61,473 nt of DNA from a virus, in the IMG/VR virus record IMGVR_UViG_3300044731_000955, positions 1 through 61,473 of that record; one strand, given 5' to 3'. Shown here in pieces: positions 1 to 61,473 of this stretch. Both the position numbers and the translations under genes were made by a program. Every line of letters begins with the position of its first letter. Positions within the stretch are counted from its first letter, which is position 1. The notes beneath the pieces were generated by a model, which had not been told where the DNA came from, did no database searches, and saw only the letters and a program-made list of their open reading frames with translations.

Positions 1-75
1 AATACCATCACTTGAAGCTATGCCGTAGGCTTGCTCCTTTCCTAGTTTACGATATATAATTTTGATGCGTGCCAC
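1..75 (-). CDS. Truncated gene, 5' end only (hypothetical)
   Basis: Only the first 25 codons lie in the window. From a GTG at 75 the frame is open to the left edge and begins with ARIKIIYRKLGKEQAYGIAS. The GTG lies just past the stop of the phosphoesterase gene, the tight spacing used all along this operon. An overlapping ATG in another frame runs only 11 codons before a stop, so the GTG frame is preferred. The family is not recognised. Confidence 0.5.
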   Translation of the reverse strand, partial: MARIKIIYRKLGKEQAYGIASSDGI

Positions 76-76
76 A

Positions 77-1081
77 TTAAACAATTTTCCCTTTAAAGAT
101 ACGCTTATTGTTGAATTCAAAGTCTTCTCCGTTGGCATCAAGTTCTACTTCAGCAAAACCATGATTCCACTTATTTAGAGGCATATAGGCGGGATGTAAT
201 TCACTTAGGCAACCCAATGACCATGTGGTAACCATCTTACCCGTAAGGGTCGGTTCTGTGTGTTCTGATGTTTGGTGGTTATGCCCTTGAAATGTACTGA
301 CCTTTGCTTTAAGGAATAATCCTCTAGCAGGATTTACGGGTGCTGATATTCCACCTACATATTCGTGACCATGAATTCCCCAAAGGTTATTTAGTTTCAT
401 TGGTCTTTTATCTCCTATTATTTCTATGCCTCTGGCTCTTGCCTTAATGATATTCTCGAATTCAAACTCTTCTATGCCCACTAATTCACCGGCTTTTTCG
501 TAAAGGAAATGCTCGTATCGTTCCTCGTGGTTTCCAATTTTGAAATATATTTTGCACTTTAGTTCCTTCTCAAAGATATCAAACAAGGCTTTGAATGTAT
601 CTAGTTCTAGCTTAAAGTTTCTTTTCTTTGGGTCTTTTATAAATCTGCTAAGTCTATGGCAGTCAATAGTATCGCCATTTAGTAGTAGTGCATCGGGTTT
701 TGTTTTCTTTGCGTATTGGATGGCTGCCGTTATCGCATCTATGCTATGGTATGGTACATGGATATCAGATAGGATTAAAACTTTCTTATGCCCTTTGAAG
801 ATGTATGGTTCAAATGCAGTTTCATCTGATTTAGGAAGGTTGTAAGGGTTCTTAGGTCTGTCGTCTACTTTATAAAATTCACTATTTTTTACAGATGGTT
901 TTCTAAGGTAATTACCATTTTTGCCTTCAATGTATCTTAAAGATGACCTAGCTCGTTCTTCATTTACGAATGATAGACTATTTTCTGCGTACATTATCCT
1001 AGCTAATTTCTTAGTAGGCATGTCAGGGTGTTTGGTTCGGTAGTTTCTTGCGATTAGGCTGTTCCCGTTGATAGATGACAT
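77..1081 (-). CDS. Calcineurin-like metallophosphoesterase
   Basis: A 334-aa protein. The C-terminal two thirds carry the ordered metal-binding motifs of the calcineurin-like phosphoesterase fold: SDIH (D106, H108), NGDTID (D137), GNHEER (N184, H185), HGHEY (H237) and GHNH (H267, H269). These ligands bind two metals and hydrolyse phosphodiesters or phosphomonoesters. The first ~90 residues are basic and include a helical segment (residues 20-50) that could be a DNA-binding or adaptor region. It is the last complete gene of the leftward lysis operon, 5 bp after the endolysin. Phage enzymes of this fold act on nucleic acids or nucleotides, but the substrate cannot be read from sequence. The family call is firm; the role is open. 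Confidence 0.85.
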   Translation of the reverse strand: MSSINGNSLIARNYRTKHPDMPTKKLARIMYAENSLSFVNEERARSSLRYIEGKNGNYLRKPSVKNSEFYKVDDRPKNPYNLPKSDETAFEPYIFKGHKKVLILSDIHVPYHSIDAITAAIQYAKKTKPDALLLNGDTIDCHRLSRFIKDPKKRNFKLELDTFKALFDIFEKELKCKIYFKIGNHEERYEHFLYEKAGELVGIEEFEFENIIKARARGIEIIGDKRPMKLNNLWGIHGHEYVGGISAPVNPARGLFLKAKVSTFQGHNHQTSEHTEPTLTGKMVTTWSLGCLSELHPAYMPLNKWNHGFAEVELDANGEDFEFNNKRIFKGKIV

Positions 1082-1086
1082 ATATT

Positions 1087-1557
1087 TTATTTGTATGGAG
1101 AATAGTGTGGTTTTCCATCAACCCTAGTCGCCTTTAAAATTTGTTTTCTTTGTTTACCGGTACTTTCGTAAGATACATGAACCCAATCTGGGTTTTCATT
1201 GGTACCAAATTCCCAAATTAATTGGTCAAATTCTAAATTATCCTTGATGTAATTAAATACCATTTTATTGGTAACCCCATTTGCACTACCATCCATATCC
1301 AAATCTACGGCTTCACCTGTGCTGTGCTGTGATGTGGCTGATGCCCCTTTTGTGCAAGCATTAAGTTCTTTAGACCTATATCCCGAACTAATGTGAATAG
1401 GACAACGGAAATGATTTCTTACTTTTTCAAATACATTTTCTGCTAACAATTTAAAGTTAGCTATATGTTCTTCTGTTGGCATGTTTGATATGCCTTGACG
1501 CTTGGCAGTTTCGCTACGAATTACCTCTGCTAAGGATAGGTGTTCTGAAAGTTTCAT
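1087..1557 (-). CDS. Endolysin, peptidase M15 family (L-Ala-D-Glu or D-Ala-D-Ala type)
   Basis: A 156-aa single-domain protein with the M15 signature: SSGYRSKELN (residues 58-67), SQHSTGEAVDLD (77-88; H78 and D85 as zinc ligands) and WVHVSY (126-131; H127 as third ligand). Such enzymes cut peptide bonds in peptidoglycan stem peptides and release progeny phage. No signal peptide is seen, so it would need a holin to cross the membrane. A two-helix membrane protein sits immediately upstream (stop and start 3 bp apart), which fits a holin-endolysin pair. Confidence 0.9.
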   Translation of the reverse strand: MKLSEHLSLAEVIRSETAKRQGISNMPTEEHIANFKLLAENVFEKVRNHFRCPIHISSGYRSKELNACTKGASATSQHSTGEAVDLDMDGSANGVTNKMVFNYIKDNLEFDQLIWEFGTNENPDWVHVSYESTGKQRKQILKATRVDGKPHYSPYK

Positions 1558-1560
1558 ATG

Positions 1561-1785
1561 TTATGATTTTGTTTCTTCTTTTTTCCATATTTTTTCAGCC
1601 GCAGTTAATCCTAAACAAGCTGCAGCTAACCCAGCAACTGCGTAAACAAGAGCTTCTGATGGGGCTTTGTTTAATTCGCTAAATGAATTATGGTAAGTAG
1701 TAATGCACAATGTTAGTGTGCAAAAAAAACCGCATAATCTTTTCATGCTTAATCTATTGTTATCTTCTGTAAAAAATTGTTTCAT
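1561..1785 (-). CDS. Small membrane protein, candidate holin
   Basis: 74 aa with two hydrophobic segments, about residues 17-31 (with two Cys) and 44-62 (Ala/Gly/Leu-rich), and a charged C-terminus ending KKEETKS. Size, topology and position directly before the M15 endolysin fit a class II-like holin. No family motif is recognised, so the function is by context. The start overlaps the stop of the preceding gene by one base, indicating coupled translation. Confidence 0.6.
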   Translation of the reverse strand: MKQFFTEDNNRLSMKRLCGFFCTLTLCITTYHNSFSELNKAPSEALVYAVAGLAAACLGLTAAEKIWKKEETKS

Positions 1786-2183
1786 TATTTTAAACTTTGA
1801 AATTGTACTAAAATTATTGCTATAAGGATGATTTTTTGCGCGAAGTCGAGCTTTTCGGCTTGGTAACTTTTGGCTTTGGGGCGGAGTCTAAAGAGGTCAA
1901 CACTTGTTTGATATTTCCCTTTCCAAAGATTGATTGAATCTTCTTTATAATGTATTTTTTTATATATGCTATCATATTTTTCTTTTTTAATTGTTAACGA
2001 ATCTTTTAATGTGTTTATTGTATTGTTATATGAATTAAATAATAAGTTTATTGTATCAGCTTGCGAAACTTTCATTATAACCACTGAGTCACCTCTATAT
2101 AACCTTTTTACGGGGTATTGGGAGTAAGACAAATGGAATGATAGTATCAGCATTAACGCTATCAAGCTTAACTTTAACTTCAT
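1785..2183 (-). CDS. Exported coiled-coil protein, spanin-like candidate
   Basis: 132 aa. Residues 1-21 form a hydrophobic signal-like segment with a plausible cleavage after SYS. A Lys/Asp/Ile-rich helical stretch follows (about 40-90), then a hydrophobic C-terminal segment (KIILIAIILVQF). The gene overlaps the upstream lipoprotein-like gene by 89 bp in a different frame, an arrangement reminiscent of Rz/Rz1 spanin genes. No sequence family is recognised. It may be one partner of an envelope-disrupting complex, inferred from topology and position only. Confidence 0.45.
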   Translation of the reverse strand: MKLKLSLIALMLILSFHLSYSQYPVKRLYRGDSVVIMKVSQADTINLLFNSYNNTINTLKDSLTIKKEKYDSIYKKIHYKEDSINLWKGKYQTSVDLFRLRPKAKSYQAEKLDFAQKIILIAIILVQFQSLK

Positions 2184-2421
2184 TTAATTCTGTTTTTAAA
2201 TCTTTGTTTTCTTCTTTTAATGTTATTATCGTATTAACGGCTTCCGTTACTATTTGTGATTGTTTTTTACTAGCATCTTTTTGAACTTTAGCACTTGCTT
2301 GTGTGTTTTGCTCTACCTTTAAAAGTAGGTCTTGAAATTCCCTATCTTTTTTTGCAGTTTCACTTTCGTTCTGTGCAGTAGCTTGACATCCAAACAAAAA
2401 TATTAATAAAAAATATCTCAC
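2095..2421 (-). CDS. Lipoprotein-like coiled-coil protein, spanin-like candidate
   Basis: 108 aa, starting at a GTG (2419-2421) that overlaps the TGA of the preceding 39-aa gene. The N-terminus MRYFLLIFLFGCQ looks like a lipoprotein signal with lipobox LFGC, and the rest is a Lys/Glu/Gln-rich helix (residues 25-90). A short outer-membrane lipoprotein with a coiled coil, overlapping an exported coiled-coil gene, would fit an o-spanin. The lipobox is read by eye and the role is inferred. Confidence 0.45.
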   Translation of the reverse strand: MRYFLLIFLFGCQATAQNESETAKKDREFQDLLLKVEQNTQASAKVQKDASKKQSQIVTEAVNTIITLKEENKDLKTELNEVKVKLDSVNADTIIPFVLLPIPRKKVI

Positions 2422-2537
2422 TTTTTATTTTTTTTCTCTTTTATTATTTCATATACATAAACCGCCATAAAAGCCCAACACATCCCCACTAATAATAATT
2501 GAATATGAAACCCATAATCGTAAAGAAATTCTCTCAT
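2418..2537 (-). CDS. 39-aa single-span membrane protein
   Basis: A small ORF (MREFLYDYGFHIQLLLVGMC..., ending KEKKNKK) with one hydrophobic helix at about residues 12-32 and a Lys-rich tail. Its ATG overlaps the TAA of the upstream gene (TAATG) and its TGA overlaps the GTG of the next gene, so it fits the coupled operon exactly. The function is unknown; a holin or antiholin role in the lysis cassette is possible. Confidence 0.6.
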   Translation of the reverse strand: MREFLYDYGFHIQLLLVGMCWAFMAVYVYEIIKEKKNKK

Positions 2538-2839
2538 TATTTGATGGATTTAATTGCTCCTAATTCTTGCAATGTTCTTAATTGAGTAGTAGATACAGCT
2601 TTAGCCGAGTCGCTTCTTCTTAAAGCTTCTTGTACTAAATCTAGTCTATTTTCTACCTTTTCAATTCTAACATCTTGAGATTTAGCTTGTGATTGGAATG
2701 TGCTTCTTATATCTACATATAGATAACCTATCGCTATTAAGACAATAAACAAAGTTCCCACTACGGGATTTTTGGCAAAGTCTTTGAAACTTATTGGTAA
2801 TGGATTTGCTCCTATGTTTACTTTTTTACTTGTAGCCAT
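2537..2839 (-). CDS. Membrane-anchored coiled-coil protein
   Basis: 100 aa. A cytoplasmic N-terminus is followed by one transmembrane helix (GTLFIVLIAIGYLYV, about 28-42) and a long helical region (50-98) with heptad-like Val/Leu/Ile spacing. This is the topology of an i-spanin or a pinholin-like anchor. The family is not recognised. It overlaps both neighbours by one base. Confidence 0.5.
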   Translation of the reverse strand: MATSKKVNIGANPLPISFKDFAKNPVVGTLFIVLIAIGYLYVDIRSTFQSQAKSQDVRIEKVENRLDLVQEALRRSDSAKAVSTTQLRTLQELGAIKSIK

Positions 2840-3390
2840 TAGAATAATTTTTTATATAAGCCTAAGCTTATTTGATTGGTGGTAAAACTAAGCGTATAAG
2901 CCTCTTTTTGCTTCTTATAGTTCAATCCTACTCCTACTCCTATCTTATTATCAAAACGTCTAATATCGCCCAATAGACCTATATAAAGTTCATTCTTAGG
3001 CTTATGGTAGATATTATTGGTAACTACTATTGTCTTTTCAGTTAGATTAGCCTTATATGACCTTCCTATGATTCTATTTTGTGTAATAGTATCTTGAATA
3101 TATACGCTGTTATCCGCATTTATCTGTAAAGTATCCGAATAAGCCTTGATTTTATTGTAGTCATTGACGATATAAGTAGTATCATGTACTTCGTCAATTT
3201 GGTAGAGAGTATCTAAAACGACAAAAGGGATGTCATTCCCTTTCTTATATTTTTTTATTGTATCGTGCTTTATTATTGTGTCTATCTTGGTGATAACTTT
3301 GGTACCACCTCCTCCATTATTAGGGGCTAAAACAAAAAATAGCACCACAACTATAAGTGCTAAGATTAATATGTTTTTAACTATTGCCAC
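2839..3390 (-). CDS. Membrane-anchored periplasmic protein with C-terminal beta-rich domain
   Basis: 183 aa from a GTG start that overlaps the upstream gene by 14 bp. There is one N-terminal transmembrane helix (ILILALIVVVLFFVLA), a Gly4 hinge, then a long Asp/Thr/Ile-rich stretch (DTIIKHDTIKKY and similar). The last ~55 residues have alternating hydrophobic beta strands ending LGLYKKLF, like a pair of outer-membrane strands. The layout, inner-membrane anchor plus envelope-spanning region plus beta C-terminus, suggests a protein that bridges the two membranes during lysis. This is inference from composition; no family is assigned. Confidence 0.45.
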   Translation of the reverse strand: MAIVKNILILALIVVVLFFVLAPNNGGGGTKVITKIDTIIKHDTIKKYKKGNDIPFVVLDTLYQIDEVHDTTYIVNDYNKIKAYSDTLQINADNSVYIQDTITQNRIIGRSYKANLTEKTIVVTNNIYHKPKNELYIGLLGDIRRFDNKIGVGVGLNYKKQKEAYTLSFTTNQISLGLYKKLF

Positions 3391-3559
3391 GCTTTTTTTC
3401 CTTATGCTTAAAATAATAATACCTTAACGCTACCGAACCAGAACAAATACCAATTAAACTAGCAAGTAAGCTAACATATGGTTGAATTGCAGTTATAGAT
3501 ACAGCAGCACTTAATAAACTTACAGATGCAGATATGTCAGCTAATGTGTTATTTCCCAT
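3377..3559 (-). CDS. Small membrane protein, candidate holin/antiholin
   Basis: 60 aa. The hydrophobic core (residues 11-47) could form two short helices, and the C-terminus is very basic (YYYFKHKEKKRGNS). It is the first gene of the lysis operon, about 7 nt after the predicted transcription start of the promoter at 3573-3580. A holin role is possible. There is no recognised family. Confidence 0.5.
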   Translation of the reverse strand: MGNNTLADISASVSLLSAAVSITAIQPYVSLLASLIGICSGSVALRYYYFKHKEKKRGNS

Positions 3560-3572
3560 GTCAAATTTTTAC

Positions 3573-3580
3573 CAAATATA
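3573..3580 (-). promoter_or_regulatory. Bacteroidota-type -7 box (TATATTTG), lysis operon
   Basis: On the minus strand the sequence reads TATATTTG, an exact match to the TAnnTTTG -7 consensus. It lies 13 bp upstream of the ATG at 3559 and downstream of the end of the glycosyltransferase operon, so lysis genes can be transcribed separately. Confidence 0.6.
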
Positions 3581-3602
3581 GCCAATAATTAAATATATTT
3601 AC

Positions 3603-3827
3603 TTATATTGTCCACTTTTTTTCCGGACAAGCGTCTGCTCCCACAGGTGAGAACACTTTAGCACTCGTAGTACAGCCACATTTACCACAATAATCGCGTA
3701 TAGTAGATTGCACCCAAAACTCACAATTAGCACATATTTCAAGTCTTTTTTCAGCCACTTCTTTTTGCTCTTCTGTTGGGTTCATAGCAGTCATATAAGA
3801 CAGCAGGATTTCTTTTACTTTGTTCAT
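3603..3827 (-). CDS. Cys-rich mini-protein, probable zinc-binding
   Basis: 74 aa with an N-terminal helix and then a cysteine cluster: CANC (32-35), CGKCGC (about 48-53) and a last Cys near the C-terminus (ACPEKKW). The spacing suggests a small zinc ribbon. It is the last gene of the minus-strand glycosyltransferase operon and overlaps the preceding gene by 4 bp (ATGA). The function is unknown; small proteins of this type accompany phage glycosyltransferase genes. Confidence 0.6.
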   Translation of the reverse strand: MNKVKEILLSYMTAMNPTEEQKEVAEKRLEICANCEFWVQSTIRDYCGKCGCTTSAKVFSPVGADACPEKKWTI

Positions 3828-4471
3828 AAATTTAGATATGTTTTGTAAGATGATGAAGTATTTGCATTTTTTATGTAATATTTAAACTCTTCATTGTTTT
3901 CATAAGTTTCTTGGTTAAATTCCCAAGGATAATGTCTAGCTACATATGGGTAGGTAGTGCTTGCTCCACCAACAAAATAAGGGGTTCCTTTTTTATACAA
4001 AGCAAAGGTAGTATCTATTGCTATATCTGTGTAGATATTGTTTGTATGAGCAGAATTCCATCTATTTTTTTCGTATGATTGTAGATGGTTATAATATAAT
4101 GAATCTTCTTTTACTATTCCCCAATTCAATCCTAATCCTATCTTATCTAATCCTAATGAGTCCATATTATCTTTTAAATACAAAAGAGTATCTGAAGGTG
4201 TATCTAGTAAACCCACATCTGCGTCCGTTATAACATAATCATAATTTGTTATAACATCACCTAGTATTTGCCAAGGAGCTGTATGCCCTATGTTTTCTGT
4301 TCTGTGTATTGTGCATGGGCTTGTATCATACCATTCTAGAAGTGGTGGATAGTCTGAGCCATTATCTATAATAATAATTTCACCCACTCCTTCGTAAGTT
4401 TTAATCTTATTTACCATTTCTACCACCCAAGTAAATAGATTTCTATTATTTATAATTACAGGTATATTCAT
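3824..4471 (-). CDS. GT-A fold glycosyltransferase (GT2-like)
   Basis: 215 aa. The N-terminus has the nucleotide-binding Rossmann-like pattern of GT2 enzymes: a beta strand (VIINNR), then IIIIDNGSDYPP (residues ~33-44), then YDYVITDADVG with the metal-binding DAD (DxD) motif. The C-terminal half (YFVGGASTTYPYVARHYPW) would shape the acceptor site. It is short for GT2 and has no membrane helix, so a soluble transferase is expected. It is coupled to its neighbours by one- and four-base overlaps. The sugar donor and acceptor are unknown. Confidence 0.75.
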   Translation of the reverse strand: MNIPVIINNRNLFTWVVEMVNKIKTYEGVGEIIIIDNGSDYPPLLEWYDTSPCTIHRTENIGHTAPWQILGDVITNYDYVITDADVGLLDTPSDTLLYLKDNMDSLGLDKIGLGLNWGIVKEDSLYYNHLQSYEKNRWNSAHTNNIYTDIAIDTTFALYKKGTPYFVGGASTTYPYVARHYPWEFNQETYENNEEFKYYIKNANTSSSYKTYLNL

Positions 4472-5025
4472 TAATTATGTACATATAAAACTTTATCAAT
4501 CTTCACATAGTCTTGATATGCTTGCATTACCTTCTCTACAAAGTACCCATCAGCAGCATATTCTTTGCCTAATATTATATTTTTCCCTACATCGTTTCTT
4601 ACTGCAAATGCTCCAATATCTATTTGATTAAACACTAGTGAGCATTCAAAAAAATGGTATTCGTAATGAGAATGCACCATGTCCCAATATATTATTGCTG
4701 GATTAAATTCAGATGCTTTAGATAACTCCTCAACAAAATTTGGGGTGTAATAATTATCATCACCACTCATTACAATATATTTAGCTACACTATTTTGTTT
4801 GCCTAATTCTCTAGGCGTATGTCCCCAATCATTATATGTTTTATCTAATAGTGTATATTTTATTCTGTCATCTTTTACAATGTCAATTTGGTTAAATTCA
4901 TCTACGCTATTATCTATAATTACATTAGCTACCCAATCTGTATTTGTCTGAGCTAATAATGAATAGAGCATACTCTTTAGTTCATTAATTCTATTGTAGG
5001 TTGGTATAATAAAATCTACTATCAT
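4471..5025 (-). CDS. GT2 family glycosyltransferase, short
   Basis: 184 aa beginning MIVDFIIPTYNRINEL, the classic GT2 first strand. It continues with VIIDNSVDEF and YIVMSGDDNYYTPNF, where DD (in SGDD) is the probable metal-binding motif. No acceptor-recognition domain or membrane segment follows. The start overlaps the next upstream gene by 4 bp, so these genes are translated as a coupled set. Substrate unknown. Confidence 0.8.
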   Translation of the reverse strand: MIVDFIIPTYNRINELKSMLYSLLAQTNTDWVANVIIDNSVDEFNQIDIVKDDRIKYTLLDKTYNDWGHTPRELGKQNSVAKYIVMSGDDNYYTPNFVEELSKASEFNPAIIYWDMVHSHYEYHFFECSLVFNQIDIGAFAVRNDVGKNIILGKEYAADGYFVEKVMQAYQDYVKIDKVLYVHN

Positions 5026-5762
5026 TTATTTAAGAAGTCTTTTAGTAATTGGCTGTAATCATATTTCCAATTTGGATTTAGATACACATCACCCGTTGGT
5101 ATTTTACCTTGCATTCTTAACGATTCTATATGTTCAAAATGCCTTACAATTACGCTTGGCTTAGAATCATCATTATCGCTACCCATTCCGGACATATGGT
5201 AACCCCTTCCACCCCATACATAGAACCAACTAACTTCATCATCCGGTGGTGATGCTAGAACTACTTTTTCGGGGAAGTTCTCCTTAATGCTAATAACAAA
5301 TGTCATGTCATAGCCAGCATTTTCTAATGGATGTTTACCCACTCCTTCCCATGCTTCTCTGCTATATACTATACCACTATTACCAAGTGATGTAATGGCT
5401 TGTATATCAGGTACATTAAAAAATATTCCTTTTTGCCAATGCATCAATGCCGTTCCTTCTACAAAATATTTATCTATATTTTTTAGGTGATTTGGTAAGG
5501 CTAAGTCATCGTCATCCCAAACTATAATTGTATCTCCTTTACATTGTGATACTGCAAAGTTTTCTTTATCTCCAATAGTGGGAAATGTATAATCTAAATT
5601 AATTATTCTTACATCTGGATGGTCAAATATTAATTTTTGTTCTGGATAATCATTTACGATTACTAATTCTTTTTCTCCGTCATAATCTTGATTTAAAAAA
5701 GATTGTAAAGACTCTTCTAAATATTCCACTCTTCCGTATGTAATCATCTTGCAAGAAAGCAT
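5022..5762 (-). CDS. GT2 family glycosyltransferase
   Basis: 246 aa. N-terminal SCKMITYGRVEYLEESLQSF and ELVIVNDYP are GT2-type, and GDTIIVWDDDDLALPNHL holds the acidic DxD metal site. ASPPDDEVSWFYVWGGRGYH later could contribute the catalytic base region. It is the second gene of the leftward operon. The function is transfer of a sugar to an unknown acceptor; no transmembrane segment is visible. Confidence 0.82.
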   Translation of the reverse strand: MLSCKMITYGRVEYLEESLQSFLNQDYDGEKELVIVNDYPEQKLIFDHPDVRIINLDYTFPTIGDKENFAVSQCKGDTIIVWDDDDLALPNHLKNIDKYFVEGTALMHWQKGIFFNVPDIQAITSLGNSGIVYSREAWEGVGKHPLENAGYDMTFVISIKENFPEKVVLASPPDDEVSWFYVWGGRGYHMSGMGSDNDDSKPSVIVRHFEHIESLRMQGKIPTGDVYLNPNWKYDYSQLLKDFLNK

Positions 5763-5768
5763 AATTTA

Positions 5769-6698
5769 TTATTTTAAAACTGTTTTTAAAGCTGTTTCGC
5801 ATATCTCATTCCAATAATAAGAAGATGCTCTATCGGGGCTGATTTGAAGGTCGGCGCCATAGGGCAATTTATTTATGTATTCACCCTTAAAGAATAATCC
5901 ACTAATAGAATCTGTAACGCCTGCGTTATGCAGTATAGTATATGTTTCTACATCTGAGTAATTGTTAGTAACCCACCCAAAATCCATTCTTTTATCTACT
6001 CTTGTTTCATGCCCAAAGTACCATGCGTTCCAAAGAAAAGACCACATTCCTGCTGTCCACTTTTGAATAGGATAATCTCCGTCATGCTTCATTTTATAAT
6101 TTGGTTCTTCGTCACAGAAATATTTATATAAAATAATAGAGTCTAGTTCAACCTTTTCCCAAAATTCAAAGGTGGTATTTTTAACTATGTATTGCGCTCC
6201 CCCAGAATTATTATTCAAAAGCTTTGGTATTAATTTGTCAATGCCAATTATCTCACACATCTTTTCATACACATGATTGCCCTTCTGTTGAATATAATCG
6301 TAATTTATGTAGCTGTTTGTATCACTTAAAAACCATGAATTGCCCGCTATCATTGAATTAAACTCCGGTTTCTTTGTGAAAACAATATCCGAATCATGTA
6401 AAAATAAAACCTCATTCTGCAACTCCGGATGAGCTAGTAAATGTTGTTTCATTAGATTAAAGTAAACGGATGGGATATAAAATTTATCTACCCTATTATC
6501 ATTATAAAAAAAGAAATTAACCGGATATGTCTCTTTTAATTTTTGCCAATCATCGGGTATAATATCATTATCAATGGAACATACTATGTTAATACAATCT
6601 GTATCAACGCCCATTTTTATAAAATTATTAATTAGAACCTCGCACTGCCAAGTGTAGTATGGTATAGCGGGTTGGCAACAGACGTATCTTAACTTCAT
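5769..6698 (-). CDS. GT-A glycosyltransferase resembling plant-type peptidyl Ser/Hyp O-glycosyltransferases
   Basis: 309 aa. The start, YVCCQPAIPYYTWQCEVLIN, then a small strand ending INIVCSIDND, resembles by eye the opening of hydroxyproline O-arabinosyltransferases and peptidyl-serine galactosyltransferases (an aromatic-WQ motif followed by a TRLLSC-like strand). The metal site is FLHDSDIVF (DSD), and NNNSGGAQYIVKN and FGHETRVD follow. If the resemblance is real, the acceptor would be protein Ser or hydroxy-residues. It is the first gene of the leftward operon, directly after the -7 box at 6710-6717. The GT-A call is solid; the subfamily is tentative. Confidence 0.65.
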   Translation of the reverse strand: MKLRYVCCQPAIPYYTWQCEVLINNFIKMGVDTDCINIVCSIDNDIIPDDWQKLKETYPVNFFFYNDNRVDKFYIPSVYFNLMKQHLLAHPELQNEVLFLHDSDIVFTKKPEFNSMIAGNSWFLSDTNSYINYDYIQQKGNHVYEKMCEIIGIDKLIPKLLNNNSGGAQYIVKNTTFEFWEKVELDSIILYKYFCDEEPNYKMKHDGDYPIQKWTAGMWSFLWNAWYFGHETRVDKRMDFGWVTNNYSDVETYTILHNAGVTDSISGLFFKGEYINKLPYGADLQISPDRASSYYWNEICETALKTVLK

Positions 6699-6709
6699 AC
6701 TTTTTTTAG

Positions 6710-6717
6710 CAAAGTTA
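6710..6717 (-). promoter_or_regulatory. -7 box (TAACTTTG) of the minus-arm glycosyltransferase operon
   Basis: The minus strand reads TAACTTTG, matching TAnnTTTG, 11 bp before the ATG at 6698. The AT-palindrome-like element TTAATTTAATTAAA abuts it upstream (to ~6732), the same arrangement as at several other operons here. Confidence 0.55.
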
Positions 6718-6736
6718 TTTAATTAAATTAATAAAC

Positions 6737-7114
6737 CTAATATTCTTTGTAAGATTTTTCTTCGGTTAGTTCTGAGCCGTATTTTGTATTGATTTGTTTT
6801 TTGATGATGGCTCTGACATCGTTTAATTGGTAAACCTCCCGAGCTAGTTCTACGAACTTATCTCCAAAGTCTTTTTTGTGTTCATAGTCCCTTAAACTAT
6901 CTTCTACTGCCCATAGTTTTTTGTTTATGGAGTATAGCTCTTGTACTAATGGGTCTATTAAAATGACTGAGTGCTTTTTATTTAGGGCGTTTTTTACCAT
7001 TTTCCACTCTTTGTCTATGTTTATAAGCTTTTCTGTATCGTGTATTAAAAGCTTTTTTATGGTTAGGATGGTATATTTGTCCACCACTTCACCGATGCTG
7101 ACTTCTATTTTCAT
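6737..7114 (-). CDS. DUF6165-like protein
   Basis: 125 aa starting MKIEVSIGEVVDKYTILTIK, the conserved opening of a small helical family (DUF6165, by recall) found beside glycosyltransferase genes in bacteria and phages. The rest is Lys/Glu/Leu-rich helix with no catalytic motif. It is the promoter-proximal gene on the left side of the divergent region centred on the palindrome at 7145-7164. The biochemical role is unknown; association with sugar transfer is by neighbourhood. Confidence 0.6.
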   Translation of the reverse strand: MKIEVSIGEVVDKYTILTIKKLLIHDTEKLINIDKEWKMVKNALNKKHSVILIDPLVQELYSINKKLWAVEDSLRDYEHKKDFGDKFVELAREVYQLNDVRAIIKKQINTKYGSELTEEKSYKEY

Positions 7115-7144
7115 GGGCTAAAGATAAGATTTTTACCATTAATC

Positions 7145-7164
7145 ATTAATTTAATTAAATTAAT
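7145..7164. promoter_or_regulatory. Perfect 20-bp palindrome between divergent operons (operator candidate)
   Basis: ATTAATTTAATTAAATTAAT is its own reverse complement. It lies between the divergently transcribed 6737-7114 gene and the rightward operon, 4 bp before a + strand -7 box. Related sequences occur near other promoters in the window, so a DNA-binding regulator or a shared promoter element is likely. Confidence 0.55.
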
Positions 7165-7168
7165 TCCA

Positions 7169-7176
7169 TAGCTTTG
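7169..7176 (+). promoter_or_regulatory. -7 box (TAGCTTTG) of the rightward glycosylation operon
   Basis: TAGCTTTG matches TAnnTTTG and lies 44 bp upstream of the 35-aa gene at 7221. It is the only clear + strand promoter before 7387 and would drive 7221-10799. Confidence 0.55.
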
Positions 7177-7220
7177 TGGTAACTAAAACAAATAACGAAT
7201 AAACCTAAAAAATACAAAAA

Positions 7221-7328
7221 ATGAAAGAAACACTATTGATAGTATTATTAATTGTAATTATTATTTTTATTATCTCATATTATTGTGCTAAATGGCACAC
7301 TAAAACTTATGATGACCCATTTCTATAA
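7221..7328 (+). CDS. 35-aa single-span membrane peptide
   Basis: ATG preceded by an A-rich stretch (AATACAAAAA), encoding MKETLLIVLLIVIIIFIISY then a short polar tail ending DDPFL. It has one strong transmembrane helix. It is the first ORF after the promoter at 7169 and could tether the glycosylation enzymes to the membrane, but that is a guess; it may also be a decoy ORF. Confidence 0.5.
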   Translation: MKETLLIVLLIVIIIFIISYYCAKWHTKTYDDPFL

Positions 7329-7386
7329 CCAAAACAATATAAAAGAGCATTACCCAAGTGATGAAAATACACTAAATAAATAACAT

Positions 7387-8751
7387 ATGCCTACAAGCTA
7401 CCCGCTCTACAAAGATTCTGTCCGAAATTGGTTTCTGCAAAATGTCCCTTTAGATACTACTATATTAGATATTGGAGCAGGATGTGGTACTTATAGTGAT
7501 TTGATTCGTGGTTATGGTTATAAAATGGATGCGGTAGAAATATGGGAGCCATACATAAACCAATATGGGTTAAAGAATAAGTATGGGTGGGTGTATGAAG
7601 AGAATGTCCTTAAAATGCCCCTTGATGTACTTGGAGCCTATGACTTTTATATATTGGGTGATATTTTGGAACATTTGTCTGTGGAAGATGCCCAATGGCT
7701 CATGAATTTTTTAAAGATAAAAGGTAAACAATATCTTATAGCTGTGCCTTATGTTATGGAGCAAGGTGAGTATGAAGGCAATGTCCATGAAACCCACTTA
7801 CAGCCTGACCTTACGCCAGAAATAATGCTAGAAAGATACCATGATTTAGAACTGCTTTATGGCAATAATTTCTATGGTTATTACACAAATAAAAAACAAA
7901 AACATGAGAAAGCTTACGTCCTTTATGCTGATGATTCCTATTATGACCTTGTGGATGCTTGTTGTCGTTCCATTAGAAATTTTAGTGATTACCCTATATA
8001 TGTTTATATGCTTAATTCTTCTCAAAAGGTGAATGTGGTAAATACCATTACTAAAAGATGGGATTGTGATGTAATACATTTAAAGAAGCGTAATGATTAT
8101 ATAGTTAGAGAAGATAAGCAGATATATAAGCTACTGATTGAAAGACCTAAGATAGTAAGAGATGCTTTGAAATATGCTGAAACCGTTGCCTATATTGACA
8201 CAGATAGCATAGCAAACTGGAACGTAGATTCTATTTTTGATTATTATGATGTAGAATCAGACTACCCATATTTTACAAAGGGAATATATGATTTCTTAAT
8301 AATTAATGGTAAAGGTGGTGCGAGTAGTTATGATGACTTGAGTGATACATTGGAAGCGCCATTGTGTGAATTGTTTAAATCAGACCAATCAATAAGAAAA
8401 TTTACTGGCTATAGGCAAACTGGTTACTTTGTTGCCGGTCAAAAATCTATTGATTTCTTAGATATTTGGGCGCATAGATGTCAACACCCAATGATATTAA
8501 AAGACAATGCAAGATATGCTCCATACAATGAAGAAAGCGTTCTGCAAACGTTATTATATGATTTTAATGCACACAAAGGATTACCATTAATTTATGTCAA
8601 TGGATTACGCAAGGGGCTTGAGTTTAAAGGATATGAATACTTTATGGGTGAATGGTTTAAAGTACCTGCACAAAAAGATGATTTACTTTTTTACCATGGA
8701 GAAAAAGATATAAATAAGATTAATGAATTTATAGAATATTTAAAGTTATGA
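7387..8751 (+). CDS. SAM-dependent methyltransferase fused to a GT-A glycosyltransferase
   Basis: 454 aa, two domains. Residues ~1-150 are a class I SAM methyltransferase: ILDIGAGCGTYSDL (motif I), AVEIWEPY (acidic end of strand 2), FYILGDILEHLS (motif IV region). Residues ~175-454 read as a GT-A transferase: YVLYADDSYYDLVDACCRSI, then VAYIDTDSIANW with the DTD metal motif, then FLIINGKGGASSYDD and FTGYRQTGYFVAGQ. The fusion suggests that one polypeptide adds and methylates a sugar, or caps a glycan. Its stop overlaps the next start by 4 bp. Substrates are unknown. Confidence 0.8.
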   Translation: MPTSYPLYKDSVRNWFLQNVPLDTTILDIGAGCGTYSDLIRGYGYKMDAVEIWEPYINQYGLKNKYGWVYEENVLKMPLDVLGAYDFYILGDILEHLSVEDAQWLMNFLKIKGKQYLIAVPYVMEQGEYEGNVHETHLQPDLTPEIMLERYHDLELLYGNNFYGYYTNKKQKHEKAYVLYADDSYYDLVDACCRSIRNFSDYPIYVYMLNSSQKVNVVNTITKRWDCDVIHLKKRNDYIVREDKQIYKLLIERPKIVRDALKYAETVAYIDTDSIANWNVDSIFDYYDVESDYPYFTKGIYDFLIINGKGGASSYDDLSDTLEAPLCELFKSDQSIRKFTGYRQTGYFVAGQKSIDFLDIWAHRCQHPMILKDNARYAPYNEESVLQTLLYDFNAHKGLPLIYVNGLRKGLEFKGYEYFMGEWFKVPAQKDDLLFYHGEKDINKINEFIEYLKL

Positions 8752-10799
8752 AGATAGTATTACTTTGCCCTTCGTTAAGTACGGGTGGTATGCCCCAATT
8801 TGCATTAAAAAGAATTCAAGAAATATTAAAGCATACTGAAAATGTAGAGATGTATTGTATTGAGCTTAATTTTCATGGGGCTGATTTTGTGGTTCAAAGG
8901 AATCAAGTAATTAAAATACTTGGAGATAGATTTTATGAGGCTGGTTTGAACAAAATGCGAGTAATAGATATTATCAATGAGATTAAGCCTGATGTGGTTC
9001 ATATTGAAGATGTGGCAGAGAGATTACCAAAGGAGCTTGCAACTGCCTTATATAGAAATGATAGACAATTCTATATCGTTGAAACGCCTCATGATAATAT
9101 ATTTAACCCTGACGCAGAAAAAATTTTCCACCCAGACCTTTATGCTTTTTGCACTCCTTTTCATGAGGACGTTTACCAAAATATGGAGTCTTTATACTTT
9201 ACAATTCAATATCCAATAGAAGAAAAAAAAGTAACTAAGGATATGAGGATTAAAGCTAAGAAAGAAGTAGGGTTTGCCTTGGATAGAAAGACGGTGTTGC
9301 AAGTGGGATTATGGACTCCACAAAAAAACCAAAAAGAAACTATTGCTATTGCTCGTAAATATCCTAATATAGATTTTGTGGTAGCTGGTAATTTGGCTGG
9401 TAATTTTCAATTTTATTGGGAAGAATTAATAAAGGATTTACCATCTAATTTTAAAGCTCTTGGTGAGAGAAGTGATATAGATACTTTGTTGCAAGCTGCT
9501 GATATATTTATTTTCCCATCTACCAATGAATGTTCTCCTTTGTCTTTGCGTCATGCTATTGAAGTTGGTTTGCCTATTGTAGCCAATAACTTACCCGCTT
9601 ATGCAGGAACCTTAGATAAGTATTTAAAACCCTTAGATTCCAATTTAAATACCATTACCAGAGATTATAAAATACCAAATAGTAACAATTCAAGAAACTT
9701 TGCACTAGAGCATAAAAAAATGTATGAGGTTCTTATGAAAATACCAATCAAAAAGCAAGCTGTTTCCATCACGCAACACTTTGTCAATCAGCCATTCTTA
9801 GAGATTAAAGGTAATAGTGAGAGTGATTTTTTAGTTCAATTTTTAGACGAAAAAGGTAGTATATATTACCAAAATACGATAAAAGCAAACCATTGGGTAC
9901 GATTAAATAGGCAGTGGTACACAAAATGGAGGACAAAAGTTTTTGAGGGCAAAGACTTGATTTACAATAGCACCTTGGACCTAGAAGGTAAAAAAGTTTT
10001 TATAGCTATTGATAGTAAATCACTTGGAGATTCGCTTGCTTGGATGCCCTATGTGGAAGAGTTTAGAAACAAGCATAATTGTACGGTGGTTTGCAGTACA
10101 TTTTGGAATAAGATATTGGACTATCCAGAGATTGAATTTGTGGAGCCGGGGACGATGATAGGATGTTATGCCATGTACACTTTGGGGTGGCATTGGAACG
10201 AAGATAAAGAACCAACCCTTTGCAATACCATTCCTTTGCAACAATCAGCTAGTAATATCCTTGGATTGGATTATGTGGAGCTAAAACCACGCTTAAAGTA
10301 TGATATTGGAGAAAATAAGTATGGCAAGTATGTCACAATCGCCACAAACAGCACTGCGGGGCTTAAATTTTGGCTTAAACCATCTTGGCAACAAGTTATC
10401 AACCACCTACACGAAAAGGGCTACAAGGTCATAAATACGTCCAAAGAACGCAATCCATTTGAAAACTGCTACCAATTAGAAGATACAAGCATAGAAAATA
10501 CCATGTCTGTTATCCATCATAGTGATTTTTTTGTAGGGCTTAGCAGTGGAATTTCATGGCTTTCCTTTGGGCTTGGCAAGAAGGTGGTAATGATTTCAGC
10601 CTTTACAGAAGCTGACCACGAGTTTGACTGCATCAGACCCCGCAATAACAATGTATGTACAAATTGTTGGAATGACCCTAAGATTAAATTCGATGCGGGA
10701 GATTTCAATTTCTGCCCGCATCATAAGGGTACTGAGAGAATGTTTGAGTGCCAAACGAGTATCACACCCGAAATGGTTATTCAGCAATTGCCTCTGTAA
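8748..10799 (+). CDS. GT4 glycosyltransferase fused to a TibC/Aah-type protein O-heptosyltransferase domain
   Basis: 683 aa. Residues ~1-330 form a GT-B (GT4-like) enzyme: CPSLSTGGMPQFALKRI, VLQVGLWTPQKNQKE, and the donor-site stretch AADIFIFPSTNECSPLSL. After ~345 the sequence matches, by recall, the autotransporter-strand O-heptosyltransferase family: FIAIDSKSLGDSLAWMPYVE, a GT9-like core (FFVGLSSGISWLSF), and a C-terminal four-cysteine finger C637-x2-C640, C656, C668 followed by TSITPEMV. In TibC this finger binds iron and the enzyme adds heptose to protein serines. The stop overlaps by 23 bp the end of the convergent gene at 10777. The domain call is strong; the sugar and target are inferred. 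Confidence 0.85.
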   Translation: MKIVLLCPSLSTGGMPQFALKRIQEILKHTENVEMYCIELNFHGADFVVQRNQVIKILGDRFYEAGLNKMRVIDIINEIKPDVVHIEDVAERLPKELATALYRNDRQFYIVETPHDNIFNPDAEKIFHPDLYAFCTPFHEDVYQNMESLYFTIQYPIEEKKVTKDMRIKAKKEVGFALDRKTVLQVGLWTPQKNQKETIAIARKYPNIDFVVAGNLAGNFQFYWEELIKDLPSNFKALGERSDIDTLLQAADIFIFPSTNECSPLSLRHAIEVGLPIVANNLPAYAGTLDKYLKPLDSNLNTITRDYKIPNSNNSRNFALEHKKMYEVLMKIPIKKQAVSITQHFVNQPFLEIKGNSESDFLVQFLDEKGSIYYQNTIKANHWVRLNRQWYTKWRTKVFEGKDLIYNSTLDLEGKKVFIAIDSKSLGDSLAWMPYVEEFRNKHNCTVVCSTFWNKILDYPEIEFVEPGTMIGCYAMYTLGWHWNEDKEPTLCNTIPLQQSASNILGLDYVELKPRLKYDIGENKYGKYVTIATNSTAGLKFWLKPSWQQVINHLHEKGYKVINTSKERNPFENCYQLEDTSIENTMSVIHHSDFFVGLSSGISWLSFGLGKKVVMISAFTEADHEFDCIRPRNNNVCTNCWNDPKIKFDAGDFNFCPHHKGTERMFECQTSITPEMVIQQLPL

Positions 10800-10956
10800 C
10801 TTGAGCTTTGTCTAGGTCGATTGCTACTTTCTCAATAAATCCTAGTATTTCTTTACCATATTTAGTTGGTAATTGCTCGTTAGCATAGTTCATTAATACT
10901 TGAACTTGTTCTGGAGTTAATGATGGTACTGGTAATTGTTTAGTTTCTTGATTCAT
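10777..10956 (-). CDS. 59-aa hypothetical protein
   Basis: The ATG at 10956 (MNQETKQLPVPSLTPEQVQV) is chosen over one six codons upstream because it lies 15-16 bp after the -7 box at 10972-10979. The product is Glu/Gln/Leu-rich and probably helical, with no known motif. It overlaps the 3' end of the TibC-like gene by 23 bp, tail to tail. It may belong to the fibre module or be a small regulatory or chaperone-like protein. Confidence 0.6.
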   Translation of the reverse strand: MNQETKQLPVPSLTPEQVQVLMNYANEQLPTKYGKEILGFIEKVAIDLDKAQVTEAIAE

Positions 10957-10971
10957 AATTAATTGTTTTTG

Positions 10972-10979
10972 CAAATATA
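10972..10979 (-). promoter_or_regulatory. -7 box (TATATTTG) of the 59-aa gene
   Basis: The minus strand reads TATATTTG 16 bp before the ATG at 10956, with AAATTAAATTAAATAAC immediately upstream (plus-strand 10980-10996), another copy of the AT-rich element. Confidence 0.6.
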
Positions 10980-11002
10980 GTTATTTAATTTAATTTTCCA
11001 AA

Positions 11003-11012
11003 TGTAGCTACA
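11003..11012. promoter_or_regulatory. TGTAGCTACA palindrome
   Basis: A perfect 10-bp palindrome in the short gap between the fibre gene end (11019) and the promoter at 10972. The same palindrome occurs twice in the promoter of the gene at 59596-59871, so it may be a shared operator. Confidence 0.35.
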
Positions 11013-11018
11013 AATATC

Positions 11019-12389
11019 CTACAACCCTGCTTTGTTTAATCTTTCATTTAATTCTTCTATTTGTTTTTTTAATTCTAATATTTCAGCGTCTTTTTCTATT
11101 TTTAATTCTTGTACTGCTTTTATAGTTATATATGGCAATACTGAATTTTTTATGCTTTTATAATCGCCTTCTTCATATTCTTCTTCTATAATAGTTCCGT
11201 CTTCTTGCTCAATTTCGCGTTTCTTTTTAATTGGTTCTGTTATTACAAGATTTGGGAATACTTCTTCAACTTCTTGCGCAATTAAACCAAGTTCTTTTCC
11301 GCCTTCTATGCTTTCTTTCCATTCATAGTTTACAATTCTTAGCTTCATTAAATTATCAAGCTTTGGCGTAGCGTTAGCAATATTCTTTTTTAATCTAATA
11401 TCCGAACGACCTGAAGTTGTACCATTTGACCATATTGTAAAACAAACAACACTTGAATCAACACATTGTAAAAAATAATTAGTTGTATTATTTGGTGCAG
11501 CATTTGAAAAATATAAAAATGGCCCATATGGACTTGCCGCAACATTTGTTATATATACAACATTTTCATTATTCCTATTTGTATATATTTCGTGATAGTT
11601 ACCACTTGAATTAACATAACTGCCATTATTAGTTATTTTTGTATAACCACCACTTGCAATTTGAGTAATACGCATTCTTTCTGTAAGTGCAGTATTAAAT
11701 GTTAAAGTACCACTATTGTAAACATCTGTTTTACCACTTCCAGCTAAATCAATAGCAAAATCAGTAGAACCATTACCCATTTGTAATTCATTACCTGCAT
11801 AACCACTTGTCCCAATCGTTATACTTGTAGAGAATGTAGCTGCTCCTGTGGATGAAAAATACAATCTATTAGTTCCTGCACTTATAGGGTCTCCACCTGT
11901 TGAATTAGATTGTCTAATTGCTAAATCTCCAACTGCATCGTGTCCTGCTCTTATTGCCCAATTCTTTGAACTTGCTTGAGTATCGTAAATACTTAAATAA
12001 GCACCGCTTCCTGTTACTTTTATTTGGTCACCTGCCGTTACACTACTTGAGAATGTAGCTGCACCTGCATTAGTAATAGATAATAATCCAATAGTATTTG
12101 CAGCATTTAAAACCCTAAAACCATTTGTTACATTAGCTGAAAAATAAGCTGAAGTTCCTAAATCTTGTGATGAATTTTGTTGTATGGTTCCATTAGCTGT
12201 AAGAGTACCACTAAACGTAGCAGCAGCTCCTGTCAATGCACCACCCAATAATAATGTACTACTAACCTTAGCTGTACCAGTTACTTCTAATTTATAACTA
12301 CCACTAGGTGCTGCTCCTATTCCTACGTTGTTAGATGCGTCAGTTAGTATTGCTAAAGGAATAGTACCCAATTTCTGTGTCAGTCCCAT
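11019..12389 (-). CDS. Tail fibre/spike protein with C-terminal S74 intramolecular chaperone
   Basis: 456 aa. The first ~330 residues are Gly/Ser/Thr/Ala-rich beta-structured repeats (GAATFSSSVTAGD-type phrases). The C-terminus carries the S74 chaperone domain: GRSDIRLKKNI (self-cleavage Ser just before the Asp), YEWKESIEGGKELGLIAQEV, then a coiled coil (VQELKIEKDAEILELKKQ). These domains trimerise the fibre and are then cut off. Its start lies 1 bp after the stop of the next fibre gene upstream. It probably contributes to receptor binding; its S74 end differs from those of the two neighbouring fibres. Confidence 0.85.
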   Translation of the reverse strand: MGLTQKLGTIPLAILTDASNNVGIGAAPSGSYKLEVTGTAKVSSTLLLGGALTGAAATFSGTLTANGTIQQNSSQDLGTSAYFSANVTNGFRVLNAANTIGLLSITNAGAATFSSSVTAGDQIKVTGSGAYLSIYDTQASSKNWAIRAGHDAVGDLAIRQSNSTGGDPISAGTNRLYFSSTGAATFSTSITIGTSGYAGNELQMGNGSTDFAIDLAGSGKTDVYNSGTLTFNTALTERMRITQIASGGYTKITNNGSYVNSSGNYHEIYTNRNNENVVYITNVAASPYGPFLYFSNAAPNNTTNYFLQCVDSSVVCFTIWSNGTTSGRSDIRLKKNIANATPKLDNLMKLRIVNYEWKESIEGGKELGLIAQEVEEVFPNLVITEPIKKKREIEQEDGTIIEEEYEEGDYKSIKNSVLPYITIKAVQELKIEKDAEILELKKQIEELNERLNKAGL

Positions 12390-12390
12390 A

Positions 12391-13695
12391 TTATTTGTTT
12401 TTTAACTCGTTTAGTTCTAATCTTAATTCTTGTACTGCCTTTGTTAATATAGCTATGATACTATTGTATTCCACACCTGCTAATGAACCATCTTCATTAT
12501 AAAATACTAATTCTTTATTTACTTTTTCTACTTCATCAGCTATAAAACCATAAGTTACATTATCATATAATTCATCAGTATATTCATTAGTAAAATCATT
12601 TTTTTTACGATAATTAAATTGAACTGGATTAAGTTGGCTAATAAAATCAACATTAGTTATAGATTTTATATTTGATTTAGATTCTCTAGTTGATACTAAA
12701 TATCCTAAACCTCCACCACTTTCAACAATCATTGTTCTTCCTGAAACGGCATTATTATAAGTAAATGTTCCAGCATTAATAAAACCATCTGCTCTAACAG
12801 TAAATATATCAGTACCTGTAGAAGTTGCAGCATTTGAACCATTTCTAACTTTAAAAGCATAATAACTTGAAGAAGTTGCATTAACTGCGACTATACCACC
12901 ATAATATTGAGAATAAAGAACATAAGCTGCAGAGCCTGTATTCCCATCATTAACAAATTGTAATTTATATCCATTATCAGTAGTAGTTCCTATTAATACA
13001 TTACCCCCATTTGTAATTGCCATTCTTGGTGTAAAAGTTACTGCTGTATTTATAGTTCCTGAAGGTGCAGTGTACCAAGTATGACCACCAGCATATTGTT
13101 CATAATCACTTGCTTGTGCAGTACTTGCATATAATCTTGAATTTGAAGAAGCAGAAAAATAATAATTATTAGTAAGATGAAACTCATTAACATATCTACC
13201 CCAAACAGCACTACCTACAAAACCTACCTCTAATGCTTTACCATTTACCCAACCATTACTCGGTGTAACTCCTAATCCTAAATTGCCATTTGTATCAATA
13301 GTTAATCTTGTTGCAGATGCAGTATTATCTTCTAAAGTAAGGCTTCCAGTTGAACCAAGGTCAAAAGAATAATTTCTATTGGTTTTTGTAGTTCCAGCAG
13401 TTCTAATAAGTTTTAAACGAGGGAAAAAGTCACCTGTTGCACTTGCAGCAATTTCTTGATTACTACCACCAACTGATGTAATACCACTACTAAACGTAGC
13501 ACTTGTACCACTTAATGCTCCTGTAAAATTACCTGTACCACTAACATCTAATTTATAAGTAGTATTAGTATTACCTATTCCAACATTAGTTCCATTATCA
13601 AATATTAAGCTATTGCCTATGGTTGTACCTGTGGCACGAAGTAAAAAATTTGTGGTTACGAGGGGTGCCGTAGCCAATATACTATTTGTACTCAT
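12391..13695 (-). CDS. Tail fibre protein with S74 chaperone domain
   Basis: 434 aa. It has a repetitive fibre body (LRATGTTIGNSLIFDNGTNV, GIGNTNTTYKLDV) and a C-terminal S74 domain from about residue 330: LVSTRESKSNIKSI, LNPVQFNYRKK, YGFIADEVEKVN, ending in a Leu/Glu coiled coil. The last ~105 residues are close to those of the 1215-aa fibre upstream, so one arose from the other by duplication. Its ATG overlaps the TGA of the GIY-YIG gene. It likely forms trimeric fibres or replaces the tip of another fibre. Confidence 0.85.
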   Translation of the reverse strand: MSTNSILATAPLVTTNFLLRATGTTIGNSLIFDNGTNVGIGNTNTTYKLDVSGTGNFTGALSGTSATFSSGITSVGGSNQEIAASATGDFFPRLKLIRTAGTTKTNRNYSFDLGSTGSLTLEDNTASATRLTIDTNGNLGLGVTPSNGWVNGKALEVGFVGSAVWGRYVNEFHLTNNYYFSASSNSRLYASTAQASDYEQYAGGHTWYTAPSGTINTAVTFTPRMAITNGGNVLIGTTTDNGYKLQFVNDGNTGSAAYVLYSQYYGGIVAVNATSSSYYAFKVRNGSNAATSTGTDIFTVRADGFINAGTFTYNNAVSGRTMIVESGGGLGYLVSTRESKSNIKSITNVDFISQLNPVQFNYRKKNDFTNEYTDELYDNVTYGFIADEVEKVNKELVFYNEDGSLAGVEYNSIIAILTKAVQELRLELNELKNK

Positions 13696-14360
13696 ATTAA
13701 ATCTTTTTTATATTTCCATTTAAAACCTCTATGGTAGTGGCTTAAACCTCTGCAAACCTTTGATATTGAAGCTGAGCTATATCCTATTTTAGATGCTGCA
13801 TTTACACTTTTATATGTAGCTACAAGTTCTCCATCTAAACTAAATTGATGTACTTCCATTGCTGGTCTATAACAAGTACAATTTCTTTTTTTATGAATTA
13901 AATTCTTCTTGGATTCTCTTATCTTATCTTTTGTTTCTTGAGATAATCTAGTAAAAGTTCTTGTTAAAGCAAATTTTTCTCTTTGCCCTTCCCTTTGGTA
14001 AACTTTTTTAACCGCTTCTCCTGTTTTCTTTCTATGCTCGTCACTATAAATATATTTTCTACCAAGCGTTCCTTCATCACCTCCATCAGTATAATTACAT
14101 AAAGTACCTGTACCCAAGTCTTTTCTACCATATAACTTGATAAATTCCTTTTCTTTTTCACAAGATTCCTCGTGAGTCAAATTATCAAGTAATATTTCTA
14201 CCTCAAAATCTGTTTTATTTGTAATATTTTGCCATAATTTATTTCTTCTATGTTTATGACTTTTGTCATAGGCTCTAGCATAATTGTCATCAGTTGCTGA
14301 AATGCCAATATAGAATGGTTCATTATTGTCTAATCTGATATGTCTGTAAACGTATGCCAT
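13692..14360 (-). CDS. GIY-YIG homing endonuclease with NUMOD3/NUMOD1 modules
   Basis: 222 aa. The N-terminal YVYRHIR...PFYIGIS matches the GIY-YIG core, followed by a helical region with ARAYDKSHKHRRN and a Glu (EKEFIKLYGR). Residues ~110-140 (GRKYIYSDEHRKKTGEAVKK) look like NUMOD3, and the C-terminus (HQFSLDGELVATYKSVNAAS ... GFKWKYKK) like NUMOD1 DNA-binding modules. It sits between two paralogous fibre genes with ATGA and TAATG overlaps on both sides, so it is a free-standing intergenic homing endonuclease. It would cut alleles lacking it and drive spread of the linked fibre region. Confidence 0.88.
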   Translation of the reverse strand: MAYVYRHIRLDNNEPFYIGISATDDNYARAYDKSHKHRRNKLWQNITNKTDFEVEILLDNLTHEESCEKEKEFIKLYGRKDLGTGTLCNYTDGGDEGTLGRKYIYSDEHRKKTGEAVKKVYQREGQREKFALTRTFTRLSQETKDKIRESKKNLIHKKRNCTCYRPAMEVHQFSLDGELVATYKSVNAASKIGYSSASISKVCRGLSHYHRGFKWKYKKDLI

Positions 14361-17300
14361 TATTTTGTAGCTACAATTTTTTTAAGTTCTTCAATTTGTG
14401 CTTGTTGTTCTTGAATAGCTTTTGTTAATATTGCTATCATATTGTTATACTCAACACCAGCCAAAGTAACACCATCTTCTTGATAAAATACTAAGTCTTT
14501 ATTAACCTTTTCCACCTCATCAGCTATAAAACCATAAGTTATATTATCATATAATTCATCAGTAAATTCATTTGTTATATTATCTTTTTTACGATAATTA
14601 AATTGTACTGGATTAAGTTGATTAATAAAATCAACATTACTTATAGATTCTATATTTGCCTTTGATTCTCTTGTGGATACTAAATATCCTAATACTCCAG
14701 ATGAACTTAATATAGCAGTTCTACCAGTTGCTGAAATATTATAAGGTGAATTAGTTTGTGTACCAGTTTCTATTAATCCATCATTTCTAACTTGAAACAA
14801 AGCATTTGCGGCACTACTTTCAACTCTGAAACCAAATGTAGCACTTGTCGCACCAGCTCCTCTAACAGCTAATCTCATGTCTGAATATCCAGTCATTCCG
14901 ATTCCAACATTCCCCCCACTTGTAAGAGTAAATGGTTGATTACCTGCGGTTTCATTATATATAAACAATGAAGTAGTTCCTAAACCAAATTTATATTTTT
15001 GAGCAGTTCCACTTGTTTTTTCAAATGTTATTGTACCACCTTCTGTACCACTACTTGTTATATGTAGCTGTCCTACTGAGCCACCATTATAAGCAGTAGA
15101 TAAAGTTCCTGTTGTTGCCGTTACACTACTTGAGAATGTAGCTGCACCTGTTGAGGCTATGGTAAGTAATGTAGTAGCTCCTACCCCACTAAACAATCTT
15201 AAATTAGTTGAATCAACAAGCAAAGAATAAGTTAAAGGTGTACCACCGCCTGTCATTACAAAATAAGTATCCCCAGTACTAGACAAATGCAGTTTACCAC
15301 TTGGACTACTTGTTCCAATACCAAGATTACCTGAAGCGTCAAGATTCATTCTTTGTACCCAAGTAAGTGCATTGTCAGCAGTTCCGCTTGCAGCAGTGTA
15401 CCAACGATGGTCAGAGCCGTCAATAAGATATTGACCTGCTACGTCTGTAAATTTATATTTCCAACCTGTATCAAAATAACTATTTGTTGTTAAGTATAAT
15501 ACATTAGCACTATTTTGGAAAGCAATAGCAGATTGATTATTTGTATCTCCACCTTCTAAAACTCTAAAAATACTTCCCCACGCACTTATTGTTGTAACTC
15601 CTACTCCTATATTACCACTAAACGTAGCACTTGTACCACTTAAAGCTCTTGACACTAAGGTAACAGTAGTACCATTATCTGTGATTGCACTATCTCCTAT
15701 TGTACTTGATGCTGTGAACTTTGGTATTGTATTAATTGTACCAGAACCAGCTATTCCACTATAAGCTCCTACTGAATAAGAGTAAGCATAAACTACTACT
15801 ATATCATTTAATTGACAAGCTGTTGCTAATATTATACTTGTACCATTGGTTGCAGTATATTCTGATTGAGCAAGATTAGAACCATTATAAAAAACATCTA
15901 TTAAGCCTTGAGTATAACTTACTGAAAAAGTAGTTTGCGCAGCTGTCGCAGTAAAAGTAGTTATAGTTCTTAATGCATTTGTTGGTAAATATGCCGTCAA
16001 TAAATTATCAATCTCAACAATGTTACCAGCCGCTAAAGCCGCCGCCATAACCACTGTTGTACCATTAGTCGCAGTAAAATCAGTACCATTTACAAACTTA
16101 ACTCCATTCACAAACACATCTACCATTCCAAGATTGTAACCATTGGTAACAGTAAAAGTTGTCTGTCCTGATGTCGATGTAAAAGTCTGAACCGCTCTCG
16201 CTGATGTTGTTGCGTTACCGCTTGTCCCAGACGACCCACTAGTCCCTGTGGAGCCACTTGTCGCAGATGTCCCAGACGTCCCAGTCGTCCCCGATGAGCC
16301 ACTTGAGCCAGCCGAACCTGACGTCCCAGACGTTCCACTAGTCGCAGACGACCCAGATGTCCCAGTGGTCCCACTTGAGCCAGATGACCCACTTGAACCA
16401 GCCGAACCTGATGACCCTGTTGAACCATCAACACCACTAGTTCCAGAAGACCCACTTGACCCTGCCGAACCGCTTGAACCTGTATTTCCACTTGACCCAT
16501 TTATACCACTTGACCCACTTGACCCTGACGAGCCACTAGTTCCTGAAGTTGTACCTACAGCTACACCAATTTGTTTTATGTTGGTAATTATTGAAGGAGC
16601 TGCTGGTATTGTTCCTGTTGCAGCTACTGCTGTTACTTGTACATCAGATGCATTTGCTTGAAAATAAACTTCATAATAATCATTAGCATTTGCACTATCA
16701 ATAATAGAAACGAATGGTAACTGCTTTGCACTTTGGCTTCTTAAACCTAAGATAGAATCAGTTCTAATAATATTAGCTCCATTTTTCTTTAGCCAAATAT
16801 TAACATCTGCACCTCCACCACCTGTATGTTCAATTTGTAATGAATATGCTATTTCATAGATACCAGTATGTTGAACTGTAAGTTGTGAACCAGAATATAC
16901 TATACCATTACTTAATTCATCATTTGTGTATGTAATTGCTGTTGGTGTATTTGCCGCTGTAACCACTTGAGTAGATGTACTTGTAAACGCACCATACCAG
17001 TTAGCTATTGAAGCTCCTGAAGAACCATCAATACCATTACGACCAGTAGTCCCAGATGTCCCAGCTGACCCACTGCTGCCAGATGTCCCAGAAGAACCAC
17101 TGCTGCCAGACGACCCACTTGTCCCAGTTGACCCACTGGTCCCCGCTGTCGCAGATGTCCCAGAAGTACCACTAGACCCATCTCCTCCACTCGCACCATC
17201 TAAGTTAACAGACCAAGCAGAATAAGTTCCGCTACCTACTGTTCTAGTTGGAGCTGCGAATGATAAAGAACCTGTTGCTGGATTATAAGCTGTAACCTCA

Positions 17301-18007
17301 CACTCTTGGAAGTTATTAGCGTCATAAACCACAATTATAGATTGAGCTACCGTATATGCTAATTGAGTACCTACAGTTAAAGTTCCTGCATTACCCAATG
17401 TAAATGTTGTCGATGAAGTTGTGGCATATCTGTCACCTTGTAAACCACTTGTACCAGAAGTCCCAGATGTTGCACTACTGCCAGAAGTTCCAGCCGTACC
17501 ACTTGTCGCAGACGAACCACTTGTCCCACTTGTCGCAGACGTTCCAGATGACCCACTTGAACCTCCCGTTCCGTCTGTGGCAGATGTTCCAGAAGACCCA
17601 CTCGACCCACTTGTTGCAGATGTCCCAGAGGAGCCACTAGTCGCAGATGAGCCAGATGTCCCACTTGTTCCCCCCGTTCCGTCTGTCGCAGATGTTCCAG
17701 AAGTCCCAGATGTCGCAGACGACCCACTTGTCCCCGCGGTAGCAGATGTCCCAGATGACCCACTTGTCGCAGATGAGCCACTAGTCCCTGCGGAGCCAGA
17801 TGACCCAGAAGTCCCAGACGAGCCAGATGTCGCACTTGTACCTGCAGTCCCTGATGTCGCACTTGTTCCAGATGACCCAGACGAGCCAGAAGTCCCAGAA
17901 GAACCAGAAGAGAAGCTCGTAGCGGTCACAATTCCGTCCGTTGCTACAAGAACTCCGTTAAGACCTCTTACCTTTAAATCGCCTGAAATTAATCCTTGTA
18001 TTGCCAT
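14360..18007 (-). CDS. Long tail fibre with Gly-X-X triplet repeats and S74 chaperone
   Basis: 1215 aa. After ~35 residues (GLISGDLKVRGLNG) come long stretches of collagen-like triplets built only from Gly, Ser, Thr and Ala (GTSGSSGTSATSGSSG type). They occur in three blocks, about 36-185, 275-325 and 485-595, separated by globular beta domains. The distal part has beta-repeat modules (GAATFSSSVTATTG) and a C-terminal S74 domain (LVSTRESKANIESI, LNPVQFNYRKK, YGFIADEVEKVN). The triplets lack proline, unusual for a collagen-like shaft. The blocks offer hundreds of Ser/Thr sites and might be glycosylated by the enzymes encoded at 3.8-10.8 kb. Confidence 0.88.
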   Translation of the reverse strand: MAIQGLISGDLKVRGLNGVLVATDGIVTATSFSSGSSGTSGSSGSSGTSATSGTAGTSATSGSSGTSGSSGSAGTSGSSATSGSSGTSATAGTSGSSATSGTSGTSATDGTGGTSGTSGSSATSGSSGTSATSGSSGSSGTSATDGTGGSSGSSGTSATSGTSGSSATSGTAGTSGSSATSGTSGTSGLQGDRYATTSSTTFTLGNAGTLTVGTQLAYTVAQSIIVVYDANNFQECEVTAYNPATGSLSFAAPTRTVGSGTYSAWSVNLDGASGGDGSSGTSGTSATAGTSGSTGTSGSSGSSGSSGTSGSSGSAGTSGTTGRNGIDGSSGASIANWYGAFTSTSTQVVTAANTPTAITYTNDELSNGIVYSGSQLTVQHTGIYEIAYSLQIEHTGGGGADVNIWLKKNGANIIRTDSILGLRSQSAKQLPFVSIIDSANANDYYEVYFQANASDVQVTAVAATGTIPAAPSIITNIKQIGVAVGTTSGTSGSSGSSGSSGINGSSGNTGSSGSAGSSGSSGTSGVDGSTGSSGSAGSSGSSGSSGTTGTSGSSATSGTSGTSGSAGSSGSSGTTGTSGTSATSGSTGTSGSSGTSGNATTSARAVQTFTSTSGQTTFTVTNGYNLGMVDVFVNGVKFVNGTDFTATNGTTVVMAAALAAGNIVEIDNLLTAYLPTNALRTITTFTATAAQTTFSVSYTQGLIDVFYNGSNLAQSEYTATNGTSIILATACQLNDIVVVYAYSYSVGAYSGIAGSGTINTIPKFTASSTIGDSAITDNGTTVTLVSRALSGTSATFSGNIGVGVTTISAWGSIFRVLEGGDTNNQSAIAFQNSANVLYLTTNSYFDTGWKYKFTDVAGQYLIDGSDHRWYTAASGTADNALTWVQRMNLDASGNLGIGTSSPSGKLHLSSTGDTYFVMTGGGTPLTYSLLVDSTNLRLFSGVGATTLLTIASTGAATFSSSVTATTGTLSTAYNGGSVGQLHITSSGTEGGTITFEKTSGTAQKYKFGLGTTSLFIYNETAGNQPFTLTSGGNVGIGMTGYSDMRLAVRGAGATSATFGFRVESSAANALFQVRNDGLIETGTQTNSPYNISATGRTAILSSSGVLGYLVSTRESKANIESISNVDFINQLNPVQFNYRKKDNITNEFTDELYDNITYGFIADEVEKVNKDLVFYQEDGVTLAGVEYNNMIAILTKAIQEQQAQIEELKKIVATK

Positions 18008-18008
18008 C

Positions 18009-18515
18009 TTAAACGTATTTAAAACTTGTTTTATTTTTCATATCCCCACTCAACATTTTCCACATTTTGTTTTTGCTAATCCCTAAAGCATCTGCCGCCT
18101 CTTGCCCACCTTCATAGTAAATTCCAGTTGATTCATCTAATATAATCTTTTTATCTGGGGCAAATTGATAATTTGCAGCTAACCATCTTCCTGCTGCTCT
18201 TGTTGCTTCTGTTATTTCTCTAAAATTATTTTCAACAGCATGAGTGACATTTTCTTGACGAGTCATCCATTCTAAATTACATAGCATATTGTTTGCTTTA
18301 TTACCATCCATATGGTTTACTTGCTCTTTGTTTTCTGGATTTGGTATATATGTTTCTGCTACTAATCTATGTACAGAATAGAACTTATTTTTGATATGTA
18401 CTCTTAAATAATTAGAACCATTAAAATGCAGTTTTAAAAACCTCATAGTCTTTAATGAGAATATTTTCCCATCAACGGTTACTAGATATTCAGGATGTTC
18501 TTTTAATTGGCGCAT
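18009..18515 (-). CDS. HNH homing endonuclease with NUMOD4-like start
   Basis: 168 aa. The N-terminus HPEYLVTVDGKIFSLK resembles NUMOD4. The HNH core is HRLVAETYIPNP ... VNHMDGNKANNMLCNLEW, with His, Asn and His in the expected order. A C-terminal helix-turn-helix-like part (GGQEAADALGISKNKMWKML) would bind DNA. It lies between the fibre operon and the upstream tail gene with 1-4 bp gaps, so it has inserted between genes without breaking them. It is the second homing endonuclease in the fibre locus. Confidence 0.88.
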   Translation of the reverse strand: MRQLKEHPEYLVTVDGKIFSLKTMRFLKLHFNGSNYLRVHIKNKFYSVHRLVAETYIPNPENKEQVNHMDGNKANNMLCNLEWMTRQENVTHAVENNFREITEATRAAGRWLAANYQFAPDKKIILDESTGIYYEGGQEAADALGISKNKMWKMLSGDMKNKTSFKYV

Positions 18516-18519
18516 AATA

Positions 18520-19047
18520 TTATTTAACTAGTATTCTAACAAATTCATTTAAGTAGAAAGGTACAGTAGATGCAACAGTTAAAGTTCCTGTTGATGATGT
18601 CCATAATACTTGGTTTCCAGTTGGTGTGCCTGAAGTAAGGATGGCACCAACATCCAAACCACCTCTTGATGCATAAAGTAAAGTTGTATTTACTGCTTCA
18701 GAGAATGTGATGCTAGCTGTTCCTTCTACTGCAAAATTAGAGTATTCACGAACGCCTTGTCCACCACCACCCGGTACTACACTACCACCAGAGCTACCAT
18801 TAGCTAATATTTCTTGTGCTATTGCAACCTTAGCCCCACAAAGAGCAAAGACGTAATTACTTACGCCGGGTACTGTGCTTATATTTTGGGTAATACCAAA
18901 ATTCAAAGCCTTCCACTCCATATATAATTGAATTGCTTTTCTTGGGTCTATGGTGCCATTGAAAAATCCTTTTTCTTTTGGAATCGCATCATTCCATAAG
19001 TATTCAGCTATTTTGGCTATCGATAAAACTTCTGCTGGTGTTGGCAT
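18520..19047 (-). CDS. Putative tail/fibre-associated structural protein
   Basis: 175 aa. The N-terminal half is helical (PTPAEVLSIAKIAEYLWNDA), followed by a Gly-rich hinge (GSSGGSVVPGGGGQG) and a beta-rich C-terminus (ILTSGTPTGNQVLWTSSTGT). This is the layout of a small adaptor or fibre-attachment protein. It lies between the HNH gene and another beta-rich gene in the structural operon. The family is not recognised. Confidence 0.55.
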   Translation of the reverse strand: MPTPAEVLSIAKIAEYLWNDAIPKEKGFFNGTIDPRKAIQLYMEWKALNFGITQNISTVPGVSNYVFALCGAKVAIAQEILANGSSGGSVVPGGGGQGVREYSNFAVEGTASITFSEAVNTTLLYASRGGLDVGAILTSGTPTGNQVLWTSSTGTLTVASTVPFYLNEFVRILVK

Positions 19048-19057
19048 TACTATTTAT

Positions 19058-19576
19058 TTAGAAGAAATAACTTTGGTTTGTACTAATGAATGTCGCTCTG
19101 TTTAAAGCTGCTTGCGCACTGAAAATATCAGATGCAAAAGATATAGCTTGGTATGCAGAATCTAATTCTACTCTAAGTATCATTTTAGTTTGATACCAGT
19201 TAGTGCTTGCTGTTAGATTTGCATTTGCTACTTGGCTTTCAGTTAAACCATAATAAAAAGTTTCATTGTATGCTGTAAAGGCAAAGGATGTGGTTTTAGT
19301 TGCCACTACCACATTTACAGATGTTAACCACTGAACAGTAATACTTAATGCTGTATCTTGTATTAGTACATTTAAACTAGTGGTTGTATCCACCAATGCC
19401 CACTCAATATAATCGGTAACTGTTCCCGCTGGTACCAAATAAGTACCATCTGATTGTAATAAATAAATTCTACGCTTAGTAATAGTTCCATCTGAACCTG
19501 TTGAGGTATCAGTTAAAAAAATTAAATTAGGCGTGCCGCTATTCTGGGATGCGGTAAAATTTGGGGAGAGAGGCAT
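19058..19576 (-). CDS. Putative beta-rich structural protein
   Basis: 172 aa, mostly predicted beta strands rich in Thr, Ser and Ala (NFTASQNSGTPNLIFLTDTS), ending in YFF. It is the first gene after the promoter at 19594-19601 and so probably heads the fibre transcription unit (19.6 to 11 kb). The domain is not recognised; it is likely virion-associated. Confidence 0.55.
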   Translation of the reverse strand: MPLSPNFTASQNSGTPNLIFLTDTSTGSDGTITKRRIYLLQSDGTYLVPAGTVTDYIEWALVDTTTSLNVLIQDTALSITVQWLTSVNVVVATKTTSFAFTAYNETFYYGLTESQVANANLTASTNWYQTKMILRVELDSAYQAISFASDIFSAQAALNRATFISTNQSYFF

Positions 19577-19593
19577 TGTATTAAAATTTTACC

Positions 19594-19601
19594 CAAATAT
19601 A
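19594..19601 (-). promoter_or_regulatory. -7 box (TATATTTG) of the fibre operon
   Basis: The minus strand reads TATATTTG 18 bp before the ATG at 19576. It lies in the gap after the stop of the 1527-aa gene, so fibres can be transcribed separately from the internal proteins. Confidence 0.6.
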
Positions 19602-19614
19602 AGAAATTTATGGC

Positions 19615-22600
19615 TTATTTTTTATAGTATTTCTTTTTCTCCCTTATTTCAGCTGATAAATCTTGTTTAAGCTTTTTATATTCCTCTTTAATGCCTTCGG
19701 TAGTAAATCCAGTAGCTTCTTGCACCTCTGCAATAGCCTCTAATTTTGCCGTTTGTAGAAGGTCTGCAGCTGTACTTCTTTTAAACTCTATAGTGTACTC
19801 TGGTAAAACCTCAATTTCTTCTGCTTTAAGACTTTTATAATCTTCTGTAATAAAAGCATTAAACTTATCTGCCGTCTTCTTTCTAAAAATATAATATTCC
19901 TCATTAGTCATAGCTCTTTTTTTGCCATCTGGGGAATAAATACCAAATGGGTAATCTTTTATTTCTGCTGGGTTTTGGTATGCATCTGTAGCAGCAAAGT
20001 TAATTTCACTTAAAAAAGCATCTATATTATCGCCATATTTGCCTTTTGTGAACATTTTGGATACTCCATCAGCACTATTTACATAAATTTCGCCATATTC
20101 ATAAGTTCTACCTCTGTAATCAAAACTAGGCTGTTCTTTAGAAAAAGCTCTAGTCATGCTTAGCTGATTTAAAACATTTGTTCCAAAGTCAATTGATTGT
20201 CTGGTAGTTGGGTTTAACAAGGTAGAAAGTTCTGTTTGAGTTCTATTAAAAGGTATTTGAGAACCTAATATTCCTCCTGTCATTTTACCTAATTGTGGTG
20301 CAAATTTCTCTTCTTTACCCTTAAATATGTTGGATAGCATACTGCCATACTTAGAGGCGCTTGTTGTCCAAGACGCATCAATAACCGAATTCATAGCAGC
20401 AAGTGCGCCTATTATAATTCTACTTTTTGTTTCATTTTCTGGGCTTTTTTCCATTACAACATAATCTGCCCACATACCTAATACTCTGCCTTCGTTACCA
20501 AGCAAGTCTAATGGTATAAATCTTCCGCCAATATTAATTGTTTCCTTTGGTCTACCTATTGCCTTTACTTTTTCTTGAGCATATTTTTCTGATTTAGCCG
20601 AACCTATAATTGCTTCTTTTGCCTCGTCATCATCGTCTGCTAAATTTTTGACTAATGATATAGCGTACATTAATACAGCAGTATATGATGCTCCTAACAA
20701 AGACCTGATTATATAATCATCACCTAATTCGTTAATTTCATCATTAGATATTTTTGTTTTTGCATTTTCAGTAGCAACTTTTGCATATCCTTTATACGCC
20801 AATCCTTTTAATGCACCATATGGGGTTAATTCTAATTGCATTTCTGTCCATCTTCCAATTGAATGAACAAATGGGAAAACTTGGGTAAAAGCTACATCCC
20901 CTGCATTAGAAACTGCTGTGCCAAGTTTCGTAGTGCTTTTCTTCATGCCCATATTAATATACTTTTGCACAGCATCCATAGGAATTAATATAATAGAAAC
21001 TATACCATTAGTAGTAGTTTTTCCTGTTTCTCTACCGGCTTGTCTTTCCCCTCTTGCAACTATATCTAAAGGAGCTGTACCGCCAATCATTCTGTAGGCT
21101 TCATTTTGTATTTCTTCATCAGTAGGATTTTCATTACCTTCTGATTTTAATTTGGTTTCAGCCATTGGTTTTAATGAAGCTATAGTTTTGTAGAATTCTT
21201 TTGATAATTCTTCGTTTCTAGCTCTTTCTACTCTTTCATTAATTGTTCTATTAATTTCATAAGTAGTAGGATTAGACACGCCTGATGCCTTTAAACTTGC
21301 AACAGCTTTATCAAATTCAACATCCCTATCCAAACTATACATTATTTCATATATCTTAGTAGCTTTTTCTTTTGAACTTAATTCTGGATAGAATTTATTT
21401 ATTTGTTTATTTATTTGCCAAAATTGAGTAAGTCCGGATACTGTAGCAGAACTTAATGTATCAGCTGATTCTAATAGTCTTTGTATGTATTTAACTTTTG
21501 AATATGCAGCATTAAATATATTTAAATCTACTTTTTTACCACCTAATTGGGCGTAAATAGGTTTTCCTATAAATTTTCCACCCAAAAATTTACCCTCACC
21601 TTGCTCTAAATATCTAACTCTAGCTTCGCCTTCTGTAACTTGTGTTAAATCAGAAAAAGAGCTACCTCTACTTACAGCACCTTTTATTAAAATTGTTTTA
21701 GCGTCTGCGATTGAATTAAGAAACTCTTTCCCAAATACTTTAGCTGCTGAAAATGGTTTACCTGTCTTTGCTGATACCGTAAATAATGTAGATACGGTTC
21801 TTAAAAATCCTGTTAAGTTTTGAATTTGATTATATACACTAGATAACTTATTAGACATTACAGCTTCTCTGTTTTCAAGAAATTCTATATTGCCGCCTTT
21901 AGTATCCATTATATATTGAAGCTGTTCTTCAAATAATCTTTTTCTAAAATAAGGTATGTCTGGGTTATCTATTATAGCTGCCAATTCTCTCATTCTTACA
22001 ACATCATCTTTACTTAATGAAATTAACCCAAGTTCTGCTGCTAATGCATCTTTAATATTAGCATCAGATAACATCCCTTTATTATTAAGTTCAATAAGTT
22101 TTGTAATCTTAGTCTTAGGTGTTTTTTCTCCCAAAGCACTTTTTACTTTATTTATTACGCCCTTGTTTAAGAACTTGTTAATCTCTTTTGTTTTAATATC
22201 TGCTACCTTAGAATCTAATTGTTCTAATACTGCATTTATTTCTGGTTTAGCTTGTTCTATTGTAAATCCTAAATCTAATATTGACTTTGTTATTTTCTCT
22301 TTGGCTTCATTAAGATTTGCTGCATTGCCAACTATTTTTGACCAATCTACTGATTTAACTGATTTATTATCAATTACTTTTTCTTTATAAAACCCAGCAT
22401 CAATAAGCTTTTGTCTTATAATATCGCTTACTTGGTTTTTAGTCAATAATGTATCAAAAATACTATCTATGTAATCGGCTAGAAATTCTTTTATTTCCTC
22501 TCTTTTTTCGTCAGTAAGATTTTCATCATTATCTATTAAGTCTTCTAATTCTGCTTGAGTCTTTTCCCAAATTGCATAATCTTTTTTATTATTAGCTATC

Positions 22601-24198
22601 GCAAATGCAAGAATATCATTTATATTTTTAATGTTCTCTTTCTTTTCTGCATAATATTCTTTAGCCTTTTGATTAATAGTCTTAACTAATTTTTTTAGAT
22701 AGGTTTGTTCATCTTCTGTAGATGGCATATCTAAATTAGATTCTGCATCCTTTCTAATTCTTTCTGCTGCTAAACGAGGGGCTAATGCACGAGCTTTGTC
22801 TGGATTATTTTCTTCTTCTTTTTTTAAATTAGCTTTAGCTGCTTTCTTCGAAGCGGTTACCATTTTCTTGGCATCGGAATCCTTTTGCAACTCTTCAAAT
22901 GCAGCTACAATATCTTCGTCAGTGCTAAATAATGATTTTTCAGCGCCATTTTCTATTGCTTTCTCTCTTACGCTTGAATATATACTTTTAAAGTCTTTGG
23001 CAAATCCTTTGAATTTACTTGACATTACATTATACCAATCAGCAAATTTAGTTATTCCATTTTCTATGTGGTATAATCCAAAATATGATAAATCTACATA
23101 ATCATCTTTAGAAGCAATACTTCTACTTCTCTGCATAAAATCTTTAAGCCTTTTGTCGTATTCAGTATCATTGGTTACACGCTTAATTTTTAAAGGATTT
23201 GCTTTAGTTCCTTTTTGCGCTTTATCTCTTTGTAATATTTCTTTCTTTAACCTCTCTACTTCTTTTTGTAATTCACTAGCTTTTAAATTAGCATCTGCTT
23301 CTTCTTCTAATTGGCTATCAGTTATTTCACTAGCGGCTTGCTTTACTGCTGATTTATCATCTTTGATTATATTGCCTATCCCTTTAGCTTGAGATGTAGC
23401 TTGTTTTGCTCTAACGGCATTTAATTCATCTATTCTAGTTTGAAGCGATTTAACTAATGATAAATTTGATAGTTTATATATTTCTTTAAATATATTGATA
23501 GCTCTACCATATGCTGTTCCTAATTGACCTAAACTAGCTGCTACTTGTTGGAATTTTTCATTTGCATCAATTTCATTTATACTAGCGTTTTCTGATGCTT
23601 TTGTATTACCAGATAATGCTGATTCGTTAGCTAAGCCAGCATAATAATTCATAGCTGCTCCAAGAATCATAGTTCTTTCTACAGGCTCTAAGCCGTTATT
23701 CATTTTGGTAGCTTCTAGAACAGCAGTTTCTACTCCAATTCCTTTTATTAAATTGTAAGCTAATTCTTTGCTCTTTGCAACAGGCAGAGTGGTATAAAGT
23801 GCATTAGGGTCATTTATCAATATGGATTTTTGTTCTTCTGTTAATCCTTCTGCTCTATTAATAAGTTGTTTATATAAAGAACGTATTTCTATGACTTCTT
23901 CATTGCCTTCAGTTTCTTTGGCAGTTGGAGTCCTTTGCTTGCTTGGTCGAACTCTTTCACCACCTTCGGTGATATCTTCCCTTGCGCCTGCAAGACGTGA
24001 AACTTCTTTCTTTGGGCGTCTGACTTGTATGGCATATTTTTCTTTTATTTGTGATAAATCAATTGTTTCATCAGTGACAAACTGGTCAAAAGGAGAAATC
24101 CCTGACTTATCTGGAATGGATAAATGCTTTATAAGCTGTTCTTCAGTTAGAGGTTCTCTTTTACCATCTATTGTAATATAGTATAAGCAGTCTGCCAT
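19615..24198 (-). CDS. Giant internal virion/polyvalent-type protein
   Basis: 1527 aa. The N-terminus (YYITIDGKREPLTEEQLIKH) is followed by ~800 residues of charged helix/coiled coil rich in Lys, Glu and Asn. A C-terminal third has more hydrophobic helices (ASYTAVLMYAISLVKNLADD, IIIGALAAMNSVIDASW) and a compact domain with FDYRGRTYEYGEIYVN. Such giant proteins in podoviruses are packaged in the capsid and ejected with DNA. The C-terminus resembles modules of phage polyvalent proteins, but no enzymatic motif was identified. It is followed upstream by a ferritin-like gene and a second giant gene. Role: internal or ejection protein, by context. Confidence 0.6.
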   Translation of the reverse strand: MADCLYYITIDGKREPLTEEQLIKHLSIPDKSGISPFDQFVTDETIDLSQIKEKYAIQVRRPKKEVSRLAGAREDITEGGERVRPSKQRTPTAKETEGNEEVIEIRSLYKQLINRAEGLTEEQKSILINDPNALYTTLPVAKSKELAYNLIKGIGVETAVLEATKMNNGLEPVERTMILGAAMNYYAGLANESALSGNTKASENASINEIDANEKFQQVAASLGQLGTAYGRAINIFKEIYKLSNLSLVKSLQTRIDELNAVRAKQATSQAKGIGNIIKDDKSAVKQAASEITDSQLEEEADANLKASELQKEVERLKKEILQRDKAQKGTKANPLKIKRVTNDTEYDKRLKDFMQRSRSIASKDDYVDLSYFGLYHIENGITKFADWYNVMSSKFKGFAKDFKSIYSSVREKAIENGAEKSLFSTDEDIVAAFEELQKDSDAKKMVTASKKAAKANLKKEEENNPDKARALAPRLAAERIRKDAESNLDMPSTEDEQTYLKKLVKTINQKAKEYYAEKKENIKNINDILAFAIANNKKDYAIWEKTQAELEDLIDNDENLTDEKREEIKEFLADYIDSIFDTLLTKNQVSDIIRQKLIDAGFYKEKVIDNKSVKSVDWSKIVGNAANLNEAKEKITKSILDLGFTIEQAKPEINAVLEQLDSKVADIKTKEINKFLNKGVINKVKSALGEKTPKTKITKLIELNNKGMLSDANIKDALAAELGLISLSKDDVVRMRELAAIIDNPDIPYFRKRLFEEQLQYIMDTKGGNIEFLENREAVMSNKLSSVYNQIQNLTGFLRTVSTLFTVSAKTGKPFSAAKVFGKEFLNSIADAKTILIKGAVSRGSSFSDLTQVTEGEARVRYLEQGEGKFLGGKFIGKPIYAQLGGKKVDLNIFNAAYSKVKYIQRLLESADTLSSATVSGLTQFWQINKQINKFYPELSSKEKATKIYEIMYSLDRDVEFDKAVASLKASGVSNPTTYEINRTINERVERARNEELSKEFYKTIASLKPMAETKLKSEGNENPTDEEIQNEAYRMIGGTAPLDIVARGERQAGRETGKTTTNGIVSIILIPMDAVQKYINMGMKKSTTKLGTAVSNAGDVAFTQVFPFVHSIGRWTEMQLELTPYGALKGLAYKGYAKVATENAKTKISNDEINELGDDYIIRSLLGASYTAVLMYAISLVKNLADDDDEAKEAIIGSAKSEKYAQEKVKAIGRPKETINIGGRFIPLDLLGNEGRVLGMWADYVVMEKSPENETKSRIIIGALAAMNSVIDASWTTSASKYGSMLSNIFKGKEEKFAPQLGKMTGGILGSQIPFNRTQTELSTLLNPTTRQSIDFGTNVLNQLSMTRAFSKEQPSFDYRGRTYEYGEIYVNSADGVSKMFTKGKYGDNIDAFLSEINFAATDAYQNPAEIKDYPFGIYSPDGKKRAMTNEEYYIFRKKTADKFNAFITEDYKSLKAEEIEVLPEYTIEFKRSTAADLLQTAKLEAIAEVQEATGFTTEGIKEEYKKLKQDLSAEIREKKKYYKK

Positions 24199-24207
24199 TG
24201 TTATTTT

Positions 24208-24699
24208 TTATTTATCTGAAATATGTTGGTCAAATTCAAGCAATTCTTTTGTCGCTTCAGCTATTTTGTACTTAGCTAACAAATCTCCATAAGAACCAAC
24301 GGCTTTGCGTTGAATTTCAATGAATTGCAAAAGGTATTGGGCTACAGAAACATCTTCATCTTCTGCTTGCTCATAAAACTTTTTGTAGTGATTATATACT
24401 TCTAATTCCATTTCATAGCCAAGATTAAGAGAGTCGCCTATATTTGCTATCTTATCTGATACTTCGTCTATTTTTGGTAAATCTGCGCAATCACCCATAT
24501 CGTTCATGAATTCAACATGGATTTGATAATGAGTTAATTCTTCAGCACTTTCTGCTAAAAAATACTTTTGGCTACCGAAATATCCTAATCTTTGCAATTG
24601 GTTAGCAAAGCTTTTCCATAAATTAGCCTGATAAAGCTCAAGTTCTATGGATTTCTGCAAACCTTTTCTCATGCTTGCACTTAATAGTGATTTTAACAT
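24208..24699 (-). CDS. Ferritin-like protein
   Basis: 163 aa, all-helical. The residues that form the ferritin di-iron site are present at ferritin spacing: E21, E54 and H57 in an ExxH motif (EELTH), E98 and Q130. The E21-E54 (33), E54-H57 (3) and E54-E98 (44) distances equal those I recall for bacterial ferritin A, and Q130 is off by one. The sequence around it (YFGSQKYFLAESAEELTHYQ) also fits a ferritin four-helix bundle. It overlaps the 1775-aa gene by 7 bp and is followed 9 bp later by the other giant gene, so it is co-expressed with internal virion proteins. It may store iron, protect DNA or act as a structural helix bundle. Confidence 0.75.
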   Translation of the reverse strand: MLKSLLSASMRKGLQKSIELELYQANLWKSFANQLQRLGYFGSQKYFLAESAEELTHYQIHVEFMNDMGDCADLPKIDEVSDKIANIGDSLNLGYEMELEVYNHYKKFYEQAEDEDVSVAQYLLQFIEIQRKAVGSYGDLLAKYKIAEATKELLEFDQHISDK

Positions 24700-27600
24700 A
24701 TTTTTTCTATTTTATTATTTTTTATTAATTCAGCGACTATATTATCAAAGTTATCTCTTATTAAGATTTCTTGCTTGTTTTGCCTTAATTTTTTTCCCAT
24801 AGGGAGTGTTTCGTACATTTCTTGTAGCGTTCGCCCTTCAAATTGCTTGCCTAAGATGTCTTTTACAGCCATTTTGGTAAATTCTTCAAAGGTTACATTC
24901 TGCAATTCTTCGGCAGTAATGTCCTTAAACCCTGCTAAATCTCTTATTCTAGTCCATAAAGCATCCAACCACTCTTTAAATGACGTTCTTTTCGATTCTG
25001 TGACAAATTGAGCGCCTTTATCACCAATAGCCATTGCTAGTGCCTCGTGTTGAAAATAAAGCTCTGCTTCCTCCTTTGTAGCCAATTTTTTGGCTTGTTC
25101 TTGATAAAACTTGCTAGATTTAACTTCTTTAAGATAATCTGAATTTTTTACTAATTCTATACCTCGTTGATATACCTTATTGTCGTTTTGCTTAACCCAC
25201 TCGGTCCAAATATGACCTGCTTCGTGTATTGGAGTGTTTGGATTTAATTTTTCACCATTTAGATATATCTTATCTTGGAATTTAAATCCTAAAATATCCC
25301 CTTCCGGATTAGCCATAAATAATGGCAAACCTACTTCTACTTGAGCCTTTAATTCAGGAGTAATATTTATAGAATATTGCAATTGGTCTCCGCCGTCTTT
25401 ATATTTCCATATTTTTCTTATATCAATTAAAACTGATTCTTTTAATTGCCCTGATTTATTAGCTTTAGCATACATCTCAAGAGCTTGCTCATTATTGCCA
25501 TTATCTATCGCCTTATCTCGCTCACTTAAAAAATAAGTTTGATTATCTTGGTGCAAATCCATTTCTTTTTGCAATTCCTTTATTCTTGCTTGGCTAGATA
25601 TTACAGACGTCTTACTTGGCTCTTGTTTAAATAAGCTTTTTGCCATATTACCCAATATACCTAAACTTCCTTCAGATGGAGAACCATAAAAACCTTTCAT
25701 CCCCTTACCACCAATTTTCAAATCAACTCCACGAACTGTATAAAATTCTGGGTTTTCTTTCATATTTTTTTTCCACTCTTTCCCTTTATTATTATCCGCC
25801 CCTTCAATAAGTTTTTGAGTTAAATCTTTTCCAATAATGCCCTCCATTTCTTGTGGAGTAACTTTCTCACCAGATTTTGAATATGGTTCTATTTCTTGAC
25901 CTTTCTTATCTTCTACAACCAATTGGTATGTGCCATCATTGTTTTTACTTGCGCTTGCAGCATTTATTTGCTTACTCAAATCATACCTATCATTCTGCTG
26001 CTCCCCTGTTGTCCAAGCAATTTTATCAACACCTTGTTTAACAGCTTCTTTAAGAGCTACTTTAAGAGCTAATTTAGTCCATGCGTTTGTGTCTGTTACA
26101 AAAGGGGCTGAAGGCTGTCCTGAATATGCTGCGTCATAAGCCCGTACAGCAGCTATCATTACCTCTAATTTATCTCCTTTTATTTTTAATAATTCATTAA
26201 ACTTACTATCTCTTTTAGCTAAATCATACTGTGAATCAAAATAAGTATCTTTTTCAATATAAATTTGTCTTTCGGCTATTTCTTCTTCTGTTGCCACCCC
26301 ATTTCTCATTTTTGCACTTATATTTGCATAAGCGTTTTCTTCAGCATCATTTAGTTCAATTTTCTTGATTTTATTTTTATCATAATACTCATCAATTTCT
26401 TTATCTATTTTTTTAACATCCTCTCTAGCTAAATTTCTTGTAGTTTCTAATTTTTGTAAATCACCTAATTGAAACCCTTCCTTCTTACCTTTTTGTCCCC
26501 AATCGCTTTGAACTTCTTCTAAAAATAATACCTTGTTGCCTTGAACATCTTTTCTTATATTCATTCTTAAATGAACAAGTATGTTTTTTTCATCAAAATG
26601 GCTTGATATAAATTTATTTTTTGTTTCTTTTATTGATTCTTTTATTGGTAATGTAACCAATATCTCTGCATAATCTTCTTTTTCTCCTTCTAATTGATAA
26701 TTAGAAAATTTAGTCGGATTTAAAATCCCTCCTTCTCCTTCCATATTTAATTCTAAAACTTCATGTCTTTTTGTATATCTATGGCTATCCTCCCAATATT
26801 TGTCTGCAAGTGCTCTATTCCCTTTTTGTTGTGCAAGTCTAGCTTTTTGCTCGGCTTCTTTTTGTAGATTAATTAAATCATTAGAATTGCTTTTATCTCT
26901 AACATTTAACAAAAACAAAAATTCATCATAAGAATCTTGTATGACATCCTCCATAGCCCCGCCGGGATTTTCTGCATCAAGTTGTTCTAAATATTTTAAT
27001 CTTTCTAATTGTTCTTCAGTTAAATTTTCTGCTCTACCTTTTACTATTTCGTTTATTTCTATTTGATTGTTTTTAAGCCAATCTTTAATTTCTTGCTTAG
27101 ACAAACTACCTTGTTGTTGACTTAACCAATCTGCAAGACCCGTCCATTTAGCTTCTTCTCCTTTTAACTTATCTAACCATTGTTTAGCAGGCATTTTATC
27201 CGCCTTCATTTGGTTAATTTGTAATTCTAATGGGCTATAAAAACCATTTACTACGCTTGCATCAACAGGCTTAGCTGTTACTTTTTCTCCATTTGGTAAT
27301 GTAGCTTGGAATTCTACTCGACCTCCTGTTTCAGCCATTTGCTCAGCTTTGGCAAATGTTGATTGCGCATCTTTAAGTATTACTACTTTGTCTTCAGCTT
27401 TTCCTCCAAATAAATCACTTATAAAATTACCTACCCTTCCTATTATACCAGTAGTTACTTCTTTAGGGGTATATTCTTTGGTATATTCTTGGTAAGCTTT
27501 ATTTACTGTTTCTTTTAGTCTTTTGCTATCATATCCTACTTCTTTTGCTATTCTGGTTCTAATTGCATTTAAATTCAATCCTTCCTCTACCAAATCTTTG

Positions 27601-30020
27601 ACAATTTCTTTCATGTCATTAACTTCATCAGTAGGTATTTCTTGAACTGAAAATGGTATTTCTTCTTCACCCTCTTGGAATGGAACAAAACCACCTTCAG
27701 GCATACCTTGTTCTACAACAGGTTCTGAAGGCTGCTCTCCCTTTCTTTTATAAAAATCTTCTACTCCTTCTTCAATACTAATAGGGGCTTCTTCAGCACC
27801 TGCTATTTTGATTAAATTTTTAGCAGCATCTATTCTAGTTGGATTTTCTCTTATTGCATTATACAATGCACTTTCTACATCTCTTGTGGTTATATTTTTA
27901 TCGCCTGTATTTTTTGTTAAATTTTGCCATATCTTATGGGCAGCATTCCTTAATGTTTCTCCGCCATCTCTTTTTTTGGCTGCATAATCTCTTATTTTAA
28001 CCTCTTCTGTGCTATAGTCTTTACCTACATTTAATCTTGCTTGTTCCTTTCTTCCTGCTGCCTCATTTATAGCTTTCCAACTTAATTCATTATTACCAGA
28101 TAACCATGCTAAAACAGCAGACTCTTTATCCATTGGAACAATTTTACCTGCTTGTTGGTTTATTTTCTTTGTTTCTATAGCTTTTGCAGCACCTTCTGAT
28201 ATAAGGGTATATTTTTCTTTGAATGTAGAAAGTTTATCTGCTAATTTAGGTTTTTCTACAACAACAGCTTGTTCTTCAACAACTTCAGCCGGCTCCTCTA
28301 CAATAGGTTGCTCAACTTCTTCAACAATAGGTTCTTTTGCAATTTTAAAAACTTCGTCATTTATTTTTTTTATCTTTTCATCATTAGCTTTTATCTTCTC
28401 ATTTATTCCAGCATGGTAAGCCTCGTCAGAAGCTTGTTTTTGCTGAAGTAAAATTTCATTATTTTCTTTTATATCATTTCTTTCTACTAATAATTCAATT
28501 GATTTTGCTTTATTGTCTGGAGATATGTTTTCTGGCACTTTAGGGGCAACTGCATCTGCTTTTTGTGCAAAATTAACTCCTTCTTGATACTCTTGAGGAG
28601 TAATAACATTATTGGCTAAATTTTGATTTAAATTTGCAATAACATTTTGTGCGCTACCTTGATTTGCAATTTGAGTAGATAATACATTTATACTAGCAGG
28701 TGCTTCTGATTTAGCTTCAAATTGTTTAATTTGATTTTCTATAGATTTTGCATCCCCTATTTTGCCTTGCTTTCTTAATATTTTAGCATTGGCACCCATA
28801 GCATTAAGTAAAAAACCAACGCCAAAACCAATCCCGCCAGATGACCCAATTCCATCAAAAATATCTTGATTGATATTATATATATCTTTTGCTGTTTTAT
28901 TAGCATATATTTGTTGCATTATTTCGGTAGTCATTTCTTCAATACCACCCGTAACACCTGCGACTCCCTTTGTTTTAAGATAATTAGCTACGCCTCCTGC
29001 GGTTGATTTATTAAATCTCTTAAAAAACTGCATCACAGGTATTGTTTCCAACACCGACCCCGTTAATGCGTTTTTATAAAAAGCCTCAAATGCTTGGTCA
29101 TCAGTAGCGCCAGCTTGTATTGCCCTATCAAATTCAGCCTGCCCCATTGAAAGACCAGCGCTTATAGCAGTAGGCGAAGATAATTGAGACCCAAGTGTTT
29201 TAAGTGCCGTTGCAGCTGCTCCTTTAGGAGCTTGACTAATTAAAGCAGTAGCACCTTTCCCTGCCCCTGTAAGCCCACCTGTAAGAATTAAAGCCCCTGC
29301 TTGACCTAGTGCTTGTGCAGCTTGGTCCAATAAAGTATTTTTAAATGCTTCATCTTCAGGAGTTAGCTCATCTATTACATTATTTAAATAATCGCCATAC
29401 TTAATTAACCTATCGCTTATCTCAGCCCTTCCTGAACCACCCAAAACCATTCTGGTCGTTCCTTGTAGAAATGTACCCAACGCTTGCATCGGAGTGCTAA
29501 TCAAATTTTTAGCAACTCCTTTGTCTAAAGCAGAAACTAAATTTAATAATAACCCTTGCTCTTCGACTGGCTTAATTGGCTTTTCTTCTGGTATCCTAGA
29601 TTGCTCTACTAAATCTTTTTGTGTTGATTTTTTTAAATTTAAATCTTCTGCTGGAGGAGCAATAGCTTTAGTTAAAGCTTCTGAACTTGGAGCGTATAAC
29701 TGCTCATCTTTATCAAATATTAAACCTTTTTCTAATTTAGAAGAATAGTATTGCTTTTTAGGAGCTTCTTCTTTTAATGTGTATTTTGATGGTGTAGGGG
29801 AAGATTTTACTCCAGATTCTATTCCAGAATTTCCTTTTTTTTTTAAATCTGCATAACTTTGATTCAGATAAGATAAGATTTGATTATCAGTAGCCCCTGC
29901 TTTGTACGCTCCATCAAAATCAAAATCTATATTAAAATTGCTTTTAAAATAACTTGATAATTGAGCTGGCTTTGCACCTGCTTTTCTCGCACCTGCTAAA
30001 TCAAAATCTATATCTTGCAT
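24693..30020 (-). CDS. Giant polyvalent protein with HEAGH metallopeptidase-like domain
   Basis: 1775 aa. The N-terminus has two tandem ~25-aa repeats (FDLAGARKAGAKPAQLSSYF and FDFDGAYKAGATDNQILSYL). Hydrophobic Gly/Ala segments follow at ~235-290 and ~385-410, then a long coiled-coil/Val-Glu-Pro linker (VEEVEQPIVEEPAEVVEEQA). Middle modules read like large polyvalent-protein domains: SPLELQINQMKADKMPAKQW, VLFLEEVQSDWGQKGKKEGF and KIAWTTGEQQNDRY. Near the C-terminus, PNTPIHEAGHIWTEW holds HExxH, a zinc-peptidase motif. These proteins are carried in the capsid and delivered into the cell as effectors or ejection factors. Confidence 0.65.
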   Translation of the reverse strand: MQDIDFDLAGARKAGAKPAQLSSYFKSNFNIDFDFDGAYKAGATDNQILSYLNQSYADLKKKGNSGIESGVKSSPTPSKYTLKEEAPKKQYYSSKLEKGLIFDKDEQLYAPSSEALTKAIAPPAEDLNLKKSTQKDLVEQSRIPEEKPIKPVEEQGLLLNLVSALDKGVAKNLISTPMQALGTFLQGTTRMVLGGSGRAEISDRLIKYGDYLNNVIDELTPEDEAFKNTLLDQAAQALGQAGALILTGGLTGAGKGATALISQAPKGAAATALKTLGSQLSSPTAISAGLSMGQAEFDRAIQAGATDDQAFEAFYKNALTGSVLETIPVMQFFKRFNKSTAGGVANYLKTKGVAGVTGGIEEMTTEIMQQIYANKTAKDIYNINQDIFDGIGSSGGIGFGVGFLLNAMGANAKILRKQGKIGDAKSIENQIKQFEAKSEAPASINVLSTQIANQGSAQNVIANLNQNLANNVITPQEYQEGVNFAQKADAVAPKVPENISPDNKAKSIELLVERNDIKENNEILLQQKQASDEAYHAGINEKIKANDEKIKKINDEVFKIAKEPIVEEVEQPIVEEPAEVVEEQAVVVEKPKLADKLSTFKEKYTLISEGAAKAIETKKINQQAGKIVPMDKESAVLAWLSGNNELSWKAINEAAGRKEQARLNVGKDYSTEEVKIRDYAAKKRDGGETLRNAAHKIWQNLTKNTGDKNITTRDVESALYNAIRENPTRIDAAKNLIKIAGAEEAPISIEEGVEDFYKRKGEQPSEPVVEQGMPEGGFVPFQEGEEEIPFSVQEIPTDEVNDMKEIVKDLVEEGLNLNAIRTRIAKEVGYDSKRLKETVNKAYQEYTKEYTPKEVTTGIIGRVGNFISDLFGGKAEDKVVILKDAQSTFAKAEQMAETGGRVEFQATLPNGEKVTAKPVDASVVNGFYSPLELQINQMKADKMPAKQWLDKLKGEEAKWTGLADWLSQQQGSLSKQEIKDWLKNNQIEINEIVKGRAENLTEEQLERLKYLEQLDAENPGGAMEDVIQDSYDEFLFLLNVRDKSNSNDLINLQKEAEQKARLAQQKGNRALADKYWEDSHRYTKRHEVLELNMEGEGGILNPTKFSNYQLEGEKEDYAEILVTLPIKESIKETKNKFISSHFDEKNILVHLRMNIRKDVQGNKVLFLEEVQSDWGQKGKKEGFQLGDLQKLETTRNLAREDVKKIDKEIDEYYDKNKIKKIELNDAEENAYANISAKMRNGVATEEEIAERQIYIEKDTYFDSQYDLAKRDSKFNELLKIKGDKLEVMIAAVRAYDAAYSGQPSAPFVTDTNAWTKLALKVALKEAVKQGVDKIAWTTGEQQNDRYDLSKQINAASASKNNDGTYQLVVEDKKGQEIEPYSKSGEKVTPQEMEGIIGKDLTQKLIEGADNNKGKEWKKNMKENPEFYTVRGVDLKIGGKGMKGFYGSPSEGSLGILGNMAKSLFKQEPSKTSVISSQARIKELQKEMDLHQDNQTYFLSERDKAIDNGNNEQALEMYAKANKSGQLKESVLIDIRKIWKYKDGGDQLQYSINITPELKAQVEVGLPLFMANPEGDILGFKFQDKIYLNGEKLNPNTPIHEAGHIWTEWVKQNDNKVYQRGIELVKNSDYLKEVKSSKFYQEQAKKLATKEEAELYFQHEALAMAIGDKGAQFVTESKRTSFKEWLDALWTRIRDLAGFKDITAEELQNVTFEEFTKMAVKDILGKQFEGRTLQEMYETLPMGKKLRQNKQEILIRDNFDNIVAELIKNNKIEKIC

Positions 30021-30024
30021 TACT

Positions 30025-31338
30025 TTATTTTTTACCTAAATTAAATTTACTTAAATCAATATCAACATCTTCCGTTGCCTGTGCTTCTGGATATAATCCC
30101 GGTACTCCCTTTGGCTCTGTATCGTATTTTCTTTGAGCAGCCTCTATTGTACCTCTATCAATTATTTGTCCCTTCTTAGTTTGTAATCCCTGAACACGAC
30201 CATCTTTTACAATAAGTTTGAATCTATCTCTTGCGGATATATTGATTTTATAATTTCCTAATACGGTAAATATATCTGGTGGAATATTTGCTCCATCGAT
30301 AGGTACATCTCCAGTATAAGGTTTATTATCTTTTCCTAGAACAATGCCTTTGGATATATTAACGCTTTTGTTAGATAAATTCTTTATGGAAGCTACATCA
30401 TCTAATAAATTTCTAACTGGAGCAACTTGACCTCTATTATAATCTATTAATCTTTTTGCTTTTTGTTCATCTGCAAATCTTTTAGCTGCTGCGCTTTGTT
30501 CTGGATTTGTAGTAGTTTCTTTTATTGGTTGTAAATCTAATGTATAAACACCAGCTAAGGCTTTTGCTGTAGGTATTTTTGTATTATATTTAAGTTCTAA
30601 ATCTTTTACTTTTTCCTTGTCATCAAACATATTAATCATAGTCTTTCTCAATCCTTCGTCAGTTTCAAATGAATTATACCCATCTTGCAATACTCGTCCA
30701 TAATTCTGTGGTGAAATTTTTGATGTTGTTTTATAATATATATAACCGGGACGACCTTTAACATCTATTATTTCTGGAGCGCTTTCGCTTAATGGTATTT
30801 TAGAAAATACCTTATTAGCATATTCCATTGGGTCGTGCGTCTTATAAAATTTCCATTGAGTAACATCTAATGGTTTATATCTTTCATCACCTATTGATAA
30901 ATGACTTAATGCTAACGCATCAGCATATCCATCAGGGGCATTTAAATCTTTTTGTGCTATATAATGTTGAGTAGCTAGTTTATCTTGAGCCATAGCTTGT
31001 TTAGATTGCCCTATTGAATTTTGAGCATCTCTTAACCCAGAAAAATAAGTTGATTGAGCCTCTGCTCCATATTTAGCTGGATTTAATATCTTATCTCTAT
31101 TCTGTAAATAATATTGTTTGGCTTTGGCTAATTTTCCTAAAAATACATCTTGGTCTATCTTGCGCATGCCATCAGGATTAAATGATTTTTCATAATCCAT
31201 TAAATACTTATCTAAGGCTTCTCTTTTAGCTGCTTCTTTTTGTTCAAGTTGAATAGCTAAATTAATTGGCTTAGATGCTATATCTATAGCTACTCCTTTT
31301 TGATATGGGTTTATTCCAAGTAATCCTGTTGCTGCCAT
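30025..31338 (-). CDS. Putative internal virion protein
   Basis: 437 aa, largely helical and basic (LGINPYQKGVAIDIASKPIN, then KREALDKYLMDYEKSF), with no enzymatic motif. It lies 4 bp upstream of the 1775-aa gene and 17 bp after a Gly/Ala/Gln-rich protein. The position between tail proteins and the giant proteins, and the helical character, suggest an ejected core or internal protein. The family is not recognised. Confidence 0.5.
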   Translation of the reverse strand: MAATGLLGINPYQKGVAIDIASKPINLAIQLEQKEAAKREALDKYLMDYEKSFNPDGMRKIDQDVFLGKLAKAKQYYLQNRDKILNPAKYGAEAQSTYFSGLRDAQNSIGQSKQAMAQDKLATQHYIAQKDLNAPDGYADALALSHLSIGDERYKPLDVTQWKFYKTHDPMEYANKVFSKIPLSESAPEIIDVKGRPGYIYYKTTSKISPQNYGRVLQDGYNSFETDEGLRKTMINMFDDKEKVKDLELKYNTKIPTAKALAGVYTLDLQPIKETTTNPEQSAAAKRFADEQKAKRLIDYNRGQVAPVRNLLDDVASIKNLSNKSVNISKGIVLGKDNKPYTGDVPIDGANIPPDIFTVLGNYKINISARDRFKLIVKDGRVQGLQTKKGQIIDRGTIEAAQRKYDTEPKGVPGLYPEAQATEDVDIDLSKFNLGKK

Positions 31339-31355
31339 TATTTTTTTATTTTAAA

Positions 31356-32147
31356 TTAACCTCCTAAACTACGAGCTTTATTCCAGTTTGACATATCATT
31401 CATAAATGTACTATTTTGTGGATATACTCCTCTTGCATTAGGTATGTAATTTGGATTTAATTTGCCCCTTGTTGCAAAAAAATTATTTAATATTGCATCA
31501 TTTTTTGCTAAATTTGCCGCAGACAAACCTGTTCCTGTCGCTGTCGCTGTTGGAGAAACCACCGGTGTTTTTTGCCCTGCCATCATACCAGCTTGAGCTA
31601 TACCACCTAATGCGCTACCCACCATTTGAAGCCCTGCACTTGCTCTATCATTTGCTGCTTGAGCTGCCAATTGTTTTAATTGCAATTGTCTGTTATATGG
31701 AGTCATTTGGTTAATATCAAACATTTTATAATCTTCAGAAGCTTTTGCTTGCGCTGCTTGACCGTATTGACCAAATCTTTGATTTCTTTGAGCTTCTGCT
31801 TGTGCGCCTAAATTTTGCATAGCAGTATTTTGACCAAGGGCTAATCTACCAATTCCTCCAATTGCAGAACGTCTATCTTGCAATGCACCAATACCTTGAG
31901 CTGTAGCTCTTTGAGCATTCATTGCTCCTAATTGATATTGTTGAGATTGATAAGGATTTTCATTATATCTATTTAAGGCTTGTTGATAATAGTCATTAAT
32001 TGATTTACTACCTTGATATAATGGGCTTTGTTTTGCAAATGCATTTAATTCTCTTTCTTTTTTCTTTCTGCCACTAAAAATATTTTGTGCAGCGCCGCCT
32101 AATGCTTGTACTCCTCCTGCGATAGCGGCAATTGTAAATGGGTCCAT
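31356..32147 (-). CDS. Putative DNA-ejection/internal core protein
   Basis: 263 aa. It opens with a hydrophobic Gly/Ala segment (FTIAAIAGGVQALGGAAQNI), followed by Gln/Ala/Tyr-rich helix (AQRATAQGIGALQDRRSAIG) and another Gly/Ala/Met stretch (LQMVGSALGGIAQAGMMAG). This resembles the small ejection proteins of podoviruses such as T7 gp14 in composition and gene position, though no alignment was made. It could form the trans-envelope channel during infection. Confidence 0.55.
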   Translation of the reverse strand: MDPFTIAAIAGGVQALGGAAQNIFSGRKKKERELNAFAKQSPLYQGSKSINDYYQQALNRYNENPYQSQQYQLGAMNAQRATAQGIGALQDRRSAIGGIGRLALGQNTAMQNLGAQAEAQRNQRFGQYGQAAQAKASEDYKMFDINQMTPYNRQLQLKQLAAQAANDRASAGLQMVGSALGGIAQAGMMAGQKTPVVSPTATATGTGLSAANLAKNDAILNNFFATRGKLNPNYIPNARGVYPQNSTFMNDMSNWNKARSLGG

Positions 32148-32149
32148 AA

Positions 32150-32698
32150 TTATCTATTATTTAATGCTGAATTAATATATTTAGTCGTTGCGCTGTTCAA
32201 ATATACGAAAGAATTTGCACTTGCTTTCTCAAATTTTACGACCATATAACCGCCCTTCAAGCTATCCCCTTCTATAAGCCCTCCGGGACTGCTAGAATCC
32301 CTTAAAAATGATGCTTGATACTCAGCTTCCAAAGTTGCAAAATCAGACTCTAAAAGCAAGCTTGTTTGGCTTGCACTAACCCCACTTGTATTCATTTGGG
32401 TAGTTATTACTGGACATGCCCATATGGTATTACCCGTTTCCATAACGGAAATCCAAGTCTTTTTATCTATTGAGGCTGTATTGAAGACAGTGGTTATTGA
32501 GGCGCCATACTGTGTGTTATAGAAGTTACAAAAAAATGTATCATTAGTGTGCCTCCAAATACCCCCATCTTTAAACGAGAATAGGGTAGTATTTAGCTCC
32601 CCCATCATCTCTGGATGATATGAATAAAAAGACTCAAATGAGTTACCTACCTCGTCAAAGGCTATGGTATATGGGTCTTGATGAAAATATGCTGCCAT
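32150..32698 (-). CDS. C-terminal part of a stabilization-type tail protein, as a separate gene
   Basis: 182 aa. The first ~75 residues (YTIAFDEVGNSFESFYSYHP, then EMMGELNTTLFSFKDGGIWR) closely resemble the region near the C-terminus of stabilization/beta-propeller tail proteins of crAss-like and other podoviruses, where the same phrase follows the N-terminal part within one chain. Here the N-terminal part is in the 1372-aa gene at 34713-38831, and a Thr-rich gene lies between. The tail protein therefore appears split into two polypeptides. The two parts may assemble into one knob. Confidence 0.6.
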   Translation of the reverse strand: MAAYFHQDPYTIAFDEVGNSFESFYSYHPEMMGELNTTLFSFKDGGIWRHTNDTFFCNFYNTQYGASITTVFNTASIDKKTWISVMETGNTIWACPVITTQMNTSGVSASQTSLLLESDFATLEAEYQASFLRDSSSPGGLIEGDSLKGGYMVVKFEKASANSFVYLNSATTKYINSALNNR

Positions 32699-32709
32699 TT
32701 TTTATTTAT

Positions 32710-34692
32710 TTATAATTGAGTACAGTTTGTTGTATCAGAACAATCTGTTGCAAATCCTCCGAAAGAAATATTTGGAGAAGTGGCTGTTGCGCCCACAAAA
32801 CTATCTATAAAATAACATGTTGTAGGTGTACCACCTGTTATATAATAATATGAACCAACAGATAATGAACTAGAAGTAATAATATTACTTGTTCCTCCAT
32901 CGCAAATTGTAGCAGTATATTCAAAATAATCAAGAGGAGGTGGTGGCGGTTCAGTTGTGGTTGTAGTCGTTGGTGCAGCAGTTGTAGTTGTTGGAGCAGC
33001 AGTAGTTGTTGTCGTAGTACAATTTATTGTTACAGCTGTATTTTGAACTGATGTTTGAGGTAATGAATCTCTAACTGCAGTATACCAATTACCATTTGCA
33101 ATACCACTAAAATTATGAGAAGTAGCACCACCACCTAAAGTAACTCTAAACCCACCAGCTCCGCAAGCTCCGCCCGCGACACAAGTTGCTGCATTTGCTT
33201 GTGAATCTGCAATGGCTACAAAATTATAAGTACTTGTTCCACCTGTGAATGAAGCTGTAAATGAACCTGTTGTGCCGCTACAAGTTACACCACCATTAGT
33301 TATTACTAAAGGAGGTAATGTTGTAGTTGTTGTAGTCGTTGGAGGAAGTGTCGTTGTCGTTGGTGCAGCAGTTGTAGTTGTTGGAGCAGCAGTAGTTGTT
33401 GTCGTAGTACAATTTATTGTTACAGCTGTATTTTGAACTGATGTTTGAGGTAATGAATCTCTAACTGCAGTATACCAATTACCATTTGCAATACCACTAA
33501 AATTATGAGAAGTAGCACCACCACCTAAAGTAACTCTAAACCCACCAGCTCCGCAAGCTCCGCCCGCGACACAAGTTGCTGCATTTGCTTGTGAATCTGC
33601 AATGGCTACAAAATTATAAGTACTTGTTCCACCTGTGAATGAAGCTGTAAATGAACCTGTTGTGCCGCTACAAGTTACACCACCATTAGTTATTACTAAA
33701 GGAGGTAATGTTGTAGTTGTTGTAGTCGTTGGAGGAAGTGTCGTTGTCGTTGGTGCAGCAGTTGTAGTTGTTGGAGCAGCAGTAGTTGTTGTCGTAGTAC
33801 AATTTATTGTTACAGCTGTATTTTGAACTGATGTTTGAGGTAATGAATCTCTAACTGCAGTATACCAATTACCATTTGCAATACCACTAAAATTATGAGA
33901 AGTAGCACCACCACCTAAAGTAACTCTAAACCCACCAGCTCCGCAAGCTCCGCCCGCGACACAAGTTGCTGCATTTGCTTGTGAATCTGCAATGGCTACA
34001 AAATTATAAGTACTTGTTCCACCTGTGAATGAAGCTGTAAATGAACCTGTTGTGCCGCTACAAGTTACACCACCATTAGTTATTACTAAAGGAGGTAATG
34101 TTGTAGTTGTTGTAGTCGTTGGAGGAAGTGTCGTTGTCGTTGGTGCAGCAGTTGTCGTAGTACTAGTTGTTGGTGCAGCAGTTGTCGTAGTACTAGTTGT
34201 TGGTGCAGCAGTTGTCGTAGTACTAGTTGTTGGTGCAGCAGTTGTCGTAGTACTAGTTGTTGGTGCAGCAGTTGTCGTAGTACTAGTTGTTGGTGCAGCA
34301 GTTGTAGTTGTAGTTGTTGGCGCAGCAGTAGTAGTCGTTGTTGGCGCAGCAGTAGTAGTCGTTGTTGGTGCAGCAGTTGTCGTAGTAGTTGGAGCAGCAG
34401 TTGTTGTTGTAGTAGTAGTTGTAGGTGCAGCTGTAGTAGTCGTAGTTGTTGGAGCAGCAGTAGTTGTTGTAGTAGTTGCTGAATTTATATTTAAAATCAA
34501 ACTATTAGTACAACTACCTAAAGATGTAATTGTTACACTAGTTGCAGAATTATCTACAGTAGCATAAATTCCAGATAAAAGCTCAGTAAGAGTTGCGTTG
34601 CTAGGATTAATAGTACCAGTATTTACATTTAATGTAAAATTTGGTCCTAAATTTAAACCTTGACCTGAATTTAATGTAACTAATACTATCAT
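32710..34692 (-). CDS. Thr-rich mucin-like virion protein with three identical repeat modules
   Basis: 660 aa. A ~70-residue N-terminal beta domain is followed by a Thr/Ala/Pro tract (TTTTAAPTTST repeats, ~75-195). Then come three identical 130-aa units, each a Cys-containing Ig/SprB-like beta module (ITNGGVTCSGTTGSFTASF ... TAVTINC) joined by APTTTT and LPPTTTT linkers. A final beta domain contains YYYITGGTPTTCYF. The tracts are dense in Thr and Pro, like O-glycosylated mucins. No signal peptide is seen. It lies between the two halves of the split tail protein and is likely exposed on the virion. Its repeats are identical at DNA level, so copy number probably varies. Confidence 0.65.
   Translation of the reverse strand: MIVLVTLNSGQGLNLGPNFTLNVNTGTINPSNATLTELLSGIYATVDNSATSVTITSLGSCTNSLILNINSATTTTTTAAPTTTTTTAAPTTTTTTTTAAPTTTTTAAPTTTTTAAPTTTTTAAPTTTTTTAAPTTSTTTTAAPTTSTTTTAAPTTSTTTTAAPTTSTTTTAAPTTSTTTTAAPTTTTLPPTTTTTTTLPPLVITNGGVTCSGTTGSFTASFTGGTSTYNFVAIADSQANAATCVAGGACGAGGFRVTLGGGATSHNFSGIANGNWYTAVRDSLPQTSVQNTAVTINCTTTTTTAAPTTTTAAPTTTTLPPTTTTTTTLPPLVITNGGVTCSGTTGSFTASFTGGTSTYNFVAIADSQANAATCVAGGACGAGGFRVTLGGGATSHNFSGIANGNWYTAVRDSLPQTSVQNTAVTINCTTTTTTAAPTTTTAAPTTTTLPPTTTTTTTLPPLVITNGGVTCSGTTGSFTASFTGGTSTYNFVAIADSQANAATCVAGGACGAGGFRVTLGGGATSHNFSGIANGNWYTAVRDSLPQTSVQNTAVTINCTTTTTTAAPTTTTAAPTTTTTTEPPPPPLDYFEYTATICDGGTSNIITSSSLSVGSYYYITGGTPTTCYFIDSFVGATATSPNISFGGFATDCSDTTNCTQL
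32967..34155. repeat. Three perfect 390-bp tandem repeats
   Basis: Reading line by line, the sequence from about 32967 recurs without any difference at +390 and +780, with a partial fourth start (~19 bp). Each unit encodes one 130-aa module of the Thr-rich protein. Perfect identity means recent duplication or active gene conversion. Confidence 0.9.
34141..34290. repeat. Five perfect 30-bp tandem repeats (minisatellite)
   Basis: The unit beginning TGGTGCAGCAGTTGTCGTAG occurs five times without gaps at 34141, 34171, 34201, 34231 and 34261. Each encodes 10 residues of the TTSTTTTAAP type on the minus strand. Degenerate copies continue to about 34480. Confidence 0.9.
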
Positions 34693-34712
34693 TTTTTTAT
34701 TTTAATTCATTT

Positions 34713-37700
34713 TTATGGAGCAGCTGTTGTCGTAGTTGTGCAATTTATATCTGATGCAGCAGTGTCAATTGTTCCAAAACTATCTATTACATATACCAAA
34801 AACTTATCTGAACCGCCTGTTGTATTTCTTAATCCTAATGTTCCATCATAATTAGCGGTTGGGCTAGTTATTACAAATGGGTCTGTCGTTACAGATACAA
34901 GGGTATCATAAGTAGGGACATATCCAGCTTTTATTTGATAAAGACCACTACCACCAGTAATAGCTACTGATGCTTTGCCAAGATAAGTAGAACCGGGCTG
35001 AGTATTATCACAAGAAATAGTTACTACAATTTCCAAAGGTGGTATTGTAGTAGTACTTGTAGTTGTTGCAGGGCAAAAAGTTAATCCACCACCTGCTGAA
35101 GAAACACTCCATTGTATTCCACCCGGGTCTGTGTAAAGTACTTGGGTTACATAGAAGAATAAACCACCTCCGTAAACAACTCTTTGGTCAATAGCAAACG
35201 TACCATTAGGGAATGATGCAGATGTTTCGATTACTCCTGATGAACAATTATATAAATTATACCAAACTGGTGGTTGTGTGGTTGTTGTTGTCGTTGGTGC
35301 AGCTGTAGTAGTCGTAGTTGGCGCAGCTGTAGTAGTCGTAGTTGGCGCAGCTGTAGTAGTAGTAGTAGTAGTAGGAATTATAATAGCAGTACCACCATTG
35401 TAATTACAATTATAATATCTATCAATCTCTTCCAAAGCTATTATATACTTATTAGTATAAGCATCAAATACACCATAAATACATGGATTCCCCATATATA
35501 CTCCTGTTTCAACTACCCCATTATTCAATTCTTGTCTATAAGCGCTTAATTTAGCAACAAAGAATGCATTCATATAATTAGTTATACTAATTGGAGTAAT
35601 ACCATCTTGACTTAATCTACAAACTACACCTCTATAATTATCTACGAAATAATCTGCAAAGTTGTTCCACGCTAAGCTTGTTGCTGCGTCCCCAATACCA
35701 TAATCCCCAGCGTAATACTGTATTTTATTAATTAAAACATCTGTATTAGCTTGCAATGGGTTGTTAGCACTGTCCTTAACTATTTGTGTTAAAATAGGCA
35801 CATTACCTACCTTAAATTTTTGATAAACTTTTAAATATCTATCCCTAACATGCAATCTTATTACATCGCCAAAGCTTCTATCGTATTCATCAAAGTTTTC
35901 AAATTTAAAATTATTTATTTGATTAATATTAGTATTTATTTGATAAGCACCCCCAAATCTAATTAATGTAGGGAAATACGTTTGTTTTGCATTTTCATCT
36001 ACTACGGATACCCTTCCGTTGCTATTAGTAACTAAATTATAAGTATCATTAAAGCTTTTTTCTATTATTGGAATAGTATAATTTTTTAATAAATTAAAAT
36101 TTAAATTAAATGCATTTAAAGTAAATGTTTCTCCTGCAAGGGTGTTTGAACTGTAAACAGCAATCCATACCTTTGCAGTTGCTGGAATTGATATAGTATT
36201 ATCTAAAATAAAATTAGTTACAATTTGAGATTGAACAACTTCTGTTTTTGTTAAATCTAATAAAGTTGAAGTGCTTGCCGTTAAAATAATAGCCTTTATA
36301 CTAAATGTTGTATTATTATTTGCTTGAGATTGAAACACAGAAAATTCCCCCGATAGTCTCAATAACAATGCATCTGTAGCCAATAAATTATTAAAGAAAA
36401 AATTAGCACTTGCATAAGTAGGATAATTTGCAGGCAAATTGTTGTTAAATGCTTGAGTTTTAACAATATAATCAGATGTTGTTATTGGAGAATCAGTTAC
36501 AGTAATTTGCATTAATGAATTAATATCTTGACTTGTGCCACCTGCTGTAAAAACAAATGCATCACTGTAAGAAACTTTTCTTTTTCTCCAAAATAAATCT
36601 CCATTTGTTAAAGAAACTATTGCAGGTACTGATGTTGGAGAAGATGCTGATTGAGTTTGTTCTAATCCAATATGATAAGCATTGCTTGTACCAGCATTGC
36701 CTATCCCAAAACATTTATCAACTTCATAGAAAAATTTTTGTGTAGAAGATGAGTTACTTGTATAGTTGTATAAGAATATTTTATAATGTAAATAATTAGA
36801 ATCACCTGTAAACATAATATCTGAACCAGTTCCAGAAGGGAAAGCTATTTTTATAAAATTACCAGTTTTAATAGTACCATCCCCTAGAGTAATAACAGCA
36901 TTTGTTCCTAAAACTTCATAGTCATATAAAGTTGTAAATAAAATTTGTGTATTAGAAGAATTATATCTTGCTAAAAAGGTAATTCTATCTCCTTGTGTAA
37001 AATTATATGAAACCACCCCTTGAGTGGATGTTATTAATTCATTATATGCATCTATATTACTTATGTCTACATATGCAAATCTTTGTACAGTAGTATCTAC
37101 CGAAGTGCTTGCATAAGCCGCTTTAGAAATCCAAAATAATCTTTTATTGTATGTTGTATTATTTGACCTCAATACATGATAATAAGAAGCCTCTAATGGC
37201 GGTCTATTTTTTATTTCTAATTTAGTAATTGGATACCTATACACAGTAGGGTCACCGGGGACTATTTGAGTGGTAAAAGATGCATCTATATCTGTTTGCG
37301 CTCCTATTGTTCTTCCTAAATAATCAAAATATTGAACTGCATATTGGTACCCAGATGAAAACGCATTTGCAAACACCGTATTATCAGGCGCATTAGCTGG
37401 AAATAAAATCTTTACACCGCTAGAAAGCAATTTAAATATTGAAGAATTTGACAAAGTAAGTATATTATTAACCAAAGACACTTGTGTCCATCCTCCTCCG
37501 TTTGTAGTAAATGCACTAGAAATAGCAGTTAATAACGTAGAAACAGTTACGCTGTTTGTATTATTTGTGTAAGAAACACCTATACTTGTTCCTGCGCTAT
37601 TGATTATATTTACCATATATATACCGCCAGCATTATCAAGTGTTGATATTATTCCAGAGGTATTTGTTCCAGTACCGTAAATATATATTTTTAATATTGT

Positions 37701-38831
37701 ACCATCAACCCCACTATCTAGTCCATTAACTGTAGCAAAAAATAACAATCCACATTTATCAAAATAGTAGCTATCTAAAGCGTCTTGTGATACCGAAACT
37801 AAGTTCATTGAGGTTTTATTATAACCTTCAGTGATACCAGAATACAATAAGACATTCCCATTGGCAAGTTCGGCAGCGTTTGCTCTTTGAGGAACATAAT
37901 CTTGCAACTGCTCGGTTTCTAATACATCAATTTGTGAATAAATACCGTCATTATAAAATTTATAATTATACAAATCATAATCAGGCACAGATAAAACTTC
38001 TTTATTGAAAGAACTAATTAAGTACCAATCAGTTGTAAAACCATTTGTTGTTTCTCTAAAAGCTATTTCGATAGCTCTTACATCAATTCCACCAGTACTT
38101 GTTGATACTGAAATTCTAGCATTGTTAGTTGGAATATCGCTAGTTAATAACAAAGTATCTTGTTGCGGCAATGGCACTATACTTCTAGCGCTCCAAACTG
38201 ATTTTTCATTATTATCATAAACATATCTGTAACAAAACTGAAATAAAGTATTTCTTACATTATTTACATTTACAGTAGTATCATTTTCGTAAACTACTTT
38301 AGGTGGCATTATTGGAGGAGCTTTAGCTACCAATATATATTCTAATTTCCAAGAAGTGCCATAATTATCAGATACATTAATTACTTTTGGTGGATTTAGT
38401 CCATCATTAAAAAACAATAAATCTCCTTCGTCATCTCTGTAAAAAATATTTACAGACAACACCTTATAAGAAGGATTAAAATTTAAAATGTCTATACTAT
38501 CGCTATCTGTTTTGCTTTCTAAAACTTTTACAATAGCTTCTGTACTAGCATTATAATATAAAATACTATTATAACCATTACTATTCCAAAGAAAATAATA
38601 AGCTCTATCTCTTACCTTATCTGGATAAAATCCAATTACTTTATTTTCACCCGCAGGCACTGTATACGCTATTTCAGTATTACCTAAGATATTAGCAATA
38701 ACCAAATCGTTACCGATTCCTTGTGAATCTTTAGTTATATTCAATGCATCAATATAATCTCCATTGGAAATTCTATATTGAGCAACATCTAAATTTAGCT
38801 TACCATTAAACGGGTTATTTATAATTGGCAT
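34713..38831 (-). CDS. Stabilization-type tail protein with Thr-rich C-terminal extension
   Basis: 1372 aa. The N-terminus (NPFNGKLNLDVAQYRISNGD, then YIDALNITKD) is typical of P22 gp10/crAss-like stabilization proteins of the tail knob. The body is beta-rich up to YGVFDAYTNKYIIALEEIDR (~1130-1150). The last ~220 residues differ: (T)nAAP tracts, then two small beta modules (WYNLYNC..., and IVVTISCDNTQPGSTY with GGSGLYQI, SprB-like), ending INCTTTTTAAP. In relatives the C-terminal phrase YTIAF...SFYSY follows directly in the same protein; here it is in 32150-32698. The protein likely seals the portal-tail junction and carries an exposed decoration. Confidence 0.7.
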   Translation of the reverse strand: MPIINNPFNGKLNLDVAQYRISNGDYIDALNITKDSQGIGNDLVIANILGNTEIAYTVPAGENKVIGFYPDKVRDRAYYFLWNSNGYNSILYYNASTEAIVKVLESKTDSDSIDILNFNPSYKVLSVNIFYRDDEGDLLFFNDGLNPPKVINVSDNYGTSWKLEYILVAKAPPIMPPKVVYENDTTVNVNNVRNTLFQFCYRYVYDNNEKSVWSARSIVPLPQQDTLLLTSDIPTNNARISVSTSTGGIDVRAIEIAFRETTNGFTTDWYLISSFNKEVLSVPDYDLYNYKFYNDGIYSQIDVLETEQLQDYVPQRANAAELANGNVLLYSGITEGYNKTSMNLVSVSQDALDSYYFDKCGLLFFATVNGLDSGVDGTILKIYIYGTGTNTSGIISTLDNAGGIYMVNIINSAGTSIGVSYTNNTNSVTVSTLLTAISSAFTTNGGGWTQVSLVNNILTLSNSSIFKLLSSGVKILFPANAPDNTVFANAFSSGYQYAVQYFDYLGRTIGAQTDIDASFTTQIVPGDPTVYRYPITKLEIKNRPPLEASYYHVLRSNNTTYNKRLFWISKAAYASTSVDTTVQRFAYVDISNIDAYNELITSTQGVVSYNFTQGDRITFLARYNSSNTQILFTTLYDYEVLGTNAVITLGDGTIKTGNFIKIAFPSGTGSDIMFTGDSNYLHYKIFLYNYTSNSSSTQKFFYEVDKCFGIGNAGTSNAYHIGLEQTQSASSPTSVPAIVSLTNGDLFWRKRKVSYSDAFVFTAGGTSQDINSLMQITVTDSPITTSDYIVKTQAFNNNLPANYPTYASANFFFNNLLATDALLLRLSGEFSVFQSQANNNTTFSIKAIILTASTSTLLDLTKTEVVQSQIVTNFILDNTISIPATAKVWIAVYSSNTLAGETFTLNAFNLNFNLLKNYTIPIIEKSFNDTYNLVTNSNGRVSVVDENAKQTYFPTLIRFGGAYQINTNINQINNFKFENFDEYDRSFGDVIRLHVRDRYLKVYQKFKVGNVPILTQIVKDSANNPLQANTDVLINKIQYYAGDYGIGDAATSLAWNNFADYFVDNYRGVVCRLSQDGITPISITNYMNAFFVAKLSAYRQELNNGVVETGVYMGNPCIYGVFDAYTNKYIIALEEIDRYYNCNYNGGTAIIIPTTTTTTTAAPTTTTTAAPTTTTTAAPTTTTTTQPPVWYNLYNCSSGVIETSASFPNGTFAIDQRVVYGGGLFFYVTQVLYTDPGGIQWSVSSAGGGLTFCPATTTSTTTIPPLEIVVTISCDNTQPGSTYLGKASVAITGGSGLYQIKAGYVPTYDTLVSVTTDPFVITSPTANYDGTLGLRNTTGGSDKFLVYVIDSFGTIDTAASDINCTTTTTAAP

Positions 38832-38837
38832 TTATTT

Positions 38838-39608
38838 CTAAGCTTTTACAGTCATACGCTGTGTGTCTAAATTTTGTTCGTAAGCTTGCATTATATATAA
38901 TGGCTTAAATTGAGCATTAGCAATTCTTCTTTGATTATAAAATTCTTGCTTCCTATCTCTCTTATCGCCTAAATTACCTTTTCTTGTACTTGGTATAGAT
39001 GCTATATCTCTCCAAGCTAAAAATGATAATAATGCCTCTCTAAATTGAATAGGTATTCTAAATGGTTCATCTGGATTTCCGCTTGATAAATATTCTATCA
39101 TCAAATAAGAATAATAAAAATATTGGTTTAAAAGAACCACCCCATTAGCATCGTCTATATTAAATGAGCCTACAAATGGTGAACCACTTGGTAAGCCGTA
39201 TATATTTTGGAAACCATACCCATCCCAATAATTAAACCATAAAGGCAAATCAGATTGATACCAAGTAGCTATTGTATTGTCTTGAGTTAAAGCAAGTCTA
39301 TCTGGCTGTTGGTCTGCATAATAAGTCATTTTGTTATTAAACTTCAAAGGAATAATTTCTCCTACTGAGTTTAACACGCCTATCTTAGTATAGCTGATGT
39401 AATCATTAGGCAATTCAGCTGTATAGTTTGTTGTGTCAATTGGTATTTTAACTGACCTAATTTTATAAAAAAAATCTAGCCCAAGCTTTTCCATGCCTCT
39501 AACTGCTATATTATATAATTTAGCGTATTTGTGTACTGATTGTTCACTTTCATCAATGTAATCATTGATTACTGAATCTATTGTTATATAATTTCTTGTT
39601 TGTGACAT
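38838..39608 (-). CDS. Tail ring/adaptor protein
   Basis: 256 aa. The pattern NYITIDSVINDYIDESE near the start, an alternating beta region (YTAELPNDYISYTKIGVLNS), and FREALLSFLAWRDIASI then a basic stretch (KGNLGDKRDRKQEFYNQRR) resemble ring proteins that stack under the portal in crAss-like podoviruses. It lies between the stabilization protein (6 bp) and the GroES-like gene (2 bp). Assignment is by layout and general pattern. Confidence 0.6.
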   Translation of the reverse strand: MSQTRNYITIDSVINDYIDESEQSVHKYAKLYNIAVRGMEKLGLDFFYKIRSVKIPIDTTNYTAELPNDYISYTKIGVLNSVGEIIPLKFNNKMTYYADQQPDRLALTQDNTIATWYQSDLPLWFNYWDGYGFQNIYGLPSGSPFVGSFNIDDANGVVLLNQYFYYSYLMIEYLSSGNPDEPFRIPIQFREALLSFLAWRDIASIPSTRKGNLGDKRDRKQEFYNQRRIANAQFKPLYIMQAYEQNLDTQRMTVKA

Positions 39609-39610
39609 TT

Positions 39611-39883
39611 TTAATTATTTGAAACGTAAGCTAATATATCATTGTGACGAATCAAGAAATGCAATTCATCGTTTAATAAAATGGCTTCTCCTGCTCCTTT
39701 GATATGAAAAATAATATCGTCTTTTTTTGCTTCCATTTTTATTTTAGCTGTGCCTCTTCCAGTAGAAACTACTTTAGCCTTACAGCTTCTTTCTATGTAG
39801 TTTTCAGGTAAAAATAAACCTCCCTCTGTAATACCTTCTGCCATAAATGGCTTTACTAAAACTAAATCTCTAATTGGTTTCAT
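39611..39883 (-). CDS. GroES-like co-chaperonin
   Basis: 90 aa, the normal size for Cpn10. It follows the GroES pattern throughout: PIRDLVLVKPFMAEGITEGG (the mobile-loop region), LFLPENYIERSCKAKVVSTG, then KDDIIFHIKGAGEAILLNDE and FLIRHNDILAYV. Cpn10 caps the host GroEL chamber; phage versions (T4 gp31 is the known example) replace the host lid so that the capsid protein can fold. It lies within the tail/adaptor operon with 2-4 bp gaps to its neighbours, so it is made with the structural proteins. The capsid protein is the likely client, by analogy. Confidence 0.82.
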   Translation of the reverse strand: MKPIRDLVLVKPFMAEGITEGGLFLPENYIERSCKAKVVSTGRGTAKIKMEAKKDDIIFHIKGAGEAILLNDELHFLIRHNDILAYVSNN

Positions 39884-39887
39884 ATTA

Positions 39888-40517
39888 TTAGTTATTATTA
39901 TCTACTCCATCATTACTTGTGTCTATTGGTCTTGACCTTTCAAAGGCTAATTGAGCTTTAATATACTCTACCATAATAGGCACATAATCATCTGGTATAA
40001 TTAATGTTGAATTTAAATCAGTTGAATCACCACCACTAACCATTCTAACATTAGCTTTATAGGCAGTTAATGGTATTCCTGTACTCATATAAACTTCTTG
40101 ACCTTGTGACCAATAGACTACTTTATTTTGAATTGGTCTTAATGTATCTTGATAACTTACTTGATTCATACTCAATGGAACAGCACCAAAAGTTGTTGGA
40201 GTATTATTATTGCTAAAATTTAATGTAGCTAGACCTTCATTTTTACCCAATGCTACTGGTATTTGTGGTAAGGTAAATTTAAAAGTAGTATTATTTACTG
40301 ATGTTATTGTCAATCCAGAATAACTTGTATAAAATGAATTGTTTACATAAGCAACACCATCCATTTGAATACTATCTGTATAATTCTTTTTAGCAGCTAC
40401 CCCAATTGCATCGTTAAGCCATTCATTAACCAAATTAAAAGTAATATTACTATCATCTGATGGCTGCCCATTATAGATTTGTCTTAATATTCTTTCTATA
40501 AATGTTTTTCTAGTCAT
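39888..40517 (-). CDS. Head-tail adaptor/ring protein
   Basis: 209 aa. A helical start (FIERILRQIYNGQPSDDSNI), a beta-rich middle, and a C-terminal helix (PIMVEYIKAQLAFERSRPID). This is the architecture of small head-completion proteins. It is coupled by a 1-bp overlap to the preceding ring protein gene. Specific family not recognised; the structural role is inferred from the operon. Confidence 0.55.
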   Translation of the reverse strand: MTRKTFIERILRQIYNGQPSDDSNITFNLVNEWLNDAIGVAAKKNYTDSIQMDGVAYVNNSFYTSYSGLTITSVNNTTFKFTLPQIPVALGKNEGLATLNFSNNNTPTTFGAVPLSMNQVSYQDTLRPIQNKVVYWSQGQEVYMSTGIPLTAYKANVRMVSGGDSTDLNSTLIIPDDYVPIMVEYIKAQLAFERSRPIDTSNDGVDNNN

Positions 40518-41182
40518 TATTGTCCTTGTTGAGTTACTTGATTAGCATATTGCTGTAGTTGTCCATCTTGCAAGTTTAACCCTATTAATTTTAATGCACG
40601 AGCTATTATTTCTAACAAATCTACATCAGCCCAAACAGGCTGAACGCTTGTACCAGAACTATAAACAGGTCTGCCACTAACAGTGGTATAAGCCCAAACT
40701 ATTGATGGGGCTTCCTTGATATAATTCAAGGTAACAGTACCAATTGTTATTGGATAAAATTGGAATCCAGTACTAGTAATCATATAAATAGGATTAGTCG
40801 CTACAGGGTCAATTGTACTATTTAAATAAGAATATAAGCTGTCTTGTTGAGTATATCTAACTCTTTGCACCGTAGAAGTCAATAAACTATCTGCTTGAAC
40901 ATAGTCGCCCGGATAAGCTATAGCACCAGTGCCGGCATTAACTACGAGTGCTGTAGTTGCAAGCAATGGAGTAAGTCTTTGTCTTATATTTTCGTTTTGA
41001 CTATAATTTATTCTAGCTTGTGGTCTTCCGGGTTGGTATTGTTGAAACTCTCCTAATAAATAATCTTGATATGAAACCTGTGCTTGATTTATAGTCAGAT
41101 TAAATTCTGATGGAGTTAAATAACCATTTTGCGCTTTGTTAATTGCAAATTGGCATATCTGATACATATCATTAACATTCAT
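40517..41182 (-). CDS. Head-tail ring/connector protein
   Basis: 221 aa, starting at ATG 41182 (MNVNDMYQICQFAINKAQNG). An upstream in-frame start at 41221 is rejected because it would begin within the terminator hairpin and upstream of the -7 box at 41200-41207. The C-terminal phrase WADVDLLEIIARALKLIGLN, then LQDGQLQQYA, is of the kind seen in crAss-like ring proteins. It heads the tail transcription unit. Confidence 0.6.
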   Translation of the reverse strand: MNVNDMYQICQFAINKAQNGYLTPSEFNLTINQAQVSYQDYLLGEFQQYQPGRPQARINYSQNENIRQRLTPLLATTALVVNAGTGAIAYPGDYVQADSLLTSTVQRVRYTQQDSLYSYLNSTIDPVATNPIYMITSTGFQFYPITIGTVTLNYIKEAPSIVWAYTTVSGRPVYSSGTSVQPVWADVDLLEIIARALKLIGLNLQDGQLQQYANQVTQQGQ

Positions 41183-41199
41183 TGAAATAAGTTGTACAA

Positions 41200-41207
41200 C
41201 AAATATA
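41200..41207 (-). promoter_or_regulatory. -7 box (TATATTTG) restarting transcription at the tail genes
   Basis: The minus strand reads TATATTTG, about 18 bp before the ATG at 41182 and ~15 bp after the terminator at 41222-41253. Transcription stops after the head genes and restarts here. Confidence 0.6.
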
Positions 41208-41213
41208 CGAAAA

Positions 41214-41253
41214 AGATACAAAAAAGCCCCGTAATTTTTAGGCTACAGGGCTT
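41214..41253 (-). terminator. Intrinsic terminator after the 297-aa head gene
   Basis: On the minus strand AAGCCCTGTA pairs with TACGGGGCTT (10 bp with one G-U) around a 10-nt loop, followed by TTTTTTG. It lies 22 bp after the stop of the gene at 41276. Confidence 0.8.
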
Positions 41254-41275
41254 CTTTTATTTAGAGGGGGAAAGA

Positions 41276-42169
41276 TTACATCAATTTCTTTAATTGCTCT
41301 AAAAATGCCTTACTTTCATCTTGAGGGTACATTGCAAATTCGACTAAATAATTTTGCGGTTTTTTGTCAGATGGTATCTTACAAATATAACCTCCATTAT
41401 TTGACCAATAAGCTGAACCTCTTTTTGTAGTAGTGTCAATTTTATTATCAATTAAAGCTTTTTTAACTATAAATGCTATTTCAACTTCTTTAGAACCAGC
41501 GCTTTGCATAAACTTATTAGGTTGAGCTTCAGCGTAAAGTTCGTAGTCATTTCTTAATGCATCCATTGATTTAGGCATTCCTAATTCATCCGTAAATGCA
41601 ATTCCCAAGAAATTAGAGTGCTTACGCATTTCGTCCTCGCTTGCCAATGAAGCGTATTTAATTGCTTCAACTTTAGCGACTCTTTTAGCTCTTTCAAGCT
41701 CTGCTGTTCTTTGTGGATTCCATTGAAAGAATGTAATTTTTCTAGTACCTTTTTTGTTAGGATTATCTAGATTAGCGTTACATAGATTTAAAAACTCAAG
41801 AGCTTCTACGTCATATTCAGCTACTCTTAATACTCTTCTGTCAAAAATTAAGCTTCTTCTGTTTTGTTCAACGAATGATTTTTCAAGTCCTTTTTGGTCT
41901 TCTACCCAAATACTTGGATAACCTCTCAAAAGTCTTATTCTTTCCATTCTACCTTTCTTTTCATTCCAAACATCGTCAATACCTTCCATATGGTATCTAC
42001 CATTTTTCTTGGTATCTGATAATTTGAAAATCTTGAAAGTTGTTGCTGTATTAGATGAAAAGGATTCCTGCATAGCTTGTGCAGCCTCATCATTTTGTCT
42101 TTGTACTTTTACTTCACCTTGTTGTGAATAGTTAGCATCTGCTAAACCTACTGCCTTTAAACGAGCCAT
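41276..42169 (-). CDS. Putative head protein downstream of the major capsid
   Basis: 297 aa. It is charged with Lys/Arg/Glu-rich parts (LSDTKKNGRYHMEGIDDVWN, then ERAKRVAKVEAIKYASLASE) and no enzymatic motif. It sits between two terminators, directly after the major capsid gene, so it can be made at a level different from capsid and tail genes. It could be a head decoration, head-completion or DNA-binding protein. Family unknown. Confidence 0.5.
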   Translation of the reverse strand: MARLKAVGLADANYSQQGEVKVQRQNDEAAQAMQESFSSNTATTFKIFKLSDTKKNGRYHMEGIDDVWNEKKGRMERIRLLRGYPSIWVEDQKGLEKSFVEQNRRSLIFDRRVLRVAEYDVEALEFLNLCNANLDNPNKKGTRKITFFQWNPQRTAELERAKRVAKVEAIKYASLASEDEMRKHSNFLGIAFTDELGMPKSMDALRNDYELYAEAQPNKFMQSAGSKEVEIAFIVKKALIDNKIDTTTKRGSAYWSNNGGYICKIPSDKKPQNYLVEFAMYPQDESKAFLEQLKKLM

Positions 42170-42191
42170 AAATGGTTATTTTTTAATGTTT

Positions 42192-42228
42192 AAAAAAGGT
42201 AGGAGCAATCAATAAAGTTGCCCCTACC
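42192..42228 (-). terminator. Intrinsic terminator after the major capsid gene
   Basis: On the minus strand GGTAGGGGCAA pairs with TTGCTCCTACC (11 bp, one G-U), loop of 9, then TTTTTT. It lies 20 bp after the capsid stop. Readthrough would feed the 297-aa gene. Confidence 0.85.
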
Positions 42229-42247
42229 CGATTATTTTGGTAACAAA

Positions 42248-43660
42248 TTAGTTACCTTGAACGATGATAAATTGGTTTGCTGCACAAACACGAGTGCCTC
42301 TGTAGGTAATCATCGCGATTTGATTAGTCATTGTACCATCTGTAGGGTTTGGAGAACCACCACCATATTGCCATACGCGAATACCGTTACCAACAGTACC
42401 ACCTTGAGGAGGTTGTTGATACATAATAGTGATATTCTTGTAAACTTGAGCGGTTTTCGCATCCTTAGTTTCACCCATTGGATAGATTAATCCGAAATTA
42501 CGGAAGTAATCTACATTTGGAGTTAAACCAGTAGTAACCTCAGTGTTGAATTGAGCGTACTTCTTTACAGATAATAAATATCCATCGATGAAAATTTCTT
42601 GGAAACCATAAGCAACAGAAGCCTCTTTTGACTTCTCGCCTTGTCCATAAACGAAAGCACCAGCTGGGTAAGCAGCGAAGATACCATCAGAGAAATCTTG
42701 TCTTTGGAAGATGTCAGTTAACCAAGCAGATTGCTTAGCACAACCATTAACGTCCATGATACGAGTAATCTCATGTAATTTAGCGATATCTAATGTACCC
42801 GGAGTGTAACCAACAGTTTCACCGTCAGCAACAACTTTAGGAATGATACCTACTGAACCTTGAGAGTTAGAATCAATTGCGCTGTTATTTTGTAAATTAC
42901 CACGCATTAATTTTGCTTCTACGTTGTTTTTGAAACGAACAAGAGTCTTATACATACCTTTGTAAGTAAACGCAGTAACGCCATTTTGAGCCATATCTGG
43001 AGATACAGGGAACTCATAATATGTTTCAGCCATTTGCGCTAAGTCAGTGTTAGACCAACCATCACGAATTTCTGTCACATAGTTATCATATCTTTCGTCC
43101 AATTGGATTAAAGGATTGATAGCTTGAGAAGCTTCACCAGCATCTGCGTCACCACCGAATAATAAAACCTCACCAGCTAATAATGAACCAGAACCAGCTG
43201 ATTGGAAGCCTTGAGTAGTTTGCTTAGGAGCAACTACAAAAGTAAATGCATTAGGAACAGAATCATCGATACTTACGATAACACCCTCAATGTTTGAAGA
43301 TGCAACACGCAAAGTTTCATTAACTCTTAATGGAGATTGAGTACCACTGTTGTAGTAAGCTTCTGCTCCTAAAGTTAATGTAATAGAAGCACCAGCTGCA
43401 GCAGCAACTGTGCTATTGTTTGTAACACCCGGCATTAATTTACCGCGGTTTTCAAACCAGAAGTAGTTTAAGTTTTTAACTTCTTCCATGCCGCTATGAG
43501 CAGCTAACCACCATGTAAAATCTTCATTGCCATACTTTTGAGTATATTGCTTGTAGTACTGTGGAGTTAATAATTGTAGGTCAACCATAAGTTGCCTATT
43601 CTGGGTTTGCAACGAGATTGAACCCGGCTGCAAAATATTTGAGGTAGGTATTCCTGCCAT
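42248..43660 (-). CDS. Major capsid protein
   Basis: 470 aa, with an N-terminal arm (SNILQPGSISLQTQNRQLMV), helical and mixed regions, then a long C-terminal body with VNGCAKQSAWLTDIFQRQDF, EVTTGLTPNVDYFRNFGLIY and RVCAANQFIIVQGN at the end. Size, position directly after the scaffold-type gene and before a strong terminator, and general resemblance to crAss-like capsid proteins support the call. It would form the HK97-fold shell. Codon use and wording are typical of a highly expressed gene. A homology check was not possible. Confidence 0.75.
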   Translation of the reverse strand: MAGIPTSNILQPGSISLQTQNRQLMVDLQLLTPQYYKQYTQKYGNEDFTWWLAAHSGMEEVKNLNYFWFENRGKLMPGVTNNSTVAAAAGASITLTLGAEAYYNSGTQSPLRVNETLRVASSNIEGVIVSIDDSVPNAFTFVVAPKQTTQGFQSAGSGSLLAGEVLLFGGDADAGEASQAINPLIQLDERYDNYVTEIRDGWSNTDLAQMAETYYEFPVSPDMAQNGVTAFTYKGMYKTLVRFKNNVEAKLMRGNLQNNSAIDSNSQGSVGIIPKVVADGETVGYTPGTLDIAKLHEITRIMDVNGCAKQSAWLTDIFQRQDFSDGIFAAYPAGAFVYGQGEKSKEASVAYGFQEIFIDGYLLSVKKYAQFNTEVTTGLTPNVDYFRNFGLIYPMGETKDAKTAQVYKNITIMYQQPPQGGTVGNGIRVWQYGGGSPNPTDGTMTNQIAMITYRGTRVCAANQFIIVQGN

Positions 43661-43709
43661 GATATTTATTTTTTATTTTTTTGCGCCTCCTCCAAAGGCA
43701 AATATCAAG

Positions 43710-44873
43710 TTACGAACTAAAAGCCCATTCTGCCATCCTTAGCCTTTCAGCTTCGGTGCCATTAAGGTCTGGTTTCGCTCCTTGAGGAGTTGGGCTTTGG
43801 TTGATATTTATATTCCCGTTTTTCTTTAAATGAGCCAACAATCTTTGAGATGCTGCTTCATTTGCTATTTTTGAAAAGATTTTTTCACGATTCTCTAGCA
43901 GATATTTATCTGCCATTATTTGTTGAACTTTTGGTTTACCATCCTCGGCGAACCATCTTTTCTCAAAATATGAGTCACTATCAAAATCTGTCAAATCATT
44001 CTTCATTGCCAATCTTTCATCTTCAGCTACATTAAATGAAATCGGTATTTCGACATCCTCGTCTTTTACCGAAACATTAAATCCACTAAAGGATTGGAAA
44101 TCAGAATCAAGTGTTTTTTCATAAATCGACCTTGCTTGTTGCATAATCTCAAATTCCTCTTGAGATTCAGCTTCTCTTCCAGCCTCATTATAAATATCAG
44201 GTAACTTTATTTCACTTTTTAATTTTTCCAGCTCTGGTCTAATCACTTTCGCTTCAATCATCAACTTTCGTTCTGCGTAATCTACTTGCGATTGCCATGT
44301 TTTTACTTTCCCAGCATAATCCTCATCGGATTCATCATAACCTTGTTCAGGCTTTAAAGGTACGAAATGTTGGTCATAAAACAAAAGCTCAACATCATCT
44401 GCTGATAAGTCTTTGTATTTATTCTTAATATTCGTTTTAACAATTTCAGCAGCCAAGTCTGGCGTTAATTCTGAACTCGTTAATTTTTCTAACCTTTTTT
44501 GCTGATTTAAGATTTCATAAACATCATCAGCTTTGCCTTCTTTAATGGCATCAAATAACGACTTGCTTACATCATCTTTAAATTCAAAACTTGGTTGTTC
44601 TTTGAGTTTCTTAAACTCTTGTTCAGCTTGCTCTACGCTATCATAACCAAATCTTTCTTTTACAAATTGATTTGAGTCAAATGATTGAGTAGATACTGCT
44701 TGTTCCTCTACTTTTGTTTCCTCTTGTGGAGGAGGAGCTGCTTGTGCTGGCTCATTTGGTGCAGTAGGGGCTACTTCTACTTGCTGTTGCACTTGTGGTG
44801 CATTTTCATCCGAAAACGGATTGTAACCTTCTGCCAGCGTAATTGGCGCTGACATGTCTGTATTATCTGGCAT
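43710..44873 (-). CDS. Scaffold protein (putative)
   Basis: 387 aa. Acidic, Pro/Gln/Glu-rich disordered N-terminus (VEVAPTAPNEPAQAAPPPQE), then long Glu/Lys helical stretches (EQAEQEFKKLKEQPSFEFKD, RPELEKLKSEIKL). This composition and the location between the portal side and the major capsid gene are usual for capsid scaffolds, which are lost or cleaved on maturation. No protease was identified in the window. Confidence 0.65.
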   Translation of the reverse strand: MPDNTDMSAPITLAEGYNPFSDENAPQVQQQVEVAPTAPNEPAQAAPPPQEETKVEEQAVSTQSFDSNQFVKERFGYDSVEQAEQEFKKLKEQPSFEFKDDVSKSLFDAIKEGKADDVYEILNQQKRLEKLTSSELTPDLAAEIVKTNIKNKYKDLSADDVELLFYDQHFVPLKPEQGYDESDEDYAGKVKTWQSQVDYAERKLMIEAKVIRPELEKLKSEIKLPDIYNEAGREAESQEEFEIMQQARSIYEKTLDSDFQSFSGFNVSVKDEDVEIPISFNVAEDERLAMKNDLTDFDSDSYFEKRWFAEDGKPKVQQIMADKYLLENREKIFSKIANEAASQRLLAHLKKNGNININQSPTPQGAKPDLNGTEAERLRMAEWAFSS

Positions 44874-44898
44874 AAATGCTTATTTGGTTTCTATTTTA

Positions 44899-45165
44899 TT
44901 AGTCTATAACTATAGTACCACTATTGTTAATGGTAATTACATAATCAACTGTTGTATCAGTTAATAAATGTACGCCATACCAACTTGTCCCGTCACCGTA
45001 AATTGGCTGCTTTGACTTACTACTAGTAAATAATTTATTAGAAGTAGTTAGGGTTGATGTTGTAGCGTATACTACTTGTGTCCCTTGTGATGTTGCGACA
45101 TAACCTGCTTCGCTTGCTGTTGGGTATGTATTTTTTGATAATACATATGCTATTAAATTTGCCAT
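44899..45165 (-). CDS. Small beta-rich structural protein
   Basis: 88 aa, Thr/Ser/Tyr-rich (NLIAYVLSKNTYPTASEAGY, later VDYVITINNSGTIVID). No recognised family. It lies between scaffold and the Thr-tailed gene in the head operon. It may be a minor head or decoration protein. Confidence 0.5.
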   Translation of the reverse strand: MANLIAYVLSKNTYPTASEAGYVATSQGTQVVYATTSTLTTSNKLFTSSKSKQPIYGDGTSWYGVHLLTDTTVDYVITINNSGTIVID

Positions 45166-45184
45166 TTTTTATCTTTTTTAAATA

Positions 45185-45589
45185 TTAAGGTGCTGCTGTT
45201 GTTGTGGTAGTAGGCGCTGCCGTTGTCGTTGTTGTTGTATTACCTTGTAATAACAAATATTTACCAATAATACCAAATTCAACAATACCAGCTGCCGCAA
45301 TTGATGCAATATCTGTTTTGGTTGTTAAATTAACTCCTAAAACCGAAACCCAGTTAATTGGCACTTCTGGTGCAGGTGATAATTGCCCTGTAATAGAACC
45401 ATCATCGTTAGTAGTACTAAAACTAACTGTTCCAGATGTACCTACAAATTGTACTACCGCAGAATCCCATCCAGATAAATCTTGGTAAAAATTATTATTA
45501 GCATTAAAAGAATCTGTTGCATCTACAACTGTGCTAATTTTTGAACTAAATTTTTGTAGTCTTATTAAAAGTTTACTTACCGTTGCCAT
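45185..45589 (-). CDS. Small beta-rich structural protein with Thr-rich tail
   Basis: 134 aa. A compact beta domain (SKLLIRLQKFSSKISTVVDA, WDSAVVQFVGTSGTVSFS) ends in a short mucin-like tail TTTTTTAAPTTTTTAAP. The same tail motif occurs in proteins at 32710, 34713 and 51288. It may be a head decoration protein whose Thr tail is exposed. The tail looks added to a self-contained domain. Confidence 0.55.
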   Translation of the reverse strand: MATVSKLLIRLQKFSSKISTVVDATDSFNANNNFYQDLSGWDSAVVQFVGTSGTVSFSTTNDDGSITGQLSPAPEVPINWVSVLGVNLTTKTDIASIAAAGIVEFGIIGKYLLLQGNTTTTTTAAPTTTTTAAP

Positions 45590-45611
45590 TTTATTTATTT
45601 TTTATGTTATT

Positions 45612-47999
45612 TTATTGTTGTTGCATTTGTTGCTGTTCCATCATCATCTGCTCTTCTTCAGGTGAGCCTTGACCTTGTTCCATTTGTTGTTGCTGAATTT
45701 GCATTTGTTGTTGCTGCAGCGCTTCCTCCATTTGCTGATTATCAATAGCCAATGGTACTTCAATATTTTGCAACATTTCAGCTATTAAAGGCTTTAATTC
45801 TATTGGCATTGGGATACTAGCTTTAGCCAAATCAAACATACCTTGTATTATAATTTCTCTTTGCTTAGCTTGCGTTTGTTTATCTAACAAAGCGGCATCG
45901 CCTTGAGCCTTAGCTTGCATGCTAGATTGTTGAATCTGTGCATTTTGTTCGCTATTTGTTTGAGCTTTTTCTTGCTCTGTTTTTATATATCTTTTTTGAG
46001 CTTGTCTGAAGTATAGCTCAGCTAATGACACATTTTCTTTTGCAATTCTCATTGCTTTAAAAGGGTCTAAATATATAATCAATTGAGGGTTTGATGCAAT
46101 AGCATTATTCATCATTGCTTGCAAATTTGCTATCTCCATTTCTGTCGGTAACATTTTAATTGTAGCAACAAAATTTCTATCCTTAACATCTTCTTGTTTT
46201 AATAAATCTCTATATTTTTTAGAGCCGTATGTTACGCTTTTATTCAATAAACAAGCTATTTTTTTACAGCTTTCTTCCATTACATAAATATATGCGTCAT
46301 ACATATATTCGGTTGCATTATTAGCTAAAACTCTTGAAGCTTCAATATTTGATGCAGCAACTCTTGGCTGTGCGGCTTGATTCATTAAATTAGGGTCTTC
46401 CCCTAGCTCATCTTTCAATACTTGATAATGAAATTGGTATAATTGAATTAAAGCTTGCAATTGAGGAGCAAATCCTGTATTAGCTAATTCTGTAATTGGT
46501 ACTGGTATTCTATTACCCTCAGCATCTCTACCACGATAATAAAGCTTACCTGTTTGTTCCCATATTTTTTGAACTTCTAGTGGTTTAACAGAATCACCTA
46601 ATCCTAAATCAAGCTCTTGCAATGCGTCAACATCGATTGAAGCACCAGCTGGCACCATCTTGGCTACCATTTGTTGTATCTTCAATCTAGCTAAAATCAT
46701 CTGCTCGATAGGCTCTTCTATTTTTTCAGGTACAGCCACATTACGCATATCGTATGGGTCATACATATAAAAACTATATGAAAATTCTGCGTTCCCAATT
46801 TCTTTTGGGTCTTGAGGGCGAATCATATTTTTCTTAATTCCCCAATGAATCATTTTTTGGGTAACAGGACAATATACGCCTTCGTATATGTTCCATTTCT
46901 TTTCTTCTAAATACTCTTGATTTTCATCAATTTTTTCAGGCTTGCCTTTTCTTATAATAGTGCTACCGTTCTTTTTAGTTTTGGTAACAGTATATCCATC
47001 AGAATCTAATGTTTTAATTTCAAATTTCATCAAATCAATGTTCCATTCATCATAAGGTCTTAACCAAGAAACATTCCAATCTTGCATCCACTTAATCTTA
47101 TCAGTTAATTGGTATTCCTTACATGACTGAGCTAACATAAATATATCTTCTTCAGATAATGTACCACCTGAAGCGATGCTATATCTAGCCCTTATTTCAC
47201 TAATTTTCATAGACAAAATATGTCCACGATATGTTGTATCTCTAAAATCTGGAAAATCAGAATATGAATAAATTGCGTTTTCAGGACGAATCCATTGAAC
47301 ATGAACTTCTCCTTCTTCATCCATCCAAGTATATGTACACACTAATCCAACTTCTGCTGAATCATGTAATAGTCTTTGTTTTAAAACATCGTTCCAACCA
47401 TTAGCTTCTAATACATTATTGCAACCAATGCTATATTGAATTTCTTCAGGTAAATGATTAAATTGTAAAATCCATTGGTCTAATTCATCTTTATCTTCAG
47501 CTACAAATTGGTCTTGTGGAATAATTTGAACTCCTGACTCTTCTTGTAATTGAGAAAGAACTTCTTTATTTTGATAAACAAATTCTGCTTCATCGGCTGC
47601 ATCTTTTTTTAACATTGCTGATGCGCTATCTGTTGCAACAACTGCAACTTTTTCTTTTCTACTCATCCATGAACCAACCAATCTTGCAACAATTGTATTA
47701 CCAATAATAATTGATTTCCAATTTATATTTACAAAGTTAGCTTTGCTATTCATTTCTAAACGGTCCATAAACACACTCATGTCTATTTTACCATTTGCAA
47801 TTTGTCTATTTTTTCTAAATCTATTATTTCTTAACCAAAAATAAGTTTGGTTACCGTATATTGTAGAGTAGATGCTTTGCGCAACATTTTTACCGTACAT
47901 GTAATCTTTCTTAGAAGATACATCGGTAGTAATTTGAAACTTTTTTAAAGCTTCTCCATTACTATTTGCTGCTGATATTGATAAAGGACTATCTGCCAA
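45612..47999 (-). CDS. Portal protein
   Basis: 795 aa from a TTG start (47997-47999); no upstream in-frame ATG is available and the next ATG would lose 33 residues. Features: FVNINWKSIIIGNTIVARLV, EVHVQWIRPENAIYSYSDFP, and a helical C-terminal half with FQAQKR-like Lys/Gln helix and a Gln/Met-rich tail (QQQMQIQQQQMEQGQGSPEE). Size and position after TerL agree with crAss-like podovirus portals (twelve-fold DNA gate). It has its own -7 box at 48017-48024. Confidence 0.75.
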   Translation of the reverse strand: MADSPLSISAANSNGEALKKFQITTDVSSKKDYMYGKNVAQSIYSTIYGNQTYFWLRNNRFRKNRQIANGKIDMSVFMDRLEMNSKANFVNINWKSIIIGNTIVARLVGSWMSRKEKVAVVATDSASAMLKKDAADEAEFVYQNKEVLSQLQEESGVQIIPQDQFVAEDKDELDQWILQFNHLPEEIQYSIGCNNVLEANGWNDVLKQRLLHDSAEVGLVCTYTWMDEEGEVHVQWIRPENAIYSYSDFPDFRDTTYRGHILSMKISEIRARYSIASGGTLSEEDIFMLAQSCKEYQLTDKIKWMQDWNVSWLRPYDEWNIDLMKFEIKTLDSDGYTVTKTKKNGSTIIRKGKPEKIDENQEYLEEKKWNIYEGVYCPVTQKMIHWGIKKNMIRPQDPKEIGNAEFSYSFYMYDPYDMRNVAVPEKIEEPIEQMILARLKIQQMVAKMVPAGASIDVDALQELDLGLGDSVKPLEVQKIWEQTGKLYYRGRDAEGNRIPVPITELANTGFAPQLQALIQLYQFHYQVLKDELGEDPNLMNQAAQPRVAASNIEASRVLANNATEYMYDAYIYVMEESCKKIACLLNKSVTYGSKKYRDLLKQEDVKDRNFVATIKMLPTEMEIANLQAMMNNAIASNPQLIIYLDPFKAMRIAKENVSLAELYFRQAQKRYIKTEQEKAQTNSEQNAQIQQSSMQAKAQGDAALLDKQTQAKQREIIIQGMFDLAKASIPMPIELKPLIAEMLQNIEVPLAIDNQQMEEALQQQQMQIQQQQMEQGQGSPEEEQMMMEQQQMQQQ

Positions 48000-48016
48000 T
48001 TGAGTGTATTTTGTGT

Positions 48017-48024
48017 CAAATATA
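48017..48024 (-). promoter_or_regulatory. -7 box (TATATTTG) of the portal-head operon
   Basis: The minus strand reads TATATTTG 18 bp before the TTG at 47999. TTTAATTAATTAAAA lies ~25 bp further upstream, overlapping the end of terL. Confidence 0.55.
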
Positions 48025-48054
48025 CTAAATATTAAGAATTTAGTAAAATTTTAA

Positions 48055-50103
48055 TTAATTAAACACAGGAACATAACTTTTTACAAGCGCTTCTCTCTTG
48101 ATTTGTTTTTGGACCGGTTCCATTAAACATACAATTAACATCAAAAAAGATACGGTAATATCATAGTCTGTTCTATTGTTTGGGTCGAATTTTTTTGCAT
48201 CTTCTAACAAATTTTCAAAATCTATTGAATCAATATGTGATTCAAAATACATAATCCCCACATCGGTTTGCTTTGTCAAGCTAAACGGTGTAGTAGGAAA
48301 TCCTTTGTGTCTATCAGCTGTTTCTCTTTTTGCAGGGTCAATTGTTGAAAGCGGGTATGAACCAAGATAACCAACTCTTCCTCTATCTCTAAAATAGGAT
48401 AGGTAATCATCACTATTATGCTCATACCAAGCTTGATAGCCATAAAATTCAGCTGCTAAAAGAACTTGTTCATGTAAAGTTTCTTTTATTTGTGGTCTTC
48501 CGTAAAGATGACCAATTGCCTTCCCAGTATGTTCTGGATTTAATAAATCATACCTTCTGCCAATCCAAGCTGATGCTTTTGAGCCATACTTACCACCCTG
48601 ACTATTACTATAACCATCAATTGCTATTGCGCCATCAGATACCCTAGCTGGCTTTTTAGTTTTTACATCGTAAGTATGCTTGTTTTCTTCGCCTGCTTGT
48701 GGGAACTGAGTTATAACCCAATGAAAATCCTCTTCTTTATCATTTATCTCTCGCCACCTAACTACTTGGTCAATATCTCTATAAAATATAACATGACGCT
48801 TGAGTTTAGGATTTTCTTTTAAATAAGACTCTCTTGCCCCAATATTCATTACATTAAAAATACACTTATCTGAATCTGTACTAAAAGCTTCGTCTATGGT
48901 TAGAGGCTCTTTTCTAATACGAGCAGATAATGCTCTTTGATTATTTTTTACTGTGTCCCTGTCGGCTAAAATTTGAGCCAAAGTTTTTTCTTCATCTGGA
49001 TGCCCAAAATCGTCAAAATTTCTTGTACGCTTTGCAGACATGAAGAATCGATAAAGACCGCTAGAAGTAGTTCCATTATCTTGTCGTTTTTCTTGATTAC
49101 TTTCTTCCCATAATAATTTAAAGGCATCTTGAACACCATCTTTTTCAGTTGTAAGCTTCTCTACTGTGGTAGTATATAATGCTTTACCAATAATTTGTCC
49201 CTCATCATCTAACAAACAATAACGCACAACCTCATGTCTGTCATATACATTAACCTCTGTGGTTTTACCGCACTCGTCTGCTACATATCTATGGAGTTTT
49301 TGTCCATCATAGGCAACAGTATCTGCTGATTGGTGGTCAATAACTGAACCTAATTCATCTTTATCTACATTTTCCTCTGCCTTTTTACCCCTTACGTTTG
49401 TCTTTTGGAATCGCATCTCAGACTTTGGATTTACCCCCAAAGACATATCATATTCTGGTCTAAAAAACTTGGGGAGTCGCCTAAATGGATTTACCACTGT
49501 CTTAGCGAAGAATTTTTTAGCATCAGAGCCTGTTTTAGACTGAATACCGCCGTTTGTCATCTTTGTCCTTGTAGTGTATTCAGTTACAAATAAACCAGCT
49601 ACAAATGACTTACCAAATCTTCTTTTTGTTACCTCAAGCATCCCCATACATAACGGGTCTTGAATACAATATTCCATAAAATAGAACTTCTCTAAATCTG
49701 GTATCCTAAACTTTGGATAACCAATATCAATTGACCACCATTGCAAGTATAAATAGTGTAAACCAGTCAAATAAGTAGGCACCCCATTATTCATGTACCA
49801 AAATCCATTCAATCTTCTATCCCACTCTTGCCTTTTAAATTCTTCTAATTTTTCATCGTAAAATTCAAGCTCATCGTCTTTTTTCTTTTTATCAAACTCA
49901 TCCCACTTCTTCATTGTGTCAGCATACCAACTTGGCATCGGTATTCTTTTCCAATATTGCTCGCCTATATTTTTATCTCTCTCGTAAACACCCCTAAATT
50001 CTAATTGTTTGGTAATTATATTATAAACATACCCATCTGGAGGAAGATTACACTTCAATCCTTGGATATCTACTATAGTTCCACCATCAATTTTTTCGTA
50101 CAT
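48055..50103 (-). CDS. terL: Terminase large subunit
   Basis: 682 aa. The ATPase Walker A is the terminase variant VTKRRFGKS (residues 158-166), and a Walker B-like VADECGK follows LHRYVADE. The C-terminal nuclease region has DGAIAIDGYSNSQGG (first acidic cluster, RNase H-like fold), then GYQAWYEHNSDDY and a final helix. It cuts and packages DNA through the portal, which is encoded next. The small partner is probably the 127-aa gene just upstream (2 bp). Confidence 0.85.
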   Translation of the reverse strand: MYEKIDGGTIVDIQGLKCNLPPDGYVYNIITKQLEFRGVYERDKNIGEQYWKRIPMPSWYADTMKKWDEFDKKKKDDELEFYDEKLEEFKRQEWDRRLNGFWYMNNGVPTYLTGLHYLYLQWWSIDIGYPKFRIPDLEKFYFMEYCIQDPLCMGMLEVTKRRFGKSFVAGLFVTEYTTRTKMTNGGIQSKTGSDAKKFFAKTVVNPFRRLPKFFRPEYDMSLGVNPKSEMRFQKTNVRGKKAEENVDKDELGSVIDHQSADTVAYDGQKLHRYVADECGKTTEVNVYDRHEVVRYCLLDDEGQIIGKALYTTTVEKLTTEKDGVQDAFKLLWEESNQEKRQDNGTTSSGLYRFFMSAKRTRNFDDFGHPDEEKTLAQILADRDTVKNNQRALSARIRKEPLTIDEAFSTDSDKCIFNVMNIGARESYLKENPKLKRHVIFYRDIDQVVRWREINDKEEDFHWVITQFPQAGEENKHTYDVKTKKPARVSDGAIAIDGYSNSQGGKYGSKASAWIGRRYDLLNPEHTGKAIGHLYGRPQIKETLHEQVLLAAEFYGYQAWYEHNSDDYLSYFRDRGRVGYLGSYPLSTIDPAKRETADRHKGFPTTPFSLTKQTDVGIMYFESHIDSIDFENLLEDAKKFDPNNRTDYDITVSFLMLIVCLMEPVQKQIKREALVKSYVPVFN

Positions 50104-50105
50104 AA

Positions 50106-50489
50106 TTATATTCTTTTACCAGCCAACTCGCCAACGGCATCAGCCATATTCTCTGGAGAAAATGGTTTTTTATTAACTTGAACTACCTCTTTTTTATCAG
50201 TTACTTCTTGATTTATTCCAGCTAATACTTCTAATGCCTTTATTGAAGCAGAAATTGTTCCCGCATCCACCCATATTTTTTGCAATCTCTCAAAAGTCTT
50301 AATCTTAGGGTCGTCAATATCAATAGCTGTAAGACTAGTTTTGTTCAATAACTCAGCCATCTCATTAGCCTTTCTATTTAAGGCATGATATAGCTTACCA
50401 ATACCATCTTGCTCGTAATAAGCATTTCTGCCTTGTAAATATGCAATTTGCTTTTCTAAATCCTTTATTTTATCTAATTCTACAGACAT
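50106..50489 (-). CDS. Candidate terminase small subunit
   Basis: 127 aa, mainly coiled coil (ELDKIKDLEKQIAYLQGRNA, then YHALNRKANEMAELLNK), without a recognised HTH. It lies directly upstream of terL, where terS normally sits, and overlaps the preceding gene by 10 bp. Assignment is by position only; it could also be a minor capsid or scaffold-like protein. Confidence 0.45.
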   Translation of the reverse strand: MSVELDKIKDLEKQIAYLQGRNAYYEQDGIGKLYHALNRKANEMAELLNKTSLTAIDIDDPKIKTFERLQKIWVDAGTISASIKALEVLAGINQEVTDKKEVVQVNKKPFSPENMADAVGELAGKRI

Positions 50490-51160
50490 TCTAATTCTTT
50501 TAATTGTTTTGCATCTGATTTGCTATACCCCACCCATAAATCACCACTCTCAACCAATGCTGTCATATTATCGTTTATGGCTATAATCTCATTTCTATCG
50601 TTACCGTCTGGATAATATCTTAATCTAATAATTCTTCCTTCTGTTCCATCGTCATTTTGATATATAATCTCATAATCACTTGAAATTACGGTATTAACTG
50701 CTCTACCCTTCAACTCACCGCTAGTTATGTATAGTTTATTATTCATTACTTCTGGCTCAATGCCCTCAAGCATCCCGTTATATGGTTTAAATATTCTTAG
50801 TGCTGTAACAAAATTATTTAAAGCGTTCCATATGGAACCTTTTGTTTCTCTCCACATAAAACATTCTTCGATTGGTATTGAGAAATATTGAATATCTGAA
50901 GAAGCTTCAGTAGTAGGTCTTTGATAATTAAAAATCTTATAAGTATCATGAGTAGCATTATGATGGATAAGAATTTCAGCTCCTGTAGGAATGTCTTTAG
51001 CATCAACAACCTCAGCATTAACCGGTTTAACATATCGCATATTAAAATTGTCATATACTCTTTCTAGTTTAATTTTTGTACCATCTTTAAACGTATGGCT
51101 ATTTTTACTTTCTAAATCAACCTTAATGATTACTCTATTACTTGGAGCTTTCAATTTCAT
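50480..51160 (-). CDS. Possible divergent GroES-like protein
   Basis: 226 aa. The first ~110 residues follow a GroES-like order: APSNRVIIKVDLESKNSHTF, VNAEVVDAKDIPTGAEILIH, then YFSIPIEECFMW where Cpn10 has its C-terminal strand. A second half (KLYITSGELKGRAVNTVISS ... DLWVGYSK) may repeat the theme. It is longer and more divergent than the clear GroES at 39611, so this is tentative. It is the first gene of the packaging operon, right behind the promoter at 51179-51186. Confidence 0.4.
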   Translation of the reverse strand: MKLKAPSNRVIIKVDLESKNSHTFKDGTKIKLERVYDNFNMRYVKPVNAEVVDAKDIPTGAEILIHHNATHDTYKIFNYQRPTTEASSDIQYFSIPIEECFMWRETKGSIWNALNNFVTALRIFKPYNGMLEGIEPEVMNNKLYITSGELKGRAVNTVISSDYEIIYQNDDGTEGRIIRLRYYPDGNDRNEIIAINDNMTALVESGDLWVGYSKSDAKQLKELECL

Positions 51161-51162
51161 AG

Positions 51163-51211
51163 TTTAATTAATTTAATACAAATGTAGTGCTAATTTAATT
51201 AATTTAATATT
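51163..51211 (-). promoter_or_regulatory. Packaging operon promoter flanked by two AT operators
   Basis: On the minus strand TACATTTG (plus 51179-51186) matches TAnnTTTG, 18 bp before the ATG at 51160. AAATTAATTAAATTA lies upstream (51191-51206) and TTAAATTAATTAAA across the transcription start (51163-51177). A protein bound to both could loop or block the promoter. Confidence 0.6.
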
Positions 51212-51240
51212 TTTTCAAAAATAAATTCCTAATAATTGCT

Positions 51241-51248
51241 TATATTTG
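51241..51248 (+). promoter_or_regulatory. -7 box (TATATTTG) of the small plus-strand operon
   Basis: TATATTTG, 39 bp before the ATG at 51288; divergent from the packaging promoter. Confidence 0.6.
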
Positions 51249-51287
51249 TTGAAACAATTTTAAAACAAAAAATAAAAACCAAAAAAA

Positions 51288-51635
51288 ATGGCAAATCATT
51301 TATTAGTTTATGTTTATCGTAGAAATCAATACGATTTAACAAACGCAAACGGAACACCTGCGCTTAATGGTGTACAATTTTCATTACCTACGGAAAACTT
51401 GCAATTACAACCAACTACTGTAGTAGCAAACGGAGTACAAATGAATTCATTAATTCTTTTGTATCCTAGTGGTCTTAACCAACCAGCTGAGAAGTTATAT
51501 AGTAATGCAACTGTGGCTGCTCTAATTACTGCAATCAATGGCGGTGGCGCACAAACTACCACAACAACTGCAACACCTACAACAACTACTACAACAACTG
51601 CAGCTCCTACAACTACAACTACAACTGCAGCTTAA
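51288..51635 (+). CDS. Small structural-type protein with Thr-rich tail
   Basis: 115 aa. An ~85-residue beta domain (HLLVYVYRRNQYDLTNANGT ... TVAALITAINGGG) is followed by a C-terminal TTTTTATPTTTTTTTAAP-type tract. The domain is a paralogue of the next gene, which lacks the tail. It is transcribed against the structural operons from its own promoter, ending at a shared terminator. It may be an abundant virion decoration or a secreted protein, but no signal peptide is seen. Confidence 0.6.
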   Translation: MANHLLVYVYRRNQYDLTNANGTPALNGVQFSLPTENLQLQPTTVVANGVQMNSLILLYPSGLNQPAEKLYSNATVAALITAINGGGAQTTTTTATPTTTTTTTAAPTTTTTTAA

Positions 51636-51664
51636 TTTAAAAAACAATTTAAAAAAATAATAAA

Positions 51665-51928
51665 ATGGCAACAATAGTATCAATTACAGCATATCAAAGA
51701 AATCAATATGCTTTATTAAACCCTAACGGGACTCCAGCAACATCTGGTATTTCTTACGGATTCCCAGTAACTGCATTTGCAGCTTACCCAGCTCCTGCTA
51801 ATTTTGTAGCTAACGGAGTAACTATGAATTCAATAGTCGAAGTAGCACCTACTGGTTTAAACCAAGTACCCGTATTATTTTATACGACTTCTACTGTAGC
51901 ACAGATTAATTCTGCAGCAAACGCTTAA
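51665..51928 (+). CDS. Paralogue of the preceding gene, without Thr tail
   Basis: 87 aa. It shares with the upstream gene an Arg-Asn-Gln-Tyr segment (YQRNQYALLNPNGTPATSG), NGVTMNSIVEVAPTGLNQ and a final TSTVAQINSA, so both descend from one domain. It lies 29 bp after it and just before the terminator at 51935-51965. Function unknown. Confidence 0.6.
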   Translation: MATIVSITAYQRNQYALLNPNGTPATSGISYGFPVTAFAAYPAPANFVANGVTMNSIVEVAPTGLNQVPVLFYTTSTVAQINSAANA

Positions 51929-51934
51929 TGAATT

Positions 51935-51965
51935 AGCCCCTCTTTTAATTTTGAGGGGCTTTTTT
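51935..51965 (+). terminator. Intrinsic terminator, probably bidirectional
   Basis: AGCCCCTC pairs with GAGGGGCT (8 bp) around a 10-nt A/T loop, followed by TTTTT. It ends the plus operon, and also lies at the 3' end of the 46-aa minus gene. Confidence 0.85.
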
Positions 51966-52085
51966 ATTTTCTTTATGTACCGTTTTTAGGTTCTTGTAGA
52001 TTCTTTCTGAGTCTTCAATTTTACCATTAGCGGCGGCAATTGCAATTGCTAACCTTCTTAGTTTTTTTGCGGCTTTATTATTCAT
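51945..52085 (-). CDS. 46-aa basic protein
   Basis: ATG at 52085: MNNKAAKKLRRLAIAIAAAN, then GKIEDSERIYKNLKTVHKEN and a short end. Basic, with a helical Ala/Ile-rich middle. Its stop lies inside the terminator hairpin of the opposite operon. It is the last gene of the SSB operon and resembles no family that I recognise. Confidence 0.6.
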   Translation of the reverse strand: MNNKAAKKLRRLAIAIAAANGKIEDSERIYKNLKTVHKENKKAPQN

Positions 52086-52094
52086 ATATTTATT

Positions 52095-52214
52095 TTACCT
52101 TCCTTGTCCTCGATATTGTTTCGGACGAGGAGAATGTTTGTTATAAGATTTTTTAGCTCTCCCTGATTTTTTTGTTCCAAACGTAATTTTGGATGAATTT
52201 GTAAGTTTTGCCAT
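52095..52214 (-). CDS. 39-aa Lys/Arg-rich protein
   Basis: Starts MAKLTNSSKITFGTKKSGRA, then a KKSYNKHSPRPKQYRGQGR-type tail. Very basic and Gly-rich, so it may bind nucleic acid. Very similar short proteins recur in Bacteroidota phages in my recollection. It lies 3 bp after the 74-aa gene. Confidence 0.65.
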   Translation of the reverse strand: MAKLTNSSKITFGTKKSGRAKKSYNKHSPRPKQYRGQGR

Positions 52215-52217
52215 TAT

Positions 52218-52442
52218 TTATTTTTTGGTTTGAAAATAATTTTTATCAATTTCTCCTCCATCCATTTTGTTGGGGTAGACCAATATATCATCGTCATAGA
52301 AGTTCCTGACCATGCCGTTGTGGTATAATATGACTTTCCAAACAGTGTTTGTGTCGCTTCCGTAATCGAGCCATGCGATTGCTTTTCCATATCCTAAAGG
52401 GGTTTCTACGTCAATAGTATTTTTTAATTCGTGAATATACAT
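52218..52442 (-). CDS. 74-aa hypothetical protein
   Basis: MYIHELKNTIDVETPLGYGK, then AIAWLDYGSDTNTVWKVILY with a Trp/Asp-rich beta pattern (SH3-like or small barrel). The stop of ssb overlaps its start. It is part of the replication operon; function unknown. Confidence 0.55.
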   Translation of the reverse strand: MYIHELKNTIDVETPLGYGKAIAWLDYGSDTNTVWKVILYHNGMVRNFYDDDILVYPNKMDGGEIDKNYFQTKK

Positions 52443-52783
52443 TAAATTTGGTTTTCATCTGTTTTATTACTTGATAATAATTGTAAACTTGTAACTCTAG
52501 CGTGAAGCTGTGCCACTGTTTCCTTTGTTTTATCATTAAGATATGTTTTTGCCTCTGGTTTTCCTTCCATGTAAATCAAAGTACCCTTTTTAAGATAGTT
52601 AGCTACATTGGTTTTATCAGTCCAGTAAGCGCAAGAAACCCAAGTTGTTTTATCTACCTCTTGTCCTTGTTGGTTTTTAAACTTTTCGCTGTAAGCCATT
52701 GAAAAATTAATTACTGTTTTTTCATTTACATTGTTTACTGTTGCATCTTGTCCTAATCTTCCGATTACTGAAATTCTAATCAT
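52442..52783 (-). CDS. ssb: Single-stranded DNA-binding protein
   Basis: 113 aa with the OB-fold pattern of bacterial SSB: MIRISVIGRLGQDATVNNVN, VINFSMAYSE, TTWVSCAYWTD, YLKKGTLIYMEGKPEAKTYL, and QLHARVTSLQLL. It ends KTDENQI and lacks the usual acidic tip (DDDLPF type) that recruits repair proteins. It coats single strands in replication and recombination. It lies 18 bp from the primase-helicase gene. Confidence 0.9.
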   Translation of the reverse strand: MIRISVIGRLGQDATVNNVNEKTVINFSMAYSEKFKNQQGQEVDKTTWVSCAYWTDKTNVANYLKKGTLIYMEGKPEAKTYLNDKTKETVAQLHARVTSLQLLSSNKTDENQI

Positions 52784-52800
52784 TGTGTTTTGTTTTATTA

Positions 52801-54660
52801 TTAAAAATTAATTTCTGTTCCATTGTCATCTTTGTATGGCACCCAATTATCAAATGTTTTTTGGACTGATGCATCGGGTCTTAAAATTATATTCTTATCG
52901 TTTATAATTTTTTGTAACGAATCTAATCCATTAAATAAAAATCTTCTTGTTTGAAAATACATTTGAAATAAAATAAATCCTTTTTTACCAACAATCTTTT
53001 GTCTTCTAATCTTTTTACTATGAAACTCACAAGATGGATTACTAGGGTCTGTTTGAGCAAAGGGTCTATGATATACGAGAATATTATCAAGCTTATTATT
53101 CCACATTGCGCCATCAGTTAAATCAAATACATCAGGACAAGGATAGTTACCATCAGATGCTTTTATCATTTTAACGGGATGAGCAATAATCCAAAAGAAA
53201 ATATTATTTATCTGCGCAAATCTTGAGAATACAGACAATACCCATTCAAGATATTTATCACTTCTTGAAAATTTTTGATATTCGTTTGTCAATTGGTTGA
53301 AAGGGTCAATATCTACGCCATCAACATTCTCTTTCACAATTAACTCTAAGAATACTTCCATCACATATTGTGGAGTAGGCGAAACATCTTTAGGATAAAC
53401 ATAAAATATATGCTTGCATACTAAATCATAAACATATTCGTAAACTTGTTTAGATGGTCTATGTGGATTTGCAGGACTACAATCACATCCTAAAATAATC
53501 TCTACAAAATCATGGTAGTATTCTTCTGGTGGGTTATCTTCTGGTGAAAATGTAGCAAACTTTTCTCCGTATAACATTATGCGCATAGCTTGGTACCATT
53601 TTTTAAACGAAGATTTACCATAGTTACCAATACCAGTAAGAACTGTAATCTCACCTCTCTTTGGTTTAAATTTATCATCTAAATCGGGTACACCAATACC
53701 ATCTACTTTAGCATATCCTTCATCATATATTCTTAAAGCTTGTTCTTTTACATCAATTCCGTAAATAACATCTTTTAATTTTAAGCCTTCATCAAATACG
53801 GCTTTCTCTACCTCTATTTCTTTCCTAGAAACCTTATCAACTAATACTTCTTTATCAAATGATGCACTTCCAAAGTTTTTTGAATTTGCCTTATATGCAG
53901 AACGTATTGCTCTATCTGCTTCATTCTTTGTAAACTCAGAATTAGTGATAAATTCCATATGAATCATAGAATTAGCTGCCGTTTCATTAATACCAAAACG
54001 ACAACAAGCCGATGCTAACTTAAATATAAAATTATTCCTTTCTCCCGTAACAAAAGCCTCGTTTTTATTAGACAACCAAGTCAAAACGTTCTTAAATATC
54101 TTTTGGTCATCATCGTTTTTCTCATAAACCACAACCTTTTCAGTTTTTTTAATCTTCTTGAAAACTTCAGCCTTGTCGTTTATGTAAATTTCCGGGTCGT
54201 AACTCTCATAACATACTCTGCTTTGGTTAATTCCGCTTCGGTCAATTTCTGGAAACACTTCTTGTAATGCTTGGAAATGTTCTCTATGCTTTTCACCATT
54301 TGCTACTTTTACCAAAGCTTTTAATCCGTTACCAGATGGGCTAATCCAACAAGCGTAAACAAATGGATGTGAAATAATCTCATTTTGCTTATCTCTAAGC
54401 TCAAATACATTGTCAAAATCCAAAACTATGTACCCACTATGCTTAATTAACTGAGCATCAGTTCTATCGGGGCCAAATTTACCACTAAAACATACCGAAG
54501 GAAGGTTCAGTTTTATCTTATTTGCTTTTTCTTTATCAATTGTTCCTCTAATTTCGAATACGGTAGATTTACTTTTACCTTCTTGTATTCTTTTTAACGC
54601 TGCTTCAACAGAAATGTAATTTGGTTCCTTAGAAAAGATATTTTTAAAAATTGTTATCAT
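52801..54660 (-). CDS. Primase-helicase: VirE/BT4734-type N-domain fused to DnaB-type ATPase
   Basis: 619 aa. Residues ~55-165 (CFSGKFGPDRTD, YIVLDFDNV, CWISPSGNGLKALVKV, SRVCYESYDP) form the BT4734/VirE N-terminal domain, with the DFD motif of archaeo-eukaryotic primases. A linker leads to a RecA-type ATPase: GEITVLTGIGNYGKSSF (Walker A GIGNYGKS at 343-350), then DGVDIDPFNQLT (Walker B region) and FFWIIAHPVKM. It would prime and unwind DNA. It overlaps the DUF4373-type gene by one base. Confidence 0.82.
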   Translation of the reverse strand: MITIFKNIFSKEPNYISVEAALKRIQEGKSKSTVFEIRGTIDKEKANKIKLNLPSVCFSGKFGPDRTDAQLIKHSGYIVLDFDNVFELRDKQNEIISHPFVYACWISPSGNGLKALVKVANGEKHREHFQALQEVFPEIDRSGINQSRVCYESYDPEIYINDKAEVFKKIKKTEKVVVYEKNDDDQKIFKNVLTWLSNKNEAFVTGERNNFIFKLASACCRFGINETAANSMIHMEFITNSEFTKNEADRAIRSAYKANSKNFGSASFDKEVLVDKVSRKEIEVEKAVFDEGLKLKDVIYGIDVKEQALRIYDEGYAKVDGIGVPDLDDKFKPKRGEITVLTGIGNYGKSSFKKWYQAMRIMLYGEKFATFSPEDNPPEEYYHDFVEIILGCDCSPANPHRPSKQVYEYVYDLVCKHIFYVYPKDVSPTPQYVMEVFLELIVKENVDGVDIDPFNQLTNEYQKFSRSDKYLEWVLSVFSRFAQINNIFFWIIAHPVKMIKASDGNYPCPDVFDLTDGAMWNNKLDNILVYHRPFAQTDPSNPSCEFHSKKIRRQKIVGKKGFILFQMYFQTRRFLFNGLDSLQKIINDKNIILRPDASVQKTFDNWVPYKDDNGTEINF

Positions 54661-55409
54661 TATTCAGAAATTGGTTTAAAGGCGTTTCTAGCGGTTTCTA
54701 ATTCATTTTGATACTTCCCTCCACTTTTATTAGAAAGTGTCTGCATAGGTCTTAAATGTGGTATAGTGTTGCGAATTTTAGACTTCCATATCTTTATTAT
54801 GTTATTATGACCATCTTTCCACCCATTTTCGACCCAAGACTCGTATTTTGATTTTAACGAGTATTCGTACAAATTGAAATTCATATTGTTCTTTACCATA
54901 TCCTCCTTGCAAAAAGACAAAAACTCCTCTATACTTGGTATAGTTTCTTTTACTTTACTTTTATTTACTTTACTTTGCGGTTTTTCTGCCACAGAAACTC
55001 CGTTACTAACGGTATTACTGCTAACAAATTTACCGTTCACACGCTGTTGTTTCTTACTATTATCCTTACTGCGACCTCTTTTTTCGTAAACAGGTACTAG
55101 TCTTTCATCAAGCGATTCTGAGTTAATAAAGCCATTATTTAGGAATAACATCTCCAACTTAATGCAGTAATCCAGTACATCCCGTATTTCTGTGGCAGAA
55201 ACTCCAAAATCACCAGCCATTAATTCAAATTCTACATCTGAATATTCTAAAACATTACCATCTATGCCTGTTAAATACTCTAAAGTCATAGACCATATAG
55301 CATAGCCGGTAACTCCAAACTTTGTACGGATAGCTTTAACCTTTCTATGGTTTCGCATATCTCTATCGTGAGGGAAATAATCACAGTAATTCTTTATTGG
55401 GCGAGCCAT
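54660..55409 (-). CDS. Replication-associated protein with DUF4373 (Lin1244/Lin1753-like) N-domain
   Basis: 249 aa. MARPIKNYCDYFPHDRDMRN, then KVKAIRTKFGVTGYAIWSMT is the typical start of this family, which is found in replication-initiation and helicase-loading proteins of Gram-positive and Bacteroidota elements. The rest is basic (KKRGRSKDNSKKQQ-type) with a C-terminal helix-rich part (WENGWKDGHNNIIKIWKSKI). It sits directly upstream of the primase-helicase and may load it at an origin. Confidence 0.72.
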   Translation of the reverse strand: MARPIKNYCDYFPHDRDMRNHRKVKAIRTKFGVTGYAIWSMTLEYLTGIDGNVLEYSDVEFELMAGDFGVSATEIRDVLDYCIKLEMLFLNNGFINSESLDERLVPVYEKRGRSKDNSKKQQRVNGKFVSSNTVSNGVSVAEKPQSKVNKSKVKETIPSIEEFLSFCKEDMVKNNMNFNLYEYSLKSKYESWVENGWKDGHNNIIKIWKSKIRNTIPHLRPMQTLSNKSGGKYQNELETARNAFKPISE

Positions 55410-55419
55410 TAGAATTTAT

Positions 55420-55617
55420 TTAATCGTTAATAAAATCGGTTTTCAACGCCTCGTTAATACGAGTTATTTCTGCATCGGTAAATAATAATTTACCTTGCAT
55501 CTTTCGTGATAATTCCGATTCTGGTATCTTTGCATTAAGCGATAACCACCTTTGTGTACGCCCATCTAAAGACTCTTTGATTCTCTCGTGTAGTCTTAAT
55601 TCAGTTTTGATTTCCAT
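55420..55617 (-). CDS. Small HTH DNA-binding regulator (Cro/XRE-like)
   Basis: 65 aa from ATG 55617; an earlier in-frame start at 55644 overlaps the -7 box and is rejected. RTQRWLSLNAKIPESELSRK shows the two helices of a Cro-like HTH (first helix with Trp, second AKIPESELSRKMQG). It is the first gene of the leftward replication operon and divergent from the NinG operon, a typical place for an early repressor. Confidence 0.72.
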   Translation of the reverse strand: MEIKTELRLHERIKESLDGRTQRWLSLNAKIPESELSRKMQGKLLFTDAEITRINEALKTDFIND

Positions 55618-55641
55618 AAATTTGTTTTGATTATTGGAGAA

Positions 55642-55649
55642 CAAAAATA
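55642..55649 (-). promoter_or_regulatory. -7 box (TATTTTTG) of the HTH/replication operon
   Basis: The minus strand reads TATTTTTG, 25 bp before the ATG at 55617, consistent with TAnnTTTG. Confidence 0.5.
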
Positions 55650-55708
55650 GTGTTATTTTTTATATTCCCAAATATTTTTAACTTTTTTTTAAAATTATTT
55701 TGTAGTTC

Positions 55709-55728
55709 AATTAATTTAATTAAATTTG
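55709..55728 (+). promoter_or_regulatory. AT operator with overlapping -7 box (TAAATTTG)
   Basis: CAATTAATTTAATTAAATTTG (from 55709) contains the AT element and an overlapping TAAATTTG at 55721-55728, about 3-4 bp before the ATG at 55732. The first ORF would be almost leaderless, or translation starts at 55848. Confidence 0.45.
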
Positions 55729-55731
55729 CAA

Positions 55732-55863
55732 ATGGAAAACAAAGAATTAATATACGAAATGGCTAAGAGATTAGATTTAGTTATTGAGTTTTGGAAAGAA
55801 GAAAAATATATTGGGAAATATAGATTTATAAATAATAAACTACACAAATGGAAAGATGGATAA
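55732..55863 (+). CDS. 43-aa hypothetical protein
   Basis: MENKELIYEMAKRLDLVIEF, then WKEEKYIGKYRFINNKLHKW and DG. Charged and helical. Its stop overlaps the next gene's start region by 16 bp. The only support is the ATG 3 bp after the promoter box and a fitting overlap, so it is a moderate candidate. Confidence 0.45.
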   Translation: MENKELIYEMAKRLDLVIEFWKEEKYIGKYRFINNKLHKWKDG

Positions 55864-56042
55864 CCGAAGATGAAATAATGCACAGGATTAAAAATCATCC
55901 TGACTTAACTAAAGATGATAAAGAAGATTTTTACTTTGACATACAAATGTTATACATTGGTAAAAAAGGTCAAGAAAAATTAGATAAAGTAGTAATTAAA
56001 AATCAAGAAAGAAATAAAATAAAAAAAGATGGCATACAATAG
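55848..56042 (+). CDS. 64-aa hypothetical protein
   Basis: MERWITEDEIMHRIKNHPDL, then TKDDKEDFYFDIQMLYIGKK. Helical and charged, without a known motif. It overlaps NinG by 14 bp. Role unknown; probably a small accessory of the recombination operon. Confidence 0.55.
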   Translation: MERWITEDEIMHRIKNHPDLTKDDKEDFYFDIQMLYIGKKGQEKLDKVVIKNQERNKIKKDGIQ

Positions 56043-56574
56043 TACAATAATAACAAAGAAAAAGCGTTGTGTTAATTGTGGCAATATTGATTATTGGTTT
56101 TCCAAAAAGATGTGTAAACAATGCGCCACAGTACATTCTACGCAAAAAAGAATGGAAGAATTTGAAGATGATACAGAAAGTTTTCAGAATCTTATTCAAG
56201 ACCTTGACCATGTATTTAGTCAATACATTAGAAATAGATATGCAGATAAAACAGGTACCGTTGAATGTTATACTTGTGGTAAAAAACATACAATTGCAGA
56301 AATACAATGCGGTCATTTTATGGGTAGGTCAAATTTAAGCACTAGATGGATGGAACAAAATTGCAGACCACAATGTATGGAATGTAATTACTTTAAAACT
56401 GGTAATATAGAAGAGTTTGAATACAAATTACACGAAGAAAATAATGCTATAGTTGAATATTTAAGAGAAACAGCTAGGCAAACAGCAAAACCTACAAAAG
56501 ATGAGCTAAAAGGCTTAATCCTAGAATACAGGGCAAAGCTAAACTTGGTAAAAAAGAAATTTATTGAAAAATAA
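56029..56574 (+). CDS. ninG: NinG-like recombination protein
   Basis: 181 aa. Cysteine pairs CVNCGNIDYWFSKKMCKQC at residues 14-32 form one zinc site. The second is CYTCGKKHTIAEIQCGHFMG, then RWMEQNCRPQCMECNYFKTG, an HNH/NinG-type nuclease region. These signatures match the lambda NinG/Rap family, which nicks branched DNA and helps recombination or replication. It ends at a strong terminator. Confidence 0.85.
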   Translation: MAYNSTIITKKKRCVNCGNIDYWFSKKMCKQCATVHSTQKRMEEFEDDTESFQNLIQDLDHVFSQYIRNRYADKTGTVECYTCGKKHTIAEIQCGHFMGRSNLSTRWMEQNCRPQCMECNYFKTGNIEEFEYKLHEENNAIVEYLRETARQTAKPTKDELKGLILEYRAKLNLVKKKFIEK

Positions 56575-56622
56575 TTTATATTTTTACGGTGGTTATCATA
56601 GTTTGTAGATTTAGTAGTTTAG

Positions 56623-56653
56623 CCCCATGTTTTAGAATGACATGGGGTTTTTT
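56623..56653 (+). terminator. Intrinsic terminator after ninG
   Basis: CCCCATGT pairs with ACATGGGG (8 bp) around a 9-nt loop, then TTTTTT. Confidence 0.88.
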
Positions 56654-57024
56654 ATCGTTCATAAATGAGCCGATTGTCGCTCAAATACGGCTCAAAGTTG
56701 TTTTATTAGGTAACTTTTGTGAACGATAAGTTCTCTAATAGCGAACTTTAACCATTTTGGTAACGTAACCAAAATGGTAACATCTGCATGAATTTTTCTG
56801 AATATTCATGCATAATGTGTCAAATAGTTAGGGTTCAATATGTAAAATATTGTAACATAATTAGGGTAGATATGTCACTGATTTTTAAATAATTGTGACA
56901 TAATTTGTTAATTGTCAGTAGTTATACTACGCAAATGTTCACATTTTTAAACCTTTCACCCAAAGTAAAGCTAGGGATTGACCAGACCGCCCCTTGTCGT
57001 AAAGCTATAACTTGACTAAATGAC
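56654..57024. other. Hairpin-rich intergenic region, replication-origin or regulatory candidate
   Basis: No gene is supported here. It contains an 11-bp inverted repeat ACCATTTTGGT / ACCAAAATGGT (56751-56778), a 9-bp one TGCATGAAT / ATTCATGCA (56785-56812), a 6-bp pair GAGCCG / CGGCTC around 56667-56695, and short direct repeats such as TTAGGGT and CATAATT. Multiple hairpins plus AT-rich stretches next to replication and recombination genes make it a candidate origin or regulatory region; nothing here proves it. Confidence 0.4.
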
Positions 57025-57088
57025 AAAAAAAGGCTCCCAAGTAGAAACTTAGGAGCGATACCAGTTAAACCTTTAACTATGTCTTATG
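57025..57088 (-). ncRNA. Candidate ~64-nt small RNA with own promoter and terminator
   Basis: On the minus strand a -7 box TATATTTG (plus 57095-57102) would start transcription near 57088. The RNA would contain hairpin AGTTAAA/TTTAACT (plus 57063-57078) and then GCTCC-AAGT / ACTT-GGAGC (57033-57056) followed by TTTTTTT (57031-57025). No minus-strand gene lies upstream for the terminator to serve, and no ORF fits. This is read from structure only. Confidence 0.5.
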
Positions 57089-57094
57089 CGGATA

Positions 57095-57102
57095 CAAATA
57101 TA
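57095..57102 (-). promoter_or_regulatory. -7 box (TATATTTG) of the candidate small RNA
   Basis: The minus strand reads TATATTTG, an exact TAnnTTTG match, facing left away from the recombination operon. Confidence 0.5.
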
Positions 57103-57108
57103 TACAAA

Positions 57109-57156
57109 AATTTAATTAAATTTATTTTTTTAATTAAATTAATTAAATTAATTTTG
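57109..57156 (+). promoter_or_regulatory. Double AT operator and -7 box (TAATTTTG), recombination operon
   Basis: AATTTAATTAAATTT (57109-57123) and TTAATTAAATTAATTAAATT (57130-57149) precede TAATTTTG at 57149-57156, 17 bp before the ATG at 57173. It is divergent from the small RNA promoter at 57095. Confidence 0.55.
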
Positions 57157-57172
57157 TTCCAAAACACACAAC

Positions 57173-57370
57173 ATGGCAAGAAGCATTTCCCCCGATTCAG
57201 TTTCCAGTAAGGTTGCTGATTTAACATTAGGCGAACATCTTAGATTAGATAACCCATATACTTCCGTAATGGTTATGGTATCCAATTTAAAGAAAAAAGA
57301 TGCTCACAAAGATAAATTATTTAAGATTAAAGCTACTGACAACACTACTACTGTAACCAGAATAAAATAA
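57173..57370 (+). CDS. 65-aa hypothetical protein
   Basis: MARSISPDSVSSKVADLTLG, then EHLRLDNPYTSVMVMVSNLK. First gene of the rightward recombination operon, 17 bp after the -7 box. It is Lys/Ser/Thr-rich with no family known to me. The strong promoter suggests early expression. Confidence 0.6.
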   Translation: MARSISPDSVSSKVADLTLGEHLRLDNPYTSVMVMVSNLKKKDAHKDKLFKIKATDNTTTVTRIK

Positions 57371-57379
57371 ACCAATATT

Positions 57380-57742
57380 ATGCATATACAAACGATTAAC
57401 TACACTAGAACATTTAACTTAGGAAACTATTCTTCTGAAAAAATTGGCGTTGAATTTGCTCTCAATGAGGGTGAATCTGCTACTAAAGCCCTTGACTATG
57501 CAAGAGAGCTTGTGGAAGAGTATCACAAGCAAAATGTAATTAAATTAAAGGATTTAAATGAATTTTACCAAGAGATACCTGATGAAATTATTCCTACTCA
57601 ATCTAAAAAATCTTTAGCTGAAAAAACAATAGAGTTTATAAATGCCTGCAATACTAAAGAAGAGTTAAGAGCTTGGGAATTAATGGCTAAAAATAATCCA
57701 GAGGTATTGGAATCTTATAATGCTAAACATAAATCTTTATAA
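57380..57742 (+). CDS. 120-aa hypothetical protein
   Basis: NYTRTFNLGNYSSEKIGVEF then LNEGESATKALDYARELVEE, a beta-strand then helix layout, with a C-terminal helix (EFINACNTKEELRAWELMAK). It sits between the 65-aa gene and the exonuclease, so an accessory role in recombination is possible (for example as an annealing partner), but nothing in the sequence shows this. Confidence 0.6.
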   Translation: MHIQTINYTRTFNLGNYSSEKIGVEFALNEGESATKALDYARELVEEYHKQNVIKLKDLNEFYQEIPDEIIPTQSKKSLAEKTIEFINACNTKEELRAWELMAKNNPEVLESYNAKHKSL

Positions 57743-57744
57743 CT

Positions 57745-58473
57745 ATGAATTGGAATGAAACACTAATCAGAGCAAGCTCTGTAGGATATATAATGACCGA
57801 ACCAGTAACCAAAGCGGACAAAGAAGCTGGGTTGCTTTCTAAGACCGCACAAAGACATTTGCTTGATGTTTATATTTCTAATAAGTATAATAGGAGTAAA
57901 GATATTCAAACAAAGCAAATGAAAAAAGGAATTGAAGTAGAGCAAGAATCGATTGATTTATTGTCTATGTTCTTAAAAAAACCTTTTGCTAAAAATACGG
58001 AAAGATTTTTAAATAAATACATAACAGGGTTACCAGATATTATTGATGATGGAATTATTGATATTAAATCTAGCTATGACCTATGGACATTCTTAGGTAA
58101 TATCCCAGATAAACTTGATAATTTATACTATTGGCAAATGATGTCATATATGTGGCTTACGGGTAAAACCAAAGCTACCATTGCTTATTGCCTTGTAAAT
58201 ACACCAGATAATATTATCCAACAAGAGAAGTATTATTTACTAAAAAAGCTAGATGTAATTTCAGAAGAAAGCCCAGAGTTTGTAAGAGAAGCTATGAAGT
58301 TAGAATTAAACATGAAGTTTGATGATATAGCTATGGAAGAAAGAATACTTATGTTTGAAGTTAATAGAAACGAAGATGATATTTTACGCATTGAGCAAAA
58401 AGTAGAAAAAGCAAGAGAATTTTTACAAGATATTGAAAACACCCACAAAAACTTTAATAATGGCAAAATCTAA
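57745..58473 (+). CDS. YqaJ-like recombination exonuclease
   Basis: 242 aa of the lambda exonuclease fold: KGIEVEQESIDLLSMF (E64 region), GLPDI (D98) and DIKSSYDLW (D106, K108), then YYWQMMSYMWLTGK, a helix typical of the family. These are the PD-(D/E)XK active-site residues. It would resect 5' ends for recombination or DNA concatemer formation. It is 2 bp after the 120-aa gene and overlaps the next gene by 14 bp. Confidence 0.85.
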   Translation: MNWNETLIRASSVGYIMTEPVTKADKEAGLLSKTAQRHLLDVYISNKYNRSKDIQTKQMKKGIEVEQESIDLLSMFLKKPFAKNTERFLNKYITGLPDIIDDGIIDIKSSYDLWTFLGNIPDKLDNLYYWQMMSYMWLTGKTKATIAYCLVNTPDNIIQQEKYYLLKKLDVISEESPEFVREAMKLELNMKFDDIAMEERILMFEVNRNEDDILRIEQKVEKAREFLQDIENTHKNFNNGKI

Positions 58474-58738
58474 AAAAGAAAAACAATTAAACCTTCCGCA
58501 AAATGCAGAACCATTAAACGGATGCGATTTCTGTATGCAATTTGATTATGATGAACCTCATGTAATTGGCGCAAGTGAAGATGCTGATGGAGTTTTAGAA
58601 TTAATAATAAAATCTTATCTAGATGCAGGTTTAACTTTTGTATGCCCAACTACACAAAAGAAATTAAGAATATATGCTAGACCATTATCAGATAAAGGAA
58701 AAGAAATTCTAAATCAACAAAAGGAAGTTAAAATTTAA
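58460..58738 (+). CDS. 92-aa hypothetical protein
   Basis: Starts at ATG 58460 (MAKSKKEKQLNLPQNAEPLN), preferred over one nine codons upstream because the shared overlap with the exonuclease is then 14 bp. It contains NGCDFCMQFDYDEPHVIGAS with two Cys (CDFC) and a beta-rich rest. Function unknown. Confidence 0.6.
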   Translation: MAKSKKEKQLNLPQNAEPLNGCDFCMQFDYDEPHVIGASEDADGVLELIIKSYLDAGLTFVCPTTQKKLRIYARPLSDKGKEILNQQKEVKI

Positions 58739-58741
58739 CAA

Positions 58742-59140
58742 ATGAAATACTCTTCAAGTTTTACCCATGATTTAAATTTTGGAGAAATAGCAGAAAATTG
58801 GCTTAATATTTTATTTAAAGATGGTAAGCTTATTGAAGTTAAAAGTGATAGGCTTATCCATAAAACTGGTAATTTATTTATTGAATATAAGTCAAGAGAT
58901 AAACCAAGCGGATTAGCTACTACTACAGCTAATTATTGGATATACAGAATGGATATGATTGATACTGCTATTATATTGCCAACCGAATTATTAAAAAAAG
59001 TATGTAGAGTATATTATAAAAATAACGAATTTAAAATAAAAGGAGGAGATAATAATACTTCTGATGGGCTTTTAATACCACTAATAAGATTGCTAAAAGA
59101 TTTAGCATTATTAAGTCAAAACGATGAAAACACTATCTAA
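58742..59140 (+). CDS. Small PD-(D/E)XK nuclease-like protein
   Basis: 132 aa. E15/E19 in the first helix, KLIEVKSDRLIHKTGNLFIE with D36, then E48-Y-K50 (IEYKSRDKPSGL) form an (E)-D-ExK active-site pattern like Holliday-junction or VRR-type nucleases. The end converges with the minus gene at 59137 (4-bp overlap). A role in DNA branch processing is likely. Confidence 0.65.
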   Translation: MKYSSSFTHDLNFGEIAENWLNILFKDGKLIEVKSDRLIHKTGNLFIEYKSRDKPSGLATTTANYWIYRMDMIDTAIILPTELLKKVCRVYYKNNEFKIKGGDNNTSDGLLIPLIRLLKDLALLSQNDENTI

Positions 59141-59421
59141 GATTTTTTATGAGTATTAGCAAACTTGCGAGCAGCTTCAACGCTACCAAAACCCCAAGCT
59201 TTTAATGCTAATGCTTTCCTTGTTGGTTCGCCATTAGGTTTTTTCATAGCTCCAAGCATACCAGCAAAGCGAGCTGCAAAAGAAACTCTACGAGGATTAA
59301 CACCAGACTTAACCGGAGCTTTTAAATTGCCACCAGTTTCTGCATTATAAGACGCACGACCTTTAGCGTTTAACCCACCTTTTTCGTTTTTGCCTTCTTT
59401 ACGTTGCCAAGCTCCAGCCAT
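59137..59421 (-). CDS. DUF6321-like small basic protein
   Basis: 94 aa. AWQRKEGKNEKGGLNAKGRA, then SYNAETGGNLKAPVKSGVNP and FAARFAGMLGAMKKPNGEPT match, by recall, the conserved DUF6321 pattern found in phages and viruses of diverse hosts. It is basic and Gly/Lys-rich, perhaps virion-associated or DNA-binding. The role is unknown. Confidence 0.65.
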   Translation of the reverse strand: MAGAWQRKEGKNEKGGLNAKGRASYNAETGGNLKAPVKSGVNPRRVSFAARFAGMLGAMKKPNGEPTRKALALKAWGFGSVEAARKFANTHKKS

Positions 59422-59423
59422 AA

Positions 59424-59579
59424 CTATTTCTTTTCTTCTGATTTAATTTTCTTTTCTTGCTTTAACATTTCGGCAGTTGGTTTTTTACCACTTCCTTTGT
59501 TAGCACGAATATTGTCCCATAAACCGCGTGGAGAATACGAGCCATCTGCTCGCTTCATCATTTTTAATTTACTTTTCAT
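59424..59579 (-). CDS. 51-aa Lys-rich protein
   Basis: Starts MKSKLKMMKRADGSYSPRGL, then WDNIRANKGSGKKPTAEMLK and a KK-rich end. Strongly basic. The next gene downstream starts after a 2-bp gap. Similar small proteins recur in Bacteroidota phages in my recollection; the function is unknown. Confidence 0.65.
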   Translation of the reverse strand: MKSKLKMMKRADGSYSPRGLWDNIRANKGSGKKPTAEMLKQEKKIKSEEKK

Positions 59580-59595
59580 ACCACTAAGATACGAA

Positions 59596-59871
59596 TTATT
59601 TCCAATTCTCAGACTTCCATATAGACAAATCTAGACCTTTTAAATTTTCAGGGGGCGTTGGTAGGTAATTAGCTATTTCCTCCAAATTTGGGGCAGCTGT
59701 GTCGTAAGGAGGCATATTCTTAAAAGGAGCGCCTCTTTTAATTTGCTTTTCGCCATAATTATCCATTAAATAATTTAACACAGATTGCGCCGATGTCAAA
59801 TTCTGCTCTTTTTGAATCATATTCAACTTATTTAAGTCAAATCTAACCCCAATTGGTTTGCTTTTTGCCAT
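59596..59871 (-). CDS. 91-aa possible ribbon-helix-helix protein
   Basis: IGVRFDLNKLNMIQKEQNLT, then SAQSVLNYLMDNYGEKQ resembles the beta-helix-helix of Arc/MetJ-type regulators. The C-terminal half is Pro/Asn-rich (YDTAAPNLEEIANYLPTPPE). Two TGTAGCTACA palindromes overlap its promoter, which fits autoregulation. Confidence 0.6.
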   Translation of the reverse strand: MAKSKPIGVRFDLNKLNMIQKEQNLTSAQSVLNYLMDNYGEKQIKRGAPFKNMPPYDTAAPNLEEIANYLPTPPENLKGLDLSIWKSENWK

Positions 59872-59880
59872 ATAAATATT

Positions 59881-59922
59881 TTGTAGCTACAAAGATAGGA
59901 CAAATTTACCAATGTAGCTACA
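59881..59922 (-). promoter_or_regulatory. Promoter with two TGTAGCTACA operators
   Basis: TTGTAGCTACAA (59881-59892) and TGTAGCTACA (59913-59922) flank two overlapping candidates for -7 boxes on the minus strand, TATCTTTG (59890-59897) and TAAATTTG (59901-59908). The palindrome also occurs at 11003-11012. Confidence 0.5.
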
Positions 59923-59940
59923 ATAATTAAGTTAACTTCC

Positions 59941-60175
59941 TTACCTATCCCCCCCCCTATCCCACCCATAACAAGCTACAAACAAACCTACCCAAACCAC
60001 CTACCAAACCAATGCAAGTGCAAGACCATACCAACCAAACCACAACCCCACCAAACCCACAGCAGTAAAGGGATAGCAAGGAACAAGACAACCAACCAAA
60101 AAGCAAGGGTACAGGGTGCAAGATAACCGCAACCCCAAAAAACGCCACCCCAAAAATATATAAGGGGTACCCTCA
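59941..60175. other. Strand-asymmetric C/A-rich intergenic region
   Basis: No gene is supported. The plus strand is almost devoid of G over ~120 bp (a run of nine C, then CCAAACC-type repeats), with G-rich complement containing many GG doublets. It ends before the promoter at 60247. It may be a regulatory region, a packaging or origin site, or a G-quadruplex-prone element. Confidence 0.4.
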
Positions 60176-60246
60176 AAGAGATATTGATGTAGAACTTTTC
60201 GGAATTATTTTTAATATATTTTGGTCATGGTGGAAAAAATATTTCG

Positions 60247-60254
60247 TATATTTG
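60247..60254 (+). promoter_or_regulatory. -7 box (TATATTTG)
   Basis: TATATTTG, 15 bp before the chosen ATG at 60269; upstream ATGs at 60221-60227 are excluded because they lie before this promoter. Confidence 0.55.
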
Positions 60255-60268
60255 GTAAAATTATCTTT

Positions 60269-60436
60269 ATGTACAAGAACATGATGGATTCAATGAAAAA
60301 GCCAGTTACAATGGAATCAAAGATGGCAAAGAAAAGCGCACCAAAGGCTGGTTTAAAAGGCAATCAAAGTAAGTTAGACGCCAATAAAAATGGCAAGATA
60401 GACTCAGAAGATTTTAAAATGCTAAGAAAAAAATAA
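60269..60436 (+). CDS. 55-aa protein with EF-hand-like motif
   Basis: Starts MYKNMMDSMKKPVTMESKMA and ends in SKLDANKNGKIDSEDFKMLR, where DANKNGKIDSEDF resembles a calcium-binding loop (DxNxNGxIDxxDF). Basic in the middle. The gene follows the -7 box at 60247 and is separated by 4 bp from the next. Function unknown; a Ca2+-binding role is possible. Confidence 0.6.
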   Translation: MYKNMMDSMKKPVTMESKMAKKSAPKAGLKGNQSKLDANKNGKIDSEDFKMLRKK

Positions 60437-60440
60437 AGAT

Positions 60441-60662
60441 ATGTTATTAGAACAAATTACTACAGACTACGATACACAAGAACCAGCCCCAAAAGGCATG
60501 GTAAGAACCGAAATGGGACGCTTAGTTAAGAAAGCTGACCAAGATGCCTTTGAAAAGAAAAGTAGAGCCGCAATGCAAGCGCAATTCAAAAGCAGAGGTG
60601 CTTCATCTTTAAAAGAAAAGAAAGTCGGATATGCTTTAAAAGCAATGAAAAAGAAAAAATAA
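60441..60662 (+). CDS. 73-aa hypothetical protein
   Basis: MLLEQITTDYDTQEPAPKGM, then VRTEMGRLVKKADQDAFEKK and a KK-rich end. Likely helical and basic in the second half. It ends before the terminator at 60714-60739. Function unknown. Confidence 0.6.
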   Translation: MLLEQITTDYDTQEPAPKGMVRTEMGRLVKKADQDAFEKKSRAAMQAQFKSRGASSLKEKKVGYALKAMKKKK

Positions 60663-60713
60663 TTATCCAATAGGAACAAGATGGTTCGGTTGATGTTTTC
60701 TCGTTTGACTTAG

Positions 60714-60739
60714 CCTCCCTTAAAAAAGGAGGTTTTTTT
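60714..60739 (+). terminator. Intrinsic terminator
   Basis: CCTCC pairs with GGAGG (extended by A-T pairs) around an A-rich loop, then TTTTTTT, closing the EF-hand operon. Confidence 0.75.
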
Positions 60740-60740
60740 A

Positions 60741-60770
60741 TGTACAGAAAGTTGTACAATGTTATAACAT
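60741..60770. promoter_or_regulatory. Palindromes upstream of the RHH gene (operator candidates)
   Basis: TGTACA (60741-60746), TTGTACAA (60752-60759) and ATGTTATAACAT (60759-60770, perfect) lie 28-58 bp before the ATG at 60799. RHH proteins often bind such sites to repress themselves. Confidence 0.4.
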
Positions 60771-60798
60771 AATGTATCTTGCATCAAAATGAATCATA

Positions 60799-60951
60799 AT
60801 GAAACGTACAACAATTTATCTAACTCCAGAAGTTCATGAGAAACTTATAAAACTGGCAGACAAAAAAAGATGGTCGGTAACTAAGACAGTAGAATTTATT
60901 CTGTTAAAAACTTTAAAAGATAAAACTAATGTCAAAGAAAGTAATACTTAA
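60799..60951 (+). CDS. 50-aa ribbon-helix-helix regulator (CopG/Arc type)
   Basis: MKRTTIYLTPEVHEKLIKLA is the typical RHH beginning: one beta strand then helix, with a second helix RWSVTKTVEFILLKTLK. It overlaps RusA by 23 bp. It probably regulates itself or the RusA gene; phage use of RHH regulators is common. Confidence 0.8.
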   Translation: MKRTTIYLTPEVHEKLIKLADKKRWSVTKTVEFILLKTLKDKTNVKESNT

Positions 60952-61387
60952 CATAACACCCCAGACCCATGTTAGGGCAACTCAGGGTGACTCCATCTTC
61001 TTCAGGATACCCAGAGAAAAATTACGTCCCGCCGGCCTAAGCAGATTACTGCGTTTAGAGAAATATAATAAGTATAAAGTCGATTTATGCGCAGAAGCCA
61101 AATCTAAGCAATTCGTCCTTCCCCCAGTAGGAGCCTCCATTACTTTCTTTCTTCCAGTCCCACCCTCTTGGTCAAAGAAGAAAAAAAAATTACACCATGG
61201 GCGATTCCACCAATCCAAACCTGACATCGATAATCTCCAGAAAGCTTTCCTAGATTCCCTGATGGCAGAAGACAAACAAGTAGCTCACCTCGAAGTACAA
61301 AAGCGATGGGTAGACTTTGAAATAGGATGGATTGAGATTTCCTACAAAGCCTACGAAGAAGTACTTGCTCTCCCCTCCCCCAAATAA
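60929..61387 (+). CDS. rusA: RusA-like Holliday junction resolvase
   Basis: 152 aa. The RusA active-site region is HQSKPDIDNLQKAFLDSLMA with D99, D101 and D109, then D115 in EDKQVAHLEVQKRW. The preceding FFLPVPPSWSKKKKKLHHGR is the usual beta strand and basic substrate-binding part. It is longer at the N-terminus than E. coli RusA. It resolves four-way junctions made in replication or recombination. Confidence 0.88.
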   Translation: MSKKVILNITPQTHVRATQGDSIFFRIPREKLRPAGLSRLLRLEKYNKYKVDLCAEAKSKQFVLPPVGASITFFLPVPPSWSKKKKKLHHGRFHQSKPDIDNLQKAFLDSLMAEDKQVAHLEVQKRWVDFEIGWIEISYKAYEEVLALPSPK

Positions 61388-61473
61388 GATTCCGCCAAAG
61401 ACTCCGCGTCTATGAGTATTATATACACACATTCTCTATTTAACATAATATTTATTATAAGATTAGTTTTTTT

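Follow-up and report, generated by a model that had tools for sequence, protein, structure and literature searches.

What does a virus do with a group of glycosyltransferase genes placed next to its tail fibres? Phage glycosyltransferases are common and are usually explained as modifying host LPS or phage DNA. The locus at positions 3603-10799 of the window, by which we mean the whole stretch of 61,473 nucleotides analysed here, raises the question of what its transferases act on. The source record (IMGVR_UViG_3300044731_000955) is a 61.5-kb virus whose TerL is approximately 28% identical to those of the Flavobacterium elemo and Cellulophaga podoviruses. Its major-capsid-like protein matched no annotated phage and gave no help for taxonomy.

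Gene organization of the cassette

The cassette is flanked by lysis-type genes (M15 peptidase, 1087-1557) on one side and by tail fibres (11019-18007) on the other, and all of these flanking genes are on the minus strand. Its gene content is as a sequence-only reading of this DNA had placed it: a GT4-TibC fusion, a methyltransferase-transferase fusion, a DUF6165 protein, four GT-A-type transferases and a Cys-rich mini-protein. In the plus-strand arm, a SAM methyltransferase (residues ~1-170) joined to a GT-A domain (MT-GT, 7387-8751) overlaps by 4 bases with the GT4-TibC gene (8748-10799), in which a GT4 domain (~1-310) is followed by a linker/barrel and a C-terminal TIGR04414 domain (360-680) with an iron finger. 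In the minus-strand arm, the DUF6165 protein (6737-7114; 42.1 bits against a cut-off of 27) is a conserved partner and is divergent from MT-GT, and phrog_4417 (5769-6698) is a GT-A-fold glycosyltransferase with an invariant DxD (D102, D104). Three genes occupy a variable slot. Those at 5022-5762 and 4471-5025 are GT2-family transferases that pass Glycos_transf_2, and a homologue of the latter is absent in 16 relatives; the gene at 3824-4471 is a probable GT2-type transferase, the support coming only via its homologue L188 (26.2 bits against 23.3). The conserved Cys-rich mini-protein (phrog_13558, 3603-3827) borders the slot. Promoter and terminator scans around the cassette gave results not better than shuffles. 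Between DUF6165 and MT-GT (7221-7328, plus strand), an unannotated 35-codon frame encodes a small hydrophobic peptide, MKETLLIVLLIVIIIFIISYYCAKWHTKTYDDPFL.

Three fibre genes follow on the minus strand. An S74 tail-fibre protein (11019-12389), which is convergent with GT4-TibC, and a variable fibre protein with an S74-type C-terminus (12391-13695) are possible acceptors, while the proposed acceptor is a collagen-like Ser/Thr fibre with a C-terminal S74 domain (14360-18007). In Pfam searches the fibres scored 104 bits, over the cut-off, for collagen (PF01391, E=3e-30) and 32.6 bits for the S74 chaperone domain. The cassette had been described as standing beside Ser/Thr-rich virion genes, which is right for the adjoining collagen/S74 fibres and wrong for the Thr-rich APTTTTT proteins, located 22-41 kb away. 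Among the fibre genes (13692-14360) there is also a protein that is GIY-YIG-like by sequence motif, and its homologues adjoin the GT4-TibC gene in L001, G011, G073 and G082. It is a possible driver of fibre and transferase gene swapping.

The TibC domain and its residues

The product of 8748-10799 scored 239.4 bits against the NCBIfam model TIGR04414 (Aah/TibC), above the curated cut-off of 200, and 18 further relatives from the TerL set scored 210-257 bits. It also matched Pfam GT4 (55 bits) and Glyco_transf_9, and it aligned with the TibC crystal structure (PDB 4rap) with an E-value of 2.6e-45. The residues named for TibC are the base D110, T226, K230, W305 and the iron ligands C339, C342, C358 and C370 (PMC4358343). 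The catalytic Asp-110 and the donor-phosphate residues Thr-226 and Lys-230 correspond to D428, T536 and K540, and the four iron-finger cysteines to C637, C640, C656 and C668; all of these are invariant in 19 phage homologues. The heptose-contact Trp-305 corresponds to W604 and is kept in more than 90% of the homologues, and Pro-300 of TibC aligns with Ser in the window, as in AAH. Judging from this alignment, the TibC domain is very probably an active protein O-glycosyltransferase.

Two features of TibC are not conserved. Arg-286, which contacts the adenine of the ADP-sugar donor, aligns with Thr-585, and the beta-hairpin thumb (Phe-265/Val-266), which forms the dodecamer ring, is shortened by the loss of ten residues in two gaps, with Phe-265 aligned with Cys-574 and Val-266 opposite a gap. 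Since Arg-286 is replaced and the thumb is shortened, the donor nucleotide and the ring assembly may differ from those of TibC. With these two features of the bacterial autotransporter heptosyltransferase (BAHT) family absent, the case for an enzyme that acts on a phage fibre in the manner of TibC is better than the case for a BAHT heptosyltransferase. The protein did not reach the equivalog cut-offs of the LPS heptosyltransferases, scoring 20.3 bits for RfaQ (cut-off 467) and 16.3 bits for heptosyltransferase I (cut-off 185). By a hydropathy scan, all cassette proteins lack membrane segments.

The phage does not seem to make its own sugar donor. We rejected a phage-encoded heptose donor because GmhA was found in only one of the 44 TibC-bearing virus records searched, and the window was without GmhA.

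Companion enzymes and gene fusions

PDB sequence-profile searches with phrog_4417 and with the GT domain of MT-GT gave no glycosyltransferase match, and the folds were therefore predicted instead. For phrog_4417 a GT-A fold was obtained (AlphaFold2/Foldseek, pLDDT 85), with matches to glycogenin, UGGT and LARGE1, and MT-GT was predicted to begin with a class I SAM methyltransferase and to continue with a GT-A domain. In six relatives (L003, L006, L008, L012, G052 and G064), MT-GT, either whole or as its GT domain, and GT4-TibC form one polypeptide of about 1150 residues. In the distant record G122, an FkbM methyltransferase, a DXD sugar transferase, GT4 and GT9 are found within one 1454-residue protein. 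The fusion of like parts in distant lineages argues for one pathway. The cassette enzymes are TibC-, GT4- and GT-A-type glycosyltransferases together with a methyltransferase, and gene fusion in relatives makes them one unit. A GTDB genome scan for a bacterial source of the fusion yielded only a weak match to GT4 and, in a Bacteroidetes MAG, a partial match at the end of a contig.

Conservation and variation among relatives

GT4-TibC belongs to the core genes of this clade of phages. Of the 18 relatives that measure 49 kb or more (TerL 80-99% identical), 17 have TIGR04414, and the one without it contains two TerL copies in inverted orientation and is apparently a chimera. An accessory moron was ruled out, as the gene is present in every near-complete relative except one chimera. 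The record G051 (IMGVR_UViG_3300032323_002596) is an inverted-duplication contig with TerL twice and mirrored tracts, that is, an assembly artefact.

The core gene nevertheless varies as much as the fibre tips. When we compared the window with the relative G071, TerL and the major capsid protein were 99% identical, DUF6165 94% and the methyltransferase domain 96%, while GT4 was only 51% identical, TibC 68% and the N-terminal parts of the fibres 42% and 26%. The linker/barrel, unlike its flanking domains, was 91% identical, and the GT4 domain of the window was 73-87% identical to a set of genomes different from G071. These alignments show that domains are swapped within a single gene, at a rate that is otherwise observed for the fibre tips. 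The content of the transferase slot between the mini-protein and DUF6165 also changes from genome to genome.

Co-occurrence of TibC with Ser/Thr-rich collagen

In the window collagen (14360-18007), Ser occupies the Y position in 60 of the 80 triplets. Ser/Thr-rich collagen-like fibres were found in all 17 TibC genomes examined, whole or in part, and nearly always adjoin GT4-TibC. We then compared virus records with a length of 40 kb or more, picked by DNA pattern only, many of which are fragments, with a random set picked by an arbitrary 14-17-mer. Among the records listed, TIGR04414 was carried by 16 of 28 GTSGTSG collagen records, 2 of 20 random records and 4 of 22 APTTTTTT records (2 of 18 among those without GTSGTSG), and by none of the 23 Gly-Pro-Gln collagen records, from which G129, bearing both patterns, was left out. 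With kinship ignored, Fisher P values for the GTSGTSG set were 0.001 against the random set and 6e-6 against Gly-Pro-Gln collagen; when the TibC-bearing records were collapsed to ten lineages, they were 0.012 and 2e-4, respectively. All of these co-occurrence statistics apply to records that are related by kinship and drawn from mixed host groups. In a wider random set of 30 records, the sole GTSGTSG record (G143) was among the two TIGR04414 carriers, although G123 has an identical TibC.

The two genes are also physically close. In 16 distant records with both, the distance was at most 2 kb in 8 and at most 5 kb in 11, whereas a 6-kb fibre gene placed at random would be expected to come this close in about 1.9 and 2.8 records, respectively; these cut-offs were chosen after viewing the data, and G107, at 5.0 kb, was counted just outside. 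The association is incomplete in both directions: TIGR04414 was missing from 12 of the 28 GTSGTSG records listed, some of them fragments, and of the TibC records at a greater distance roughly half lacked the GTSGTSG pattern. No Ser/Thr collagen was found within 8-10 kb of TibC in G110, G120, G118 and G135. The statistical partner of TibC is the Ser/Thr-rich collagen-like fibre sequence, to which it is both linked and statistically tied. In the record G129, TibC lies near a collagen-like gene (L638:16346-19708) whose Ser/Thr content is only 3% over the part read, and 70 GTSGTSG matches occur elsewhere in that record.

In an annotated phage collection, only four records carried a TibC domain like that of the window, one of them a cultured phage, Microcystis phage Mel-JY01. 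Its TibC domain belongs to a 1226-residue protein annotated as 'methyltransferase FkbM', and a Ser/Thr collagen frame of 1016 residues is located 1.7 kb away. This frame (L761:2-3052, plus strand, PP395634.1) crosses the start of the record, where most of the submitted annotation is on the other strand. In the 735-kb record LR756501, Ser/Thr collagen is within about 5 kb of the TibC domain; in LR756504 it was absent from the stretch read. In elemoE, a cultured relative without TibC, the tail-fibre collagen has 9% Ser/Thr.

Proposed mechanism and alternatives

Based on these observations, we suggest, with a probability of about 0.6, that the cassette is a virion O-glycosylation system in which TibC places sugars on Ser of the collagen-like fibre, GT4, MT-GT and the GT-A enzymes extend them, and the fibre benefits. 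Late in infection, the cytoplasmic TibC domain would transfer the first sugar, a heptose-like one, from a nucleotide-sugar of the host to the serines of the Gly-X-Ser repeats. The fused GT4 would attach a second sugar, MT-GT would attach and methylate a further one, and the variable GT-A genes would determine a strain-specific end of the glycan. Glycosylation would precede fibre assembly, and the probable benefit is a fibre shaft that is stabilised, protected and antigenically variable. Glycosylation of the phage's own virion, as the sequence-only reading had it, is the best-supported account, given the TIGR04414 match, the catalytic residues, the lack of membrane segments, the location among late genes and the fibre linkage; its Thr-tract acceptor did not hold up.

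That acceptor, the APTTTTT tracts of Thr-rich virion proteins acting as mucin-like domains, appears quite unlikely to us. The tracts lie at 32710-38831, 45185-45589 and 51288-51635, and the candidate was a 660-residue protein (32710-34692, minus strand), which gains no support from co-occurrence. They are kept at the protein level with mixed Thr codons, so that they are not a simple DNA repeat, they are often C-terminal, and they are present in 13 of 17 TibC genomes. However, four TibC genomes (G050, G070, G002 and G011) have none, the distance to the cassette is large, and TibC in E. coli modifies Ser, not Thr (PMC4358343). The tract as main acceptor was rejected after the scan of the viral collection, where, among the records listed, those with tracts and without Ser/Thr collagen carried TibC at the background rate. 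As a separate observation, APTTTTTAAP forms the C-terminal tails of several unrelated small proteins, both in the window (45185-45589, 51288-51635) and in L003, L004, L006, L008 and L009; with synonymous codon variation among its copies, it is apparently a shared C-terminal tag. We also consider it very unlikely that TibC and Ser/Thr collagen co-occur only because both are frequent in phages that infect the same groups of hosts, with the enzymes acting on some other virion or host protein. Our samples carry no phylogenetic correction, and when TibC is clustered at 50% identity, a single cluster takes in 6 of the 16 positive collagen records, yet the association holds over the ten lineages, is seen in genomes from 50 to 735 kb in size, at least one of them with a cyanobacterial host, and is accompanied by physical proximity of the genes in distant lineages.

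Remodelling of host LPS or capsule during infection, excluding other phages, is unlikely. The glycosyltransferases beside the variable tail fibres of pelagimyophages were read in this way in PMC7029224, GT9 (Pfam Glyco_transf_9) includes LPS heptosyltransferases, and the slot GT2 enzymes weakly match polysaccharide families. Against it, the core enzyme passes the cut-off for protein O-glycosyltransferases and none for LPS heptosyltransferases, and it keeps the iron finger; the absence of membrane segments from all cassette proteins disfavours a lipid-linked surface polysaccharide as substrate. Moreover, action on the host surface gives no reason for a tie to Ser/Thr rather than Gly-Pro-Gln collagen. 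Glycosylation of modified phage DNA bases against restriction, a known role of other phage glycosyltransferases according to work cited in PMC12619734, is hardly conceivable here: the core is of the protein type, the genes are beside fibres and not replication genes, their variation is coupled to that of the fibres, and an unsystematic look noticed no base-modifying gene in the window.

Beyond this locus, we give an even chance to the broader proposal that TibC-type transferases, usually fused to GT4 and methyltransferase domains, are a widespread phage O-glycosylation machine for Ser/Thr collagen fibres, that Ser/Thr is there because it is glycosylated, and that swapped domains diversify the glycan as the fibre tips change. 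If true, it would explain why many phage collagens are Ser/Thr-rich and not Pro-rich, it would add a sugar layer to the phage parts that meet the host, and sugar-coated collagen fibres would be a widespread, overlooked phage feature. An enzyme-acceptor pair recurring in about ten lineages would give many phage glycosyltransferases a concrete job. Since the cultured phage Mel-JY01 carries the TibC-collagen pair, the idea is directly testable.

Comparison with known systems

A literature search, thin on subscription journals, did not turn up a description of TibC-type enzymes that modify phage collagen. In the host-recognition clusters of pelagimyophages, glycosyltransferases adjoin variable tail fibres as they do here; according to the available text of PMC7029224, the authors inferred host LPS modification, GT8 is the main family and, unlike in the window, a TIGR04414 core is not reported. 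In mycobacteriophages, glycans on the C-termini of capsid and tail-tube subunits have a shielding effect (Freeman et al. 2023, as cited in PMC12619734). As far as that account goes, the two systems share phage-encoded glycosyltransferases and glycans on virion proteins, the latter proposed for the window, whereas a putative TibC-type core and a putative collagen-like fibre acceptor belong to the window.

A further comparison is with the BAHT enzymes TibC and AAH (TIGR04414). The window enzyme resembles them in family score, catalytic Asp, phosphate-binding Thr/Lys, sugar-contact Trp and four-Cys iron finger and, as proposed, in cytoplasmic protein O-glycosylation of Ser-rich repeats. It differs in being phage-encoded and fused to GT4 (and MT-GT), in having Thr for Arg-286 and a shortened thumb hairpin, and in that no autotransporter partner was noticed. 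The acceptor proposed here is collagen-like, whereas that of BAHT is a beta-helix.

BclA of Bacillus spores is an O-glycosylated collagen-like protein in which Thr of Gly-Pro-Thr carries other sugars, added by unrelated enzymes. Like BclA, the window fibre would be a Gly-X-Y collagen-like filament on the particle surface bearing O-glycans; unlike BclA, it has mostly Gly-X-Ser triplets and is accompanied by a TibC-type enzyme.

Follow-up and report, generated by a model that had tools for sequence, protein, structure and literature searches.

The phage protein described here joins a GT4-type glycosyltransferase domain to a TibC-type O-glycosyltransferase domain with conserved catalytic and finger residues, a fusion widespread among phages, and the genes for such enzymes co-occur specifically with, and lie close to, genes for Ser/Thr-rich collagen-like fibres. 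We consider it probable (about 60%) that the TibC-type enzyme O-glycosylates the phage's own Ser/Thr Gly-X-Y collagen-like tail fibre, with fused or overlapping enzymes extending or capping the sugar. The gene lies in a window (the whole stretch of DNA analysed) of 61,473 nucleotides, IMG/VR record IMGVR_UViG_3300044731_000955, whose viral origin is supported by terminase and portal matches.

Table 1 Features of the fused enzyme and its neighbourhood in the window.
Feature	Coordinates	Strand	Basis
Fused GT4 / TibC-type O-glycosyltransferase	8748..10799	+	683 aa, ATG start; Pfam, NCBIfam, phmmer, AlphaFold model
GT4-type GT-B domain (residues 1–330)	8748..9737	+	PF00534; fold
GT4 E-x7-E motif, E261 ... 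H269, second Glu replaced	9528..9554	+	Alignment
TibC-like N-terminal beta-barrel (~residues 339–415)	9762..9992	+	Seven model strands between 340 and 410
TibC-type catalytic domain (residues 416–683)	9993..10796	+	TIGR04414; 4rap/4rb4
Predicted catalytic base D428 (= TibC Asp110)	10029..10031	+	phmmer alignment; D in 81/81 viral loci
T585 at TibC Arg286 position (adenine contact)	10500..10502	+	Alignment
Iron-finger motif C637, C640, C656, C668	10656..10751	+	Spacing as in TibC; metal binding putative
SAM methyltransferase (1–170) + GT-A glycosyltransferase (172–454)	7387..8751	+	Fold Z 14.4 and 15.8
Collagen-like tail fibre, proposed acceptor	14360..18007	-	PHROG tail fibre / collagen-like matches
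Fibre protein with terminal Peptidase_S74 intramolecular chaperone	11019..12389	-	PF13884
Further tail fibre protein	12391..13695	-	PHROG
GT2 glycosyltransferase, same cluster	5022..5762	-	PF00535
GT2 glycosyltransferase, same cluster	4471..5025	-	PF00535

Residues 360–680 match the NCBIfam equivalog TIGR04414 (hepto_Aah_TibC) at 5.7e-71 (239.4 bits against a cut-off of 200), and phmmer matches the TibC structures 4rap and 4rb4 at 2.6e-45. The AlphaFold model of residues 339–683 aligns with 4rap_A over 333 residues (Z 29.0, rmsd 3.2) across both the beta-barrel and the GT-B fold, with the barrel region entering the fold comparison at TibC residue 22. Profile and model thus describe the C-terminal half, 339–683, as a complete TibC-type O-glycosyltransferase domain. 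A preliminary description of this DNA had proposed a GT4 and TibC-type fusion in one phage protein and named an Aah/TibC profile search and a structural comparison with TibC among its checks; profiles, the sequence-to-PDB match and the fold comparison all agree with it, and the sequence features that it listed (the four cysteines at 637, 640, 656 and 668, TSITPEMV and DSKSLGDSLAWMP) are present in the translation of 8748–10799. The TibC ring needs a beta-hairpin thumb, which joins the dodecamer. In the phmmer alignment the thumb of the window's enzyme is ~10 residues shorter than that of TibC, so a TibC-like dodecamer is doubtful; the predicted strands of the model include no long hairpin.

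Asp110, Thr226, Lys230 and Trp305 of TibC correspond to D428, T536, K540 and W604, and across 81 viral loci, a redundant set, Asp110 is kept in 81, Lys230 in 79, Trp305 in 79 and each finger cysteine in 74 or 75. The spacing of the finger cysteines (3, 16 and 12) is that of Cys339/342/358/370 in the TibC finger (PMC4358343). None of the four varies among the 15 full-length relatives compared, the window's protein included, and the finger region has a pLDDT of ~48–54 in the AlphaFold model. At the position of TibC residue 300 the enzyme has Ser, as does AAH and unlike TibC. Arg286 of TibC contacts the adenine of ADP-heptose (PMC4358343); Thr585 takes its place here and Arg is kept by only 11 of the 81 viral loci, so we do not file the protein as a heptosyltransferase. 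The preliminary description had heptose as the donor, which these residues do not bear out: ADP-heptose is possible as a donor but not supported.

The N-terminal half matches PF00534 at 8.6e-15 (55.1 bits against a cut-off of 26.4), and the model of residues 1–329 aligns with 4xso at Z 25.6, a GT-B fold over the full stretch as in other GT4 enzymes (PF00534; HepE 4xso, BshA, PimB'). It differs from them in being fused to a protein O-glycosyltransferase and in its E-x7-E motif, where E261 is kept and the second position, which is Glu in 64 of the 70 copies aligned, is H269. Given this His, GT4 activity may be weak in the window's copy. The model shows both GT-B domains in full, so that one bifunctional protein could conceivably assemble a disaccharide containing heptose and pass it on, as the preliminary description had it; we judge this improbable, since the GT4 motif has lost its second Glu and Thr585 stands at the Arg286 position, and since, among 50 enzyme-bearing records, just one has the heptose nucleotidyltransferase domain TIGR02199 above its cut-off, and a profile search of the window gives no match to it. 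With matches of any score in 6 of those 50 records, ADP-heptose supply was rejected as a general support for heptose.

Glycosylation of DNA bases is a frequent role of phage glycosyltransferases. That the window's protein also does this, as such enzymes often do (cited in PMC12619734), is very improbable, for it has a TibC-type domain, barrel and finger included, and base-glycosylating families are absent from the profile matches of the Pfam, NCBIfam and PHROG searches.

The gene upstream, 7387–8751, overlaps the GT4/TibC reading frame by an ATGA at 8748–8751, and its methyltransferase/GT-A enzyme is fused to GT4/TibC in relatives with reading frames of ~1000–1160 aa (L004, L007, L009, L010 and L013). 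The proposed acceptor fibre contains 83 Gly-[Ser/Thr]-[Ser/Thr] triplets and its gene lies ~3.6 kb from the enzyme gene on the opposite strand; none of the 20 window proteins scanned with Pfam is an autotransporter passenger. Neither the association with a fibre nor the overlapping upstream enzyme figured in the preliminary description. In the mechanism that we propose, the TibC-type domain probably places the first sugar on Ser/Thr of the Gly-Thr-Ser type collagen-like fibre, and the fused GT4 domain and the overlapping methyltransferase/GT-A protein probably extend or cap it.

Phage TibC-type enzymes are usually fused to further domains: at loci chosen by the repeat alone (L386–L407), 18 of 24 TibC-type reading frames have at least 250 residues in front, and other fusion counts are biased, their search patterns having come partly from the GT4 half. 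Microcystis phage Mel-JY01 encodes, near a Gly-Thr-Ser collagen-like reading frame, a 1226-aa protein annotated as an FkbM methyltransferase (CDS 4750–8430) that combines GT4-type matches at ~132–379 with TIGR04414 at 864–1224; it differs from the window's enzyme in its cyanophage origin, its length and an additional middle part.

We then compared 50 viral contigs chosen solely by a Gly-Thr-Ser collagen-like repeat (L144 and L147 left out of 52) with the first 50 eligible contigs carrying the reversed pattern, among the matches listed. Both sets exclude repeats of a contig and anything shorter than 20 kb, and each draws on the 80 of 120 stretches among the matches listed for its scan. The reversed pattern, planned as a random control, mostly picks glutamine-type collagen-like genes, which makes the control closer than planned and not a random sample; Gly-X-Y proteins are encoded by 40 of its 50 stretches, and just 2 of the 40 are rich in Ser/Thr. 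TIGR04414 occurs in 23/50 Gly-Thr-Ser contigs and 0/50 controls (Fisher P 8.7e-9, contigs among the matches listed), the other 27 Gly-Thr-Ser contigs including many fragments, and the domains from 22 of the 23 positive contigs form 21 clusters at 70% identity. The reverse test gave (G[ST][ST])4 in 18/24 enzyme-chosen contigs, the remaining 6 carrying no repeat, against 4/50 controls (P 8.7e-9). Within contigs, the repeat pattern lies no more than ~9 kb from the enzyme gene in 13 of 22 (6.0 expected; P 6e-4) and away from it in 9. The generic GT2 family PF00535 is found in 11/50 Gly-Thr-Ser contigs and 20/50 controls; with no excess there, the association with Ser/Thr fibres is not a generic glycosyltransferase effect.

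This contrast bears on a different function, in which the enzyme and its cluster alter a host surface glycan (LPS or capsule) and so exclude other phages, the proximity to the fibre reflecting a shared host-recognition module. The two GT2 genes of the cluster fit such a role, and the authors of a pelagimyophage survey read fibre-region glycosyltransferases in this way (PMC7029224). We nevertheless hold it to be rather unlikely, because the known targets of TibC relatives are serines of proteins (PMC4358343) and because an excess with Ser/Thr fibres is seen for the TibC-type domain and not for generic GT2 genes.

Test and control contigs may differ in host, and part of the association could therefore follow host clade. 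The TibC-type domain might then have some other protein, of phage or host, as its substrate, the Gly-Thr-Ser link being a trait of host clades (phages of Bacteroidota and cyanobacteria); among isolates, 86 of 87 terminase relatives of the window are, by organism name, phages of Flavobacteriia. Such a reading is unlikely, as within contigs the distance between the two genes is shorter than chance would give and the link recurs in a Microcystis phage. Co-occurrence in the window's own clade was set aside as uninformative. Of the 27 terminase relatives of at least 40 kb, 17 encode the enzyme with a score above the cut-off and 25 contain the repeat; of the 16 of at least 55 kb, 15 have both and one (G408) neither, which leaves no useful variation. 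G408 has two inverted terminase copies.

A bacterial host origin was also considered and rejected: one of 395 Bacteroidota genomes exceeds the TIGR04414 cut-off, itself chosen for having a match, and the contig concerned (L046) has genes for a polymerase, a helicase and a nucleotidyltransferase that are phage-like. The scan of bacterial contigs used one narrow pattern and yielded 4 loci, and says little on bacteria at large. Two members from bacteria are followed directly by a gene for an autotransporter adhesin (L066) or a YadA-like protein (L067); a place beside a surface protein gene is thus habitual in the family, which speaks for the fibre as acceptor.

The window's enzyme thus shares with the TibC/AAH family of bacterial autotransporter heptosyltransferases (BAHT) its profile, fold, key residues and finger spacing, as well as a gene position near that of a repeat-rich surface protein. 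It differs in being phage-encoded, in the GT4 domain in front, in the Thr at Arg286 and the shorter thumb, and in a neighbour that is a collagen-like tail fibre rather than an autotransporter. Two deposited viral relatives in BFVD are known by database name: A0A7S9XE01 of Virus NIOZ-UU157, with an end-to-end match at 47% identity, and A0A6J5SVC1, 'Glycosyltransferase Aah/TibC'. Phage glycosyltransferases sugar-coat virion proteins in mycobacteriophages (Freeman 2023, via PMC12619734 and PMC12363180), a system likewise phage-encoded; a virion acceptor is only proposed for the window's enzyme. There the acceptors are capsid and tail-tube subunits, and the sections of PMC12619734 and PMC12363180 drawn on here mention neither a TibC-type enzyme nor a collagen-like fibre. 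A TibC-type enzyme paired with a collagen-like phage fibre is not named in our literature search, which covered little subscription literature and is weak evidence of novelty.

Glycosyltransferases near fibre genes of environmental phages are usually taken to modify phage DNA or the LPS of the host. With a family linked to a single fibre type, in Bacteroidota phages and an isolated cyanophage, one can ask directly whether these fibres are glycoproteins. Tentatively, and at somewhat less than even odds, many environmental phages may use an assembly-line enzyme, TibC-type with glycosyl- and methyltransferase parts, to place a defined glycan from a donor other than ADP-heptose on Ser/Thr of the tail-fibre collagen triple helix; this would be a dedicated viral-collagen O-glycosylation, with fibre sequence (Gly-Thr-Ser versus Gly-X-Gln) and enzyme co-evolving. 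If fibre glycosylation holds true, phages would possess their own means of O-glycosylating collagen, through which adhesion might be protected or tuned; the fused enzymes would be a compact tool to attach glycans to collagen-like repeats.

The open reading frame that the preliminary description had read as a fusion of GT4 and TibC-type glycosyltransferases is real. Pfam places a GT4 domain at residues 169–287 (8.6e-15) and matches residues 527–646 weakly to GT9/heptosyltransferase, while residues 360–680 exceed the NCBIfam cut-off for TIGR04414, the Aah/TibC O-heptosyltransferase equivalog (239.4 versus 200 bits). The top PDB-sequence matches are the TibC entries 4rap and 4rb4 (phmmer, 2.6e-45). 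In an AlphaFold model (15 sequences, mean pLDDT 83), residues 339–683 match TibC (Z 29.0 across 333 residues) and residues 1–329 match GT4 enzymes (Z up to 25.6); with a pTM of 0.56, the placement of the two halves relative to each other is unreliable.

Features of the window around the GT4/TibC gene
Feature	Position	Strand	Remarks
Upstream enzyme (methyltransferase + GT-A)	7387-8751	+	overlaps GT4/TibC ORF by ATGA
GT4/TibC ORF	8748-10799	+	683 aa; GT4, then TibC-type domain
Presumably GIY-YIG-like ORF	13692-14360		among fibre genes
Collagen-like tail fibre, proposed acceptor	14360-18007	-	83 Gly-[Ser/Thr]-[Ser/Thr] triplets
HNH endonuclease	18009-18515		among fibre genes

The iron ligands of TibC are Cys339, 342, 358 and 370 (PMC4358343), and the finger proposed at C637, C640, C656 and C668 has identical spacing. 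In the phmmer alignment to the PDB sequences, the catalytic base Asp110 corresponds to D428, Thr226 to T536, Lys230 to K540 and Trp305 to W604. Across 81 partly redundant viral loci, Asp110 is conserved in all, Lys230 and Trp305 in 79 each, and each finger cysteine in 74 or 75, at least three finger positions not being covered in six loci; one locus (L401) has lost all four cysteines. Judged by these residues, the catalytic machine of the domain is that of TibC. Two further TibC residues are described in the same source: Arg286, which touches the adenine of ADP-heptose, and Pro300, which sets stereochemistry. The window protein instead carries T585 and Ser599 at these positions, the latter as in AAH. 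Arginine occurs at the first in only 11 of the 81 viral loci and proline at the second in none, and Arg286 is retained in the alignment of three bacterial members fetched for comparison. Donor recognition therefore probably differs from that of TibC, and while membership of the family stands (TIGR04414, fold), we do not retain the name heptosyltransferase for the window enzyme. A 147-kb phage (G452; loci L402 and L422) encodes a heptose nucleotidyltransferase domain that exceeds the cut-off of TIGR02199; its TibC-type enzyme is stand-alone and retains Arg286, which makes this enzyme a candidate true phage heptosyltransferase.

The GT4 half retains E261 of its E-x7-E motif, and the second glutamate is replaced by His269. 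Because this position is Glu in 64 of 70 aligned copies, the window sharing its His with three close relatives, GT4 activity is uncertain in the window copy and likely in the family. Residues 1–170 of the upstream enzyme (model pLDDT 74) resemble SAM methyltransferases (Z 14.4) and residues 172–454 GT-A enzymes (BoGT6a, Z 15.8; LgtC, 14.6) by model fold comparison. All or most of it is in frame with GT4/TibC in relatives L004, L007, L009, L010 and L013 (ORFs of ~1000–1160 aa), and the same fusion is present in L408 and L409, judged by open frame; the two window genes thus very likely act as a single unit. In L002 and L410, a homologue of the 13692-14360 ORF lies between the counterparts of these two genes.

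A scan of viral contigs yielded 44 relatives, which with further loci and the window gave 81 TibC-type ORFs. At least 250 residues precede the TibC-type domain in 67 of these and 14 are stand-alone; clustering the domains from 79 loci gives 60 groups at 90% identity, a number that falls to 45 when the threshold is 70%. The 2863-aa single phage ORF of L027 (258-8846) combines GT4, DUF6625, three FkbM methyltransferase stretches, PIG-L deacetylase, Methyltransf_24 and the TibC-type domain. A methyltransferase is inserted within the TibC-type domain of L043, and L025 ends in an FkbM domain. The L033 ORF (1175-5311; record shared with L407) contains an intein with a LAGLIDADG endonuclease within its GT4 region, and L389 and L403 each hold two TibC-type ORFs in ~15–20 kb. 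The isolate Microcystis phage Mel-JY01 encodes GT4 and TIGR04414 (317 bits) in one CDS annotated only as FkbM methyltransferase; its collagen-like gene (L426 2-3052, at the record start) is overlaid by an opposite-strand CDS (739-2298), probably a miscall. BFVD includes a full-length relative from Virus NIOZ-UU157 (47% identity), and the name Aah/TibC is already attached there to a different phage protein. One relative (L048), with a Gly-Thr-Ser ORF close by, lies in a contig binned as archaeal Candidatus Nitrosotalea that is probably phage.

In many loci a collagen-like gene adjoins the enzyme, its X and Y positions mainly Ser and Thr. Among the matches listed, we took 50 contigs of at least 20 kb solely by a Gly-Thr-Ser DNA pattern and 50 controls by the reversed pattern. 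TIGR04414 matched in 23 test contigs (22 above cut-off) and in 0 of 50 controls (Fisher P 8.7e-9). What makes these controls informative is that Gly-X-Y proteins, mainly Gly-X-Gln, are encoded in 40 of their 50 stretches, only two having at least 40% Ser/Thr. Conversely, a (G[ST][ST])4 pattern, whose degenerate codons admit a few other residues, occurs in 18 of 24 enzyme-bearing contigs of at least 40 kb (near relatives included; 15 clusters at 70% among 23 clusterable) against 4 of 50 controls (P 8.7e-9). General glycosyltransferase wealth is rejected as the cause, since the GT2 family PF00535 occurs in 11 of 50 test versus 20 of 50 control contigs; a host-clade effect might still account for the association. 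Four Gly-X-Gln control contigs (G515, G516, G507, G482) carry GT2 domains in ORFs of at least 1000 aa, which may be a parallel system that relies on a different enzyme. Contig G408, one of the terminase relatives of the window, is probably misassembled: its terminase is present in two inverted copies, and it lacks both the enzyme and the repeat.

Proximity was assessed in 22 of 23 positive contigs, omitting G411, a close relative of the window. Under the simplifying assumption of one repeat cluster per contig, the scan pattern falls within the fetched stretch (up to ~19 kb) around the enzyme gene in 13 of 22 (6.0 expected at random, P 6e-4), and in 6 of 11 contigs of at least 80 kb (1.5 expected, P 1.4e-3). 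The nine of 22 without the pattern near the enzyme count against a fibre link. Three of six enzyme-bearing contigs lacking the repeat (G551, G541, G542) encode shorter proteins that stop before the finger, which, in this small number, fits the finger's role in substrate binding in TibC (PMC4358343); L401, without finger cysteines in a repeat-bearing contig, runs against such a tie. A stand-alone viral subgroup (L039-L042) ends ahead of the finger, and the Gly-Ser/Thr-Ser/Thr pattern is absent from its three searched contigs.

Of 87 isolate records with related terminases, 86 are phages whose names refer to Flavobacterium, Cellulophaga, Tenacibaculum or Maribacter. Simple borrowing of the gene from a typical host is rejected, as TIGR04414 exceeds its cut-off in one of 395 Bacteroidota genomes, on a phage-like contig.

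Virion glycosylation itself is already known in mycobacteriophages (Freeman 2023, as cited in PMC12619734 and PMC12363180), and within the text that our literature search reached, no paper tied a TibC-type enzyme to a phage collagen-like fibre. We infer that the fibre is the acceptor from the association, from what is usual in this enzyme family and from the fact that the Gly-X-Gln collagen phages lack the enzyme. In the most likely mechanism, the TibC-type domain would place a sugar on fibre Ser/Thr before or during trimerisation, and GT4, GT-A and methyltransferase would afterwards extend or cap it, the order of steps being a guess.
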